Shown here piece after piece: positions 1 to 60,027 of a stretch of 60,027 nucleotides of DNA. The notes beneath the pieces were generated by a model that was given only the letters and a program-made list of their open reading frames with translations, was not told the origin of the DNA and did no database searches. Each line of letters starts with the position of its first letter. Within the stretch, counting starts at the first letter, position 1. Source of the DNA: Basidiobolus meristosporus CBS 931.73 (lineage: Eukaryota > Basidiobolomycota > Basidiobolomycetes > Basidiobolales > Basidiobolaceae). The translations under genes were made by a program, and so were the position numbers. The stretch is taken from the NCBI GenBank assembly GCA_002104905.1, contig MCFE01000545.1, positions 1-60,027 of the forward strand, in the 5' to 3' direction.

Positions 1-2
1 AC

Positions 3-77
3 CACGTCCTCACGAGGGTTGATGTGGACTTTCCGAGTACCGAAGCAGCTCGTAAGCGCAAACGTGGTTGGGAATAA
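3..77 (+). CDS. 3' end of an unidentified gene (partial)
   Basis: An open frame runs in from the left edge and stops at TAA 75-77, giving 24 visible residues that end in a basic stretch, ARKRKRGWE. Such a basic tail is common in nuclear or nucleolar proteins, but it is too short to name a family. It converges on the SMG8 gene, whose stop lies about 26 bp further on. The frame could also be chance; the basic, low-complexity end and its fit with a convergent gene pair are the only support. Confidence 0.35.
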   Translation, partial: HVLTRVDVDFPSTEAARKRKRGWE

Positions 78-102
78 GGTGAACCAATTACTGCTGCCGG
101 TT

Positions 103-3100
103 CTATGACGCCTCATTGATATGAGTAGATAGGAAATGCTTGGCCAAATTGAACTTGGCTTTCAACTCTTCCGTTGGAGGGCTGATGGGGGTCTGACCGT
201 CGTAGTAGATATACCTAAAGAGTTGATTAAGGATACAAAGGCTGACGTAGACTTGTTTCTGAGAATCCAAGACTCATGTAAAAGGATACGGTAATCGTAG
301 TACGACAACGCTCTCTTTAGGCAATACAAATCCCTCCTTGTCACAGAGAGGTATAGTAACAGTATGCTCGTCCAATTCGATCTGGCAGAGAAACTGGTTA
401 GAAACAAGCTCACGTGTGGGTGCTGGAAGTGACCATGCTACCTTAACGGATGGTGATAATACACAGCTGATGGGTGCGCCTGGCGTAACAATGATAATCC
501 GCTGTAGTTGCGCATTAATAGGGGATCCATTGGTGGTGTTGCTGCACGGACAAGAAATGTATATCGGGAAGTCCTGCTCTATCAATGAATGGGCCTCTTC
601 CTACAAATACTATCGGTCAGATCTATACGTATAGGACCTCAGATAACTAGTATACCATCTCAGTGTGACCCAACTTGCACACACGCCCATTACCGCAACT
701 TAAAAAGCGATGACCCAAGGGGCACTCGTATTCGATTCCAAGGTATCCATTCGGCTTCAATCTTCCTTCACGCCCATACTTACCTGACCCACGACCTCGT
801 TTGCTCTTGCGAGAAGATCTGGGCTTATCGTCAAAGAGAGGCTTTTTGGAATGCTTCTCTTGATCCTTTCTATTTACATTATCTTCCTTTGAAGCAACAG
901 TGCCTAGAAGTGCCTTCAAGTAAATGAATCTGTGATATATATCAAGTACGATCCATAGAACTTACCGCTGGAGTTATTACGCTTGGATTCTGCATTTGAG
1001 GAATCAGTTGGGATGCACCATGGCATGAGAAAGTTGCAGCTACCAATAAAACCGTCCCATTTTTCCAACCCAAAGAGCGGTCTGTAAAAGTTGCTTGGAC
1101 CTATTCTAACTAGAGACCACATGGGAGAGTCTAGAGATTCGACTGGGAAGTCATAATTGATAACATCGTCGTTATTGCAACATTCAGGGATCCTGAAGAA
1201 CCCGTAATTAGCCTCCTGTACGCAGTATTTCAAGTTAGCAACTTCCAAGCCCATCCTTGATGAGAAAGTGAAAGGTACGAACTCGCAAAGAGAAAGGATC
1301 TTCTCTTACACGCCGGCTGCGGCCACAGTTGCAGGCATGTAACGCTTGAAAAGGAGATTTGTGCTTTGCATCACGCCTACTTCCGCCTCTGGAAGTATCT
1401 TTTCCAGTTCCATGAATATTCTATTAAATGGAAATCTTAATCTATGTGTTGTGTTATCAGGCCATTTCGTCAGGTTGTTACGTACAGACAAGCCGCACTC
1501 ATGGCCAGTAAGACTCATGGCATCGCATTTTTGATGCCCGTTTTCCCAATACTTCAGACATTCTCTTCTCAATGCGTTAAGAAATTCATTCGAACAGGGC
1601 CCACGTGCCATGGAACGATAGATCTGTATTGCTTGGTTAAGCTGCGTGTACATCACCGACGGTTAGTGAGGTGGCTGACACGCATAGCAAGGGTTAAACG
1701 GACTCACTTTGTGCTCATGCAGTTGTTCGGTGTAATGAGGTGGGCATCCAGCGATGTACCAGTCTATGGATTTGTTCATTGCTTGTTTGCAATGACTACA
1801 TGGTAGAATGTTAACAATCGAAATGCATAAAGAGGCCGGATGGGTTTACCTTAGCGACACTTGACGGTCCAGCTCGATATATTCTTTAAGTCTACGATAA
1901 ACTACTTCCTCCACGGACTTCTTTCGGTCAGCATTGAACACAGGGATGAATATTTTTGCGAACAGAAAAGCGCTGGCGTTGATCCAGCTATCAATCTCAA
2001 GAACCTGCCGTGGGGATGCACCGATAAGGCGATTGGATACCGAATAAGGTGGTCATGTAGAAACCTACAGTATTTTCGGCGAAGTTTCGTTGATTTTTGT
2101 TTTTAAGCTCATAAGATTTCTTGGCCCATTCCAGGAGTTGGTTCCTCAAAGCGTTCACATGGCCGAAGTGAATATTCGGATGATCTTGTCCTGCCTCTTC
2201 CCAGGATGGCTTCTCAGTTTCAAAACCGCAGAAGTAGTGGCTCAATAGATCTGTGACGGGGTTGCTTTCAACTTTCCAGCTGGAAAAGTGAACGAAGCTA
2301 TAGCTCAACGAAGAAGGGGGTAGGAAAAACAACTGGCGCCTGATGAAACGGATTAGAGCTGACAAGCCTGGAAACGGTAAACAACGAAAGCCGACGTACC
2401 CATCATGTTTGTAAAGACGGTCGTAGTTTTCCATGCCACATGCACGAAACAAAAGTTGGATTCTAGATTCCAAATTTTGCTGGAATTGTGGAGTGGTAAT
2501 TGTTGAGGGTATCTGGTACATTACGTTGTAGTTAGAACTACGAAATGCAAGCATACGGATATGATGCTTACACCGTGAAAGACGAATGAAAGGACGGGGA
2601 CTTTTCGAATGAAATAGCTGAACCCTTGGCCGATCTCGACTTGTGAGCTATCAGCATCAGTGCCAAACAACTTCTCCTCCAAATGACCCAGAAGCGGGAA
2701 TATTTTTCGCTTCAACGCAGACAGCAATCGTAGGGTGGAGGTGATGGCTGTAGTTAGTAACCTTGAGTCGTTCAGAATCTGAACCGAGCTATATTAGTAG
2801 AGGATCCACAAGATTAATCCGAAGATAAGCTCAACATACCACAACTACGTCTGAAGTCAGAAAAGTAAACAGGAGAGTGCGGAAATTTTGGTGTTCTAGC
2901 AAGGAGAGTATATCCTATTCACAGCATGAGTAATTTGCCTTTTATGTTTTCTCAGGAGGGCCAGCTACCTTCTCAACCATTGAATTGTCTTTAACACCCG
3001 CTAGAGGCGATAGATCTTGAGCTGTCAAGTTGAGGGTTATACTCAGATACATGATGCAGTCGCTTGCATCACAATAAACTTTAAGTCGCTCCTAGTGGAA

Positions 3101-3536
3101 CGTAAGTAATTAATCAATTACGCGTATTCTACTTGATCCAAACACTCTACCAAATCTGGCGGGGATCTTTGCTGAGAATCCTGGTTGATGGGATTATCTT
3201 CCTGGTAATAACAAAAATAACAAAGGTGTTTAGCCTGGTGTGACCCAAACCATCAAGAAAACCAGCAATTTACCGCCTCAGTGCCTTGTAGAAGTCTTAA
3301 AACGCTATTTGACGTGTCTCGAAAAGGGGTGCTTGTGAAATCAACGATCGCAATAACAGTGTATCTTGCATCCAAAGGAATTCCATTTTGGCGTATGAAT
3401 TCTAATTAAAGCCTTGAATGAAATGACCGCAAATGGAATTGACACGTTACTCCGCCTCACCTTTGAACCATTCACGATAAGCTTGCTCTGGGTTTTTTTT
3501 CTCCTCTGCGTTGTTATCGTTCGGTTCGGAATCCAT
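103..3536 (-). CDS. SMG8: SMG8, nonsense-mediated mRNA decay factor (in-frame TGA near the C-terminus)
   Basis: SMG8 forms a complex with SMG9 that restrains the SMG1 kinase, which phosphorylates UPF1 in nonsense-mediated decay. Conserved SMG8 blocks appear in order across several exons: an N-terminal exon starting MDSEPNDN (ATG at 3536), a hydrophobic block near 2890-3060, ARGP...CLKYWENGHQKCD...SLTGHEC near 1500-1620, WSLVRIGP...FLMPW near 1030-1130, GIEYECPLGHRF near 690-740 and VVVLRLPYPF near 280-310. Exon 3461-3536 joins 3274-3401 and then 3118/3140-3201 in frame, and a short intron then leads into the exon near 3095. A TGA at 274-276 follows the conserved LRLPYPFT, yet the same frame stays open for 56 more codons to TAG at 103-105 and still resembles the family C-terminus. 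The N-terminal exons could instead be a separate 95-residue gene (3118-3536). Confidence 0.8.
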
Positions 3537-3929
3537 GACTGTATGGAGTATACTTGACATTCGGCTATTATTTGGTCTTGTATTTTATCAAATTTGAAAT
3601 TATGTATATATGTATATAGTAAAGCTGGTGAGGAATTCAACCATTAAACTAACTCAACAATGGTATACTCTATAAGCGCTTCGGGGAAAATTATCCGATT
3701 TTCAAGAGCATTGGCTCATATTCCAGTTTCGGTTATTATTATATTTACCATGGCCTCCTTGGTACCAGATCTTGGAGATTAATGCAACTTGATAATTCTC
3801 TTACACAATACAGCATTCAATTCATATTAAGCTCCAATCGATAGTCCCAGGTTCGAATCTTGTTGCATCTAGATATCTGCACAGGCCATAAAATTGTGAG
3901 CGCCTCTAAAGTCGAATATATCTTTATCT

Positions 3930-6224
3930 ATGTCTGGTGAACCGAAAAAGAGAATCTCCTACTTTTACGACGGTAGGTACTATAAGGCATTTTCTTCTTC
4001 ATCATACTGAATCCGCTTGACTTGTCTAGCAAATATTGGTCACTATCATTATGGCCCTGGACATCCAATGAAACCGCACAGAATCCGCCTGACACATACG
4101 CTTTGCATGAACTATGGGTTATATAATAAACTTGACGTTTATGTATCCTTGGAACGTTTTTTCTAGTCAGCGTCAATGTCATTTAGTTCGTTCACTCCTC
4201 CTTAACAATTTTTTAGCGTGCTAGACCTGGTACTAGGGAAGAAATGATGCAGTTTCATACCGAAGAATACATCGATTTTCTACAGAGAGTGACCCCCGAA
4301 ACAGTTGACCAATTCGTCAAAGAGCAAGTAAAATGTAGCATTTACAAAGTGTGAACGCAACTTAAGAGAGGTATCTAAGTATCATACAAAAGTTAACGTA
4401 GGTGACGATTGCCCAGTTTTTGATGGCCTTTTTGAATATTGTACCATCTCCTCTGGCGGCTCGCTAGGTATCCAATCCTTGAATTTGTGGTCTATCTATA
4501 TTGTGTTTGACATGTATGCTTACTGCGTAGAAAGCGCGGCAAGACTGAACAGAAACCTCTCCGATATCTGTATCAATTGGTCTGGAGGCTTGCATCACGC
4601 AAAGAAATCGGAAGCAAGTGGGTTTTGTTATGTCAACGACATTGTTTTGGCTATTATCGAGCTATTGAGGTATGCAACTCAAGCTAATACCTACATTTGG
4701 TATTCAAACATCGTTTTGTTGTAGATACCACCCAAGGGTTGTTTACATTGATATTGATGTTCATCATGGCGATGGCGTGGAGGAAGCTTTCTACGCCACT
4801 GATAGAGTAATGACGGTGAGCTTTCACAAGTACGGTGAATACTTTCCTGGCACTGGTGAGCTTCGGGTAGGTGGTCGAATGAAGTTCATTGGCCTTGAGG
4901 TCTATTAAGTGTAGCGTCCAATTTTAGGACATTGGCGTTGGTAAAGGCAAATATTATGCAGTCAACTTCCCGCTTAGAGATGGCATCGATGATGAGAGCT
5001 ATCAAAGTGTCTTCGAGCCGGTATGCAATAGTTCATTCACATGAAATATCCATCATTTTTCGTATCTGATTAGAGCCCGGCTGTAGGTAGTAAAACATGT
5101 GATTGACTGGTATCAACCTTCAGCGATTGTACTGCAGTGTGGAGCAGATTCTTTGTCAGGAGATAAACTTGGATGCTTCAATTTATCCCTCAAAGGTTGG
5201 CCATTTTTCTGCGTGCGAGCCCAGTTCGACCAAATCTGACATTCTATGTACAAGGGCATGCTAATTGCGTGAAGTTTGTGAAAAGCTTCAACTTGCCTAC
5301 CTTAGTACTCGGTGGCGGCGGCTATACAGTCCGGAATGTTTCAAGAGCTTGGGCCTATGAAACAGGAATTGTTGTAGGACAGGACTTGGCTGAAGGCAAG
5401 GGTGGCTCAAATCAAAAGTCAAGTGGTAGCAGGACTAACTATCTCCGCAGATATTCCTCCAAACGAGTATATGGAGTACTTTGGGCCAGATTACAAACTC
5501 GAAGTTAAACCAAGCAATATGCAAAATTTCAACACCAGAGAGTATCTTGAAAAAATCAAGTAAGCAGACAATAGTGAAGCGCATGGATGAATCGGTCTCA
5601 TCAGTGTTATAGAGTTCAGGTTATTGAAAACTTGTCTCGCACCAAGTTTGCACCAAGCGTCCAGATGCAAGGTAAGTAAAATACCCTTTGTAACTGCTGC
5701 TATAATCCAGTAGCCGAGTCATATTTACATCCTGAGCAGAGCGGCCGACCGTATATTATCAGTCTGATGATGAGGATGAGGAAGATCCAAATGAGCGGGT
5801 GACACGTAAGATATATGTTTGAGTGGGTGAATGCTTGTATGCAGATGGCTAACTAGAGCTTTGCTGCAGAGAAGATGCGAGACAAATACGTCGCTCCTGA
5901 TGGAGAGCTTTCTGATTCTGAAGATGAAGGTGATGACCGTCGAAATCAACAAAATTACAATGATGAATATCCAAGAACATTGAGAAGGACCCGGATGAGA
6001 CTCAATCCTACCCCTAGCTCGAAAGCGTCATCTCCTAAGGAAGATACAGAAATGCCGTTTGCAACTGAGAGCCCTACCAAATCTACAGGTATTCCTGATC
6101 AAGCCTTGCGAATTGAGAGATTTGCTAACATTTCAACCAAGACGATAGAGTGATAGCCGATAACCCAGAGGCCAGCCTTACAGACAATGGGGAAAGTAAG
6201 CCAGATGACCCTATGAGTCTGTAA
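3930..6224 (+). CDS. RPD3: RPD3/HDAC1-class histone deacetylase
   Basis: This is a class I zinc-dependent lysine deacetylase, the catalytic subunit of Sin3-type corepressor complexes in the nucleus. The ATG at 3930 opens [14 protein letters not shown], with a donor directly after it (GACG|GTAGGT). Later exons carry [30 protein letters not shown], the active-site block [19 protein letters not shown] (4580-4640), [14 protein letters not shown] (4750-4795) with the metal ligands, [12 protein letters not shown], and [18 protein letters not shown] (5310-5365). The C-terminal tail is acidic and serine-rich. A last intron ending near 6137 has a textbook branch site (GCTAAC) and moves the stop to TAA at 6222-6224; without it the frame stops at 6153. 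At least eight introns are needed. All catalytic motifs are intact. Confidence 0.93.
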
Positions 6225-6455
6225 ATTCCAGATTGGTCTAGGCACACTTCACTATTGGTATAACCCTTACGCAACTGAACATAGATAAAGCTCCATCTTC
6301 CTATACCACACGCATATCCAATAACTGGGTTTAGCAGCAGGGGTAACAGTGGGAATGAGTGTTAATTTATTATACATAAGGTTGTTATGAACAGAGCTGT
6401 CAAGTCTATTGGAACCAGCTGATAATCATACCAAGTCGGGTTATTAGAGTCTAAG

Positions 6456-8174
6456 CTAGACGGCGTTGGAGGTTTTCACAGTTCTTGGTTTCAATTTTAA
6501 TAGGCTTCGTTTGTCTTTAACGCCCCGCTTATCTGATGGTGAGCTAATGGAAACGGTCTTTGGAGCGGTCGCTCCAAAGTAAGATGAAGTGGCCTCACCT
6601 CGCCCTTGTACCAAAGGATCTTTTTTGAGCGAATCAGCAGGCTTTAATGACCTATCAGTAGACACTTTATCAATAATCTCAGCAGTATGTGCATTAGATT
6701 TGACATCCACTCTACATTCCGGGTTTTCGGGTGGTTTAGCGCACTGCTCTTCGTCGGAGGAATCAATCAGTTCAATGATTTCTAATGGGCCAGTGTGCTG
6801 CTTAGTTTGATTGGCTACAGCAGGCTCACACTTTTGAATGCTAGAGCCTAATCTAGACTTGTGCTGTTTCGGTTCCTTCTTTTCGGAAGGGATGGTTGTT
6901 TGCAATTTAGCAAGCTTTATAGCAGGGCCACTGGATGTGGCGTTGTCAGTTGGAAACCTCTCTTTAGAGTTGCTCTGTTTGTCATTGATTTGTGGCTTGA
7001 CTTGTATATGAGATATGCTGTCGTCAGTGACCGTAGAAGGCTCATCATCTGAAGAATCAGATGCAATTATCGTACATTCGACCGTTGCTTTCAAATGTTC
7101 TTTTGTGTCATCTGATATTACTGGATCGTTTGTCAATCTCCGTTTCGTTGTCAATGAAAATGTCTTGGGTTTTTTCACAATACAGGATGTGGGAGTATCC
7201 TCCGAAGGGGGGTTTGTATGAATTGGCTCATTTCGGGGTCTTTTCTTCAGTAGATCGAAGAGGCTCCGTTTCCCCGCATCCTGAGCGTTAGAGCAAGATG
7301 TTTCCGGAGAAGCGGGTAATGCAGTCAAATTTCCATTGAGACTATCGTCCGCTTGCAATGTTGTACGTTCAATTGCTGATAAGCTTTGATCTGAATGCTG
7401 AGAGAATGGTGGTAAGAAATCATGACCATGATAACGATATTGAAGGCCGTACATTTTCAGGGTTAGACTCGGCTTTCTCACTAGCGTATGTCAATGTCCA
7501 TTTTCGGGCTTTTTTTAGGAACATCGAACGATTTTCGCTGTACTCTTTCGCCTAAACTCTTTAAAATAAATAAAGTGCATATTCACTTTTCCAGTCAAGC
7601 CTACTCACAACTTCGACCAGAAGCGGATCATCAGGATTTGGCTCCGACATAAGAACTAGCAAAGAAGTAAGCATGGTCGAGATATTGAGAGAAGGTTTCC
7701 AAGAACCCTAGGATCTAAAAATTGAGTATAGCTCGAAGCAATCTAAATGGCGGCGTGTACCTTTGGCGGCATCTTCAAGATATCTAGGCAGATTCGGCCT
7801 TGGTTGTCGATGTTTGGATGATATATGGGAGTCACAAACTGAGCTTTGGGTGGTTCGAAAGGGTATCTTGGCGTGAATGAGGCAAGAATCAGATAAGGAT
7901 TAAAAAATTGTGTATACGATCTTTGAGGTACCTTTCCGGTATTTTGACATCCACCTGGAATATACCATTTTCATATGGAGTTTCTTTAGGGCCTTTGATA
8001 CCTGTGAAAGAGAGGTTGAGCCCAGTGTATTTGAATCTAAGTGTATTGGTATTACTAACGTGCGGATAGACTATTGAGATTATCGTCTACGGGCCAACAC
8101 ATAATTCCAGGTGGTGGATCGCACCCTAACAACTCCAACTCTTTCTTCATTCGCATTACGAGTTGTTTGTTCAT
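6456..8174 (-). CDS. UBE2T-like ubiquitin-conjugating enzyme with a long disordered tail
   Basis: The N-terminal UBC fold matches UBE2T, the E2 that monoubiquitinates FANCD2/FANCI in crosslink repair. The ATG at 8174 opens [20 protein letters not shown], followed by [45 protein letters not shown], the catalytic [13 protein letters not shown] (near 7765-7805), [20 protein letters not shown] and FLKKARKW (near 7510). Five or so short introns join in frame. The last exon (6456-7427) adds about 320 residues absent from short E2s. This tail is rich in Ser, Lys and Pro and holds two hydrophobic-acidic stretches ([12 protein letters not shown] and [12 protein letters not shown]) that look like SUMO-interacting motifs. 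The catalytic Cys is present. Another E2 class is possible, but the block order fits UBE2T best. Confidence 0.8.
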
Positions 8175-8427
8175 TTGTCCGTTCACAATTCCAAAGCGAA
8201 CAGCAATGAATACAGTCTATATTTGTATCGAGTGAAAGATAAACATGATTCGAATAATACACCAATGATATGAGTGGAGCGTCGATCAACTTAGCATATA
8301 AATGCCGCAGCAAATCTTGCCAATTGGTAAATTATCCCACTATTTAGTGCAAGAGTGTTATGAAAGGGGAGGGGAGAGTTGCAACTCTCTGCAGTTACAA
8401 TATAATACGTTATCTATCTTATGAACA

Positions 8428-9408
8428 ATGAGTAGGAAGTTCAATCGTAAGGACTACAAAGAAGCATTGGGTCAAGGTCACCGTTGCATCATTCCCTCTA
8501 AAATACACAAGAGTTCACATTCTGCTCGAGACCTGTTGTTGAAAGGAGCACGAACCTTAGTGCTGACTTATGATGAGACGGAATTGCTTGATGCGACTTC
8601 GAATCGTGATATCCCACGAGGTATATTTAAATTATTGCCCCCACAATCTGTGCTGTTGAGCATTAAGATCTTTGTAGAATCATCTTTTTCACGACTCTAT
8701 TGTTTAAATGTCTGTAGTCAAGAAACTTTTGGAAAAAGGAACCAAGCCCACTTGCTTTGATGAGCGTCTCCGAACGCCCTTACATTTCGCTTGCGCCTCT
8801 GGTTGCATTGAATTGATAAATCTGTTGGTTGAGCGTGGTGCAAAGGTTAATTCACGAGACGTTAATGGGAGTACACCACTACTGTTAGGTAAGATAACCG
8901 CTCACTAAGGGTATTTGCTCAATGGAGACTCACCAGAGTTTAGCGGTGACTTCTGGAAAGTTAGAGTGTGTATCAACACTCCTAGCAGCTGGGGCGAATC
9001 TTGAGATAGCCGACACAAGGCAACGGACCCCGCTGAGTATGGCGAAATCCAGATTGCAATTTCTGAAACGACAAGTGGAGTTTGACTTGCCGCTCGATTA
9101 TGAAGAGATGGAGTCAACCAAAGCGCATCTTATCCATCAGATTTCTCAGGTAGATCTTCCCCGTTCTTATCGCTCAACAAACAGATCAACTGAACGTAGT
9201 TTAGATTATTCGGATCCTTCACTACTATGTAGCCGAATTGAAGCGTAAACCTACGGACGACGAGTCCATGGTGGTTGTTGAAGAAGAGAGCCTTAATGAA
9301 CTTGAGAATCGTCTGGTGAATCTCTCCGTGGGCGAGGCGGGTGAGAACAACGAGCGCAAGATTATGGACGAACTCTCGGCGTTAATGGGAAAGTTCGATC
9401 TGGCCTAG
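8428..9408 (+). CDS. Ankyrin-repeat protein, ANKRD54-like
   Basis: Three ankyrin repeats span about 8715-9045: VKKLLEKGTKPTCFDERLRT, TPLHFACASGCIELINLLVE and STLLAAGANLEIADTRQRTP. The downstream helix MAKSRLQFLKRQ and the terminal MDELSALMGKFDLA (stop TAG 9406-9408) resemble the animal adaptor ANKRD54, which shuttles signalling proteins between nucleus and cytoplasm. The N-terminal exon (8428-8617) is basic and predicted to be disordered. Introns lie at roughly 8618-8710, 8888-8940 and 9148-9225; the acceptor at 8717 follows a pyrimidine-poor TGTCTGTAG. The ankyrin assignment is direct; the ANKRD54 label rests on repeat number and the C-terminal helices. Confidence 0.75.
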
Positions 9409-9588
9409 GCTCCGACATGTACATATAGATGATCGTGTGTGGACTTTCATCGATTGACGATGCACAGCCAAGATGCCTATGTCAACTCCATGAAGAATGA
9501 AATATCGCCAATGTGTCTATAGAAACCACTACATAAATCATTGTCAAGCGAGCGGTATTCCTTTCCATGGTTTATTTAGATCTACAGA

Positions 9589-11182
9589 CTAGCTCCCATC
9601 ATTGTGAGAAGTATGTTGGCCACCCGGGGTGCCAGGATGATGAGAGGCGGAGGTGGGATTAGATAGCAAGTCAACACCATTCTGACCTGGTGCTTCAGGA
9701 AAATTTGGCTGGATTTTTTGTGAATTCCCATCCAAGTATTGCTGCACTGGCTTGAGTGGCTTCGTGTCATTGTCTTTCACAACGGTAGATGCAATGGATG
9801 ATTTGATGGCACTGGCTAATGCAATCGCATCTGAGGAAGTCTCAATTTGAGCATCTTTAAGGCCGGGAATGGCGCTCTTGCCGCTAATTTCAGCATTCAC
9901 CACAGATTTGCTTGATATAGCCGCTTCGGACTCGAGTTCCACTTCCATCAGGTTTTCGGAAACAGACAAGATATCTGCCGTGGTTGAATTCGCAGGGCCA
10001 TGTGGCTCATTTTCGAGTTTAATGGGTGACTTTGACTGGTAAATGTCCTTAGATATGTTTCTAATGGATTTAGGAAAATATGGGAAATCCGGATGCTTGG
10101 CCTCCACTTCAAGTGCCAATCGCACTAGCTGACTGTGGGATAAGGATCTGAAATAGTCGAATTTCTGAGGGCAACAGTTAGTGGAAGTGTTTGTTAAGTG
10201 AAGCGCCCAGCCATGATTCACCTGATCTTCGGTAAGCCCATTGCCATCAACTTCGAGAGGAACATGGCGGGGTTTTCTGCCCGGCTTTTTCGGGGAAGGT
10301 GAAGAGATGGGCTCAGGTAATTTAGCCTTTGCTGGCTTTAGAGCACTGGTATGCCCCTCGCGTTTGATTGTTGGCTCAGCAGCCTCGGGCGGCAGAGATT
10401 CGAGCTCCTCGGTAATCTTTTTCAGGGAGCATTGTCTACAATACCATTTCGCCAGAGGCTCAGCAACCACAGACTTTGGGATTCGAGGGTCGTGACAGAT
10501 TTGATGAAAGCATACATTACACATGTAACAAATGACAATTCTGTTGTGTTTAGGCGAATCATCATAAAGACATATCGAGCATAGTATTCGACTCGGCCCT
10601 TCTTCATCGGAGGTGATAAAAGGACTATCGCTATCGTTTTCATCAGCCGCTCTGTCCTTTTCACCACGACCCCTGCCTCCACCTCTGCTTTTGCCTCTTC
10701 CCCTCCCTTTTCCTCTCGAACCCAATTCCCCACGCCCTCTACCTCTTCCACGGCCCCGTCCACGCCCGTGAGGTGCAGTGTGAACTGACAAGTGTTATTT
10801 CCAAGTGTTTTCAAAGTTTCACAAGAGCATACCTGCATCCCCATCGAAATCATAAATATCCTTCTGAGCCTTGGCCTCATTATGCGCAACTTCTACTTCA
10901 GAGTCATCGGCGTCCCGGTCATTCTTGGTCAGTTTCCTTCTTTTCTTGTTCTCTGATGGGGGATGTATGAAAGGTTAGAGAACGAGCAAGCAAAGCCAAA
11001 ACTTTTTTTAGACCTTTTGGTAGCTCAGCCTGGGTGTTGGATGGTTCGCACTCATCTATACCCCGGGGAACCTCGCTTTGGGCCGACTGATCACTGCCGA
11101 GACCATCAGTAGTTGCTTCTATACCCTCCGTTAAGGAGTCTTTGAGTAGAGTACCCTTCGCGGTTTTTACCCCGAGTACCAT
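9589..11182 (-). CDS. PHD-finger protein with an RG-rich segment
   Basis: The main exon (9589-10791) holds a glycine-arginine tract (GRGRGRGRGR, near 10690-10770), then a PHD finger with CSIC, CYMCNVCFHQICHD and WYCRQC (near 10430-10590), then a long low-complexity Lys/Pro/Ser tail. PHD fingers read histone H3 tails, so a chromatin role is likely. A basic GRKPRHVPLEV stretch lies after the finger. Upstream exons begin at the ATG at 11182 (MVLGVKTAKG) and include ENKKRRKLTKNDRDADDSE, with introns near 10797-10835 and 10950-11010. About 530 residues in all. I cannot assign it to a named complex; it could be a subunit of a histone acetyltransferase or deacetylase complex. Confidence 0.75.
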
Positions 11183-11454
11183 TCTGACGACCAGTCAAGC
11201 ACAATGGACTGTGTTATTGACGTATTTAGGAAAAGCACTCTACCACGTCAATCAGGTATCGTGTGATCCCAATTGCCGAATTGCCCAATTGCCCAATTGA
11301 TAAATTATTATTGGTCTAAGCATATGCTTTATTGATAGTATTTTGATTGAACAAAACGACAGATTCAATGGAAATTTACCGGTTATTTCCGTTAAGGCAC
11401 AGGGACGGACGGATGGGCAGATCCATCGGTTGGATGATCACCAGCACTTGATAC

Positions 11455-12043
11455 TTAGGCAACCAAAGCGGAGGCAGTGGAGGATTCGCTAGTTAGTAAA
11501 GAATGCTGAATTAAGGTAGACCAATACCGAGCAAGAGAGGTTTCTTCTCGAACTCTGTGTACTGTCCAATAACTGGGCAAATGTGGACGTGCAAGATGTA
11601 AATGAACCACTAAAAGGATACTATTTCCAGTTGGGAGCAAGTTGACCGGCAGTCTTGTAGTAACGAGCCAAACGGTGGATTCTGGATTCGATGAGAATCA
11701 GACGGTACTTGGAGTCGGCATCCTTTCTGTTACGCTCCAAATGCTTGCGAACAGCAACAGCCTTCTTGATGAGGTGATACAAGTCTTCGGGGATCTCGGG
11801 AGCCAAACCGTTGCTCTTCAGGATACGAAGAACCTTGTTACCGGTGACAGATTTGACTTGGGGAACACCGTGGGCATCACGCAAGAGAACACCAATTTGA
11901 GAAGGAGTCATACCCTTCTTGGCAAGCTTGCAGATGTGCTCGCATACTTCCTCGGGGGTGGCCTTGACCCAAGAGGCGGGAGTACGGCGATAGGGGAGAG
12001 CTGAGGAAGCAATACCTTTTCCGGGAGTGTGCATACGACCCAT
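11455..12043 (-). CDS. RPS13: 40S ribosomal protein S13 (uS15)
   Basis: A small-subunit ribosomal protein of about 151 residues, colinear with the eukaryotic family. The ATG at 12043 opens [10 protein letters not shown]; further blocks are [51 protein letters not shown] and [19 protein letters not shown]. The last residues, [11 protein letters not shown], come from a small exon (11455-11488) joined across an intron of about 140 nt; the split Tyr codon is restored by the donor after TA and the acceptor ACTAACTAG. The gene is divergent from the helicase that starts at 12294, so the pair shares a promoter region of about 250 bp. Confidence 0.97.
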
Positions 12044-12185
12044 TTTGTCAGTGTCTTTATCGAAGAATACAGGTGTTCGTGGAAGAAAGAGTCCAGCCAC
12101 CAGCAAATTCAATTTATATCCGCCGAGTGCTGTCCTGGGCTCGATGAAAAAATTGCCTGATCTGATTTCTTTCCTCGAATTGCGG

Positions 12186-12251
12186 ACTAATGAGCATCGG
12201 CAGTATTTTGCTATTAGGATTAGTGAACATTGGCAGTATTTTGCTATTTGG
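12186..12251 (+). repeat. Two 33-bp direct repeats in the shared RPS13/helicase promoter
   Basis: Two adjacent copies of about 33 bp share the core GGCAGTATTTTGCTATT and flanking CTAAT/ATTAGT. They lie in the 250-bp gap between the divergent ribosomal protein and helicase start codons. This could be a duplicated transcription-factor site or a neutral tandem duplication. Confidence 0.6.
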
Positions 12252-12293
12252 CATATCCGTTGCTCCTTGAAGACTGCCTCTTTATTTGGTGCA

Positions 12294-14288
<1,995 letters not shown>

Positions 14289-14857
14289 ACCGATCGCCGC
14301 ATCCCCGCTTCACATGTTAGATCCCTCCACTTGGGAAACTGGCCACGAACGCCTGTTAGTGATATCTACTTTGGAGAAGGCCAAAGCAGCCTGTCTTTAC
14401 AATTTCTGCATAGCATGTACCATCGCAGCCTGCATAGCATCAGGATATACAATTCAATAAAGTAGACGAACAACTGGAAATGCAACACCAAGATCAGGCT
14501 GGAAAAGGGTTGAAACAGTCTTGTCCCTCGACCAATAGGAGTTCCGATGCTCCCGCGACTGCACAATCGAGGCTGAGGTAGATTAGGAAGAGGCATAAAC
14601 AGGTTCAATCCGCGATGAATCATTAGCCGTGAAAAATGGCCACTCGATCTGAACCAAGGTTTATACGGTGGCGAGGGAGCACCTCGCTCCTGGCTTTCAT
14701 GAATATACCTTGTTGAGCTGACCGTCCAATTCCCCTTGGAAGACGTAGCTACTTCACGTGAGTTTTCGGAAGATACTGGTTAGACACTTGGCCTCTTCTC
14801 TGCTTTCCAAACCCATCGCTCCTCCCTTCCCTTCCCCTTCCCCCTCCCAGTAGGTTC
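14289..14857. other. Intergenic, nothing recognised
   Basis: The gap between the helicase stop and the PEX26-like start holds no convincing gene. A pyrimidine-rich stretch (CCTTCCCTTCCCCTTCCCCC, near 14825) sits just before the next ATG and probably belongs to its promoter or 5' leader. Confidence 0.5.
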
Positions 14858-16077
14858 ATGCCCTCGAAACTCGATACCAAAAGCTTGCACTATGTACCGG
14901 TGAACGGTATTTCTACCAGCAAGTTTGCACTGCTCCATTCACTGCAACAAAAGGCCAGCAGAGCTTTTCTACTGAGGCAGTACGGGCCAGCCTGGACAAC
15001 GTGTCTAGACGGCCTGAGTGAACTTCAGAGTGAGCTGGATACCTGGCTCGGCCCAGTATCCCCCAAAACCTCGCTGCCGGCTGAATTGCTTGAACTACGA
15101 CGTAGGTTCTGGGTCCTGTATATCAATATCTTTGGGCTCAAGGAAAGACAAGAGCGGCAACACCACAACAACCACCAGGCCTTCGAACCCTCAAGCCGCC
15201 CGAGAAAAGCCTCGCCGGAAGGGTCGGAGATATGGAATATCATAGTGGCCTCCTACCAAAGGACCGGAGACGAGGTGGATGTGGAAGTGGTTATTGCTTG
15301 GTAAGTAGGGAAAGTTCACGGGTGTCGAGGTTGTCTCGCTCTTAATAGTTTGATTTCCACTACAGTGTGCTGTTGTACATCAACAAAAACCTGGGACTTC
15401 TGGCCAGGGATATCGTGGAGCATTGGCTGACCGTGTTGCCAGACTCCACCATAGACAGCCTCGAGCTGGTGAGGCTTGAGCGAGAGTCCACCCAGATCGA
15501 TGAAGATTCCGAGATCTCCAGGCTGTGGTTGAGCTATGAAAAAATCGTGGAGCTCTACGTCTTGCACATCCTACCAAAATTGGCCGAGTGGGACACGGCC
15601 CGTGAATTCCTACGCTACAATCCCATCATCTCCGCGTCCCGAAAGGGGGTATGGCAGTGCATTTTCGTCCCCAGGAGCCAGTCACTGACGAATTGCATTT
15701 AGATGTATCAGCAACGGGTCGAGAGACTTTTCCAGCGTTCGTTGAGGCCACGCAAAAGATCGAGCCTTTGTAGCCTATCAAGCCACCTGCAGACCAAGCA
15801 TGCTCAAGAAATGGCCCCTAAAACTGATTCACAGCCTGACGTTACTTCCGATGAAGCAAGTGAATCATCCCCTAAAATAGATGCAGTGCCATTGACAACA
15901 CAACCCCCAAACTCCCCTCGTAAAGACCCTCCCAGCAAGAAGACTATGTGGACCTGGCTAGTTCGAGGTAGAGCTGGAAGTGGAGTTCTGATAATACTAG
16001 TGCTTATACTTATTGGATTCATAACTCGTAAGAGATCTCTTGTACAAATAGCAAAACGGATAATAAACTCGCTATGA
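14858..16077 (+). CDS. PEX26-like tail-anchored peroxisome biogenesis protein
   Basis: The protein has about 360 residues in three exons (14858-15302, about 15366-15647, about 15702-16077). It is helical and TPR-like, with ASRAFLLRQYGPAWTTCLDG at the N-terminus, VVIACVLLYINKNLGLLARD across the first splice and LHILPKLAEWDTAREFLRYN later. A single hydrophobic segment near the C-terminus (GVLIILVLILIGFI, near 15985-16025) is followed by a basic tail, RKRSLVQIAKR. This layout, helical repeats then a C-terminal anchor with basic tail, matches PEX26/Pex15-type receptors that dock the PEX1-PEX6 ATPase on peroxisomes. Sequence similarity is modest, so the family call rests mostly on architecture. 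Confidence 0.55.
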
Positions 16078-16164
16078 AAGAATTCTCTTTACTAGGGTTT
16101 ATATATATCAGTGACGTTGCAGCTGTTGGGATGCGAAGGAACCGGGTGTCAACCGTAGGGCTGC

Positions 16165-17000
16165 TTAGTTTTGAAGCTTTCCTTCACATTGGGATAGCAG
16201 CAGCTCTACGTCATGATTGAATAGATCCTCCGCGAAATGACCTACTTGGTCGAACCAGGCGGCGAAGCTTTGGTTGATCTGTTGTTCCACGGATTTACCC
16301 GACTTGGGGTCGGTCAGTTTCATGGACAACTGGTAGATTGGATTGTAGGCCTTGGTCAAAACACCAACCTCCAACTATTCCACAGCGGTTAGAAACGATG
16401 GCGCGGTCGCCGTTTGGTGTTGTAAAATTACCTTTAGGTTGGACTCCTTGTTTACCCCTACAAACACCACGTTCTTTTGGATCTTCCAGGTGTAGAGAGT
16501 CATGGCACTGCTGAAAATAAAATACCTAGTCGAAGGGGTTAAGAGACGTCCTTTACCAGCGGTATGCACCAACACAGCCTTACCCAAGTACACAGCCGGC
16601 CACTATCAGTTTCGAATCTTCGAAGCTCATCTTGTAGCTGACGTATACTGATATCCCAGCAAAAGCGCAAGCGATGTAACCGAACAGCAGCTTGATGTCA
16701 TTGTGCTGGTGGGATTCTTGGTAGCCAAGTTTTTTCGTAAGGAACTATCGGTTCGTGGGAAGTGGTTTAGCGCAACGTCAGACACGGGTCTCCGACCTGA
16801 GGTCAACGAGATACTCACCTTGGGTAATGCTTCATCGCATGCTATCCGCAATTCGCTGATGCTACCGTTATTGACGACAGGTAACTCTTGGAAGGTTTCT
16901 ACAGGTGCAAATGTTTAACGACTTGCACATCGCGTGTAGTGAGGGTTGCTTGCCTCTCGTCGTTACCTGGTTGGTCGTCTTTCGTAACTTTTTCGGTCAT
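16165..17000 (-). CDS. SPC2: Signal peptidase complex subunit 2
   Basis: This is a non-catalytic ER membrane subunit of signal peptidase. The ATG at 17000 opens MTEKVTKDDQP; the next exon gives VVNNGSISELRIACDEALPK, a conserved SPC2 start. A stretch with LGYQESHQHNDIKLLFGYIA (near 16660-16730) begins the first of two membrane segments, followed by MTLYTWKIQKNVVFVGVNKE and, after an intron near 16375-16430, a cytosolic domain ending at TTA 16165. About 200 residues in four or five exons, the usual family size. Confidence 0.85.
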
Positions 17001-17239
17001 CTCGTTGGTTTAACTATGGCACAGAGTGTGGTGGCAGCAATCTAAGCTGAATTTAACTCAACGATGTCAAATGATAGGAGATGAAATTAGTTACGTTGAT
17101 ACATTGACTTTGACGAATCCGTCTCTGATTTGTTGTTTTTCACATTGGCCCAAGGGATTATGCTACGATGGGCCGTATCACGTGAATCGGTTTGGCATTT
17201 AAGCAGATAGGTTTATTTATACATGGAGATACAATTACT

Positions 17240-18569
17240 TCAATTCAAAAGGAAAAGCATGATTAGGAGCAGATAGATTGTGCCACATGGATTTACAGGC
17301 CTGGTAGTCGAAGAGGCAGCTGGTGTGCCATCGCTATGCCTGTTACTTCCCGGGACGTTGGGCACTGTAGTATTAGGATCGATGCTAGGTGCGTCATAAC
17401 CAGGCCCAGGCCACGGTGCTGTCTCGTTGCCATCGTACTTGCACTGGATATCTACCCAATCCACATACATTTTGTAGACTCGACTGGACTCGGACCAATC
17501 TGTGCGACCACCAGCCCATTGGGACGTGCCGTCCGAGGCTTGGCCAGCATCCCAGATACTGAGTTGGATGCGTTGTGGACGATACGGAAACTTGAATTCA
17601 TTGAGGTCGGGATCCCACGTATCTTGTCGGTTTACAGTACGAAGTACTCGACCATCAACCGACCATCTAACAAAGTTCTAGGTTGGTAAAGGGTTGCAGG
17701 ATGGCATATACAATTGAGCTTACTTGATGTAATCGGGCTGCCAGTCAATGGTGTAGACATGATAGTCCACGGAGGTGTCAGCCTCTATGACGGAAGATCG
17801 GACATTTGAGTAGTTCAGGACGTTGTTGTAATAGAAATTTTGTTGAACCTCGCGGGGGTTTTTGCCAACCCACTCGAAATCAATCTCATCACCAAACAGA
17901 TTCCTGGTCTAGAAGCGAGCATGAATTTGAGAGGCATAATGGGTGCTACCTGTCCACCGGGTACTTACGATGAATGATGATACCACTCCGGGGGATGTGG
18001 ACGCGGTTTTAATTCTAGCAGTCACCACACCATAATCTAGCCATCTAATCAGCAGCATGAGCCAACCGTTGCAGAGATGTGTCCGCAGAGCCTTACCTAA
18101 CGGAAGAAACAGTAGCACCGAATCCTTGCTCTCGACCAAACTCATTCTTCTGCTGGTCTAGAGGCATGCTCAGAACCAAGCTGCCGTTCTCAACGGAAGC
18201 ATGATCAGGCAAAAAATCACTCGTCCAGTCCGCAACCGATGGATCGCCAGTGAAGTTTGCCACCTCGGCAATCTTAGGATGGCTAAATTCCTCGCGGAAG
18301 CTGACACACTTGGGCTGTGGATAGCAACTGGAGGGCTTGAAAGAGTTTTCGGGCTCACAACCGACTGCACAGTATCTGGAATCATTGCTGCACCATCCTT
18401 GCAAGCAGCAAGGGGCGCTCTCCAGACAATTGGCACCAAAGTTGGTGCAAATAGCCGAGGTGCCAGTGAAGAGGCATAGTAAAGATACGAGAGCAAGCTA
18501 CACAACAAATAGGTTAATAGACAGGTTTGGCATGTGAGTTGGATGTGTACTGACATGTTTTTCGTTCAT
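17240..18569 (-). CDS. CRH-type chitin transglycosylase (GH16) with CBM18 and GPI signal
   Basis: This wall enzyme links chitin to beta-glucan. The ATG at 18569 (MNEKH) splices into a hydrophobic signal peptide (LALVSLLCLFTGTSA), followed by a CBM18 chitin-binding module with CCLQGWCSND...YCAVGCEP (18370-18460). The GH16 domain carries the catalytic DEIDFEWVG (near 17870-17895), with Asp/Glu nucleophile and acid-base residues intact, and DYHVYTIDWQPD before WSVDGRVLRTV. The C-terminus has a Ser/Thr/Pro-rich linker and a hydrophobic end (GTIYLLLIMLFLLN), expected of a GPI-anchor signal. Three or four introns are needed. It is similar to yeast Utr2/Crh1 in layout. Confidence 0.9.
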
Positions 18570-18868
18570 GGTTCACACGGTTGGGTAGGTGATGGTAGGA
18601 AGCAGCCTGGTTAAATACCCAAGCGCCATCAAGTGAAAGCCAGGAAAATCAGAGAAGAGTAGACAATGAGTCTAAGACCAAAAGAGGCGCCTCAAACGTA
18701 GATGTATTCATAGATTGTAAAGCAAAAAGTAGGTGTGGTGATGGATGTACTAACGTACGCTAAAATTAACCTTAAAACCAACGCAAAAACTTAAAGCTCC
18801 ACCGCTCATAGTAGGTAGGTTAGTGACATCACCGGAGTTGTTAATTGTGATATAAGCAAGATTAGAAT
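18570..18868. other. Promoter-side intergenic stretch of the CRH gene
   Basis: No coding sequence is recognised here. It holds the CRH upstream region and leads into the minisatellite that follows. Confidence 0.4.
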
Positions 18869-19014
18869 GTAGTGTAATGCGTAGTGTAATGCGTAGTGTA
18901 ATGCGTAGTGTAATGCGTAGTGTAATGCGTAGTGTAATGCGTAGTGTAATGCGTAGTGTAATGCGTAGTGTAATGCGTAGTGTAATGCGTAGTGTAATGC
19001 GTAGTGTAATGTGT
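18869..19014 (+). repeat. 12-bp minisatellite, about 12 copies
   Basis: The unit GTAGTGTAATGC is repeated in tandem about twelve times with almost no variation, degrading at the right end (GTGTAGAGTGCAATGC). Because 12 is divisible by 3, every frame stays open on both strands, which produces long spurious reading frames. It lies between the CRH gene and a possible short ORF. Confidence 0.95.
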
Positions 19015-19191
19015 AGAGTGCAATGCAATGTAAATGGAGAAACATACTTTCAACCACGACTCATCATCCATCAATCGGATATTCATCTTTAATGGTATTT
19101 GATCAGATTTGTACATTCAATATTGACTGGGGATATGTAACAGGCATTGTAGCAGCCATCGTAGCAGCCATTGTACCAAGTATTTGCACAT

Positions 19192-19452
19192 TCATCGTCG
19201 GATCTGCTCCAAAACCAGCAGCTGTTTATGTCGGACAGCCAAATTCCAGTGGTAGCACGCTTGGTCGTAGCTGATGGCCTGACCTTTCAAGCGGAAGGGT
19301 GTCACCTTCATGTAGACTGGGGTGTCCTCCATCTGGTTGTACAAGTACCGTAGATCTCTCTCACCTCTACTTAGGTAAGCAATGTTCACATCATTTGAGT
19401 GCAGGCTCATCCGGCTCATATTTTGCATCACAACGTCCATGCTTTGGCACAT
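19192..19452 (-). CDS. Hypothetical 86-residue ORF
   Basis: The frame is open from ATG 19452 to its stop at 19192. The product is hydrophilic, with MSLHSNDVNIAYLSRGERDL and YMKVTPFRLKGQ. The frame stays open for a few codons before the ATG, so the start may be spliced. No signal peptide, membrane segment or known motif is visible. The protein-like composition argues for a real gene, but chance is not excluded. Confidence 0.3.
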   Translation of the reverse strand: MCQSMDVVMQNMSRMSLHSNDVNIAYLSRGERDLRYLYNQMEDTPVYMKVTPFRLKGQAISYDQACYHWNLAVRHKQLLVLEQIRR

Positions 19453-20045
19453 CTTCAGTCTATTCCGGAATGAAAAATGGGGGAATAAGGGTAATTAGGA
19501 AATGGAGGCGGAATGCTAGTGTGTTGAATGGCTCGAGTGAACCTTTTGATAATGGTCTGTGAATCTCTCTCGGTGCCAAGCCCCGTATATATATATTGCT
19601 GCATCGGCGGGATGCGTGAAACCTCGGTGGTAATCACACGTCATTACCCATCCCAAGAGATTGGTATGCAATGAGGAGGATAGGGTGGAAGCAGCGTGAC
19701 AACCATGACATCAGAATTAGCGCCGATCCTCATGCTACCATCACCCATCACGAATCTATGTAGAGTTGAGGTAGGTTTGCTTATCACCAATCTGGGTAGA
19801 CTTGAGGCTGGTATGCGTCAAAATAATGAACGCTAGGCATGAATGCACCTTTGTATAATGGGAGTGACAGCTGCCTGACATCATGATTTGTGTCACGATC
19901 AACAGTTTGTTTCATCTACCATCTAGTGCCTAGTCTCTGATCTGTTGAACAATACATGGGCCAGGATAGGGAGGTTTGCTTAACGGCAATTTGCTTTACT
20001 TGGACAATTCAAAATTGATAAATCAGTCTATTCAAAGTGGCCCTC
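19453..20045. other. Intergenic, nothing recognised
   Basis: The region contains a TATATATATAT tract near 19589 but no convincing gene. Two similar short motifs (AATCTATGTAGAGTTGAGG near 19752 and AATCTGGGTAGACTTGAGG near 19790) are spaced about 38 bp apart. Confidence 0.4.
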
Positions 20046-21969
20046 CTAGTCGAAATCGCCAGTGAGATCGGCGAACTCCATCTCGTCTTCGATATATATA
20101 CGGTGCTCTTGACACCCGTAACTGGAGGGAATAATCTCTATCAGGGTATCTCTTGGAATGTGGATATGTGGGATGTATGTGGTGGGGCGGCCGAAATAGT
20201 AGGCGTAAAGCGTGCGCAAGACTGGCTCATCAGCCAAGATCATGACGTCGTTCTTCTCTCTCTCGAGTTGCAGGATTACCGCCTCCAGTCGAATGGCCAG
20301 CTCGTGATAGGACTGCACAAATGGAACAGGTCAGTGGAAAAGAATACCCTCGTAATACTGATGACCACAAACCTCTCCACGGGGGTAGCGATGATTGTAA
20401 GGATCCTGCTGATGCTTCTCAAACTCTTCTGGATACTTTGCCTTCACTTGGTCTTCGGTCATTTCATCGACTTCGCCAGGATTAAGCTCCAACAAATCGG
20501 AGATCTGTCGAACTTGGATGTCATCTGGGAATGATTGCACAGTCTCCAACATGCGGCGACGGCTGCTAGTCCAGATCTACATGACGCCAGATCAGCATCG
20601 CTCGCACACTCCTTTTGCGCGACTAAAATGCACAAACCGTCAATGGGCGAATCTCCTCGCCACTTAGTATTTTTCTGCGTCTATGCGTCAGGACGACATT
20701 CTTAAGGCTTTCGCCGTAACGTACACCACGGCTGCTCAGTGGGGGGTCAGCTTTGTAAGATTCAATGGTGGTTTCACCGCACTAGTCAAGAAACAGATTA
20801 AGCTTCGAGCTCAGCAACATTTCCAAACTTCAGGAATTACCATAGCAAAATAGATGGTCCTTTGGTTGATGTGTAGGTTCATCAGATAGAACACAATTCG
20901 AGTCTGTAAGGTGAGTTGACGTTGGTAAAGGCGATAACAGTCACAAAGCAAAACATAGAGCATACAGGAAGATATCCACGGATGTTGTTCAAGATGAACT
21001 GGTCGCCGGCATTGATAAGCTTTACGAAGCTGAGGGCTCTGTCGGTGATAGTCTCGTAGTAAGGCACTTGGCTGTTGATTCGACGCTGGATCAGAAAGAA
21101 GCCATCAGAACACCGTCGCAAACCAGAAGGCCATGAAAGACATGCACATACCACAAAATCCTTGACGGCATCGTTGGGGTTCCAGGTATTGTACTTTGAA
21201 AAGTCCGGTTAGAACTCGTCGAGAACTGAACAGTGTTGGTGCACAAAACACATACGTCTGGGGATGAGATCTTCACGTTACGAACGTTGGCCTCAATAAT
21301 CTTTGGATCATCACAGATCGACTCTGGTTCAAGATGTCAACAAGCTGAAAATGGTGCGATAAGAACCTGCGGACTAACCAATAAATATCGTCTAAAGGCA
21401 CAAAGGTTAGTGTCATGCTCGACAAGAAAACCCTGGTTCAGCTTACCTGGATGCCGTTTCTCTCCAAAACATCCAGCACAACCCGACGTCTTTCCTCGGT
21501 AATGTTGGAAGCGTCATAGATTCCCACTTGCCCTGCGGACTTCAGCCATTTTATCATATCCTCGAGCGCGATATCAGCAACTTCATGGCGGCGATCGAAT
21601 GTGCCTTCTTGATCTGAATGGGAATATTTGGGTCAGAATGCAACCCACGAGAATACATATCCTTGGGCAATTACCGGGTGTAAAATCCTCGTGGTCAACC
21701 TTCTTGGAGAATAATCGTCTGCGATAATCACCCACATGGAATACCTGGGTCGGAACGCCTAACCAACGCAGATAACGACGAAGGGACCGACCGACATGTG
21801 TCTTCCCTCGAGCGGGAAGGCTTATATGGAATTCGGGTTAGAAAGATGAAGGCAAGAAGGATTTTTCAGCTCTCCACACTCACCCGACAAGCACCAAGGC
21901 AATGGTTCCGGCATTGAACAGCCTACCTGGATCAGCTTTTCCAACTGGACCAACTTCAGTTTTCACCAT
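20046..21969 (-). CDS. 6-phosphofructo-2-kinase, bisphosphatase domain apparently inactive
   Basis: The enzyme makes fructose 2,6-bisphosphate, the activator of glycolysis. The ATG at 21969 opens MVKTEVGPVGKADPG; the next exons carry a P-loop region with AGTIALVLVG and, later, RRINSQVPYYETITDRALSF and the kinase end FYLMNLHINQRTIYF (20850-20890). The bisphosphatase domain follows with LSSRGVRYGESLKN, VWTSSRRRMLETVQ-like sequence, EEFEKHQQDPYNHRYPRGE and SYHELAIRLE. The usual RHGE catalytic motif is replaced by MCGE across a splice junction near 20770-20850, and the second catalytic His is replaced by Asp (ILADEPVLR). I infer a kinase-only protein, as in yeast Pfk26-type enzymes. About ten exons. 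Confidence 0.85.
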
Positions 21970-22474
21970 AACCAAGTATCAAAGAGATGGAATAAATGTC
22001 CCAAGGCTTAGGGATGGTCAGAAATTTATAACCAATTTTAATTACACCAATGTGTGATGAAAAATTACAAACGTGTAGAGTCTAGTGTAGTTGGGACCTG
22101 GTTAATCAAGATCGAAGATTTTCTGTACTACCTTCCATCCTTCAATTCGGAATTAAGTTTTTTATAATCCTCTCCATCAGACGCAGACGCCTCATAGGTA
22201 GAGAATTAAGCCAAATGAGTAGCTCAAAAATTTGCATATTAAATGGACGGGGATTCTGCATGGATTTAGTGGCTCAATATTCTGCATAATACATGAATGA
22301 CCGCTGAATATTCTGCATATTGCAAGGATGATGATTTAGATTCAGAGGCGTATTTATTGTCGTAAATAACAATGAGACATTAGGTAGCAGTATGTATGTA
22401 TAATGATTGAGATAGCACCCAATATGAATGAGAGGTATTTACATCACTTGTGAATTGCTTAATATTACAAAGAG
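21970..22474. other. Intergenic with short AT-rich direct repeats
   Basis: Between PFK-2 and the small minus-strand gene, the motif ATATTCTGCAT recurs (near 22276 and 22309), with the related ATTTGCATATTAAAT nearby. No gene is recognised. Confidence 0.4.
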
Positions 22475-22762
22475 TTATTCCTTGTATATACTGCGAAACT
22501 CCCAATTTTGCAGCATGTCTGGTTGTAGCTGCTGGCCGTTATTTTCGACCTGGCGCAACAAAGCGGGATACAAATCCCAGTTGGCCGGGGGAGAGGTAGC
22601 ATATGACATTTGCTCGGCTTCGGGAATGCGGTGGTTTTCGAACTCCCTCAACAGTCTGGGATACAGGTCGAGGTCGTGATAGTTGGTTGGAGAGCAACTG
22701 CCGACAGTGGCTCCGGAAACAGATGTCTTGCGAGCAGATGGGATGTTTTGCGGGGTACTCAT
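22475..22762 (-). CDS. Small repeat protein, paralogue of the gene at 23470
   Basis: A single-exon protein of 95 residues with a Ser/Thr/Pro-rich start, then two copies of a short motif: DLYPRLLREFENH and DLYPALLRQVENN, followed by PDMLQNWEFRS at the end. The motif, a Leu-Tyr-Pro cap and a short amphipathic helix, is also present twice in the divergent neighbour 700 bp away, so selection has kept the frame. No signal peptide or membrane segment is seen. I do not recognise the family. Confidence 0.7.
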   Translation of the reverse strand: MSTPQNIPSARKTSVSGATVGSCSPTNYHDLDLYPRLLREFENHRIPEAEQMSYATSPPANWDLYPALLRQVENNGQQLQPDMLQNWEFRSIYKE

Positions 22763-23469
22763 GTTGCTTGTTGGGTTGGAACTAGGGATGAAGTTTGGAT
22801 AGACCAGTATATGCGCATGGGATTATATAGCACACCTGGTTCTGATAACCCTTCCAGCGTTGATCATATGCCCATCTCCTATGTTCTTATTAGTACAGTC
22901 ATGCCGTATATCACGTAAACATCTACTCTAGATCGAGCCAGGTTCGACTCACTGGCCCCAATCGTTGAGATCAGCTGACGGTGTCTGGGCGGAATTCGAT
23001 AAATTGATATCACATTTCGCTAGATTGATTTGGGACAACTCCCATATGGTTTATTCTTAGAATGGTCTAGTTCTTACCAGTAGAAACTGGTTACCTTTAT
23101 TCAAGTTGTATTCCAAGTGGTTTATATCTCATTGGTTTTTCCAGCAGTGGTTTATATTTCGTTGGTTTATATCTCATTGGTTTTTCTACAGGTGGTTTAT
23201 ATTTCGATCGACCTCAGCTATTGGATCAAGAATCCTATTCTAGAGCATCAGCAGCAAGTCCCGCATTGGGTGCTTGAGCAAACCTGAAACTTAGCTCAAT
23301 GTGACTTGTCCCAGGTATGCTGACTCCGTCAGACACCAATTATGTCTCCGTATGTTGGTCGTCATATAGAGTGATTAGTTCCGCCCAATCACCACTCACT
23401 ACAGGCCTCTTTCGAGGAATAAATAAGGGCCGTCGGTAATCCACTGAGTAATCCATTGAATCCAACAAC
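22763..23469. other. Shared promoter region of the paralogue pair, with TGGTTTATAT repeats
   Basis: The 707-bp gap between the divergent start codons contains five or so copies of GGTTTATAT(C/T)TC(A/G)TTGG-like sequence at about 23117-23213. These may be duplicated regulatory sites or a decaying tandem repeat. No gene is seen. Confidence 0.5.
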
Positions 23470-23751
23470 ATGTCTTCTGCCTCACATTCAAACTCATCTT
23501 CTCGGAAGAATTCTTTGGAAGGGGAAGGGGGCCACCCCATGACCCACTACTACGACGTCGACCTGTACCCCAAACTCATGCGCGAGTTCGAAAACCACTG
23601 CCAGCACGAGCAGTTGGTGACCACTTCGCCCACAGACTATGATCTCTATCCTTCGTTGATGCGTGAGATCGAGAACCAAGGTGCCCGCAAACAGCCTGAC
23701 ATGCTCCATGATTGGGAGTTTCGCAGCTACCGCAAAAATTGGCTCTGGTGA
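23470..23751 (+). CDS. Small repeat protein, paralogue of the gene at 22475
   Basis: A single-exon protein of 93 residues with a Ser-rich start (MSSASHSNSSSRKNS), then DLYPKLMREFENH and DLYPSLMREIENQ, then PDMLHDWEFRS. It matches its divergent neighbour over the whole repeat region with many third-position differences, which indicates two working genes kept by selection rather than a fresh copy. Function is unknown. Confidence 0.72.
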   Translation: MSSASHSNSSSRKNSLEGEGGHPMTHYYDVDLYPKLMREFENHCQHEQLVTTSPTDYDLYPSLMREIENQGARKQPDMLHDWEFRSYRKNWLW

Positions 23752-24180
23752 TACACCAATGAAGTCATCCTTTCATAATCTTACATATACACGGCTCTGT
23801 AATTTATCATGAATATATTAATAAATCTTATCAGCTGCATTCATTTGCTATGGAAACACTTGGTGTAGTTTAAGCAGTCACTGCGCTTCAACTTAATCAC
23901 CAAAATCACTGATCCTACGCACAGCATTTGTTACATCCACCAATTCGCCTCCCTGGTAAGCGAATTGTGACAAAAGGATAGATGAATCTACAAATTTGCT
24001 GTTAAATTTAGCGATGATCTATGTTTTGCCTTACTCCGTTCTACAGCATTCCACGAATCCTGTGGTACAAAGGACTATATGTTATCAGGTACGGATTCCT
24101 TCTTCTACACCAAAAGCAAGGGTCTAAGAAATAGCTCTCCTCTAGATGCTTGTTAGTTCCCAGCACACAATATCTGACAG
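23752..24180. other. Intergenic, nothing recognised
   Basis: The gap between the small repeat protein and the transporter start holds no recognisable gene or repeat. Confidence 0.4.
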
Positions 24181-26079
24181 ATGAACACTTTACACTTAGA
24201 TAGTACGAAGCGTGTTGGACGTGATAACGGTTATGTCGTTCTGCATGAATTACACGAAGACGCGGAGGGTAGGCTGCACTGCTCTCATGTTGATACATCA
24301 GCACATGCGTTTTCAGAGCTGGTCTATTCATTCAAATTACTATTGTAGGGGAGTATGGTGAGCTTGACGTTCCTTTGGAACTAAACGAGAACAAACGCAC
24401 GGGGTCCAACTTTGGTGCATACTTTAATGTCGTGTAAGGCTTTCCTCCTCATAGTTAGATTTCTCAAGGGTTATACCAAATGACCTGGAAGTATATCCCC
24501 CAAAGTGCAGCTTTCTCACAGTTCTTTCTTCGTGACAAAGTTGCGTCATTGCCGGCACTGGGACTATATCCTTTTCCTCTCTGGAGTTGTTGCATTCCTT
24601 AGAAACCCCCGTTATGCTTAACTCCAACAAACCTACAGATACCGTTTGCGCTACAGCAAGCTGGTTGGCTTGGAATCATACTGATATTCCTTGGCGCAGC
24701 AGTAGCCACATACACAGGGATTCTACTGATCAAATGTCTATACTACAAAGGGTTTGTGGCTCCAGATTCTGTTTGTAGCTATTCGACTTCATTGACACAT
24801 AGTGTGACGTTCCAGAGGAGATCGGCTGGATGGGTTTCCTGCCATTGGGGAAGCAGCGTTTGGTAAATTTGGCAGGATGCTGGTCAACGTATTTTATTAC
24901 TCGATACTTGTAGGTGGCGCATGCGTTTATCTGGTTCTTTCTGGTATCAACATCGACCAGATTGCGAGTGCACGTGGGTCTACGATAAGCCTTACTACAT
25001 GGTAACTCATTCTTGTAGCATGCGATGCGAGGCTATGTGAATCTAAATCAAGAGTGCTGTAGGATTGCCATAGCGGCTCTTATCATATGGGTTCCGTTCG
25101 TGGCGTGCAAAAGCCTCAAGGAAGTAGCCATATTAGCGTAAGACGTATCAATGCGGAGGTTGTTTCTATCGAGTACTCATCCGTATATCGCAGAATCTTT
25201 GGCGCGGTGGCTACAGGCATCGTGGTTGTTGTAACAGTCGTTGTTGGACTTGAAGATCTACACCAGCCCAAGAGCGCTCCCATTACTCACAACATATTGG
25301 TCATATCCAACATCCCGATCGCGCTTGGGTCGATTGGCTTCTCCTTTGGTGGCAACGTGATTTACCCGCACGTCGAGGAAACGATGAAAAACCCTAGGGC
25401 CTGGCCCAAGGTCATCATCGCAGCAATGTCAACATGTTGTGCAATGTACATTATCATAGGGATTGTGGGATATCGGGTCTACGGAAACACCACAGTGTCG
25501 CCTATATTGCTGAATTTACCAACAGGTTGGCTTACCCCTTCTCGCCCCAAGCGATAGAAAGTCCTGGGCAATGGCTAAACTGACTTCACTCCACCTGTAG
25601 GATTCGCCACCACACTAGCCACCATCTTGATTACGCTACATGTCATTGTCGCGGCGCCCATATATCTTACGAGTTGCGCCCTTGAGGTATATCATCCATT
25701 ACGAATCTCTCGATATTGCTGCTCACCCATTGCTTAGCTAGAGACCATCTTGAAAATCGATCGCAAGTACCATACAGCGCGAAACGAGTTCCTCCTCCGC
25801 TTCGTTCTGCGCACCGCCATGATGATTGTTCTGATAGCCGTTGGTATGACAGTGCCATTCGTGGATGACCTCATGTCATTGATAGGCGCCTTGGCGACGT
25901 GTATGGTGCTGTTCATTCTTCCAATCGTGTTCTACTGGAAATTGTTTGGATTCAAGGTGATGGGCAAGCTCGAGACTGCCTGGTGCGTGTTCATCATTCT
26001 CTTCGGCATCATTGGATGCGTGTTTGGAACGTTGGCGGCGTTCCGCAAGTTGATGGAGGATTTCGCAGCACATTCTTAG
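24181..26079 (+). CDS. Amino-acid transporter of the AAAP family (vacuolar AVT type)
   Basis: A multi-pass membrane protein of roughly 470 residues. The ATG at 24181 gives a hydrophilic start (MNTLHLDSTKRVGRDNG) that splices to GEYGELDVPLELNENKRTGS. The family's first helix follows as VIAGTGT and PFALQQAGWLGIILIFLGAA, with FGKFGRMLVNVFYYSILVGG next. Later helices include FGAVATGIVVVVTVVVGLED, ISNIPIALGSIGFSFGGNVI and WPKVIIAAMSTCCAMYIIIG. The last exon (about 25741-26079) adds three helices and ends FRKLMEDFAAHS. The SFGGNVIYPHVEETMKNP block fits fungal Avt1-like vacuolar antiporters. Six or seven short introns. Confidence 0.85.
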
Positions 26080-26297
26080 CCAGGCTTAGTGAGTGGGCGA
26101 ATGTGAGCGGGAGTGTGAATAATAGATATATTGCTTATCAAATTCAATTAAATTCAATCTCTGGTTAACATGCCATCTCCCGCCCACCCAGATGGTTGCT
26201 GGAAAAAAATTCCGCTTGATTTTTTTTTTGGTGTGTATGTGTGCGAGTGACTTGATGGATACGGTCCACTTGGCCTTTTTTACTTCCCAAGCATAAT

Positions 26298-27048
26298 ATG
26301 TTCAAGCGCGTGACCAAGGGTTTAGAGGAAGTAGCGGAATCCTCCGACAGTGAATTAGATAGTTTCTCCGAGGGAGAGGAGCAGGAGAGTGACTTTAACT
26401 CGGAAGAAGAATCCTATCTCAAAAAGGCTCTGGAAGAGGCTGGAATAAGCGAGGAGGAGGACTGGGATGATGACAGTGATGTAGAGAAGACCACCGGACT
26501 GAAAGTAGGAGAGCTCGATAGAGAGGAATCAGACAGCGAAGCCCACAGTGAAAATGGGGACGACGACAGTGATGAATCCGCTAGCGAGGGAGAAGAGGGA
26601 GAAAAGGAAGAGAACGAAGAGAACGAGGACGCAGCTTCTGAAGAGGCGGAGGACGAATACAAGACAGTCTTTGCCTGCGATCTGTGCCCAGAAAAGGTCC
26701 TAAAGGATGAAAAGATGGTCGAATTACACTTAGCAAGCCACGTATGTTCCCAGCGATGCTATTCAAAATGAACGTTTGCTTATATCAATCTACAGGAACA
26801 CAAGAAACGCGAAAGACGCTTGAGACAAGAGCAAAAGTTGAATCGGACCCCAGAGGAAATCGAGAAATTGAAGGCCAAAAATGCCAAGAAGAAGGCCAAG
26901 AGCCTTTCGGCCAAGAAAGAGGTGGGTGGAGACCAGAAATATTCCAGCAAAATCACCAGCAACTAACTGTTCTTTACAGGCTTTGAAGAAGAAGAGAAAA
27001 GCGAAGAAGGAACGCCAGTATCAAAATAAGATGGCCAAGACCCAGTAA
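26298..27048 (+). CDS. Acidic/basic protein with one C2H2-like zinc finger
   Basis: Three exons give about 215 residues. The first half is extremely acidic (Asp/Glu/Ser runs, 26330-26660). It is followed by a single zinc-finger-like motif, CDLCPEKVLKDEKMVELHLA with a terminal SH-EH, and then a very basic, helical tail (HKKRERRLRQEQKL, KAKNAKKKAKSLSAKKE, KKKRKAKKERQYQNK). Introns fall near 26742-26797 and 26922-26978. This acid-finger-base layout is typical of nucleolar ribosome-assembly factors, but I cannot name the family. Confidence 0.7.
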
Positions 27049-27203
27049 ATGGGGACATTCATCTCCACTCCACTTTCTCTCCGTCTATTGATTGTATATT
27101 TCACAGTAGAGTTGTAATAGAAACACGGGATTTTATTCTTCATGTAATGGCAAACCGAGTAAACGAAAAGAATTACACCAGCTCACGCAATCCATTGTTC
27201 GTA

Positions 27204-28025
27204 TTAATTCTGGAAGATGAACTTCTTCAGCTTTTCGTAGGCAACAGCCAAGTCATCATTCACAATGATCTCATCGTGAGAGCCAGGCTGAGCGGCATAG
27301 TCCAACTCGGCACGAGCGGCGTCCAATCTGGCTTGACAGCTCTCTTCGGTCTCGGTGCCACGTCCGCGGAGACGTCTCTCGAGTTCGTCGACAGAGGGTG
27401 GGGCGATAAAGGCGAATCGAGCATTGAGATCGGTGTTTTTCACTGACTTCACACCTTGCTATTGGCAAATCGGATCAGCTGTTAGTTGGTGACGATTGCC
27501 GATTGACTAACTAACACTACACAACCATATCAATGTCCAAGATGCAGATCTTGCCGGAATTAACGACATCTTGAACGGCTTGAATAGAGGTACCTATCGA
27601 GTCGTGATCAGAGTCGAGCCCAATCTGGGACACAATAACGTAGAGGGCATACCATAAAGATTTCCCGAGAATTCAGCCGACTCGATGAACTTGCCAGCTG
27701 CAATCTCCTTTTCCATTACAGAGCGTTCAACAAAGTGATAGCTCTTGCCATTCTCTTCTCCAGCTCGAGGCTTTCGGGTGGTATCTATGTAGCAGGCAAT
27801 CTTTAGCATTGATGCAATCGAGATGGTTGCTATCTGGACCTACGGGAAATGCTGAAGCCAAACTCGTTGGGGAATTCTTGGAAGAGACGGGAGAGCAAGG
27901 TGCTCTTTCCAGTACCCGAGGGTCCGGAGATGACGATGGGGCCTAAAAGAGAGCTTCTTAAGGAGATGTTCAGCGGAACCTCAGACAAGAGGTAACTTAC
28001 GGGAAATCTTAATGGTGTCAGACAT
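27204..28025 (-). CDS. GUK1: Guanylate kinase
   Basis: This enzyme phosphorylates GMP to GDP. The ATG at 28025 opens MSDTIKIS, and after the first intron the P-loop [15 protein letters not shown] follows (27890-27940). Further motifs are the GMP-binding [20 protein letters not shown] (27720-27785), [22 protein letters not shown] and the lid region [13 protein letters not shown]. The C-terminus reads [12 protein letters not shown]. About 195 residues, the usual length, in five exons with short introns. Confidence 0.95.
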
Positions 28026-28079
28026 GCGGAAAGTTGTCTATCAGAAAAAAAGGCATGAATTCACTCTGTTGGTATTTAA

Positions 28080-28290
28080 AAGCTGCTCAAGCTACTCACT
28101 TAAATTTACCAAGTTGCTAAATGGAATAGATTGATGCCTAAAGTATTGACCAAGTTACCAGATGGAATAAACTGTTGACTCGGCCGCTAAGTGTAGCTAA
28201 ACGGAATAAATCGATGACTAGAGTGGGGATCCTAACTTGTAGCTAAATGGAATAAATCAATGACTAGAGTGCTGATCCTAACTTGTAGCG
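28080..28290. repeat. Degenerate tandem repeat, about four units
   Basis: Units of roughly 50-60 bp share AGCTAAATGGAATAAATC(G/A)ATGACTAGAGT. The last two (near 28193 and 28248) are almost identical; the left units are more diverged. They lie between the divergent GUK1 and Chs7 genes and may contain duplicated promoter sites. Confidence 0.75.
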
Positions 28291-28504
28291 CATGTTGCTG
28301 CATCCGTATCTTCAACCATCGATGTTAAGCACAAAACAATATGTCACTGTTCCATCGAATACGCATCGCCCAAACCGAGGCTTGTTTTTCTCTGTTTGAT
28401 TCGCATTGGCCCACCAGGTACAAATACGAAGGAGCCGCAAACACTGGTGCACTGGACCTTTAATCACTTGTTCTTTAACATCATCAATTCTACACACGAC
28501 AAAC

Positions 28505-29715
28505 ATGTTACAGTTTGGCAGGTTCGATGGACTCTGTAATACACTCTCCTTGACCCTATGTCCCCTGGTGGGCCCAACCACAACCCGCGCTGTCCCCATG
28601 TGTTACTCGCGGAATGTTGACATTGGTGGATTCCTGATATTTCAACCTGGTTCGTGTCTATGGACTCGGGATGCGATGCGGAATGCGGAATGCCGATATA
28701 GCTGACCACAATTTACCTTCTTAGGTTCGCTGGCCATGTACGTGGTGACACTAATCATGATTTCCATTATGATCTACAATATCAAAGTCAAGTACACTGC
28801 TGTGGGTTAGTATGGTTCCTCTTGGCTCTGTGGGTCCGTGTAACTGAGCTCCAACGTAGGACGAAAGGAGATGGTTTTGTTCTTCTATTTCTTCACCATG
28901 TCCACCGTATTGGAGATGCTGCTCATTACTGGGATCATACCCACCGGCTCTAACGTGTACAAAGTAATGGTTTATTCTGCTGTTCGTCTGCTGTTCGACA
29001 TCCGCCAGTGTCTTAACGAGCTTGCTAGTATTTTACAGCTGCCCACCTGGGGCTCTTATCGGCAACAGTCTGGTGTCTACTCCTCAATGGATTTGTGGGT
29101 TTCCAGTGGGCGGAAGATGGAACTCCTCTGTCACTCTGGGTACTATTCTATTGGTAAATCAGCTATCATCACAGAGCATCACTGATGTCCCTTTTGAACC
29201 TAGTCTATGCGTCTGTCATCCATGCTGATACTGGGGATCGTGGCATTTGTTTCGTTCGCAACATTCGAGAACCTATTTGGTTTCTTTGACTCCAACAAGC
29301 CACTGATTCTCTGGATCGTGTACTTTTTCTTTAACGGCGCGGCCATGTGCATCTACTTCATCCTCCAGGTCGTATTGGTAGTTAACACGCTGGATGACCT
29401 CTGGCCGCTAGGTAAAAATCTCCATGTGCCACGCCGGATCCTTCGTCCATTAACACATTCTCCGTAGGTGGAGTGATATTTGCTGCATTCTCCTTTGTGG
29501 CAGGACAGGTGATACTGCTCCTGTTTTCGCTGGAAATCTGCGAGTCGACATCCCATTATCTAGACGGTCTGTTCTTGGAGATCTTGTGCAGACTCTTTGC
29601 CATGATGATGATTTACAAATATTGGGATTCGATCACTCGGGATGACTTGGAGTACACTGTCGACTGTAGGTCAGATCAATGGGAGTTGAAGGGGGGAGCA
29701 ACGCCACGTAAATGA
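28505..29715 (+). CDS. CHS7: Chitin synthase export chaperone (Chs7 family)
   Basis: This is an ER membrane protein that lets chitin synthase leave the ER. The start [20 protein letters not shown] is a canonical Chs7 N-terminus. It is followed by [37 protein letters not shown], the exon with [36 protein letters not shown] and the C-terminal [33 protein letters not shown]. Seven membrane segments are expected. About five introns, with the last exon starting near 29467. With the CRH enzyme at 17240 it shows a chitin-based wall. Confidence 0.93.
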
Positions 29716-29902
29716 GTGCCCATTATTATATATTTATAATGTAAAAACCAAAAGTTCCCTTCGAAAGACTCGCCCTCTTTCATGAATATCTGCCATCGCT
29801 CTCATCGAACTACCCTTTCATTTGAACTTACATAAACACTTGATAACATAAATGGAACTAACAACGGGCTTTATGTCGTTGGGCGAATGTACAACTGAGA
29901 TT

Positions 29903-30802
29903 CTATTCTCTACGTAGATTATCTAGACGTGCCTGAAGAACTGCATCATCTGACAGCATTTCGGCCTGGGGCTCGCGCTCGGCAGTAGCCATCCCAGGGT
30001 TCTTGAGTGAAGGAACAGTATCGGATAGCTGGTAGGGGTTTTGAAATGAGCGATGGTTTGGTGGCAGCAAGACAAAATGATGTACATACTGATTGATCGA
30101 AAGAGATTCCGATTTCGTCGAACACTTGGTTAACAATGGCGTCCGTCTCCTCCTCCTCGTCTTCATCCTCCATCGCGTCATCGATGGCATCGCTCATCAT
30201 TTCCTCCTTCATATCCATCATCTCGCTCTCTCGTTCGAACTCCATCATGATATTTTGGATTTGTGGAAGGTTCATTCGTGAGTTCATGGATCTCATCGCC
30301 TTAGGGAGAAACCTTGGTCAGCCATGGAAAAGGGATGCAGCCTAGCCATACGTACCTTGGAGGCTCCTTTCATGGCTTCAGCCATCTGATTGTTCGAGCT
30401 GAGTGTCTATATGCGTACGGATTAGTCACTGCCACGACGCCCAACAAAAAGTTCCGATTCAAGGCCAAACCTGGATTCTTAGCGATACAGCCTGGAGCTG
30501 AGTCTTCATTTGGTAGAACTTCTGGATGTGTTTACGAGTGCGTACAAGATCCCTGGCCATAATTTTACAAGCATTCTGTTGAGAGGATTTCATAAGTTTG
30601 GTGAGTGAGCCCGGGATTGATGGCGCAAACAACCAACCATCTGGCCAGCTTTAGCGTTCTTTTTGATGTCAGCGATTAGTTTCTTTTCTTGTTGCTCCAT
30701 CTTGCCGCGCTCTCTGTCTAGTTCTCGCTGAGCCTTATTTAGAGCGCGTTGATGTTGACGAAGTAATTCGGCGGGGGATTTGCGGCGAAAGAAATTGAAC
30801 AT
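29903..30802 (-). CDS. VPS2: ESCRT-III subunit Vps2/CHMP2
   Basis: This protein acts in multivesicular body sorting and membrane scission and is recycled by Vps4. The ATG at 30802 opens MFNFFRRKSPAELLRQHQRA, a typical Vps2 start. Next come RELDRERGKMEQQEKKLIAD, ARDLVRTRKHIQKFYQMKTQ, MRSMNSRMNLPQIQNIMMEF and an acidic segment, DAMEDEDEEEETDAIVNQV. The C-terminal MIT-interacting motif is LQARLDNLRRE (29906-29940). About 215 residues in six exons. The order of basic N-terminal half, acidic C-terminal half and MIM fits the family fully. Confidence 0.93.
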
Positions 30803-31202
30803 GTTTAAAGTGGGGAAAAGATGTGTGGATGGCGAGTGCTATTGACGTTATGAAGAAGATTACCACACAGAATTGGCACTAAATGGGATATGCTCGATTC
30901 TACGTGTACCCCTAATCGCAGTTGGACTCGATTCCATAGATTTCCGGGATTTCCGAGATTTCCGAGTATTGCTTGTAGCTTGCGGAAATTGGCAGGACCT
31001 TCAAAGCTTAAATTAGTAACATTTATTCTTTTTTCCAGATGGATCGCACATTCACGAGATGTTAGGGCAGCATTCAGTCCATAGATGATTTGTTCATCCC
31101 GTTTGTAGTCTCGTTCCTGGCTTTTTATTGTTTCCCTTCACGACCATTTTTTTCGAAGCTCAGCTCCATAGACTCACCTTGTAATATATTCATAGCTGAA
31201 CC
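30803..31202. other. Shared promoter of VPS2 and YEATS2-like genes
   Basis: The divergent pair is separated by about 400 bp. It contains three neighbouring copies of GATTTCCG(A/G)G (30940-30970), a possible duplicated factor site. No gene is seen. Confidence 0.4.
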
Positions 31203-34200
31203 ATGTCGAGAGAACCCATACCGAACGGTAAGTGGGGATTTTTCGGGGCGTTCCTGGACGAGGAATGTTTATTTATCGTGCGTATTTTGACCATTGGAAC
31301 ATGTAGATCGGAAAACACGAGAGCAGATTGTTCAAGTGATAAAAAACCAATTTGAACTTGAATTATTACTGAAACAACGAGAAATCTTGACGATAGAAGG
31401 AGAGCTAGAACAAGGGGAAAAGTTACTCAAGGATTTACGGGAGGCGATTTCAGGTAGATAATTTACTCCCAGAATCATTTTGTTCTGTAAGTGCGTTCGC
31501 TGAAGCTCGAATCGAATTCGCTAGCCGGGATACAACTTGCGGCTGGAAACCAAACTCGCAATACATCGTCGACGGAATTGGGTGATTCTAGCCCGGTAAC
31601 CAAAGGTGGGAAGGGGAAGAACGCCGCGCGGAAATCTTATGATGCTTTGTATAGTCGTCGGGCCGACGGTACCTTCGTAAAGTAAGTTAGCAACGATGAC
31701 TTCGAAGCACTGTTACTGATAAGGACATTGGAACGTTTAGACTCGCTTGTCCAGAATGTGGTCGAACAAAGTTCTTGAATCAGCAAGGATTCATTAACCA
31801 TTGTAGAATTTCCCATGACTTGGAGTTTTCGTCTCACGAGCAATCGAACTACTTGTGTGGAACTCCGGTGGTATGTTTTGTTCTTGTCAAAGTGATAAAT
31901 GTTTAGTGTACCAGTGCTAAGAATGGACCCTTTCAGGACGAGTCTGAGGTTCCCCTTGATCATCCATGCAGAAGACGAATCGCCACACATTCATTAGCCA
32001 CCATATTTACGAAGGGTGGTGGCCTAGGGTCGATGGAAAGGTATCTACCACATGCATTTGATTTTGTTCACCTGGCCTCTGATGTCATTGATTGTAGGAA
32101 ACTAAATGACGAGATGAAGGACCAACTCTCCACTACATTACATGGAATGCAAAAGGTGACTTCAATCAGCCAAGAATATAACATGGCCAAAATGTAACCA
32201 TTCTTTATTGTAGCCTACGATCAAGGTGTTCGAGGAAGACGTGGATTTGGACAACGAGGAGCCATCGTCCGCTCAGCCCCGCCTATCGTCCAAAGCAGTC
32301 AAAAGCGTACAATCAAAATCCACACCTTTAAGAACCTCCTTCACATCCGCCTCGTCTTCTTCATCCTGTTCATCGTCATCGTCATCCTGCTCATCATCCG
32401 ATTCCGATTCCGACAGCTCGGCATCCTTCAACTTTGGTAAACGGCGAAGGTCCATCCTATCCAAATATCCCAGGAAGAGAGACCAACCGTCAGGAAGCGA
32501 TGGCCCAGAGTTTGGGCATTCGGGGAAATCCTGCAGGAAGCACTATAAAAACTCTTCTCACGGATCCAACAAGCATCCTAAGTATGCAGGCAAAATGCCG
32601 ACCAAATACTTCAGTGGTAAGCGTATGAATGTAAATACTGAGATAAAAGAAGAGAGCGACACTGGCGATGACGAGAAGGAGGAAAGCGCCTCCAACACCA
32701 TCCTACCATCTAGAAAATCCGTAGCACCCACAAACCGTTACACCAATCCACATTTATTCAGTGATGATGCCAATACACTAGATTCCAGTCAAGAAGCTGT
32801 TCATGGAGGTACTATTGCATCCGATCACCTAACCTCGCTATTCCCGACACAGGCTTCATCGACACTCGATCTTCTCCCTGTTGTTTCTGCTCAGGAATCT
32901 GGTCATGTTAATGACATAGATGCCTCGCCTTCGGAGGTGCTTGTCGCTGATGCTTCCTCCATGGATATGAGAATGGCCCAACAACTACAATCATCCGATT
33001 TACCTCAGTCATCAAGTACTACTACCAACGTCCGGGAAGCACTCGAAAGGGAGGAAGCCCAGTCTGATATGGAGCTAGATGTTAGTAATAAGACAGAGTT
33101 GGCTAATCAGTATAGTAGCAATGCGGAGGAAACCGTATCGGGTCCTCTTTCCAATATAATAGAGCAAAATGAATGTGCCACTCCGTCCGACTCGGCTAAG
33201 CTCAATCAAAACTCTCCAAATTGTACCATAGTATCTTCAGAGTCTCAATCACATGACATTCACGGAATGGACCTGGATGAGAGTTCATCCAACGTTCAAA
33301 AAGCCCCGCTGGCTTCAGAATCTAAAGTGGTGCCCGATGACGCTCAACATGGGGGTGGATACGTGCCATCCAGCAGTCGAGTATGCTCCCTAGGTCGATT
33401 GGAATCACCGAATTCCGAATCCGAAACCTTGGATGGTAGCTCATGCCAGACAACGAGAAAAGACTCGGACGTTGATGGTGAAGCGCAAAGTCAAGAAAGC
33501 TTTATTAAAGCCGAACCTTTGGATCATGACAGCAGTAGAGATGCAATTGCCAAATCAACCGCCTTCCTGAAAAGATCCACTTCGATTACTCCAGAATTAT
33601 CGTCTACATCCACCCCCGCAACGGTAGCTCAAATAGAAACATATAGTCCACCAACCAATTTGGGAACGGCCACCATCAACGAAAAAGAGGACAAATCTGT
33701 GAATCTTACAGCTGGTGGAGAAAGTGCAACCCCAAGCTCGATTGTCGCGAACAAAACGTCAATTACCTCGCTTCCTACGTACGACTCATACGCTAGTGGC
33801 CTTCGACAAATACTCTCGGCCACCAACAATCAACATCATGGGTCCCGATTCTACATCAAGAAGCGAGTGATCGTAGGGAATGTCTCCAAATTCATACCGA
33901 CCTCGAGAAGAAAACGTGGCATGGAGCACTATTCACACAAATGGATGGTTTACGTGGAATTCCCAACTCAGGAGAAATCTCAGGACTTTATCAGTAAAGT
34001 TCGAGTCTTTCTCCACCCCAGCTATAAGCCTCACGATGTTGTTGACCTCGAGCAGCCTCCTTTCAGGCTGACCCGCTACGCCTGGGGCGAGTTTCCAATC
34101 AGACTGCAATTGCACTTCTATGACTCCAGAAATAAGCCAGTAGACATTATTCACCAACTGAAGGTTTGTAGAGCTATATATTGACATTTACAACCTCTGA

Positions 34201-35240
34201 CCATTTCCTCATGCTCCATAGCTTGACGATGAGCGTACAGGGCGCCAGGTTCTCGGTGGAGAACGCTTCTTTGATCTTGAATTAGACCGTAATACAGTCT
34301 TCGGTAAAGAGGGCAGGCTAGTCGAGATGGCTACTAGTGGATCAATCATTCAAACTGTCAACGGTTTATGTAAGATTTGTGGAACAAATCATCAAGTTAC
34401 CTCTGATCACCCCAACTACTTGCTCGGACAAGAATGCAAGATCATTTTGGAAGAGATCAACTGCGGAGTGAAAGCATTCTCCAGCCTAACCAGTTCTAGC
34501 GAACTGGGCCGTGAGTTGGGAGATGACTGGGAAGCCGATGTTGATCACGGTACAACTTCGAATTCCGTATTTAACCAGGATCACGTGCGCTAATTAAGGT
34601 TTCAATTGCATAGATGACGAACTTGATATAGATATTGATGACGATTTTTCAACGAGCTCCTTCACGAGCACAGCAAAGGACATAGTAGCGAAAGCCACCC
34701 AAACACCACTATATCAAGAGATCACCCTTGAAAACCCCCACCGGAATGCAAGTGTAGAGCAGAGAAAGGGAACCGAGTGGATTTGGAAAACCGTCAACCA
34801 GCTGAACCTCCCTGGAACCACTCGATTGACCTCCACTCTCAACCGGCAAAGAATGAAGCTTCACTCACATCCTGAAGAGCAACGAGCTCAAATAGGAAAC
34901 CTGTTGTTAGAGGTATGGTATTTACTCGAGCGTCGGCTTGTAGGCCACGTTACTAACCTGAGTGGCTTTAAATTAGATCGGGAAGATCTTTCTTACACGG
35001 TTGACGAAGCGCACTCTCCAAATCCAGGCGGAATTTTCAGCCGAAAACAGCTCCGAGACGGACCATCAGAATCCAATGTATGACCAGGACTACAACCCGG
35101 AGGAGAAATTCGCAAGCTCGTTGAAAGCCAAGAACCCAAAAGACATGCTGACCCCGTTGCATTTGGTGGAGGCGCTCCTAAACCACCCAGAGGAGTACGA
35201 CTTCCTAACCAATGAATACCTGTCAAGCCAGCGCCAGTAG
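31203..35240 (+). CDS. YEATS2-like acyl-lysine reader
   Basis: About 1,170 residues. The start exon MSREPIPN splices to DRKTREQIVQVIKNQFELEL, a coiled coil like the YEATS2 N-terminus. A C2H2-like finger follows (ACPECGRTKFLNQQGFINHC plus RISH, 31745-31815). A long Ser-rich disordered region is in the exon 32216-34164. The YEATS domain lies at about 33855-34300: VIVGNVSKFIPTSRRKRGME, HKWMVYVEFPTQ, FLHPSYKPHDVV, FRLTRYAWGEFPIRLQLHFY. The C-terminal exons end with LTPLHLVEALLNHPEEYDFL. YEATS2 reads acylated histone H3 as part of the ATAC acetyltransferase complex in animals; the fungal complex is an inference. Confidence 0.85.
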
Positions 35241-36405
35241 AGACGACGCCAAGGATACGTTAACGTTGATGGTGGTGTAGCTTCTGTATATTTTGATTTA
35301 ATGTTTCAGACCACCGTTTCCAGTTGACCAAATTGGGGAGCTCCATAAATTAGTTTAATAGCGTTTGCTAACAAATATTTTACCTGGCTGTTGTACCCTC
35401 CGATTGGCCTCCTGACGACTTACAACAGCGAGGATTGGGAAAAGTGGATAATTTCCACCGCACGCACGTGAGCCACTCAGTAACTCCGCGTGTAAAATGG
35501 GCCACGAAAGAATCGGAGGTGGCTGGATGACTTCGTGTCATCCGATTGGAGGGAATTCAACCGAGAATCCAAAATGAATAAATTGTAGGTAAAGTAAAAG
35601 TGCCGCATCGACATTCGCAAAGCCATGTTCATACAAGAGGGTGGCAATGGTTAAGACATCCGAAGAGGATGGGCACAACGGATCTTGGGTGAGATAGGGG
35701 CTGATGACCCGAAATCACATTCCCTGGCCGTTCTGTCAAACTTGACAGGAGGTTCCACAGCCTTACCCTCACCCTAACCCTAAGCACCATTGCTTAGGTG
35801 CGTCTGCTTGTATAGCCATAGCCACCTCTACAGATTACGTATATGTGAGAAAATATGTTATGCAGCCCATAAATGGGACTAGATTAGGCATGGTGTTTCA
35901 TCATCTTCCCACAAAGCGGTAATATTTCGAGGTAAACGTCCATGATTTCGACCCCCGAAATGAGTCATTCTCCTGGTGGCCCCCCGAAGTGGATATTATT
36001 CCAGTATGGTAGACAGGGTTGGGGAAAGGGGAGATATCTAGGAAAAGTGGGGGAGGGGAGGTCGGATTTTCAAGAGGTCAGGAGGAATGGCTTGATGATC
36101 AATTCTTCCCCATACTTTTCCACGGAATCGCACCGAAGCGCCCCAATATGTATCCCAAATCGCTCCGGTAATGCGATATTTCTCCAAGTAGCTGTAGCGA
36201 TTGTTTAACTCGAGGAAGGAAATTAACCTGTCAACCGCACCCTGATTCCGTATTAAGCAAATGTTGGGACCAATCGTAATGACGATTCATGGTTGTGTGA
36301 AGCCTGTCAATTTAACCCATCCGTCATACGTCGGGTCCATAAAACCGTACACACTGTACATTTTTCTTGTTGTCCTTTGTTCCCAACTTCCATACCTTAT
36401 TCACA
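35241..36405. other. Intergenic region with a short interstitial telomere-like tract
   Basis: No convincing gene lies in this 1.16-kb gap upstream of KGD2. CCCTCACCCTAACCCTAAG at about 35765-35783 holds two and a half CCCTAA units. G-rich sequence (36010-36080) lies downstream. The last part, up to 36405, should carry the KGD2 promoter. Confidence 0.5.
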
Positions 36406-37970
36406 ATGCTTTCTTCCACTCTCAAGAGGGCTCCCAAATGCATTTCTACTGTCTCCAAGGTTCGTGCTAGCAGCACCTCCTTGAGCGCCTTCTCCACCTA
36501 TGCCCTCAGAGCTGTGAAAGGTGCTGCTCGTCAGGCCCAACCCCAAATGTCGGCACCCGTATTTTTGGCTGCCTCCAAGCACCTCCAGTGCGTTTTTCCT
36601 GCGTTGGTCATCTACACGTCCCTTTTGCTAACCTTTCCTCTCTTTTCAGAAACGAGCGTAGCCCCTTCCGTTTCCAAAGCAGATCTTATGGTAAAGTCCC
36701 TTCCCCAGCGACCGTTTTTGGCCGACGGTGTTTCTAACCGGGACCGAATTTTTTTTTCTACAGCCGACCAAGTCGTCAAGGTCCCTTCCTTGGCCGAATC
36801 CATCACCGAGGGTACTTTGAAAACCTGGATCAAGAGTAAGTGCAACAAGTTGGCCCCGTTGGTTGTGATCACCTTGCTTACCACCGTTGAATAATAATAG
36901 AGGTTGGCGATTTCGTCCACCAGGATGAGGAGGTCGCTTCCATCGAGACTGACAAGGTCGATATTGCCGTCAACTCCCCAGTGTCCGGTACCATTCTTGA
37001 AGTTTTCGCTCAAGAGGAAGATAACATTGAAGTAGGAGCCGATTTGTTCAAGATTGAGCTTGGTGATGCCCCCGCTGAGGGTGCTGCCAAGCCTGAGGCT
37101 CCCAAGGAAGAACCAAAGAAAACTGAGCCCAAGAAGGAAACTCCCCCACCTCAAGCAGAGAAGCCCAAGGCCGCCGAGCCTACGCCTCAAGCTCCTAAGC
37201 CATCCCAGCCCCAACAATCCTCCATTCCACCCGCCGCCACCTCTGGCAACCCTCAAGAGCAATTGGGCGCCCGTGAAGAGCGTAGAGTGAAGATGAGCAG
37301 AATGCGCCTCAGAATCTCCGAGCGTCTCAAGGAGTCCCAAAACGTTGCTGCTTCGTTGACCACCTTCAATGAGATCGACATGAGCAACTTGATGAACATG
37401 CGTAGCCAATACAAGGACGCCGTCTTGAAGCAACATGGCATCAAGCTCGGATTCATGTCCGCCTTCGTCAAGGCTACCACCCAAGCCCTTCAAGCTGTTC
37501 CTGCCGTCAACGCCATCATCGAAGGAAACGACATCGTCTATAGAGATTACTGCGATGTTAGTGTTGCTGTTGCCACCCCCAAGGGTCTCGTTACCCCTGT
37601 CCTCAGAAACGCCGACAAGATGAGCTTCATTGATGTCGAGAAGACCATCTTTGAATTGGGCCAAAAGGCACGTGACAACAAGATCACCATCGAGGACATG
37701 GCCGGTGGTACCTTCACCATCTCCAATGGCGGTGTCTTCGGTTCTTTGATGGGCACCCCCATCATCAACATGCCCCAAGCCGCTATCCTCGGTATGCATG
37801 CCATCAAGGAGAGAGCAGTCGTTGTGAACGGCAAGGTGGAAAGCCGCCCCATGATGTATGTTGCCCTTACCTACGACCATCGTATCATTGATGGCCGCGA
37901 GGCGGTGACATTCTTGGTCAAGTTGAAGGAAGCTGTCGAGGATCCTAGAAGATTGTTGCTCAACGTTTAA
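36406..37970 (+). CDS. KGD2: Dihydrolipoamide succinyltransferase (E2 of 2-oxoglutarate dehydrogenase)
   Basis: This is the mitochondrial TCA-cycle enzyme core. The start [20 protein letters not shown] is a presequence. After small exons (RFQSRSY then [20 protein letters not shown]) the lipoyl domain carries ETDKVDIAV with the modified Lys (near 36945-36965). A Pro/Lys/Glu-rich linker follows, and no peripheral-subunit-binding domain is visible, as usual for this E2. The catalytic domain (37270-37970) has [45 protein letters not shown] and the active-site [12 protein letters not shown]. Codon use is strongly biased toward C-ending codons, unlike its neighbours, consistent with high expression. 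Three introns precede the main exon. Confidence 0.97.
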
Positions 37971-38268
37971 ATGGCTCGCACGCAAAACACTTGTTCTTTA
38001 AAGAAGACAGCCTTTGTAATATTTCTTTTCAGTACTCATAAACATTAATTCGTAAAATAAAGCATGTTCCCAACCTTCTGGAGAGTCAATCAGCATCTTA
38101 CCTTAACTAGTCGGTTGTAGTAACCTAGCCCTAAGCCTTAAACCCTGAATTTGATTGAGATCTGGACGGCCCAGGTGATACGAAAGGTATCTGCCCGCAG
38201 CTAATAATAGTAGCCAATACTGGACCTTCCCTGGCATTTAGTCATGTGGATCTTAATATACGCCTCCG
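37971..38268. other. Intergenic, KGD2 3' region
   Basis: AATAAAGC at about 38056 may be the KGD2 polyadenylation signal. CTAACCCTAAGCC-like sequence near 38120-38145 resembles a telomeric C-strand unit. No gene is seen. Confidence 0.4.
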
Positions 38269-39076
38269 ATGTCGCACAGTGTCAGGCCTTCCCCAAACTT
38301 TTACTCACAAACGGGGCCTTTTGGTGAATATTTATTGCCTATTTATGGCCGGGCGCATCAACTTCCTCCATTTTTTCGCGCAATGACCAAGTCTGAAAGA
38401 CAAAAGGCTTTGGATGAGGAGTACTTCCGAGCCGCCGATCCTGAACTCTCCAATATCCGGCTGAACGCCCGTCACCTCCTGGGAGAATACAATGTTACCA
38501 AGCCTTACGAGGCCGAAAGCCGCACCAAGATACTGAAGTGCCTATTCGACTCGTGTGGGGAAGGGATCTGCATTGAGCCGCCTTTCTATTGTGACTATGT
38601 CAGTCGGCGCAAGAGAGCGTTACGAAATTATAGGCGACTAACGCGTTTGGTTTAGGGGTCCAATATCTCTGTTGGGAAGAACGTGTTCATGAACTTCAAC
38701 TGCGTTATTCTGGATTGCAATCGGGTGGAGATGGGGGATGATATCCTAATAGGCCCCAGCGTTCAAATCTATACCGCCTCCCATCCTTTGGATCCAGAGC
38801 TGCGAGCCAGCAGAGCTGACCTGGCTCATCCTGTAAAGGTTACCATACTCATGTTCCTATTCTCAGCAAACGTTGTCTAACTCATGATCTCGCTAGATTG
38901 GTAGTCGTGTTTGGATAGGCGGTGGTGCTATAATATGCCCAGGTGTTACTATAGGGGATGGGGTCACGATTGGTGCTGGCAGTGTTGTCACCAAAGATGT
39001 GCCTCCATATGTTGTTGTGGCGGGAAACCCAGCAAGGATAATCAAGAAATTGCCTATTCCCGAAACCAAAAGCTGA
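38269..39076 (+). CDS. Maltose/galactoside-type O-acetyltransferase
   Basis: A left-handed beta-helix acetyltransferase of about 230 residues that moves acetyl from acetyl-CoA to a sugar hydroxyl. The N-terminal helical cap is [19 protein letters not shown] plus [11 protein letters not shown]. The hexapeptide-repeat region is [20 protein letters not shown], then the catalytic-His segment [13 protein letters not shown] (38770-38805), [20 protein letters not shown] and the acetyl-CoA-binding end [20 protein letters not shown]. Introns fall near 38600-38655 and 38839-38896. Close to the end of the housekeeping block; bacterial-type families of this kind are often transferred, but nothing here proves it. 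Confidence 0.9.
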
Positions 39077-39785
39077 GTTGCGAATGCCATCTAAATGCTT
39101 GGGAAATAAATGATTGTTATGCCTGTTTGACATCAACATCGTGGTGTCGGAGTTTATTGGTCAAAGATCGTTTGCAAAATCCATAATTTCCATGGGGTCA
39201 GCTTGAGATTGGGGGTCTTGGTCAAGATATCTGCAAATGTGAGTGTGAGGGAATCCATTGGATCTGGCACTCATTAGGTTAGCTTCCCGGATGTACTTGA
39301 CTAGTGATCCGCTAACAATCCATTTCAAAGTAATTTTATCATTGGCACTGAGCCCAGGACTGTTATCGATGGAGTGGCTTAAAGCAGATACTTGTCTAGG
39401 GGCGCGGCGAGAAGAGGGTTCTCATTATGTTGGACTGAGCATGCTAGCCGTGTTCTACATCTCTTATATACTCCAGAACATTAACACAACTTTAGTGCCA
39501 CTTTGCTTACCCAAAGAATAGCATTACAGCCCCCTTATTTATACCCGGAAATCAATTTCTGAGTTTGTCCCCAGTATTGCTACACATATCGATCATCTGT
39601 GATTGACACAAAGACGGCCCATAATAATAAAACGGGTTAAACAAACAGATGAACATTGGAGACTATAACATCCAGTTGTCTTTTCAAAATCGTATTGCTG
39701 TGGTTGCGTGAATTATGTGAAGAGTAGCAAACCTTTTTGCTAGCTTTCATTCATATGGCACTTCATGATTTGGCATATCGATGTA
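39077..39785. other. Intergenic, nothing recognised
   Basis: This stretch marks the change from dense housekeeping genes to the duplicated accessory region. Short open frames are present, but none shows motifs or splicing support. Confidence 0.4.
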
Positions 39786-39791
39786 TCTGTT

Positions 39792-40497
39792 CATCGGGTA
39801 AACCCATCCCATTTCCTGAGCATCCCCTTCAGCCAGTCCTCCTTCTTCCCGGCCAGTGGAATCGTATAGAATACTGAGACATGCTCTACTGTTTCATTGG
39901 GTTCGTAATTTCGGCCATACTTGAGCAGTGACTCGGCGATATCCACCTACATCTCAAGTTGAGTATGATCATCATTTGAAGCTTCGAACTATTCGTTGGA
40001 TCGTCTGATACTTACTGCACAGCCTCTAGTGAGGAGCCGCACATACTGAAGAAGTTCTCTTCCACACACACCTCCACAACCTCGAAGATCTGGCAGAGGA
40101 ATGCCGATAAAGCAAGTTCAGACTCGGTGGCAGGTCTCTTGCATTTCCTGGCCTTCTCCGCTTGAGTGGTCCGCTCGACGATCCTCAGGTATTCGTTGAA
40201 CTCGCCCATCTCATACTGTTGTCTCAACTTCCCACGTGACAACTTGCCCAATGAGTTCTTGGTAAGCCTATTTGCTGGCAGAGGGCAAATCACACTAGGT
40301 GCTTGAGAACAGTTGATGGCCAACTTCTGCCGGATGCTGGCATGTGTACTGATCAGTGTTTCCTCATCAGACAGGGAGAATGTTGGAAGGTAGAAGACGG
40401 CGATTTGCTCTGTTTGTGAGCCTGTGGGTCGGATAGGACAAACCGCTACGAAGGAAGGGGCGATTTCTTGAAAATTCTGTAGCATAGCCTCCTGAGA
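39792..40497 (-). pseudogene. Inverted, internally deleted copy of the A-T-TE synthetase
   Basis: Two blocks match the intact gene at 42071-45032 in reverse orientation. Block 39990-40497 matches the adenylation C-terminal subdomain and carrier domain (from about FQEIAPSFVAVCPIRP to FFSMCGSSLEAVQ), including the donor site of the next intron. Block 39792-39964 matches part of the thioesterase (near 44760-44930). The adenylation core, the region between carrier and thioesterase, and both gene ends are missing. The carrier motif has Cys in place of a Gly next to the phosphopantetheine Ser. A 157-residue frame remains open, so the loss is fairly recent. Confidence 0.9.
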
Positions 40498-40599
40498 ATG
40501 GTGATGGTATCTTAGATAGTGTCCTAGGCCTATCTAATCTGTCTGCTCTTTGAACTTCGGTATCTTCAGCGTTCTAATGAGTAGTCTGCTTCATTTAGC

Positions 40600-40930
40600 C
40601 CATAGGGTACCAGTATGGTCACCATGGACAAATCGGCAAGCGGTACTGTGATGAAACATTATGCAACGAGCCAGGCTGCACTGGTTAATCATTGTTGCTG
40701 CCAACACCAAGAGGTTTGTCAATGGTTGGGATCTCAATGGACCAGCAATCTATGAAAGGTAGTTGGGATATGGAAGTGAACGCCAATCAACTCTATGCGC
40801 TGCACTTACCGGATTTGGAGCGGGGTCAGATTCGGGTGCTGAGTTGCAACTAGTCTGCCACCAATCTCCGGTGCTGGAATAGCAAGTTGTTACTGTATGG
40901 TTGGCGCCAGGATCCACAAGTGAATCTGTC
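40600..40930. repeat. Left arm of an inverted repeat upstream of the synthetase
   Basis: This arm matches 41440-41770 in reverse complement: both contain GAGCGGGGTCAGATTCGGGT and AGGTAGTTGGGATATGGAAG. Similarity is high in the core and fades at both ends. Together with the synthetase copies it forms a palindrome about 5 kb across, with an unlike centre of about 500 bp. Confidence 0.88.
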
Positions 40931-41059
40931 TCATCTGTCGGGTATTATGATCGATGTCGATATCGTTTCAGTGGAAATGCTCGAGTGCAATGATAGTGAT
41001 ACAGAGAAGACACGCTGGCCAGTGGAGATGCGCCGTATTGAGTACGAAGGTCAGTATTA
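40737..41059 (+). pseudogene. Possible small gene broken by TAG, divergent from the synthetase copy
   Basis: An ATG at 40737 opens a protein-like frame (MEVNANQLYALHLPDLERGQ) that meets TAG at 40851-40853 and then stays open to TAG at 41057-41059 (SHLSGIMIDVDIVSVEMLEC, DTEKTRWPVEMRRIEYE). The right palindrome arm carries a more degraded copy in reverse, and it has the same TAG. The family is unknown, and the frame could be a chance opening. Confidence 0.3.
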
Positions 41060-41439
41060 GTTTATCCTGTTGATCACAGCTTTCACCAATAATACGCTTC
41101 AGTAATTGCCCGCAAAAGCGCGAAAATTCCACCTCTTAGCTTTTCTTGGAGCCACGATGTTTTGTCAGAACTTGGCAGTGTATTCATATTTTACAGTTAT
41201 GCATCTACTTATCCATGTATGAGGAGGAATATTTACTAGTAGTTCTGGTCAGACTTATAGTGGGTTGGTAAACACCAAAAAGGCGTGCTTTCCGTGTTTC
41301 AGAGCAAACAGAAAGAGAAATATCTATCTGCCTGACGTAATACTTGAGCTCGATATACGAGTTACGAGCGCTAATGGCCCACGAATCATAATCCCAAAGG
41401 TCTTATTATTCGCACTTTTTGCAAACGTGTTCAGGAACT

Positions 41440-41770
41440 ACACGAGATTAGTTACTCGAGGATTCTGGCGCTTATTGATAGTAATAGCTTGCTATTCCAG
41501 TACCGCAGATTGGTGGTAGACTAGTTGCAACTCAGCACCCGAATCTGACCCCGCTCCAAATCCGGTAAGTAAGTGCAGCGCATTCAGTTGATTGGCGTTC
41601 ACTTCCATATCCCAACTACCTTTCATAGATTGCTAGTCCATTGAGATCCATTGACAAACCTCTTGGTATTGGCAGCAAGCACGATTAACCAGTGCTTGGC
41701 TTGTTGCATGATGCTTTATCACAGTGCTACGCAACGATTTGTTCGCGGGGTCCATGCTGGTATCCTATGA
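41440..41770. repeat. Right arm of the inverted repeat
   Basis: Reverse-complement partner of 40600-40930. It lies 300 bp upstream of the intact synthetase start and so may carry part of its promoter. The arms differ by scattered substitutions and small gaps, so the duplication is not very recent. Confidence 0.85.
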
Positions 41771-42070
41771 GCGAGAGGAAGATAGTCAGCGGAAGTAGGC
41801 TGCTCACTTAGTCCCCAGGTTGGGCGCTACTGAAAGAATTCCACCAGGGTAGCAAGGGAGCAGTGAGGAAGTGCTGTGCTTATAAATACTCTGCTGCCAA
41901 TCCGAGTAACACTTCAGAGCATATTTCTGATTAGAGTTCAGTTTCAAGCACACACGACAACTCTTGGACCAGCGTCAAACCTCAGGTAAGTTCGAACCAT
42001 GCTAATACTCACGCTGAAGTAAGATTGAAGTCAGTTTCTGACCTTCGGTCTATACAGTCATTCTTTACAG

Positions 42071-45032
42071 ATGTCTCAACCAGGCCACAGCAGCTACACT
42101 AACACTGGCATGAAGAATTTACTGGAGATTTTGCGGGATGTGTCCACTAAATATCCCACTCATGGGATGTACTACATCAATAGCCCTGCCGACATTGCTC
42201 ATCCAACCTTTTCAAGCTACCCAAACCTTTTGGCTCAAGCCTACGCCATTGGTGAGCGTCTGAGCACACTAGTGAAGGGCGTACCTGAACAAGTGGTTGT
42301 TTTATACTTCGAGTGTCATCAGGATACAGTGGAGCATTATTGGGGCTGTTTGGCCGCTGGACTGCTTCCCTGTGTTCTTGGCACCTTGAAGGGAGATGAT
42401 GACAAGAAAGAACAGCAACTCTTGCACCTTGACACTTTGCTCAATAAGCCTGTCTTTCTCTGCCGCCAAAAGGACCATTCTGAACTTTCAAGTCTGGTAT
42501 CTGACATTCATGTCCAGGCTGTCGAGGAGCTTAGAGTTCAAAGGGCAAGCGAATTAGACTGGCCCAAGACTCCATCTACCAGCTGTTTCCAGGGCCTGGA
42601 CTTCCTCAACGAAGTGGCAGTATTACTGCTCACCTCTGGGTCTACAGGTAACTCTAAAGCAGTCGAGCTTACCCAGGGGAATATCCTTGCCTCGGCAAAC
42701 TTCAAAATCGACGACTATAATCTTCAATCAACACACACCATACTGAACTGGGTTGGTTGCGATCATGTGGCTGGACTAGTGGAGAACCACATCGTTCCAA
42801 TGGTGGCAGGGGCGAATCAGGTGCAAGTGGCAGCCTCAGTAATCACCCTGGAGCCATTATCTTTGTTGCTCATTGCGGAGGTCTATGAGGCAGCTCACAC
42901 ATTTGCCCCAAATTTCCTGCTAGCTAACATAGAAAAAGACCTAAAGAGAAAGCTGGAAGAGTCACCCATAGGCAAATCACTGTACAATCTCTCCAAGCTG
43001 AAGCGCATCAACTCTGGGGGAGAGGCCAACTTGGTGGACTTGGGTCAGCAGCTACTTCGGACTCTGGCAGAGGCTAAAACCGGGTTCACCGGTATCATTT
43101 CCCCTGGTTTTGGGATGACTGAGACATGCGCTGGCTGTGTCTATAACAAACAGTTCCCATTCAATGACATTGGAAAGGAGTTTGCTACTCTGGGTTACCC
43201 TTCACATGGGCTGTGCTTAAGAATTGTAGATAGGGAAGGCCGACCATTACCAGCAGAATTGAGTGGAGACCTGGAGGTGCATTGTCCTCAGCTCTTCAGG
43301 GGATACTTCAATAATCCTGAGGCTAATGCACAAGCCTTCACGAGCGACGGATGGTTCAGGACGGGAGACACAGCCAGTTTGGCTGGTGGTAGGTTGCATC
43401 TAATAGGAAGAACTAAGGACACCATCATTCTTCGCGGGGTGAACCACTACAGCCATGAGCTAGAAGCTGCATTACAGGATGTTCAAGGAATCGCCCCTTC
43501 CTTCGTGGCGGTTTGTCCTATCCGACCCACAGGCTCACAAACAGAGCAAATCGCCGTCTTCTACCTTCCAACATTCTCCCTGTCTGATGAGGAAACACTG
43601 ATCAGCACACATGCCAGCATCCGGCAGAAGTTGGTCATCAACTGTTCTCAAGCACCTAGTGTGATTTGCCCTCTGCCAGCAAATAGGCTTACCAAGAACT
43701 CATTGGGCAAGTTGTCACGTGGGAAGTTGAGACAGCAGTATGAGATGGGCGAGTTCAACGAATACCTGAGGATCGTCGAGCGGACCACTCAAGCGGAGAA
43801 GGCCAGGAAATGCAAGAGACCTGCCACCGAGTCTGAACTTGCTTTATCGGCATTCCTCTGCCAGATCTTCGAGGTTGCGGAGGTGTGTGTGGAAGAGAAC
43901 TTCTTCAGTATGGGCGGATCCTCACTGGAGGTTGTGCAGTAAGTGTCAGACGCTCTGGCAACTACTTAGAGACTCCAACTGATTGTCATCATTTTGTAGA
44001 TACAAAGCAAGAATAGTCAAACATTTCGACCTGGACAAGGTAACATTTTGAGTAGTAAAGTATTAGGCTATCAGCTGTCGGCTGCTTGCTAATTGTAATT
44101 TTCGTCCGAAGAACTGGCCAGTCATCCGAATCATGCAATATCCCACCATTCGGGAGTTAGCAGAGCATCTGGACACTCTCAAATCAGATGCGGGAGCCAC
44201 TCAAAGCTATGAACCTGTTGTGCCATTACAAGTGACTGGATCTGGTGTGCCGATCTTCTTCGTCCACCCTGGGGTTGGAGAGGTACTTATATTCGTCAAC
44301 CTAGCCAAGTACTTTGCGAATGAACGTCCGTTCTATGCGCTGCGAGCTCGAGGCTTCGATAACCACCCATACTTCGAGTCTATGGAGGAAATGGCTGATA
44401 TGTACACTGCAGCCATTCGCAAAACCCAGCCTCAAGGACCCTATGCTGTGGCTGGGTACTCATACGGTGGGGTGGTAGCTTTTGAGATTGCCAAACGGCT
44501 TGAGGCTCAGGGACAGAAAGTAGCCTTCGTTGGCTTGGTGAACATTCCTCCACACATCAAACCAAGGATGCTTGAGCTGGACTGGACTGAAGGATTCTTG
44601 AACCTTTCCTACTTCTTGGATCTCATTACTAAGGAGGAGGCTACCAGAGTCTCACCATACCTTCATACGCTACCTCGCGAGGAGCAGATCAACCACATCT
44701 GGTCCAAAGCCTCACCTGACCGAATCAAAGAGCTTGAGATTGATCGCACTCAGCTTGAGAAGTGGGTGGATATAGCCGAGTCACTGCTCAAATGTGGCCG
44801 GAACTATGAGCCTAATGGAACGGTAGAGCACGTTTCAGTATTCTATGCGATCCCACTGGCCGGGAAGAAGGAGGATTGGCTGAATGGGATGCTCATGAAG
44901 TGGGATGGGTTTACCCGACAGACGAACAGTTATATCGATGTGCCAGGTGCACACTACACACTGATGAACCACCATTATGTTCCCTACTTCCAAAAGTTTT
45001 TAAAGGCTGAGCTCAAAAAAGCAGGGATATGA
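42071..45032 (+). CDS. NRPS-like synthetase with A-T-TE domains
   Basis: About 950 residues in three exons (42071-43940, about 43999-44039, about 44112-45032). The adenylation domain has LLTSGSTGNSKAVELTQGN, GFGMTETCAG, GWFRTGD, LIGRTKDTIILRGVNHYSHE and the C-terminal Lys loop RLTKNSLGKLSRGKL. The carrier domain has EENFFSMGGSSLEVVQ with the phosphopantetheine Ser. The thioesterase has AGYSYGGVVAFEIA and a likely catalytic His in PGAHYTLMNHHY. No condensation domain is present. This architecture is that of fungal quinone/furanone synthetases such as atromentin synthetase, which join two aryl-pyruvates; the substrate here is not known. The leader (about 41900-42070) appears spliced. Confidence 0.9.
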
Positions 45033-46014
45033 GTATCGTAGGTTCCTGCACCACTTGTCTATTCTGTGATTCCCCAGTAAGAACGTGCTGGTAACTTGAG
45101 ATGAATTTGAGCTAACATTCAGTAGGGAATCAAAATATACAAAATAAATTTCTGGCACTAAAGGCGAGGTGTACTGATCCTACGAAGGCATTTTGTCTTA
45201 CCCAGCCGGTAAATGTACAGAGTGAATAAATTAGTGATTGAAGTGATGAGAGGGCCACGAGCAGGCTGTGATTCCGCTTCAGCAAGTGAAATAATATCCC
45301 ATCCATCAATGATTTTGGTTAATTCCTCCATATCTATCCTGTATGTTGTAGTATTGAAATTTGCGTTGATGTGCCAGTCTTGCATGCATCAATTTCTTGA
45401 TCTTACAAGCAAACGAGTGCGGTAAATACCCAACTGGAATCGTATACTGAGACGAAGAATGACCCGGTATATGAAGCGGAATCACTGAAATAGAATATGC
45501 TCTTTCGTTTTATGCACTTCATCAAATTTATATCTTCAGCATTGGGATTATTCAGAGGTAACCGACACTGGACTCATAATGTATGTTCTAATGAAGATAA
45601 CTATTCACAAAACTCATGCTGTTGTAGAGCCCATATCATGTTGACAGCCTTTAGTTTTAAACAAAAGAAGTCAATCTACAATCAAATGGTAATAAAAATA
45701 ACAGTAGTGCGAAGCAGAAGCTGCGAACTAGTAAAGTGAAAGTGTGTACACAATAGCTACCTGGACGACAGTGTTTCATACCAGCATAATTTGTAGTTCA
45801 TTTCCTACCAGGGAATGGTAGGTTTAGGTGATTGGCTGGCCAATGTACGAGTAGGGTGATGTCTTAAGCATGGTCCAAGTTAAATTTGACTTGGATGTTC
45901 CAGAATAGGGATTTCTGTGAGAAATATCCTGCAATAGTAGCTGCATTAAGAGACTAAATGCCCACGTATTATAACTGTACGGGAAATTGACTGTATCACT
46001 CTGGAATTCACACA
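45033..46014. other. Intergenic, AT-rich
   Basis: No gene is recognised. Sequence at 45860-45930 (GTTCCAGAATAGGGATTTCT) reappears in altered form at 47690-47760, so it is the left part of a duplicated block that carries the peptide-gene remnants. Confidence 0.45.
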
Positions 46015-46140
46015 TTAGTTTGCTTGCTGTTCTGGCTGTTGTTTAAGCATCTTACGTGGACAACAATCGTGATATTGTGGAGGCTCTTGGATGCTGCCTG
46101 ATATGAGGCCATAGACTGAGAGTGACGGTTGCTGTATCTT
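46015..46140 (+). pseudogene. Degraded remnant of the cysteine-rich peptide gene
   Basis: The stretch matches the intact gene at 46742 from the signal peptide through the cysteine region (TTGCTGTTCTGGCTGTTG, GTGGAGGCTCTTGGATGCTG), but it has no start codon and several stops, including TAA in the signal peptide and TGA in the cysteine region. Changes are mostly C-to-T or G-to-A. Confidence 0.75.
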
Positions 46141-46692
46141 GAGTCGACACTAATGGGCCCAAATGTCATTGCCAGTGTGCTATACTACAATGCAGTAATA
46201 TCATAAAGATATTAATGTAAGCACCAAGTCCCAGACGATACGTAGTATGCGTCACAAGTGCTTGGCTCGCTTCGAAGAGAAATTAGGGACCCCAGTGATG
46301 AATAAAAAGTATTATTGAAGATTGTAAAGAACGCACCTACCATTGAGCATGCTGCCACAGAGCACGCAAACACAATATTTTGATCCACAATCCTGGATTT
46401 TTATTCCCAAATATCAAGCTTACATCTGATAACCGGTATTTGCTATAGCTTGCGGATCACAGGTACCATTGCTGCTACCTAGCGACCTATCCAGATGTAT
46501 TCTTGGGAAAGGTTTGCTTTAGGTGACACTTGAAGCTTGGTATAAGCCACATGTGGGGAAAACATTCCCAGTATCATGATGTACGAGAGAGAGATAGTAT
46601 AACAACAATTACACCGAGAAGTCAGATGTGATTGAGACAGCATCATATATGAAAGTCAGTGCAGTTAATGTGTAATATTATTGTAAGAGAGG

Positions 46693-46698
46693 TATATA
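46693..46698 (+). promoter_or_regulatory. TATA box of the intact peptide gene
   Basis: TATATA lies 49 bp before the ATG. The second peptide copy has TATATA (48434-48439) at exactly the same distance. Confidence 0.6.
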
Positions 46699-46741
46699 AG
46701 CACGTATTTCATCTACAAAATACATCAAGTTCTCCGCTATC

Positions 46742-46912
46742 ATGAAAACCTCACTCATTACTCTGCTTGCTATTCTAGCTGTTGCTACAGCATCTCCCGT
46801 GGACAACACTCCAGGCGACGATGGGACCGTGGAGGCACTAGGATGCTGCCAAATGTGGGGCTGCGGGCCAAAGGGAGATAGATGCTGTATCATGGGAGCT
46901 TGCTTACCTTAA
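46742..46912 (+). CDS. Secreted cysteine-rich peptide precursor (intact)
   Basis: An intronless 56-residue precursor. MKTSLITLLAILAVATAS is a clear signal peptide, followed by an acidic propeptide-like segment (PVDNTPGDDGTVEALG) and a 22-residue C-terminal region with six cysteines in the order CC-x4-C-x6-CC-x4-C. The layout of signal, short acidic pro-region and disulfide-rich end resembles secreted defence, effector or venom-type peptides. I cannot assign it to a known family, and toxicity is not shown. Four other copies lie within 3 kb. The TATA box and matching upstream sequence suggest its own promoter. Confidence 0.8.
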   Translation: MKTSLITLLAILAVATASPVDNTPGDDGTVEALGCCQMWGCGPKGDRCCIMGACLP

Positions 46913-47769
46913 GCCAAGTCATCCGCAGTCGATTGATACTTTATTGGTAGAATGCTATGCCGCTTACCTTGAGCTTATTCACTACCAATGAATAAATACT
47001 TTATTGGCAGATTACTGCTGTAGCCAAATGGGTTGAATATAACATGTGCGAAAATTAAATCACACTGCTGCATTATGAGATTGGATAATACAACAGCTTT
47101 GTCCTACTATTATTATGGTTATTTTGTGAGCTATGGGAACTCTCAGGTTCAGTATTTTGCTAATTGAGCTTTATATGATTATATGCATGGAGCGTAAGAA
47201 CGTCACATTCAGAACACTTGATGTCGAGAATTTTCAGTAAGGTAAGCTGGTGTTAGGTTTGTGGTATGGGCTACGTATGAATCGCCCATTTTTGAGATTG
47301 GCATGTGTAACTTTAGCTACCTGCTTCAAGAGTGATTCAGAGTTAAATAAGGAAGTATACCAACCAATATTGATCGTTCTTCGGACAGTGGACACTGCCC
47401 ATTGTGTCAGTTGGAGTTCCATAATATTGAGTTCTCTTTGCCCTAAAATACCTTTCAAATGTAGTGCAACTGTAAATGCATGCGTGACGATATAAAGCTT
47501 GCTTTTCATTGGAGCTTTACTTGCCTAATCATTCAAGCCACTCAGTATAAGGCTCAGTGCTAGATATATTGTAAAAACAGTACTGGCAAGCTAACCTTTC
47601 CCCCATCTAGTATTTTGCTGCCCAATTCTATTGGTTAGTTTGTATCAGGTGATGTTATAAGTGTGGTATAAACTATAGGTGATTTGTGTGTTCCAGAATA
47701 GTGGTTTGTGTGTTCCAGAATAGTGGTTTGTGTGAAAGGCATGATAAGGCTAAGCATGCTCCAGTTGTA
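46913..47769. other. Intergenic within the peptide-gene cluster
   Basis: AT-rich sequence without a recognised gene. GTGGTTTGTGTGTTCCAGAA occurs twice in tandem at 47675-47730. This is the right-hand version of the block seen at 45860-45930. Confidence 0.45.
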
Positions 47770-47850
47770 TTTTGATTGGTGCCGTAACCATTGTCACAAC
47801 AACTCTAGTCGATAGTACTTCAAGTGATGGCGATGCCGTGAAGGATCCCT
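47770..47850 (+). pseudogene. Short degraded remnant of a peptide gene
   Basis: GCCGTAACCATTGTCACAAC and the following GTCGATAGTACTTCAAGTGATGGC resemble the signal-peptide and propeptide part of the intact gene. The cysteine region is missing. Confidence 0.5.
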
Positions 47851-48482
47851 TTGTTTGGTTCCAAGTTCAATAGGGGAACCCAGCAAGGAAGACCAAACAA
47901 CACTGAGTATCCTATAGAGCTTGCCTACTATTTCTCGAATTGTTGATTGGTCTTGTTGCAAGATATTGCACAAATACAACGTTTAGTTCCACAACCCTCA
48001 ACTTCTATTCCCCATAATACGTTCCGAAATTTAGAGTTGTCACAAGTACTAAACCAGTAACTGTGGAGAAATAGGATTTGACTTTGGTTAGACCGCAGTG
48101 AAGCCCCACTATGAGAATCCCTAGCAATATACATATTACTAGCCAGCTAAAGTTGTTTAACAAGCCAGCTTTACGATTGCTAATCAGTGTTGATTATATT
48201 TTGCAGCTCACAAGTGCAATTAACGATACAGAGCGTTTTGTTCAGATATATTCCTTATCAATATAAGTGTGAGGTAGTGCTTGTGATTTGGCATGAGCCA
48301 TATTGGGCTTAAACATTCCTGATATCATAATACGTGGGAGAAACATCGCGATGGCAATCACTCAAAGGAGCTAAATGTGATGGAGGTATCGTTACGGCCA
48401 ATGTGATCTAAGCTGGTACCACTGCTAGAGAAGTATATAAACGTGCATCTCACATCGTACCTGTATCAAGTACTTTGCTATC
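47851..48482. other. Duplicated upstream region of peptide copy 2
   Basis: From about 48290 this sequence matches the region upstream of the intact gene (AACATTCC...TATCAT...AC G/GGGAGA at 46560-46600). The two genes therefore arose by duplication of a unit that includes the promoter, about 1.74 kb apart. Confidence 0.5.
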
Positions 48483-48653
48483 ATGAAGATCTCGCTCATT
48501 ACTTTGCTCGCTGTGCTAGCCGTCGCTGCCGCATCTCCCGTGGACAATACTCCAGGCGATGATGGTGTTGTGGAGGCTCTTGGATGATGCCAAATGTGGG
48601 GCTGTGGACCTATGGGAGATAAATGCTGTATTATGGGAGCTTGCTTACCTTAG
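48483..48653 (+). pseudogene. Cysteine-rich peptide copy 2, in-frame TGA
   Basis: The same length and layout as the intact copy: signal peptide MKISLITLLAVLAVAAAS, acidic pro-region, cysteine region and stop TAG 48651-48653. Codon 35 (48585-48587) is TGA at the position of the first cysteine in the intact copy. The rest of the frame, the TATA box and its spacing are intact. Most likely a recent null allele. Confidence 0.82.
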
Positions 48654-48733
48654 GCCAAGTCTTTTGCAGTCAATTAATGTTTTATTGGCTCTATGTTTTG
48701 CAAGAATACAGCAGTACTAAGGTCTTGGCTATC

Positions 48734-48913
48734 ATGTGATCTTCATTCGGTGCTTTGCTTGCTGTTCTAGCTATTGTAACAGCATCTTTGGTGGACAATA
48801 CTTCCGGAGATGATGGTCCCGTGGAGGTATTAAGATGCTGCCAGATGTGGGACTGCAGACTGAAGGGTGACAAGTGCTGTGTCATGGGAGCTTGCTTACC
48901 TTGGGCTGGATAG
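48734..48913 (+). pseudogene. Cysteine-rich peptide copy 3, TGA at codon 2
   Basis: The ATG at 48734 is followed directly by TGA (48737-48739). The frame then stays open through signal-like, acidic and six-cysteine regions to TAG 48911-48913 and has three extra residues at the end. No TATA box at the family spacing is seen; copy 2 ends only 80 bp upstream. Confidence 0.8.
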
Positions 48914-49411
48914 ATAAATACTGTGCTTGCAGAGTACACTACTTTAATCAAGATATTGTTGTAAGAGTTTTGGAGATATTGGAAGTGATTGGGAGAACAA
49001 GTAGATTATGTGGTTTTCACTTAATGATTTATTGAATGTAAAAGTAGTATTTATACTTTTACATGGTCTTGGTATAGCAAACACATAGAGTAGGTTAAGG
49101 AAGATCCCAACAACATGTGTGCAAAGTTTGGGGCTGTTTGGTAACTTTAAGAATTTTCATGTTCTGGATACCTGGTATTTTGGTGAAAATATTCCAAGTA
49201 AATCCCAACAAGAGATTTGGTCAGTATTCTCTAGGATTTGAATGTAATGATCTAAGTGACTAAGTTAGGTTAATATTTAGGGGAATTACAAATTTTAACA
49301 ACAGATATGGTATGAGTACTAAATCCCTGACAATACATAGTGTCTGCTGCAAGCTAAATAGGGGAACTCAATGATGAGCCACAAGTTATATAGGGTGTTG
49401 TGGAGACTGGG
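48914..49411. other. Last unique sequence before the telomeric retrotransposon array
   Basis: AT-rich sequence with no gene recognised. It ends at GGGTTAGGGGGG (49410-49421), the first telomere-like junction. Confidence 0.45.
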
Positions 49412-51318
49412 TTAGGGGGGTGACAGGCACCAACAGGTGAAACCTTTATTTCAGCTGAAACAAAGAAGCCAGTGCTACTGTGGTAGCTTTGATACTAGAG
49501 TGTGTAGCTGAAGGGAATTTGTAGGTAAGTGAATATGGAGAGATGATAGTTCTTCTTTACTCAAGACACTATTCAGTGGGAAGGGGGGCAGCAAGAGAGG
49601 TAAGAATGATTTTTGAACAGCATTGATAAGGGGAATATGATAAGGATTGATACTCATCATAAAGGGAGTGTGCTGCTTCAGATATTGCTGCCAAAGGTCT
49701 GTCAAGTACTTCAGGTAGGCCAGCTTGGGCTTTTCTGACTGCAGAATATACTGAGCAAACTTCTTGACATCTGGATCTTCAAGTATAGTTCTCCAGAAGG
49801 ATCCGGGTGTAGTGTGGTGTGTTCTCTTCCAGGCCCTAATCAGCAGGTTGCTGCAGTGGTGAAGTTTGAGATATAATCTGGTTCTAAGATAGAGATGTCT
49901 GATCTTGTAGGGCATAAACCCAAAAGCACCAAGAATAGCATGTCTGTAGGGACATTAATGCAGATGAGGCACCAGGGAGGTAATGCACCATACTGCAAAC
50001 TTGTCAAGCTTAGTGCACTCTCTAGAAGTAAGAGGGCAAAGTGGTAAGCAAAATTCCAGGACAGGGAAGACAAACTGCTTGAGTAGAAGGAGGCAGCTGG
50101 GAGCTGAAGTTGTAGGGGGAGTAACAGCCAAGTAGCTTGTGGAGTGGTTGTCTTGCCAGGATCAATCTCTTCTTCAGGTGTGCTCCAGAGTCTAGTCCAG
50201 TAGGAAGGAATGGAAAGCCAAGATATGTAGCAGAAACCTGAGCAGGTAGAGTGCAGTTCTTTAAGTTGATAGGATGACACAAAGGTACTGTCTTTGCACT
50301 GGAAAGCTGGAGATTATTCTTCTTCAGATACTGGTGGATGCTCTGGGAGCCTTGTTGCACATTGGAGGAGGATATTCTGATGTCATCAACTAAGAGAGTA
50401 ACCAAGCTGTCAGCTGAGAGTCTTGTGAAGTCATTCAGGAAAATGGCAAATAGTATAGGACCAAGCACAGAGCCCTGAACCACTCCATTAGGAACTGAGA
50501 ACACAGTTGATTGCTCACTTGGGTGCAGAATTCTTCCTTGTGGATCCAGAAACAGAGACCTGACAAGGAGGGTGAGAGAGGTACTGGAAAAGCTTTGCAG
50601 CTTGGACCATAGCCAATTTCTGTCAACTGAATCAAAGGCCTTAGTGATATCAAACAGAACAGAGGGATACTTGCACTGTAGAGAGTGATCTTGACTCAGT
50701 ATGACTGCATATTACAAGGAGAGGCTAGGAGCAAAGCCAACCTGTGCAGGGTGAAGCTTGAGGCAGTCAGAGTAGAGCTCCTGAGCAATCAGAAGCTCAA
50801 ACACCTTTCTGCATGTGGGCAGCAGAGATATTGGTCTGTAGAGGCTGGGATCCAGGTGCTTTCCTTTCACCCTTGTACAGTGGCAGAGCATTGGTAAAGG
50901 ACCATTCTTCTGGAGTAGAAAGCTGGGCTTAGCATTGCTGAAGCAGTGGAAGTAGAAGAGCAGACATTGCCTTGGTACTAGTCTTCAGAAGCTCATACAA
51001 TATTGTGTCCACACCTGAAGCAGTAGAGTTGGGGAGCCTCTTGAGCACGTTATGGATTCTGTCTTGCTCAAGTGCAAGTGGGGTTGGCAGAGTCTTGAAA
51101 TCAGGATGAAAGCCAGGAGTTGAGTACTGCTTTGTTGAGAAGAAGATGTTGGCCAGCTGTTCTGTTGAGGGTGACTTCCTGGAGGAGGGCCTCAATGCCC
51201 TGTAGAGTCTTGACAATGTTCTTGTTATAGAGTTGGAAGATAGCAAAGGCAAAGAGCTCATAATATGGTTCCAGAGCTGAGTATACAGAGTGTGGTGAAT
51301 TGCCTTGGAGTAGTGTAT
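49412..51318 (-). mobile_element. Telomere-associated LINE, family 1, copy A (decayed)
   Basis: A non-LTR retrotransposon fragment with reverse transcriptase split over at least five frames: LSRLYRALRPSSRKSPSTEQ near 51200, QGSVLGPILFAIFLNDF (50430-50480), the catalytic segment VTLLVDDIRISSS where FADD has become LVDD (50350-50400), then KAWKRTHHTTPGSFWRTILE and the C-terminal HTLVSKLPQ. The 3' end at 49412 abuts GGTTAGGGGGG. It reaches further upstream than copies B and C and carries the most frameshifts, so it is the oldest of the three. Confidence 0.9.
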
Positions 51319-51535
51319 GGCTAAGTTAGGAGAGGGAAAGTCACCAAGTTGGTGAAATCATTACTTGAGTCAAGAACTAATCTAGGTGCAAATAAAGAAG
51401 CCAATTAAGATGTCTAGAACCACTCTAATAAGTGATCTAATTTATGTTTTGCCTCATCTCTAATGTTTGTCTCAATAAAGTAAAGCTCATCAGGGGTGAA
51501 TATAAAATTCAAGGGTTTTGGGGGAAGTACAAATT
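51319..51535 (-). mobile_element. 3'-end fragment of a telomeric retroelement
   Basis: Begins (on the plus strand) with GTTAGGAGAGGGAAAGTCACC and the hairpin TCACC-AAGTT-GGTGA, then about 200 bp of noncoding sequence. Only the 3' end was kept. It abuts copy A on the left and the next fragment on the right. Confidence 0.7.
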
Positions 51536-52484
51536 GTAGGGGAGGGAAAGTCACCAAGGTAGGTGAAATCTTTATTTGATTTCAGACAAGTCTAACTCAA
51601 ATAAAGAAGCCAGCTGGGAATAGAAGATTCCCAAAGTAAAGACTAAGTTGAATATGAATAAATCTAAGCTAAAGTTAAGGCAGTATCCCAGAGTACACTG
51701 GAGCTCAGATTCATGGGTGAGTGAAGTAGATAAGCTTGAGAGATATAACAATCTTTGAGGAAGTGGGTAACAGCAGGTGAAGGGGATTTTTTGATAAGTG
51801 AAGTGAATCTTGAAAGCAGAGATTCCTCTAATGAGAAGGTCCTGTAAACTGGAGAATCAGAAAACTCTTTAAAGGCATGGTCAGTAGGTTCCCAGTAAAA
51901 CTAGTCAGAGACATTTTGAGAGAATTGCTTAGCAATACTTTTGTCAAGTACTACCTCCAGAGTGTGATGGTTGATAAATCTCATGTTAACAATCTTGGAT
52001 ACATTGTAACCTTGTTACTTGAGATACATCCTATGCTCAGATATAGGAATAAATTCCACATTGCAAAGTAGCAGACAGCCCAGTCAGTAGCAGGAGGCAA
52101 ATCAGAGGTGGCAGGAAACTTTCCTTTAGTCTTGGGAGGAGCAGCAGGATGTCTTGAGGAAGCAGCAAAAGACTTTTTGACAGCTCCAGAGTAGGAAGAG
52201 TGAGCAGGAGCAGATGATTCTTGGGGAGTCTTGTTGGCAGGAAGAGTTGGCACAGGGATAATAGATTTCTGCAGATCAGAGAAGGCAGAAAACAGCTTTT
52301 GAACTTGTTTCTTGAGTAGAGCATTTTCAGCTTCAACAGGTGCAAGCCTTTCCTCCAGGAAAGAAATCTGAAGGGAGTGGAGTGAAGGCATAAGAAATAA
52401 GAAGAAAGAGTAGAATGGAGTGCGTGGGAGGAAAAATTAGCAGGGAGAAGAGAAGGAAGGAGCAAGATTCCAGAAGTCAGAATT
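51536..52484 (-). mobile_element. 5'-truncated element fragment with a gag-like (ORF1) frame
   Basis: The 3' end carries TCACC-AAGGTA-GGTGA and the GAAATCTTTATTT block (51549-51580). At 51981-52465 the minus strand encodes a short helical protein (LEERLAPVEAENALLKKQVQ) and a Pro/Ser/Lys-rich part (PPKTKGKFPATSDLPPATDW), as expected for an ORF1 RNA-binding protein. The 5' side ends at TTAGGGTTAGGGG (52488-52500). Confidence 0.65.
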
Positions 52485-55190
52485 TAGGGTTAGGGGTTAG
52501 AAGTCTAAATTCTTTTATTGAATCTGATCAGGTATAGTAATACTATTTCAACTTGATCTAAGTTGAAAAGTGCAAATTGTATAAAGAAGATATATCTATA
52601 GTACTGTGAAGGTAAAATACTGCTCAAGTTGAGTTGAGTTCTGAAAAGAAATTTGTCAACAAATCAGGCTAGAAAATGAAGTAAAGCTGGGAGTTATTTG
52701 AAAGCAAAGCACCAAGGGAAAGTGTAGAGCTATACTACCACTTCCTGGAAGACAGGGATCTCACAGGAAGGCAGAAGCTCAGGTCTTATTGCAGATATGA
52801 TAGCAGAAAGTCTCTGGACAAGCTCCCCTTGTTTGTGAAATTGGAACAATGATTGGGTATCTTTGCACCCAAAGCAGCTCTCTACATGAGAGAAGTAAAA
52901 ATACCTGCTACAGTAGGGGCACTTGGAACCCAAGCAAAGTGTGTTCATTCTCCACCTCATGGCCTGGAAGGCAAAGAAGGAACTCCTGATGTAAAGGGAT
53001 ATGTCTGCTCCACTATGGGAATGTCTACTCTCATGAGAAATAAGTCCAACTCTGTCTTTTGAGCTAGTAACTCTGGAGATATTCTCCAGCTTCCTTTTAT
53101 GCATTGCCACAGAGAGAGGAATATGTTCTCTAGGTGGCTTGGCACTGTTGGAGGCCAGATAATCTTTGTAACCATCAGGAAAGTGTATCTTCTTTCTCAC
53201 CAATGACTTTGGGGTGGCTTGGACTAAGTTGTTAGTAATCTTATTGCCTAAGATCTTCAAAGGATTATTGGGTGATGCTTTTGCATAGTGCTGCCAAATC
53301 TGATACCTAAAGTCTCAAATCTGATTGGCAAAGCCTCAATACCAGTCAGACTATGTATAAGCCTCTAGTATTGCCTAGAATGGTAGTCAGAAGCATTGAC
53401 TATCCAGCCAATAGCTTCTTGCTGCAGAGCTTGTAGCTTGGTAATGAGGTCAGGATCAGCAGCAAAACACATCATAGGAGCAGCATACTCCCAAGATGAC
53501 CTCACAAAGGCCTTGAATAGCTGTAGCCTAATCAGAGGATACCATCTACCCCCTTTGAGCTGTAGGAATCCCAAAGTGGCAGAAGTTCTTTGAATACACT
53601 TTTCAGTGTAAACTGCCCAAGAAATACCACTTTGACAAGTTGGGAGTCCAAGGTAGCTGTAAGAGGAAGGTTGAGGCAGAAGGGAGTTATTGAAGGAAAT
53701 ATTCCACTCTGGTGTAGGACCAATGTATGCTGATGTAGCAGTGTTTACCTCCATACCATTGGCAGTACACCATTGGCTGACTTTACTCAGCAAATGATTA
53801 GCTTCTGAGAGACTCCTAGGCAGCAATTGGATGTCATCAGCAAATAACAGTGCAGAGGGCACAGCAGCTCCTGAGTCATTGGAGCAGAGACTTTGAGCCA
53901 GGTCATCAATGTAGACATTGAGCATGATTGGTGAAAGCAAAGATCCCTGGAATAGCCCCCTGAGCCTGGGAAACGGAGATGATATCACACCATTAACACT
54001 AATAGTGGAGTAGCAGGCTGAGAAGAGTGAGTGTACAATCCTAAGAAGCTGACTGGGTACATTCTGGTTCTTTAGCTTCTTCAGGAGTATTGGGATCACT
54101 ACCCTATCATATGCTTGCTTCAGGTCAACAAAGATTCTGTGTTTTCTTCCTTCATGATCTGATAGGTAAAAAGCATCATGAAATACAACTGAATGTGTTA
54201 CAGTAGAGTAGCCGCCCCTAAAGCCAGCTTGTGCAGGATGAAACTGGGCCAAGGGGGAGTCCTTCAGGTGGTTGAGGAGGCAGGCCTTAAATATTCTTCT
54301 GAGCATTGGTGTCAAGGCAATAGGCCTGAAGCTGTCAATGGTTGATGAAGTGGACTTCTTTGGTAAAGGGTGAATGTGAGAGAGATTACACTGTGAAGGG
54401 GTAAACCCAAACCTGAGGCAATGATGAAAGAAAATCTTCAAATCATCTATGAAAGCTGCATTTCCAGCCAAAACCTTGAGAATGCATATATGAAGGGGTC
54501 CAGACCAGCAGACTTGGAAGAGGGATACTTGCTGATTGTCAGAAGAAGAGACTTGGTAGTGAACCATTGACTACCAGAGAGGGTGTCTTGCATGAAAGAC
54601 CCAAATGCTGGAGCCCAGCCATCTTTAAGGCAATGAGCAGGTGGGTATGCAAATACTTCTTGAAAGTACTTGTAAGCATCATCCACAGCAGAGATACCAG
54701 GATCTCTGGAACTGATTATTACTTCTGCCTGAGTTACCCTTTGAGCTTGCTTGAATATCACAGCAGCCTGCTGAGCAGCTGTGGCAGAGTGAAGTCTCCA
54801 AAGGGGGCACTTCTCCTAGGACCAGATTTGGCAGCATGAACTGAGTAAGTTCCCAGGTACTCCTCACAAATGACCAATACCAGGGAGTGGAAAGCAGTAT
54901 AGGCAGCACTTGGGGCAAGAAGCCAGAGTTGAATGTTTCAAATACAGTTTTGGCAGGCTCTTCTAGCCAATACCACCCCTCTGGGAGTAAGGTTGAAGCA
55001 CACTTGTCTGGAGGAATTGACATGTGGGATAAGCACAAATAGGTCTGGGTAGGTCATACAACTTATATGAAAGAGAGAAAACTAAGCTTGCACCAGTTTG
55101 GATGTAGCAGTTATGTATTAGGTAAGATAATTAGATTTTGTGGGTGGGAGTGAATATAGATGATTATATTATTTTGGAGTGAGTTAGGTT
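52485..55190 (-). mobile_element. Telomere-associated LINE, family 2 (frameshifted)
   Basis: A different non-LTR family. The reverse transcriptase lies mainly in 53365-54567: RPIALTPMLRRIFKACLLNH, FHPAQAGFRGGYSTVTHSVV, LFQGSLLSPIMLNVYIDDLA and the catalytic LLFADDIQLLPRS (intact). Upstream parts in other frames (54447-55038) include KRAQRVTQAEV-like sequence, SSKSAGLDPFIY and WELTQFMLPNL. Downstream, 52730-53260 has a zinc knuckle (CPYCSRYFYFSHVESC). At least two frameshifts and one stop break it. The 3' end, marked by AATAAAAG on the minus strand, joins CTAACCCCTAACCC at about 52488-52503. Confidence 0.9.
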
Positions 55191-55289
55191 AGTTTCCTAG
55201 GAGAGTTGGGAAGTAGGTGAAAGATGGTGTGTGATGGGTGATAGTCAATGAATGATGGGTAATGGTGAAGGTGGTAATAGTGATGGTAG

Positions 55290-55695
55290 GTTTGGTGATT
55301 TGGATGATTGGTATGGTAATGGGTGATTTGGATGTTGCGTATGGCAATGGTGGGTTTGGTGATTTAGATGTTGGGTATGGCAATAGGTGATTTGGATAAT
55401 TGGTATGGCAATAGGTGATTTGGATGATTGGTATGGCAATAGGTGATTTGGATGATTGGTATGGCAATAGGTGATTTGGATGATTGGTATGGCAATGGGT
55501 GATTTGGATGTTGGGTATGGCAATGGTGGGTTTGGTGATTTGGATGTGGGTATAGCAATGGGTGATTTGGATGTTGGGTATGGCAATGGTGGGTTTGGTG
55601 ATTTGGATGATTGGTATGGCAATGGGTGATTTGGATGTTGGGTATGGCAATGGTGGGTTTGGTGATTAGGATGGTGGGTTCAGTGATTTGGATTA
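55290..55695 (+). repeat. 28-bp minisatellite
   Basis: The unit GTATGGCAATAGGTGATTTG+GATGATTG (28 bp) is repeated about 12-14 times, with longer variants that add GGTGGGTTTG. It lies at the 5' side of LINE family 2 and yields several long spurious frames rich in SKSPI or HTNHPNH. Confidence 0.92.
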
Positions 55696-56225
55696 GACTT
55701 AATTTTATGGTAGAGAGAATGTTGATAACCTCTACTTGGTATTTGTATGGTCAGGGAGATTTTGATGGGTGTTATTCAAAAGGTTTGACAGTGTGGTGGT
55801 GTAGAGGTACTCCTGGGAGAAGCTACACAACTCAAGGTGTGTGAGGTGTCTGATGAGTGCAAGAACCTCTGGGTCTAAACTGCTTGTGTCTTTGTCAATA
55901 TGTCTCTATGGTAAAAGCTCCTGATTCTCTAGTTTCCTAGGTGTTCCAAGTGTCTCCAAAGGCCTCTGTGTGTCTTGTGCACAACCCTGAAAAGCTCCTT
56001 GATGGCAGGTCTCAGATGTACTGTTGAAGGCAGGTGCAATGATCAACTACTAATCAATAAGGGAGAAGTGTTACTGATAGAAGGGATGATTTATTGATGA
56101 GGGATTGACTTCCCTTAAATACTTTTCCAGATTGGCAAGTGATTACTAATGACAAGGTTCTAGAAGATTCCAGGCTTCAGTGAAATTCTTGATGATATCA
56201 CTGTGAGCTAAAAATATGCCAAGAA
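55696..56225. other. Unassigned subtelomeric sequence
   Basis: No coding region is recognised. It ends at AATGTTAGGGGAGG, so it may be the 5' part of an unrecognised element or of LINE family 2. Confidence 0.4.
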
Positions 56226-56455
56226 TGTTAGGGGAGGAAAGTCACCAAGTGGTGAAATCTTTATTTACTTATGACAAGTATCTAAAGAAGCCATATTAGT
56301 CTGAAGTAATTACTAGAAAGTTAGGTCTGAGAGATATCTTCCTGTTAGCCAGGTCTGAGAGTTGAGAAGCTGAGTGGTACTGTATTTCCTAGTTAGCTGG
56401 GTCTGAGAGAGGTTTCCTGGAAAGCCAGGCCTGAGAAGTGATAATCTGAGTATTT
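56226..56455 (-). mobile_element. 3'-end fragment of a telomeric retroelement
   Basis: Starts at TTAGGGGAGGAAAGTCACC with the hairpin TCACC-AAGT-GGTGA. The first 100 bp are close to the fragment at 59757-59855. The remainder contains repeats around AGCCAGG(T/C)CTGAGA. Confidence 0.75.
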
Positions 56456-56697
56456 CTTAGGGGGGGGGATGATAATCACCACAGGGTGAAATCATTATTT
56501 AAATCATAAACAAAGAAACCAAGTTTGAATATGAATATTTGAGATGCAGAAAGCCTACAAGATAAACTTGGACTTTGCTGTATCCCTAATTTCCTCAATA
56601 TCAAAGTCTAAAGGAGAATGTAGCAAAACTGCTTGTTCACTGTAGTATTTCTTGAGGAAGTTTATGACTTGAGGGTTAGGGTAGGGTTAGGGGGGGA
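56456..56697 (-). mobile_element. 3'-end fragment plus interstitial telomere repeats
   Basis: Starts at TTAGGGGGGGGGATGATAATC with the hairpin TCACC-ACAG-GGTGA and about 210 bp of noncoding sequence, then GAGGGTTAGGGTAGGGTTAG at 56671-56690. Its first part matches 59631-59722. Confidence 0.75.
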
Positions 56698-58309
56698 GAC
56701 AGTCACCAACAGGTGAAATCTATATTTCAGTTGAAACAAAGAAGCCAGCGCTACTGTTGTAGCTTTGATACAAGAGTGTGTAGCTGAGGGGAATTTGTAG
56801 GTAAGTAAATAAGAAGTGATGATAGTTCTTCAGTGCTCAAGACACTGTTCAGTGGGAAGGGGGGTAGCAAGAGAGGTAAGTATGACTTGTGAACAACATT
56901 AATGAGGGGAATGTGATAAGGATTGATATTCATCATAAAGGGAGTGTGCTGCTGCAGATATTGCTGCCAAAGGTCTGTCAAGTACTTCAGGTAGGCCAGC
57001 TTGGGTTTTTCTGACTGCAGAATATAGTGAGCAAGCTTCTTGACTTCAGGATCTCCAAGTATAGTTCTCCTGCAGGAGCCAGGTGTTGTGTGGTGTGTTC
57101 TCTTCCAGGCCTTAATCAGTGGGTTGTTGCAGTGGTGAAGTCTGAGATATAATCTGGTTCTAAGGTAGAGAAGTCTGATCTTATAGGGCATAAACCCAAA
57201 AGCACCAAGAATAGCATGTCTGTAGGGGCATTCAGGCAAATGAGGCACCAAGGAGGTAATGCACCATACTGCAAACTTGTCAAGCTTAGTGCAGTCTCTA
57301 GAAGTAAGAGAGAGAAGTGGTAAGCCAAATTCCTGGACAGGTAAGACAAACTGCTTGAGTAGAAGAAGGCAGCTGGGAGCTGAAGTTGTAGGAGGAGTAA
57401 CAGCCAGTAGCTTGTGGAGTGCCTGTCTTGCCAGGATAATTCTCTTCTTCAGGTGTGCTCCAGAGTCTAGTCCAGTAGGAAGGAAAGGAAAGCCAAGATA
57501 TGTAGCAGAAACCTGAGCAGGTAGAGTGGAGTTCTCTAAGTTGATGGGAGAGCCCAAAGGTACTGTCTTTGCAATGGAAAGCTGGAGATTATTCTTCTGC
57601 AGATACTGGTGGATGGTCTGGGAGTCTTGTTGCACATTGGAGGAGGATATTCTGATGTCATCAGCAAAGAGAGTAACCAGGCAGTCAGCTGAGAGTCTTG
57701 GGAAATCATTCAGGAAGATGGCAAACAGTATAGGACCAAGCACAGAGCCTTGAACCACTCCATTAGGAACTGAGAACACAGCTGATTGCTCACTTGGGTG
57801 CAGAATTCTTGCTTGTGGATCCAGAAACAGAGACCTGACAAGGAGGGTGAGAGAGGTACTGGAGAAGCATTGCAACTTGGACCAAAGCAGATTTCTGTCA
57901 ACTGAATCAAAGGTCTTAGTAATATCAAACAGAACTGAGGGATACTTGCACTGGAGAGAGTGATCTTGGCTAAGTATGACTGCATATTCCAAGGAGAGGC
58001 CAGGAACAAAGCCAAACTGTGCAGGATGAAACTTGAGGGAGTCAGAGTAGAGCTCCTGAGCAAGCAGAAGATCAAACACCTTTCTGCAGGTGGGTAGCAG
58101 AGATATTGGCCTGTAGGAGCTAGGATCCAGGTGCTTTCCTTTACCCTTGTACAGTGGCAGAACATTTGCAAAGCACCATTCCTCAGGAGTAGAAAGCTGG
58201 GCTGAGCATTGCTGAAACAGTGGAAGCAGAAGTGCAGACATGGCTTTGGTACTAGTCTTCAGAAGCTCATAGGAGATTGTGTCCACACCTGAAGCAGTAG
58301 AGTTGGGGA
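56698..58309 (-). mobile_element. Telomere-associated LINE, family 1, copy B
   Basis: One 511-residue frame (56751-58286) covers the reverse transcriptase and C-terminus: YRPISLLPTCRKVFDLLLAQ, FDITKTFDSVDRNLLWSKLQ, VVQGSVLGPILFAIFLNDF, the catalytic LFADDIRISSS (intact), AVTPPTTSAPSCLLLLKQF and ending HTLVSKLQQ. Truncated at the 5' side directly into GGGTTAGGGGG at 58310. The 3' side has the hairpin and G tract at 56690-56730. Confidence 0.93.
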
Positions 58310-59632
58310 GGGTTAGGGGGGGAGACAGTCACCAACAGGTGAAATCTTTATTTCAGTTGAAACAAAGAAGCCAGCGCTACTGTTGTAGCTTTGATACAAG
58401 AGTGTGTAGCTGAAGGGAATTTGTAGGTAAGTTAATAAGAAGTGATGATAGTTCTTCAGTGCTCAACACACTGTTCAGTGGGAAGGGGGGTAGCAAGAGA
58501 GGTAAGAATGACTTGTGAACAACATTAATGAGGGGAATGTGATAAGGATTGATATTCATCATAAAGGGAGTGTGCTGCTGCAGATATTGCTGCCAAAGGT
58601 CTGTCAAGTACTTCAGGTAGGCCAGCTTGGGTTTTTCTGACTGCAGAATAAATTCAGCAAACTTCTTGACTTCAGGATCTCCAAGTATAGTTCTCCAGCA
58701 GGAGCCAGGTGTTGTGTGGTATGTTCTCTTCCAGGCCTTAATTAGTGGGTAGTTGCAGTTGTGAAGTCTGAGGTATAATCTGGTTCTAAGGTAGAGAAGT
58801 CTGATCTTGTAGGGCATAAACCCAAAAGCACCAAGAATAGCATGTCTGTAGGGGCATTCAGGCAAATGAGGCACCAAGGAGGTAATGCACCATACTGCAA
58901 ACTTGTCAAGCTTAGTGCAGTCTCTAGAAGTAAGAGAGAGAAGTGGTAAGCCAAATTCCAGGACAGGGAAGACAAATTGCTTGAGTAGAAGGAGGCAGCT
59001 TGGAGCTGAAGTTGTAGGAGGAGTAACAGCCAGCAGCTTGTGGAGTGCCTGTCTTGCCATGATAATTCTCTTCTTCAGGTGTGCTCCAGAGTCTAGTCCA
59101 GTAGGAAGGAAAGGAAAGCCAAGATATGTAGCAGAAACCTGAGCAGGTAGAGTGGAGTTCTCTAAGTTGATGGGAGAGCCCAAAGGTACTGTCTTTGCAA
59201 TGGAAAGCTGGAGATTATTCTTCTGCAGATACTGGTGGATGGTCTGGGAGTCTTGTTGCACATTGGAGGAGGATATTCTGATGTCATCAGCAAAGAGAGT
59301 AACCAGGCAGTCAGCTGAGAGTCTTGGGAAATCATTCAGGAAGATGGCAAACAGTATAGGACCAAGCACAGAGCCTTGAACCACTCCATTAGGAACTGAG
59401 AACACAGCTGATTGCTCACTTGGGTGCAGAATTCTTGCTTGTGGATCCAGAAACAGAGACCTGACAAGGAGGGTGAGAGAGGTACTGGAGAAGCATTGCA
59501 ACTTGGACCAAAGCAGATTTCTGTCAACTGAATCAAAGGTCTTAGTAATATCAAACAGAACTGAGGGATACTTGCACTGGAGAGAGTGATCTTGGCTAAG
59601 TATGACTGCATATTACAAGGAGAGGCTAGGAG
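58310..59632 (-). mobile_element. Telomere-associated LINE, family 1, copy C
   Basis: Nearly identical to copy B along its whole length but cut further downstream at its 5' side, within AGGAGAGGCTAGGAGGGTTA (59617-59636). A 374-residue frame (58377-59501) keeps FADD and the C-terminus. The 3' end at 58310-58350 shows GGTTAGGGGGGGAGACAGTC and the hairpin TCACC-AACA-GGTGA. Confidence 0.93.
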
Positions 59633-59722
59633 GGTTAGGGGGATGATCATCACCAAAGGGTGAAATCTTTATTTAAATAATAAATAAAGAAGCCAAGTTT
59701 GAATATGAATATCTGAGATTCA
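59633..59722 (-). mobile_element. Short 3'-end fragment between telomere repeats
   Basis: About 90 bp with GGGTTAGGGGGATGATCATC, hairpin TCACC-AAAG-GGTGA and GAAATCTTTATTT, ending in GATTCAGGGTTAGGG. Confidence 0.8.
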
Positions 59723-59756
59723 GGGTTAGGGTTAGGAGGGTTAGGGTTAGGAGGGG
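59723..59756 (+). repeat. Interstitial telomere repeats
   Basis: Four TTAGGG units, some with an inserted A (TTAGGAGGG), separate two short element fragments. Confidence 0.85.
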
Positions 59757-59855
59757 GGGATGAAAGTCACCAAGTGGTGAAATCTTTATTTACTTATGAC
59801 AAGTATCTAAAGAAGCCAAGTTAATCTGAAGTTATTCCTAGAAAGCTAGGTCTGA
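59757..59855 (-). mobile_element. Distal-most 3'-end fragment
   Basis: About 100 bp with G tract, hairpin TCACC-AAGT-GGTGA and GAAATCTTTATTT, joined directly to the terminal telomere at TCTGAGGGTTAGGG. Confidence 0.82.
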
Positions 59856-60027
59856 GGGTTAGGGTTAGGGTTAGGGTTAGGGTTAGGGTTAGGGTAGGGT
59901 TAGGGTTAGGGTTAGGGTTAGGTTAGGGTTAGGGTTAGGGTTAGGGTTAGGGTTAGGGTTAGGGTTAGGGTTAGGGTTAGGGTTAGGGTTAGGGTTAGGG
60001 TTAGGGTTAGGGTTAGGGTTAGGTTAG
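59856..60027 (+). repeat. Telomere, (TTAGGG)n
   Basis: About 28 TTAGGG units with three or four single-base deletions (TAGGG, TTAGG). The G-rich strand runs toward the right edge, so this is a true right chromosome end or its immediate start. Confidence 0.97.

Follow-up and report, generated by a model that had tools for sequence, protein, structure and literature searches.

Retroelements and telomerase appear to share the building of chromosome ends in Basidiobolus meristosporus

The window, a whole contig (C808) of Basidiobolus meristosporus CBS 931.73 comprising 60,027 nt, closes with 10.6 kb in which ten element pieces on one strand are followed by a (TTAGGG)n cap. From inner to outer, the pieces occupy 49,421–59,854 in the order A, E2, E, B, C, D, A, A, D, C; all lie on the minus strand, and the fillers, tandem repeat and cap are given on the plus strand. 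A telomeric filler identified by sequence, GGGTTAGGGGGG (49,409–49,420), joins the innermost element to subtelomeric DNA. An ordinary repeat of the window (48,956–49,304) occurs in both orientations within single regions, for example on contigs C25, C3, C558 and C523. The array begins with a decayed, 5'-truncated piece of LINE A, its 3' end inward (49,421–51,325; ~92% identical by blastn to A of C543, and seen in its ORFs), followed by the E2 piece, which has an E-like 3' end and a degenerate telomeric join, TTAGGAGAGGG (51,326–51,536), and by an ORF1-only E element whose frame is broken here and whose 3' join reads TAGGGG (51,537–52,482; 94% to E of C679, with ORF1 homology). Beyond a filler, TTTAGGGTTAGGGG (52,483–52,496), lies LINE B, with a reverse transcriptase (RT) and a C-terminal Cys-His motif (52,497–54,716, the 5' limit being provisional; RVT_1 at 2.5e-28, homology to B of C543), and on its 5' side a 64-bp tandem repeat found by TRF (55,283–55,683). 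A SINE-like C piece (56,227–56,456; 92% to C; 3' telomeric join GTTAGGGG) and a piece of D, an ORF1-only family (56,457–56,672; 94% to D of C595; 3' telomeric join TTAGGGGGGGGG), come next, both 5'-truncated. Past the filler GGGTTAGGGTAGGGTTAGGGGGGG (56,673–56,696), a second A piece, truncated at A position ~1990 (56,697–58,309; 98.6% to A, RVT_1 at 2.8e-24), holds an RT ORF of 511 aa (56,751–58,286); past GGGTTAGGGGGGG (58,310–58,322), a third, truncated at A position 2295 (58,323–59,631; ORF and blast match to A), holds an ORF of 374 aa (58,377–59,501). Outermost are the filler GGGTTAGGGGG (59,632–59,642), a 5'-truncated D piece (59,643–59,722), a 37-nt filler with variant units, GGGTTAGGGTTAGGAGGGTTAGGGTTAGGAGGGGGGG (59,723–59,759), a 5'-truncated C piece (59,760–59,854; 97% to C) and 173 nt of terminal (TTAGGG)n at the end of the contig (59,855–60,027).

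An initial annotation of this DNA had described the last 10.6 kb as coding on the minus strand only, with at least nine pieces joined at their 3' ends to telomere-like sequence and most cut at their 5' sides by telomere repeats. Every listed ORF of at least 120 aa beyond 49,412 is indeed on the minus strand. G-rich telomere-like sequence adjoins the 3' end of all ten pieces; TTAGGG is intact at eight of these joins, while those of E2 (51,326) and E (51,537) carry only TTAGGAGAGGG or TAGGGGAGGG. Most pieces are 5'-truncated and stop where the following filler, or the terminal tract, begins.

The annotation had also named two LINE families alongside real TTAGGG caps, which is right but incomplete: judged by sequence, the element set is LINEs A and B plus three partners, C, D and E, that carry A's predicted two-hairpin 3' end. 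Both LINEs match RVT_1 as well as non-LTR proteins. The combination of APE-type endonuclease and RT in ORF2 is clear in B, whose PF03372 match exceeds the Pfam cut-off, and scores more weakly in A, whose PF14529 match reaches the cut-off in a relative, P0006, but stays under it in the A copy that was read. These APE-type domains are N-terminal; no C-terminal REL endonuclease was found in B or A, and inspection by eye of the region after the Cys-His motif of B showed no RHD block. Copies of A with long open ORF2 stretches, diverged by 1–3% from the window copy, occur at many places. The 3' ends of A, C, D and E are C-tracts. That of B lacks the A-type hairpin, and the two B 3' ends examined have no poly(A). 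D and E, both ORF1-only, share A's 3' structure; the hairpins score z values of -2.45 to -3.68, and one stem pair is C-G in A, A-U in D and G-C in E. The D ORF1 is intact in two copies (dN/dS 0.17) and has a homolog in B. ranarum; LINE B has relatives in Smittium. C has the 3' tail of a LINE, matching A over 25 nt at 96% and bearing the same two hairpins, together with a putative Pol III promoter. Scored against the consensus boxes A and B, its box A has 1 mismatch and its box B is exact, with starts 43 nt apart, and 3 of 20,000 random 190-mers score as well; neither ARAGORN nor Rfam reported a tRNA in the given C loci. The genome also encodes a TERT RNA-binding domain (contig C880).

We searched the B. 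meristosporus assembly (89.0 Mb, 1,311 contigs) for the conserved 3'-end motif TCACCNNNNGGTGAAATC and obtained 1,224 + 107 = 1,331 matches. TTAGGG stands 2–14 nt before the motif in 1,029 + 73 pattern matches, or ~80% of 3' ends, a tally in which a few places are counted twice (4 second matches in the first 100 rows); among the matches listed, it precedes the motif at 82 of the first 100 places. CCCTAA at the same distance gave 0 matches in the whole genome, as did reversed-pattern controls for the motif, TTAGGG and CCCTAA scans. Because motif and TTAGGG recur genome-wide, the layout of the window is not due to chance: one-way retroelement stacks at chromosome ends are a genuine, genome-wide feature.

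Position and orientation are equally regular. Among the matches listed on contigs 40 kb or longer, all 32 of the 3' ends, all 60 SINE-like heads and all 14 copies of LINE B lie near the contig end that their own 5' side faces, at most 18.4 kb from it; the chance expectation per place is 0.10, 0.14 and 0.23, respectively. Three contigs (C424, C291 and C591) hold oppositely directed copies at their two ends. A separate search gave a locus for 30 of 41 rows, 25 of them on contigs in this same size class, and two of these 25 copies are internal (C558 and C726). The C558 copy belongs to a same-orientation mini-array with telomeric joins and is a relic or a misjoin. Apart from these two exceptions, the families were confined to telomeric sequence in our samples. 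The expectation that they occur only at ends with their 3' ends inward thus held, and the many randomly oriented internal copies that would have contradicted it were not seen.

Parsed strictly, the telomeric filler across 96 joins has a median length of 11 nt and a maximum of 30; two fillers are longer once variant units are counted, at 37 nt (window) and ~46 nt (C1158:2919). Terminal caps, by comparison, measure 173, 217 and 196 nt. Only 13 A ends are preceded by three uninterrupted repeats, against 645 A ends. Of the 96 joins, 95 are distinct, and 5' truncation points are dispersed along A, C, D and E; at C2:259,994–260,234, a possible local duplication with a spacing of 120, the same truncation point occurs twice with different fillers. 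TTA, TTTA or TA precedes the last G-run in 81 of 96 joins, and the phase of the 3' join is therefore nearly fixed, while fillers start in mixed phases. In 91 of 100 rows listed, SINE-like heads meet TTAGGG in a single phase, a count for which the pattern demands AGGG within 6 nt of the head; that list lacks at least 7 of the 100 heads given first by another search. In about 30 joins, no more than 18 nt separate an element from DNA that the element library does not contain, as expected if broken ends get healed. At C22:17669 and C2:254355, remnants of A extend only ~4 and 15 nt past the G-run and look like aborted or eroded additions.

On balance, we favor the interpretation that the end of the window is a telomere that several retroelement families dedicated to telomeres have built together, through serial end-primed addition and telomerase capping. 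LINEs A and B, with their APE-type endonuclease and RT, would be the putative motors, and A's enzyme would probably mobilise the RNAs of C, D and E in trans through the shared 3' end. The RNAs of A, C, D and E would end in a pyrimidine tail closing in a C-tract, which could pair with the telomeric G strand at its GGG-3' end, so that cDNA would grow outward from the 3'-OH there; such priming would set the inward direction of the element 3' ends. Most additions would take place on nearly bare ends with zero to two telomere repeats, either eroded or freshly healed. The new 5' end would later be truncated, receive a short stretch of letters from telomerase as it heals, and then be open to further extension; ~170–220 nt of TTAGGG would cap the element lying outermost. 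The 7 of 96 joins with fewer than 5 telomeric nt count against this explanation, as do the two internal copies.

That element RNA is reverse transcribed straight onto a chromosome 3' end, as the initial annotation proposed, is the better-supported version of events but is unproven, since nicking of the G strand by an endonuclease would lead to the same orientation. In an insertion resembling that of SART or MoTeR, the APE endonuclease of these elements could nick the G strand of an existing telomere at GGG^TTA and cDNA could be primed there; later loss of long internal tracts by breakage or slippage would leave short fillers. We regard this as a possible though rather doubtful account. The APE domain of B, and more weakly of A, speaks for it, since priming from chromosome ends alone would make one unnecessary; so do the nearly fixed 3' join phase and the single phase of the SINE-like heads, which is compatible with a clean cut at GGG^TTAGGG. 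APE-type telomere insertion has a precedent in SART1/TRAS1, in the account given in parts of PMC7265360. A fixed nick, however, predicts one 5' phase, and filler starts are mixed; moreover, none of 96 fillers exceeds ~46 nt although caps reach 173–217 nt, and the ~30 short joins to non-library DNA fit poorly. Portions of PMC7367193 describe long internal tracts as unstable in MoTeR, those above ~three repeats breaking in Magnaporthe, so short fillers here may mirror survival rather than origin.

Much less probable is that recombination or break-induced replication between ends spread the arrays while transposition was rare and old. MoTeR arrays do show tandem duplication as well as break-induced replication (PMC7367193, in part), and the C2 locus may be a local duplication; the distinct joins, scattered truncation points and little-diverged A copies with long open ORF2 nevertheless argue against it. 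It is very improbable that misjoined telomere-bearing reads or a collapsed repeat produced the pattern: the many short contigs (~10–20 kb), the strong strand bias of contig orientation and the two internal copies are what such an artefact might leave, but the same anatomy recurs on dozens of contigs, three contigs have copies at each end that face opposite ways, and ORF1 homologs exist in another species. Subtelomeres are rich in transposable elements in many genomes, and these could be ordinary dispersed LINEs and SINEs tolerated near ends; yet their orientation is fixed and their joins are telomeric, while the ordinary repeat inward of the array sits, by contrast, in both orientations, and we consider this reading similarly remote.

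In Drosophila, HeT-A, TART and TAHRE form head-to-tail arrays at chromosome ends with 3' ends inward and 5' truncation, and gag (ORF1)-only elements accompany RT-bearing ones. The B. meristosporus arrays resemble them in terminal position (two internal exceptions of 25), inward 3' ends and ORF1-only families beside RT-bearing ones, D and E being HeT-A-like in their apparent logic. In contrast to the Drosophila elements, four B. meristosporus families have a C-tract instead of poly(A); the fungal elements also include a SINE-like partner and are spaced by short telomeric filler. Drosophila has neither telomeric repeats nor telomerase (PMC7265360, in part), whereas B. meristosporus keeps (TTAGGG)n caps and a TERT domain. 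With SART1 and TRAS1 (Bombyx, R1 clade) it shares APE-type LINEs tied to telomere repeats and more than one family per genome, but its host is a fungus, its fillers mostly hold 0–2 repeats and its 3' ends lack the poly(A) of SART/TRAS; all its families point one way, while the insertion orientations of SART and TRAS differ (PMC7265360, in part). MoTeR1/2, FoTeR and Cnl1, fungal elements of the CRE clade, are likewise telomeric non-LTR elements with short joins, truncated copies and VNTRs, and MoTeR2 is a second element sharing a 3' border (PMC7367193, in part), much like the shared 3' ends here. They belong to a single RT clade and encode a C-terminal REL endonuclease (PMC12857005). B and A differ in their N-terminal APE-type domain, and the non-autonomous partners in B. 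meristosporus are ORF1-only or SINE-like. In the eel pair UnaL2/UnaSINE1, the non-autonomous RNA bears the 3' structure of the LINE, the hairpin being shared; the B. meristosporus pair differs in that, across our samples, it is confined to the ends of chromosomes. Endonuclease-deficient Penelope-like elements such as Athena also attach to telomeric 3' ends; A and B differ from them in having an APE-type domain and in their matches to RVT_1 and non-LTR proteins. Athena is listed in PMC10088271. By their sequence features, the telomeric LINEs of B. meristosporus fall outside the CRE clade, to which the other fungal telomeric LINEs belong.

If end-primed addition is correct, telomere-building retroelements arose independently in fungi, outside the CRE clade of the other fungal examples in the literature consulted, in an early-diverging host lineage that still has telomeric repeats. 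Tentatively, the chromosome ends may be lengthened by a mixed system in which C-tract RNAs serve as long alternative templates to telomerase RNA. The LINE RT would copy RNAs of all three kinds (LINE, ORF1-only and SINE-like) directly onto GGG-3' ends that are almost bare, telomerase would be limited to seeding and capping, and the elements may be kept for this service. Hundreds of sequenced joins in one genome make the long-standing question of nick or natural end testable. Such a guild, in which LINEs are joined at chromosome ends by gag-only and SINE-like partners, is apparently without counterpart in the literature lists of telomeric elements consulted and would bear on how Drosophila-type telomeres evolve while telomerase is still present.

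Contig C808, one of 1,311 in an assembly of 89,006,234 bases, makes up the entire window; its right end is a 173-nt (TTAGGG)n tract. From 49.4 kb to the contig end, all listed open reading frames of at least 120 amino acids lie on the minus strand, and ten consecutive element pieces point their 3' ends inward along the chromosome, in the order A, E2, E, B, C, D, A, A, D, C (A and B are LINEs, D and E carry only ORF1, C is SINE-like, and E2 is a piece with an E-like 3' end). G-rich telomere-like DNA lies under each 3' end, with intact TTAGGG in 8 of the 10, and the 5' side of most pieces is cut, again at telomeric letters. The initial annotation was accurate in describing a one-strand array with 3' ends inward on telomere-like sequence and 5' cuts at telomere letters. 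A 64-bp VNTR at 55283–55683, on the 5' side of LINE B, is reminiscent of the upstream VNTRs of FoTeR.

The DNA on the inward side of the array has features of its own. An ordinary dispersed repeat of ~350 nt (48956–49304) adjoins the array; many of the sampled regions carry copies, and both orientations occur within five of them, whereas the orientation of A to E is fixed. At 46019–48902 a short repeat unit recurs in divergent form (families D8–D12, up to four copies), with frames that, judged by eye, resemble signal peptides; small secreted proteins of a subtelomeric family may be encoded here. Frames with AMP-binding (PF00501) and thioesterase (PF00975) domains at 40012–45032 form an NRPS-like subtelomeric locus, and the first of them, the AMP-binding frame, is partly repeated at 40012–40485 as an inverted near-copy.

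Position and orientation were assessed in one assembly, sampled in stretches, with places listed for the first 100 results of each search. Whole-genome pattern searches for the 3'-end motif TCACCNNNNGGTGAAATC gave 1,224 forward and 107 reverse matches, a strand bias that follows that of the telomere repeat (6,568 forward and 68 reverse overlapping matches). Telomere repeats are thus nearly all on one strand of the contigs, mostly at right ends, an assembly bias. TTAGGG stood 2–14 nt before the motif in 1,029 plus 73 matches genome-wide (4 of the first 100 rows being the second match of one place), CCCTAA at the same distance in none; among the first 100 3'-end places listed, TTAGGG preceded 82.

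On contigs of at least 40 kb, a place was taken to fit if it lay near the contig end faced by the element's 5' side. Within 18.4 kb of that end were 32 of 32 motif places (a subset of the first 100 listed), 60 of 60 C heads (contig size being known for 86 of the 100 rows listed) and 14 of 14 LINE B matches (19 found in all), against chance expectations per place of 0.10, 0.14 and 0.23, respectively. A separate search for LINE A listed 41 places, 30 with a locus and 25 on contigs of this size, 23 of which fit; the other two, C558:97,675 and C726:58,985, are internal. The proposal that these families occur only at chromosome ends, always 3' inward, therefore held throughout the first three samples and failed at two of 25 LINE A places. 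Around C558:97,675, the stretch C558:92001–104000 holds an internal mini-array of C, D, A and E in one orientation with telomeric joins, a layout that suggests either an internalised relic or a misjoin. Three contigs, C424 (312,558), C291 (160,813) and C591 (205,623), carry copies at both ends in opposite directions; at 160–313 kb they look like very small complete chromosomes, which suggests a high chromosome number.

The two LINEs are distinct, with 28% identity between their reverse transcriptases (RTs), which fall in separate clades of a tree to be read with caution as to branch support. A profile search identified an RT domain (PF00078) in LINE A, and the APE-type endonuclease PF14529 scored below the Pfam cut-off in the copy of contig C543 (4.5e-5) and at the cut-off in a relative, P0006 (27.5 bits vs 27.4). 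ORF2 stays open for ~900 codons in copies on contigs C1 and C2, whose frames as printed continue into the neighbour or telomere. All three copies examined (L091 ~4535–4560, C1 and C2; aligned by eye) read CLIDVQ, with Asp where APE endonucleases usually have Glu, a substitution that may affect nicking activity. In the annotated B. meristosporus protein P0001, LINE A-like sequence is fused to a match to carnitine acyltransferase, which may reflect a gene model wrongly drawn across an element. In LINE B, the C543 copy is open over 1,007 codons and holds the endonuclease PF03372 over cut-off and a PF00078 RT; this copy is 58% identical to the window's B in the RT region, and a full-length relative occurs in Smittium mucronatum (37%).

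D and E, each ~0.9–1 kb, encode ORF1 as their sole recognisable protein, sharing 106 of 234 aligned residues. The 266-aa ORF1 of D is intact in two copies that differ by 29 synonymous and 19 non-synonymous changes (dN/dS 0.17); one pair of E gives 0.47. D has a match in a 269-aa protein of B. ranarum (60% over 99% of its length). In the predicted model of this protein, a long N-terminal helix is followed by a disordered linker, then by a beta-alpha-beta-beta-alpha-beta domain and helices at the C-terminus; its structural matches are RRM-like only and middling, and the layout tentatively resembles that of L1 ORF1p. Within its first 65 nt, element C (~515 nt) carries a box A with one mismatch and a box B without any. 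Its 22-nt head was found in 207 copies genome-wide, and a related pattern requiring AGGG within 6 nt gave 192 matches, with an exact join of GG to TTAGGG in 91 of the 100 rows listed; since 7 or more of the first 100 heads are absent from the latter list, this join is the rule but has exceptions.

A, C, D and E share an RNA 3' end: their last 50–70 nt fold into two hairpins, followed by a pyrimidine tail whose last letter is C. Four window copies have folding energies 2.45 to 3.68 standard deviations below those of shuffled sequences. All 37 distinct rows have the same second stem, UCACC/GGUGA, and the step-8 pair of the first stem is C-G in 7 of 10 distinct rows of A (U-G in two, C-A in one), A-U in 4 of 4 of D, and G-C in 12 of 13 of E (A-U in one), a compensatory difference between the families. 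The final G-run is mostly 4 in E (11/19), 5–6 in C (16/23) and 6–7 in A (33/48), as would be seen if each RNA's C-tract were copied into part of the run. LINE B ends without the A-type hairpin; its two observed 3' ends, ...CTAGAA and ...CTTCTAA, meet CCCTAA or CCCCTAA directly.

Given the orientation, first-strand cDNA is continuous with the G-rich strand and hence primed from that strand's 3'-OH, which could be a natural chromosome end or a nick. We parsed 96 joins in 43 regions (216,572 bases including the window), 95 of them distinct. Strictly parsed telomeric fillers have a median of 11 nt and a maximum of 30, with seven below 5 nt; counting variant units, two exceed 30 nt, at 37 nt (window 59,723–59,759) and ~46 nt (C1158:2919). 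Terminal tracts in three contigs measure 173, 217 and 196 nt. Three uninterrupted TTAGGG units precede only 13 A ends genome-wide, versus 645 A ends by a slightly different pattern. In 39 of the joins the inward partner has no sequence (one), is a short element or telomere remnant (several) or is DNA outside the element library (~30, with at most 18 nt of telomeric letters between); two remnants are A ends that extend past the G-run by just ~4 and ~15 nt (C22:17669 and C2:254355).

The short fillers, their mixed start phases, the few-letter joins to non-library DNA, the tiny remnants and the scarcity of long tracts in internal positions speak for addition to ends that are almost bare. An endonuclease nick is a less probable source of the 3'-OH, though one to be taken seriously: it draws support from the APE domain in the LINEs, the almost fixed phase of the 3' join, and the breakage of long internal tracts in MoTeR, where tracts of more than ~3 repeats break and stable ends carry two at most (PMC7367193). 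Addition to nearly bare ends, our preferred reading, would operate alongside telomerase, which is very probably present: two adjacent pieces of a TERT RNA-binding domain on contig C880 score over the curated cut-off, one reading through a TAG, perhaps an intron edge.

Among known relatives, MoTeR1, Cnl1 and FoTeR are described in PMC12857005 as one clade of fungal telomeric non-LTR elements with REL endonucleases. In Bombyx, SART1 and TRAS1 differ in the orientation of their insertion, and SART1 combines an APE-like endonuclease with a poly(A) tail (PMC7265360). A 2023 survey covers insects, Giardia, Chlorella, anole, Magnaporthe and rotifers; Basidiobolus is absent from the passages that name these cases, and the word SINE from the text (PMC10088271). 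The Basidiobolus system works like HeT-A/TART and like SART, but from each of HeT-A/TART, SART/TRAS and MoTeR/FoTeR/Cnl1 it departs in at least one tested defining feature.
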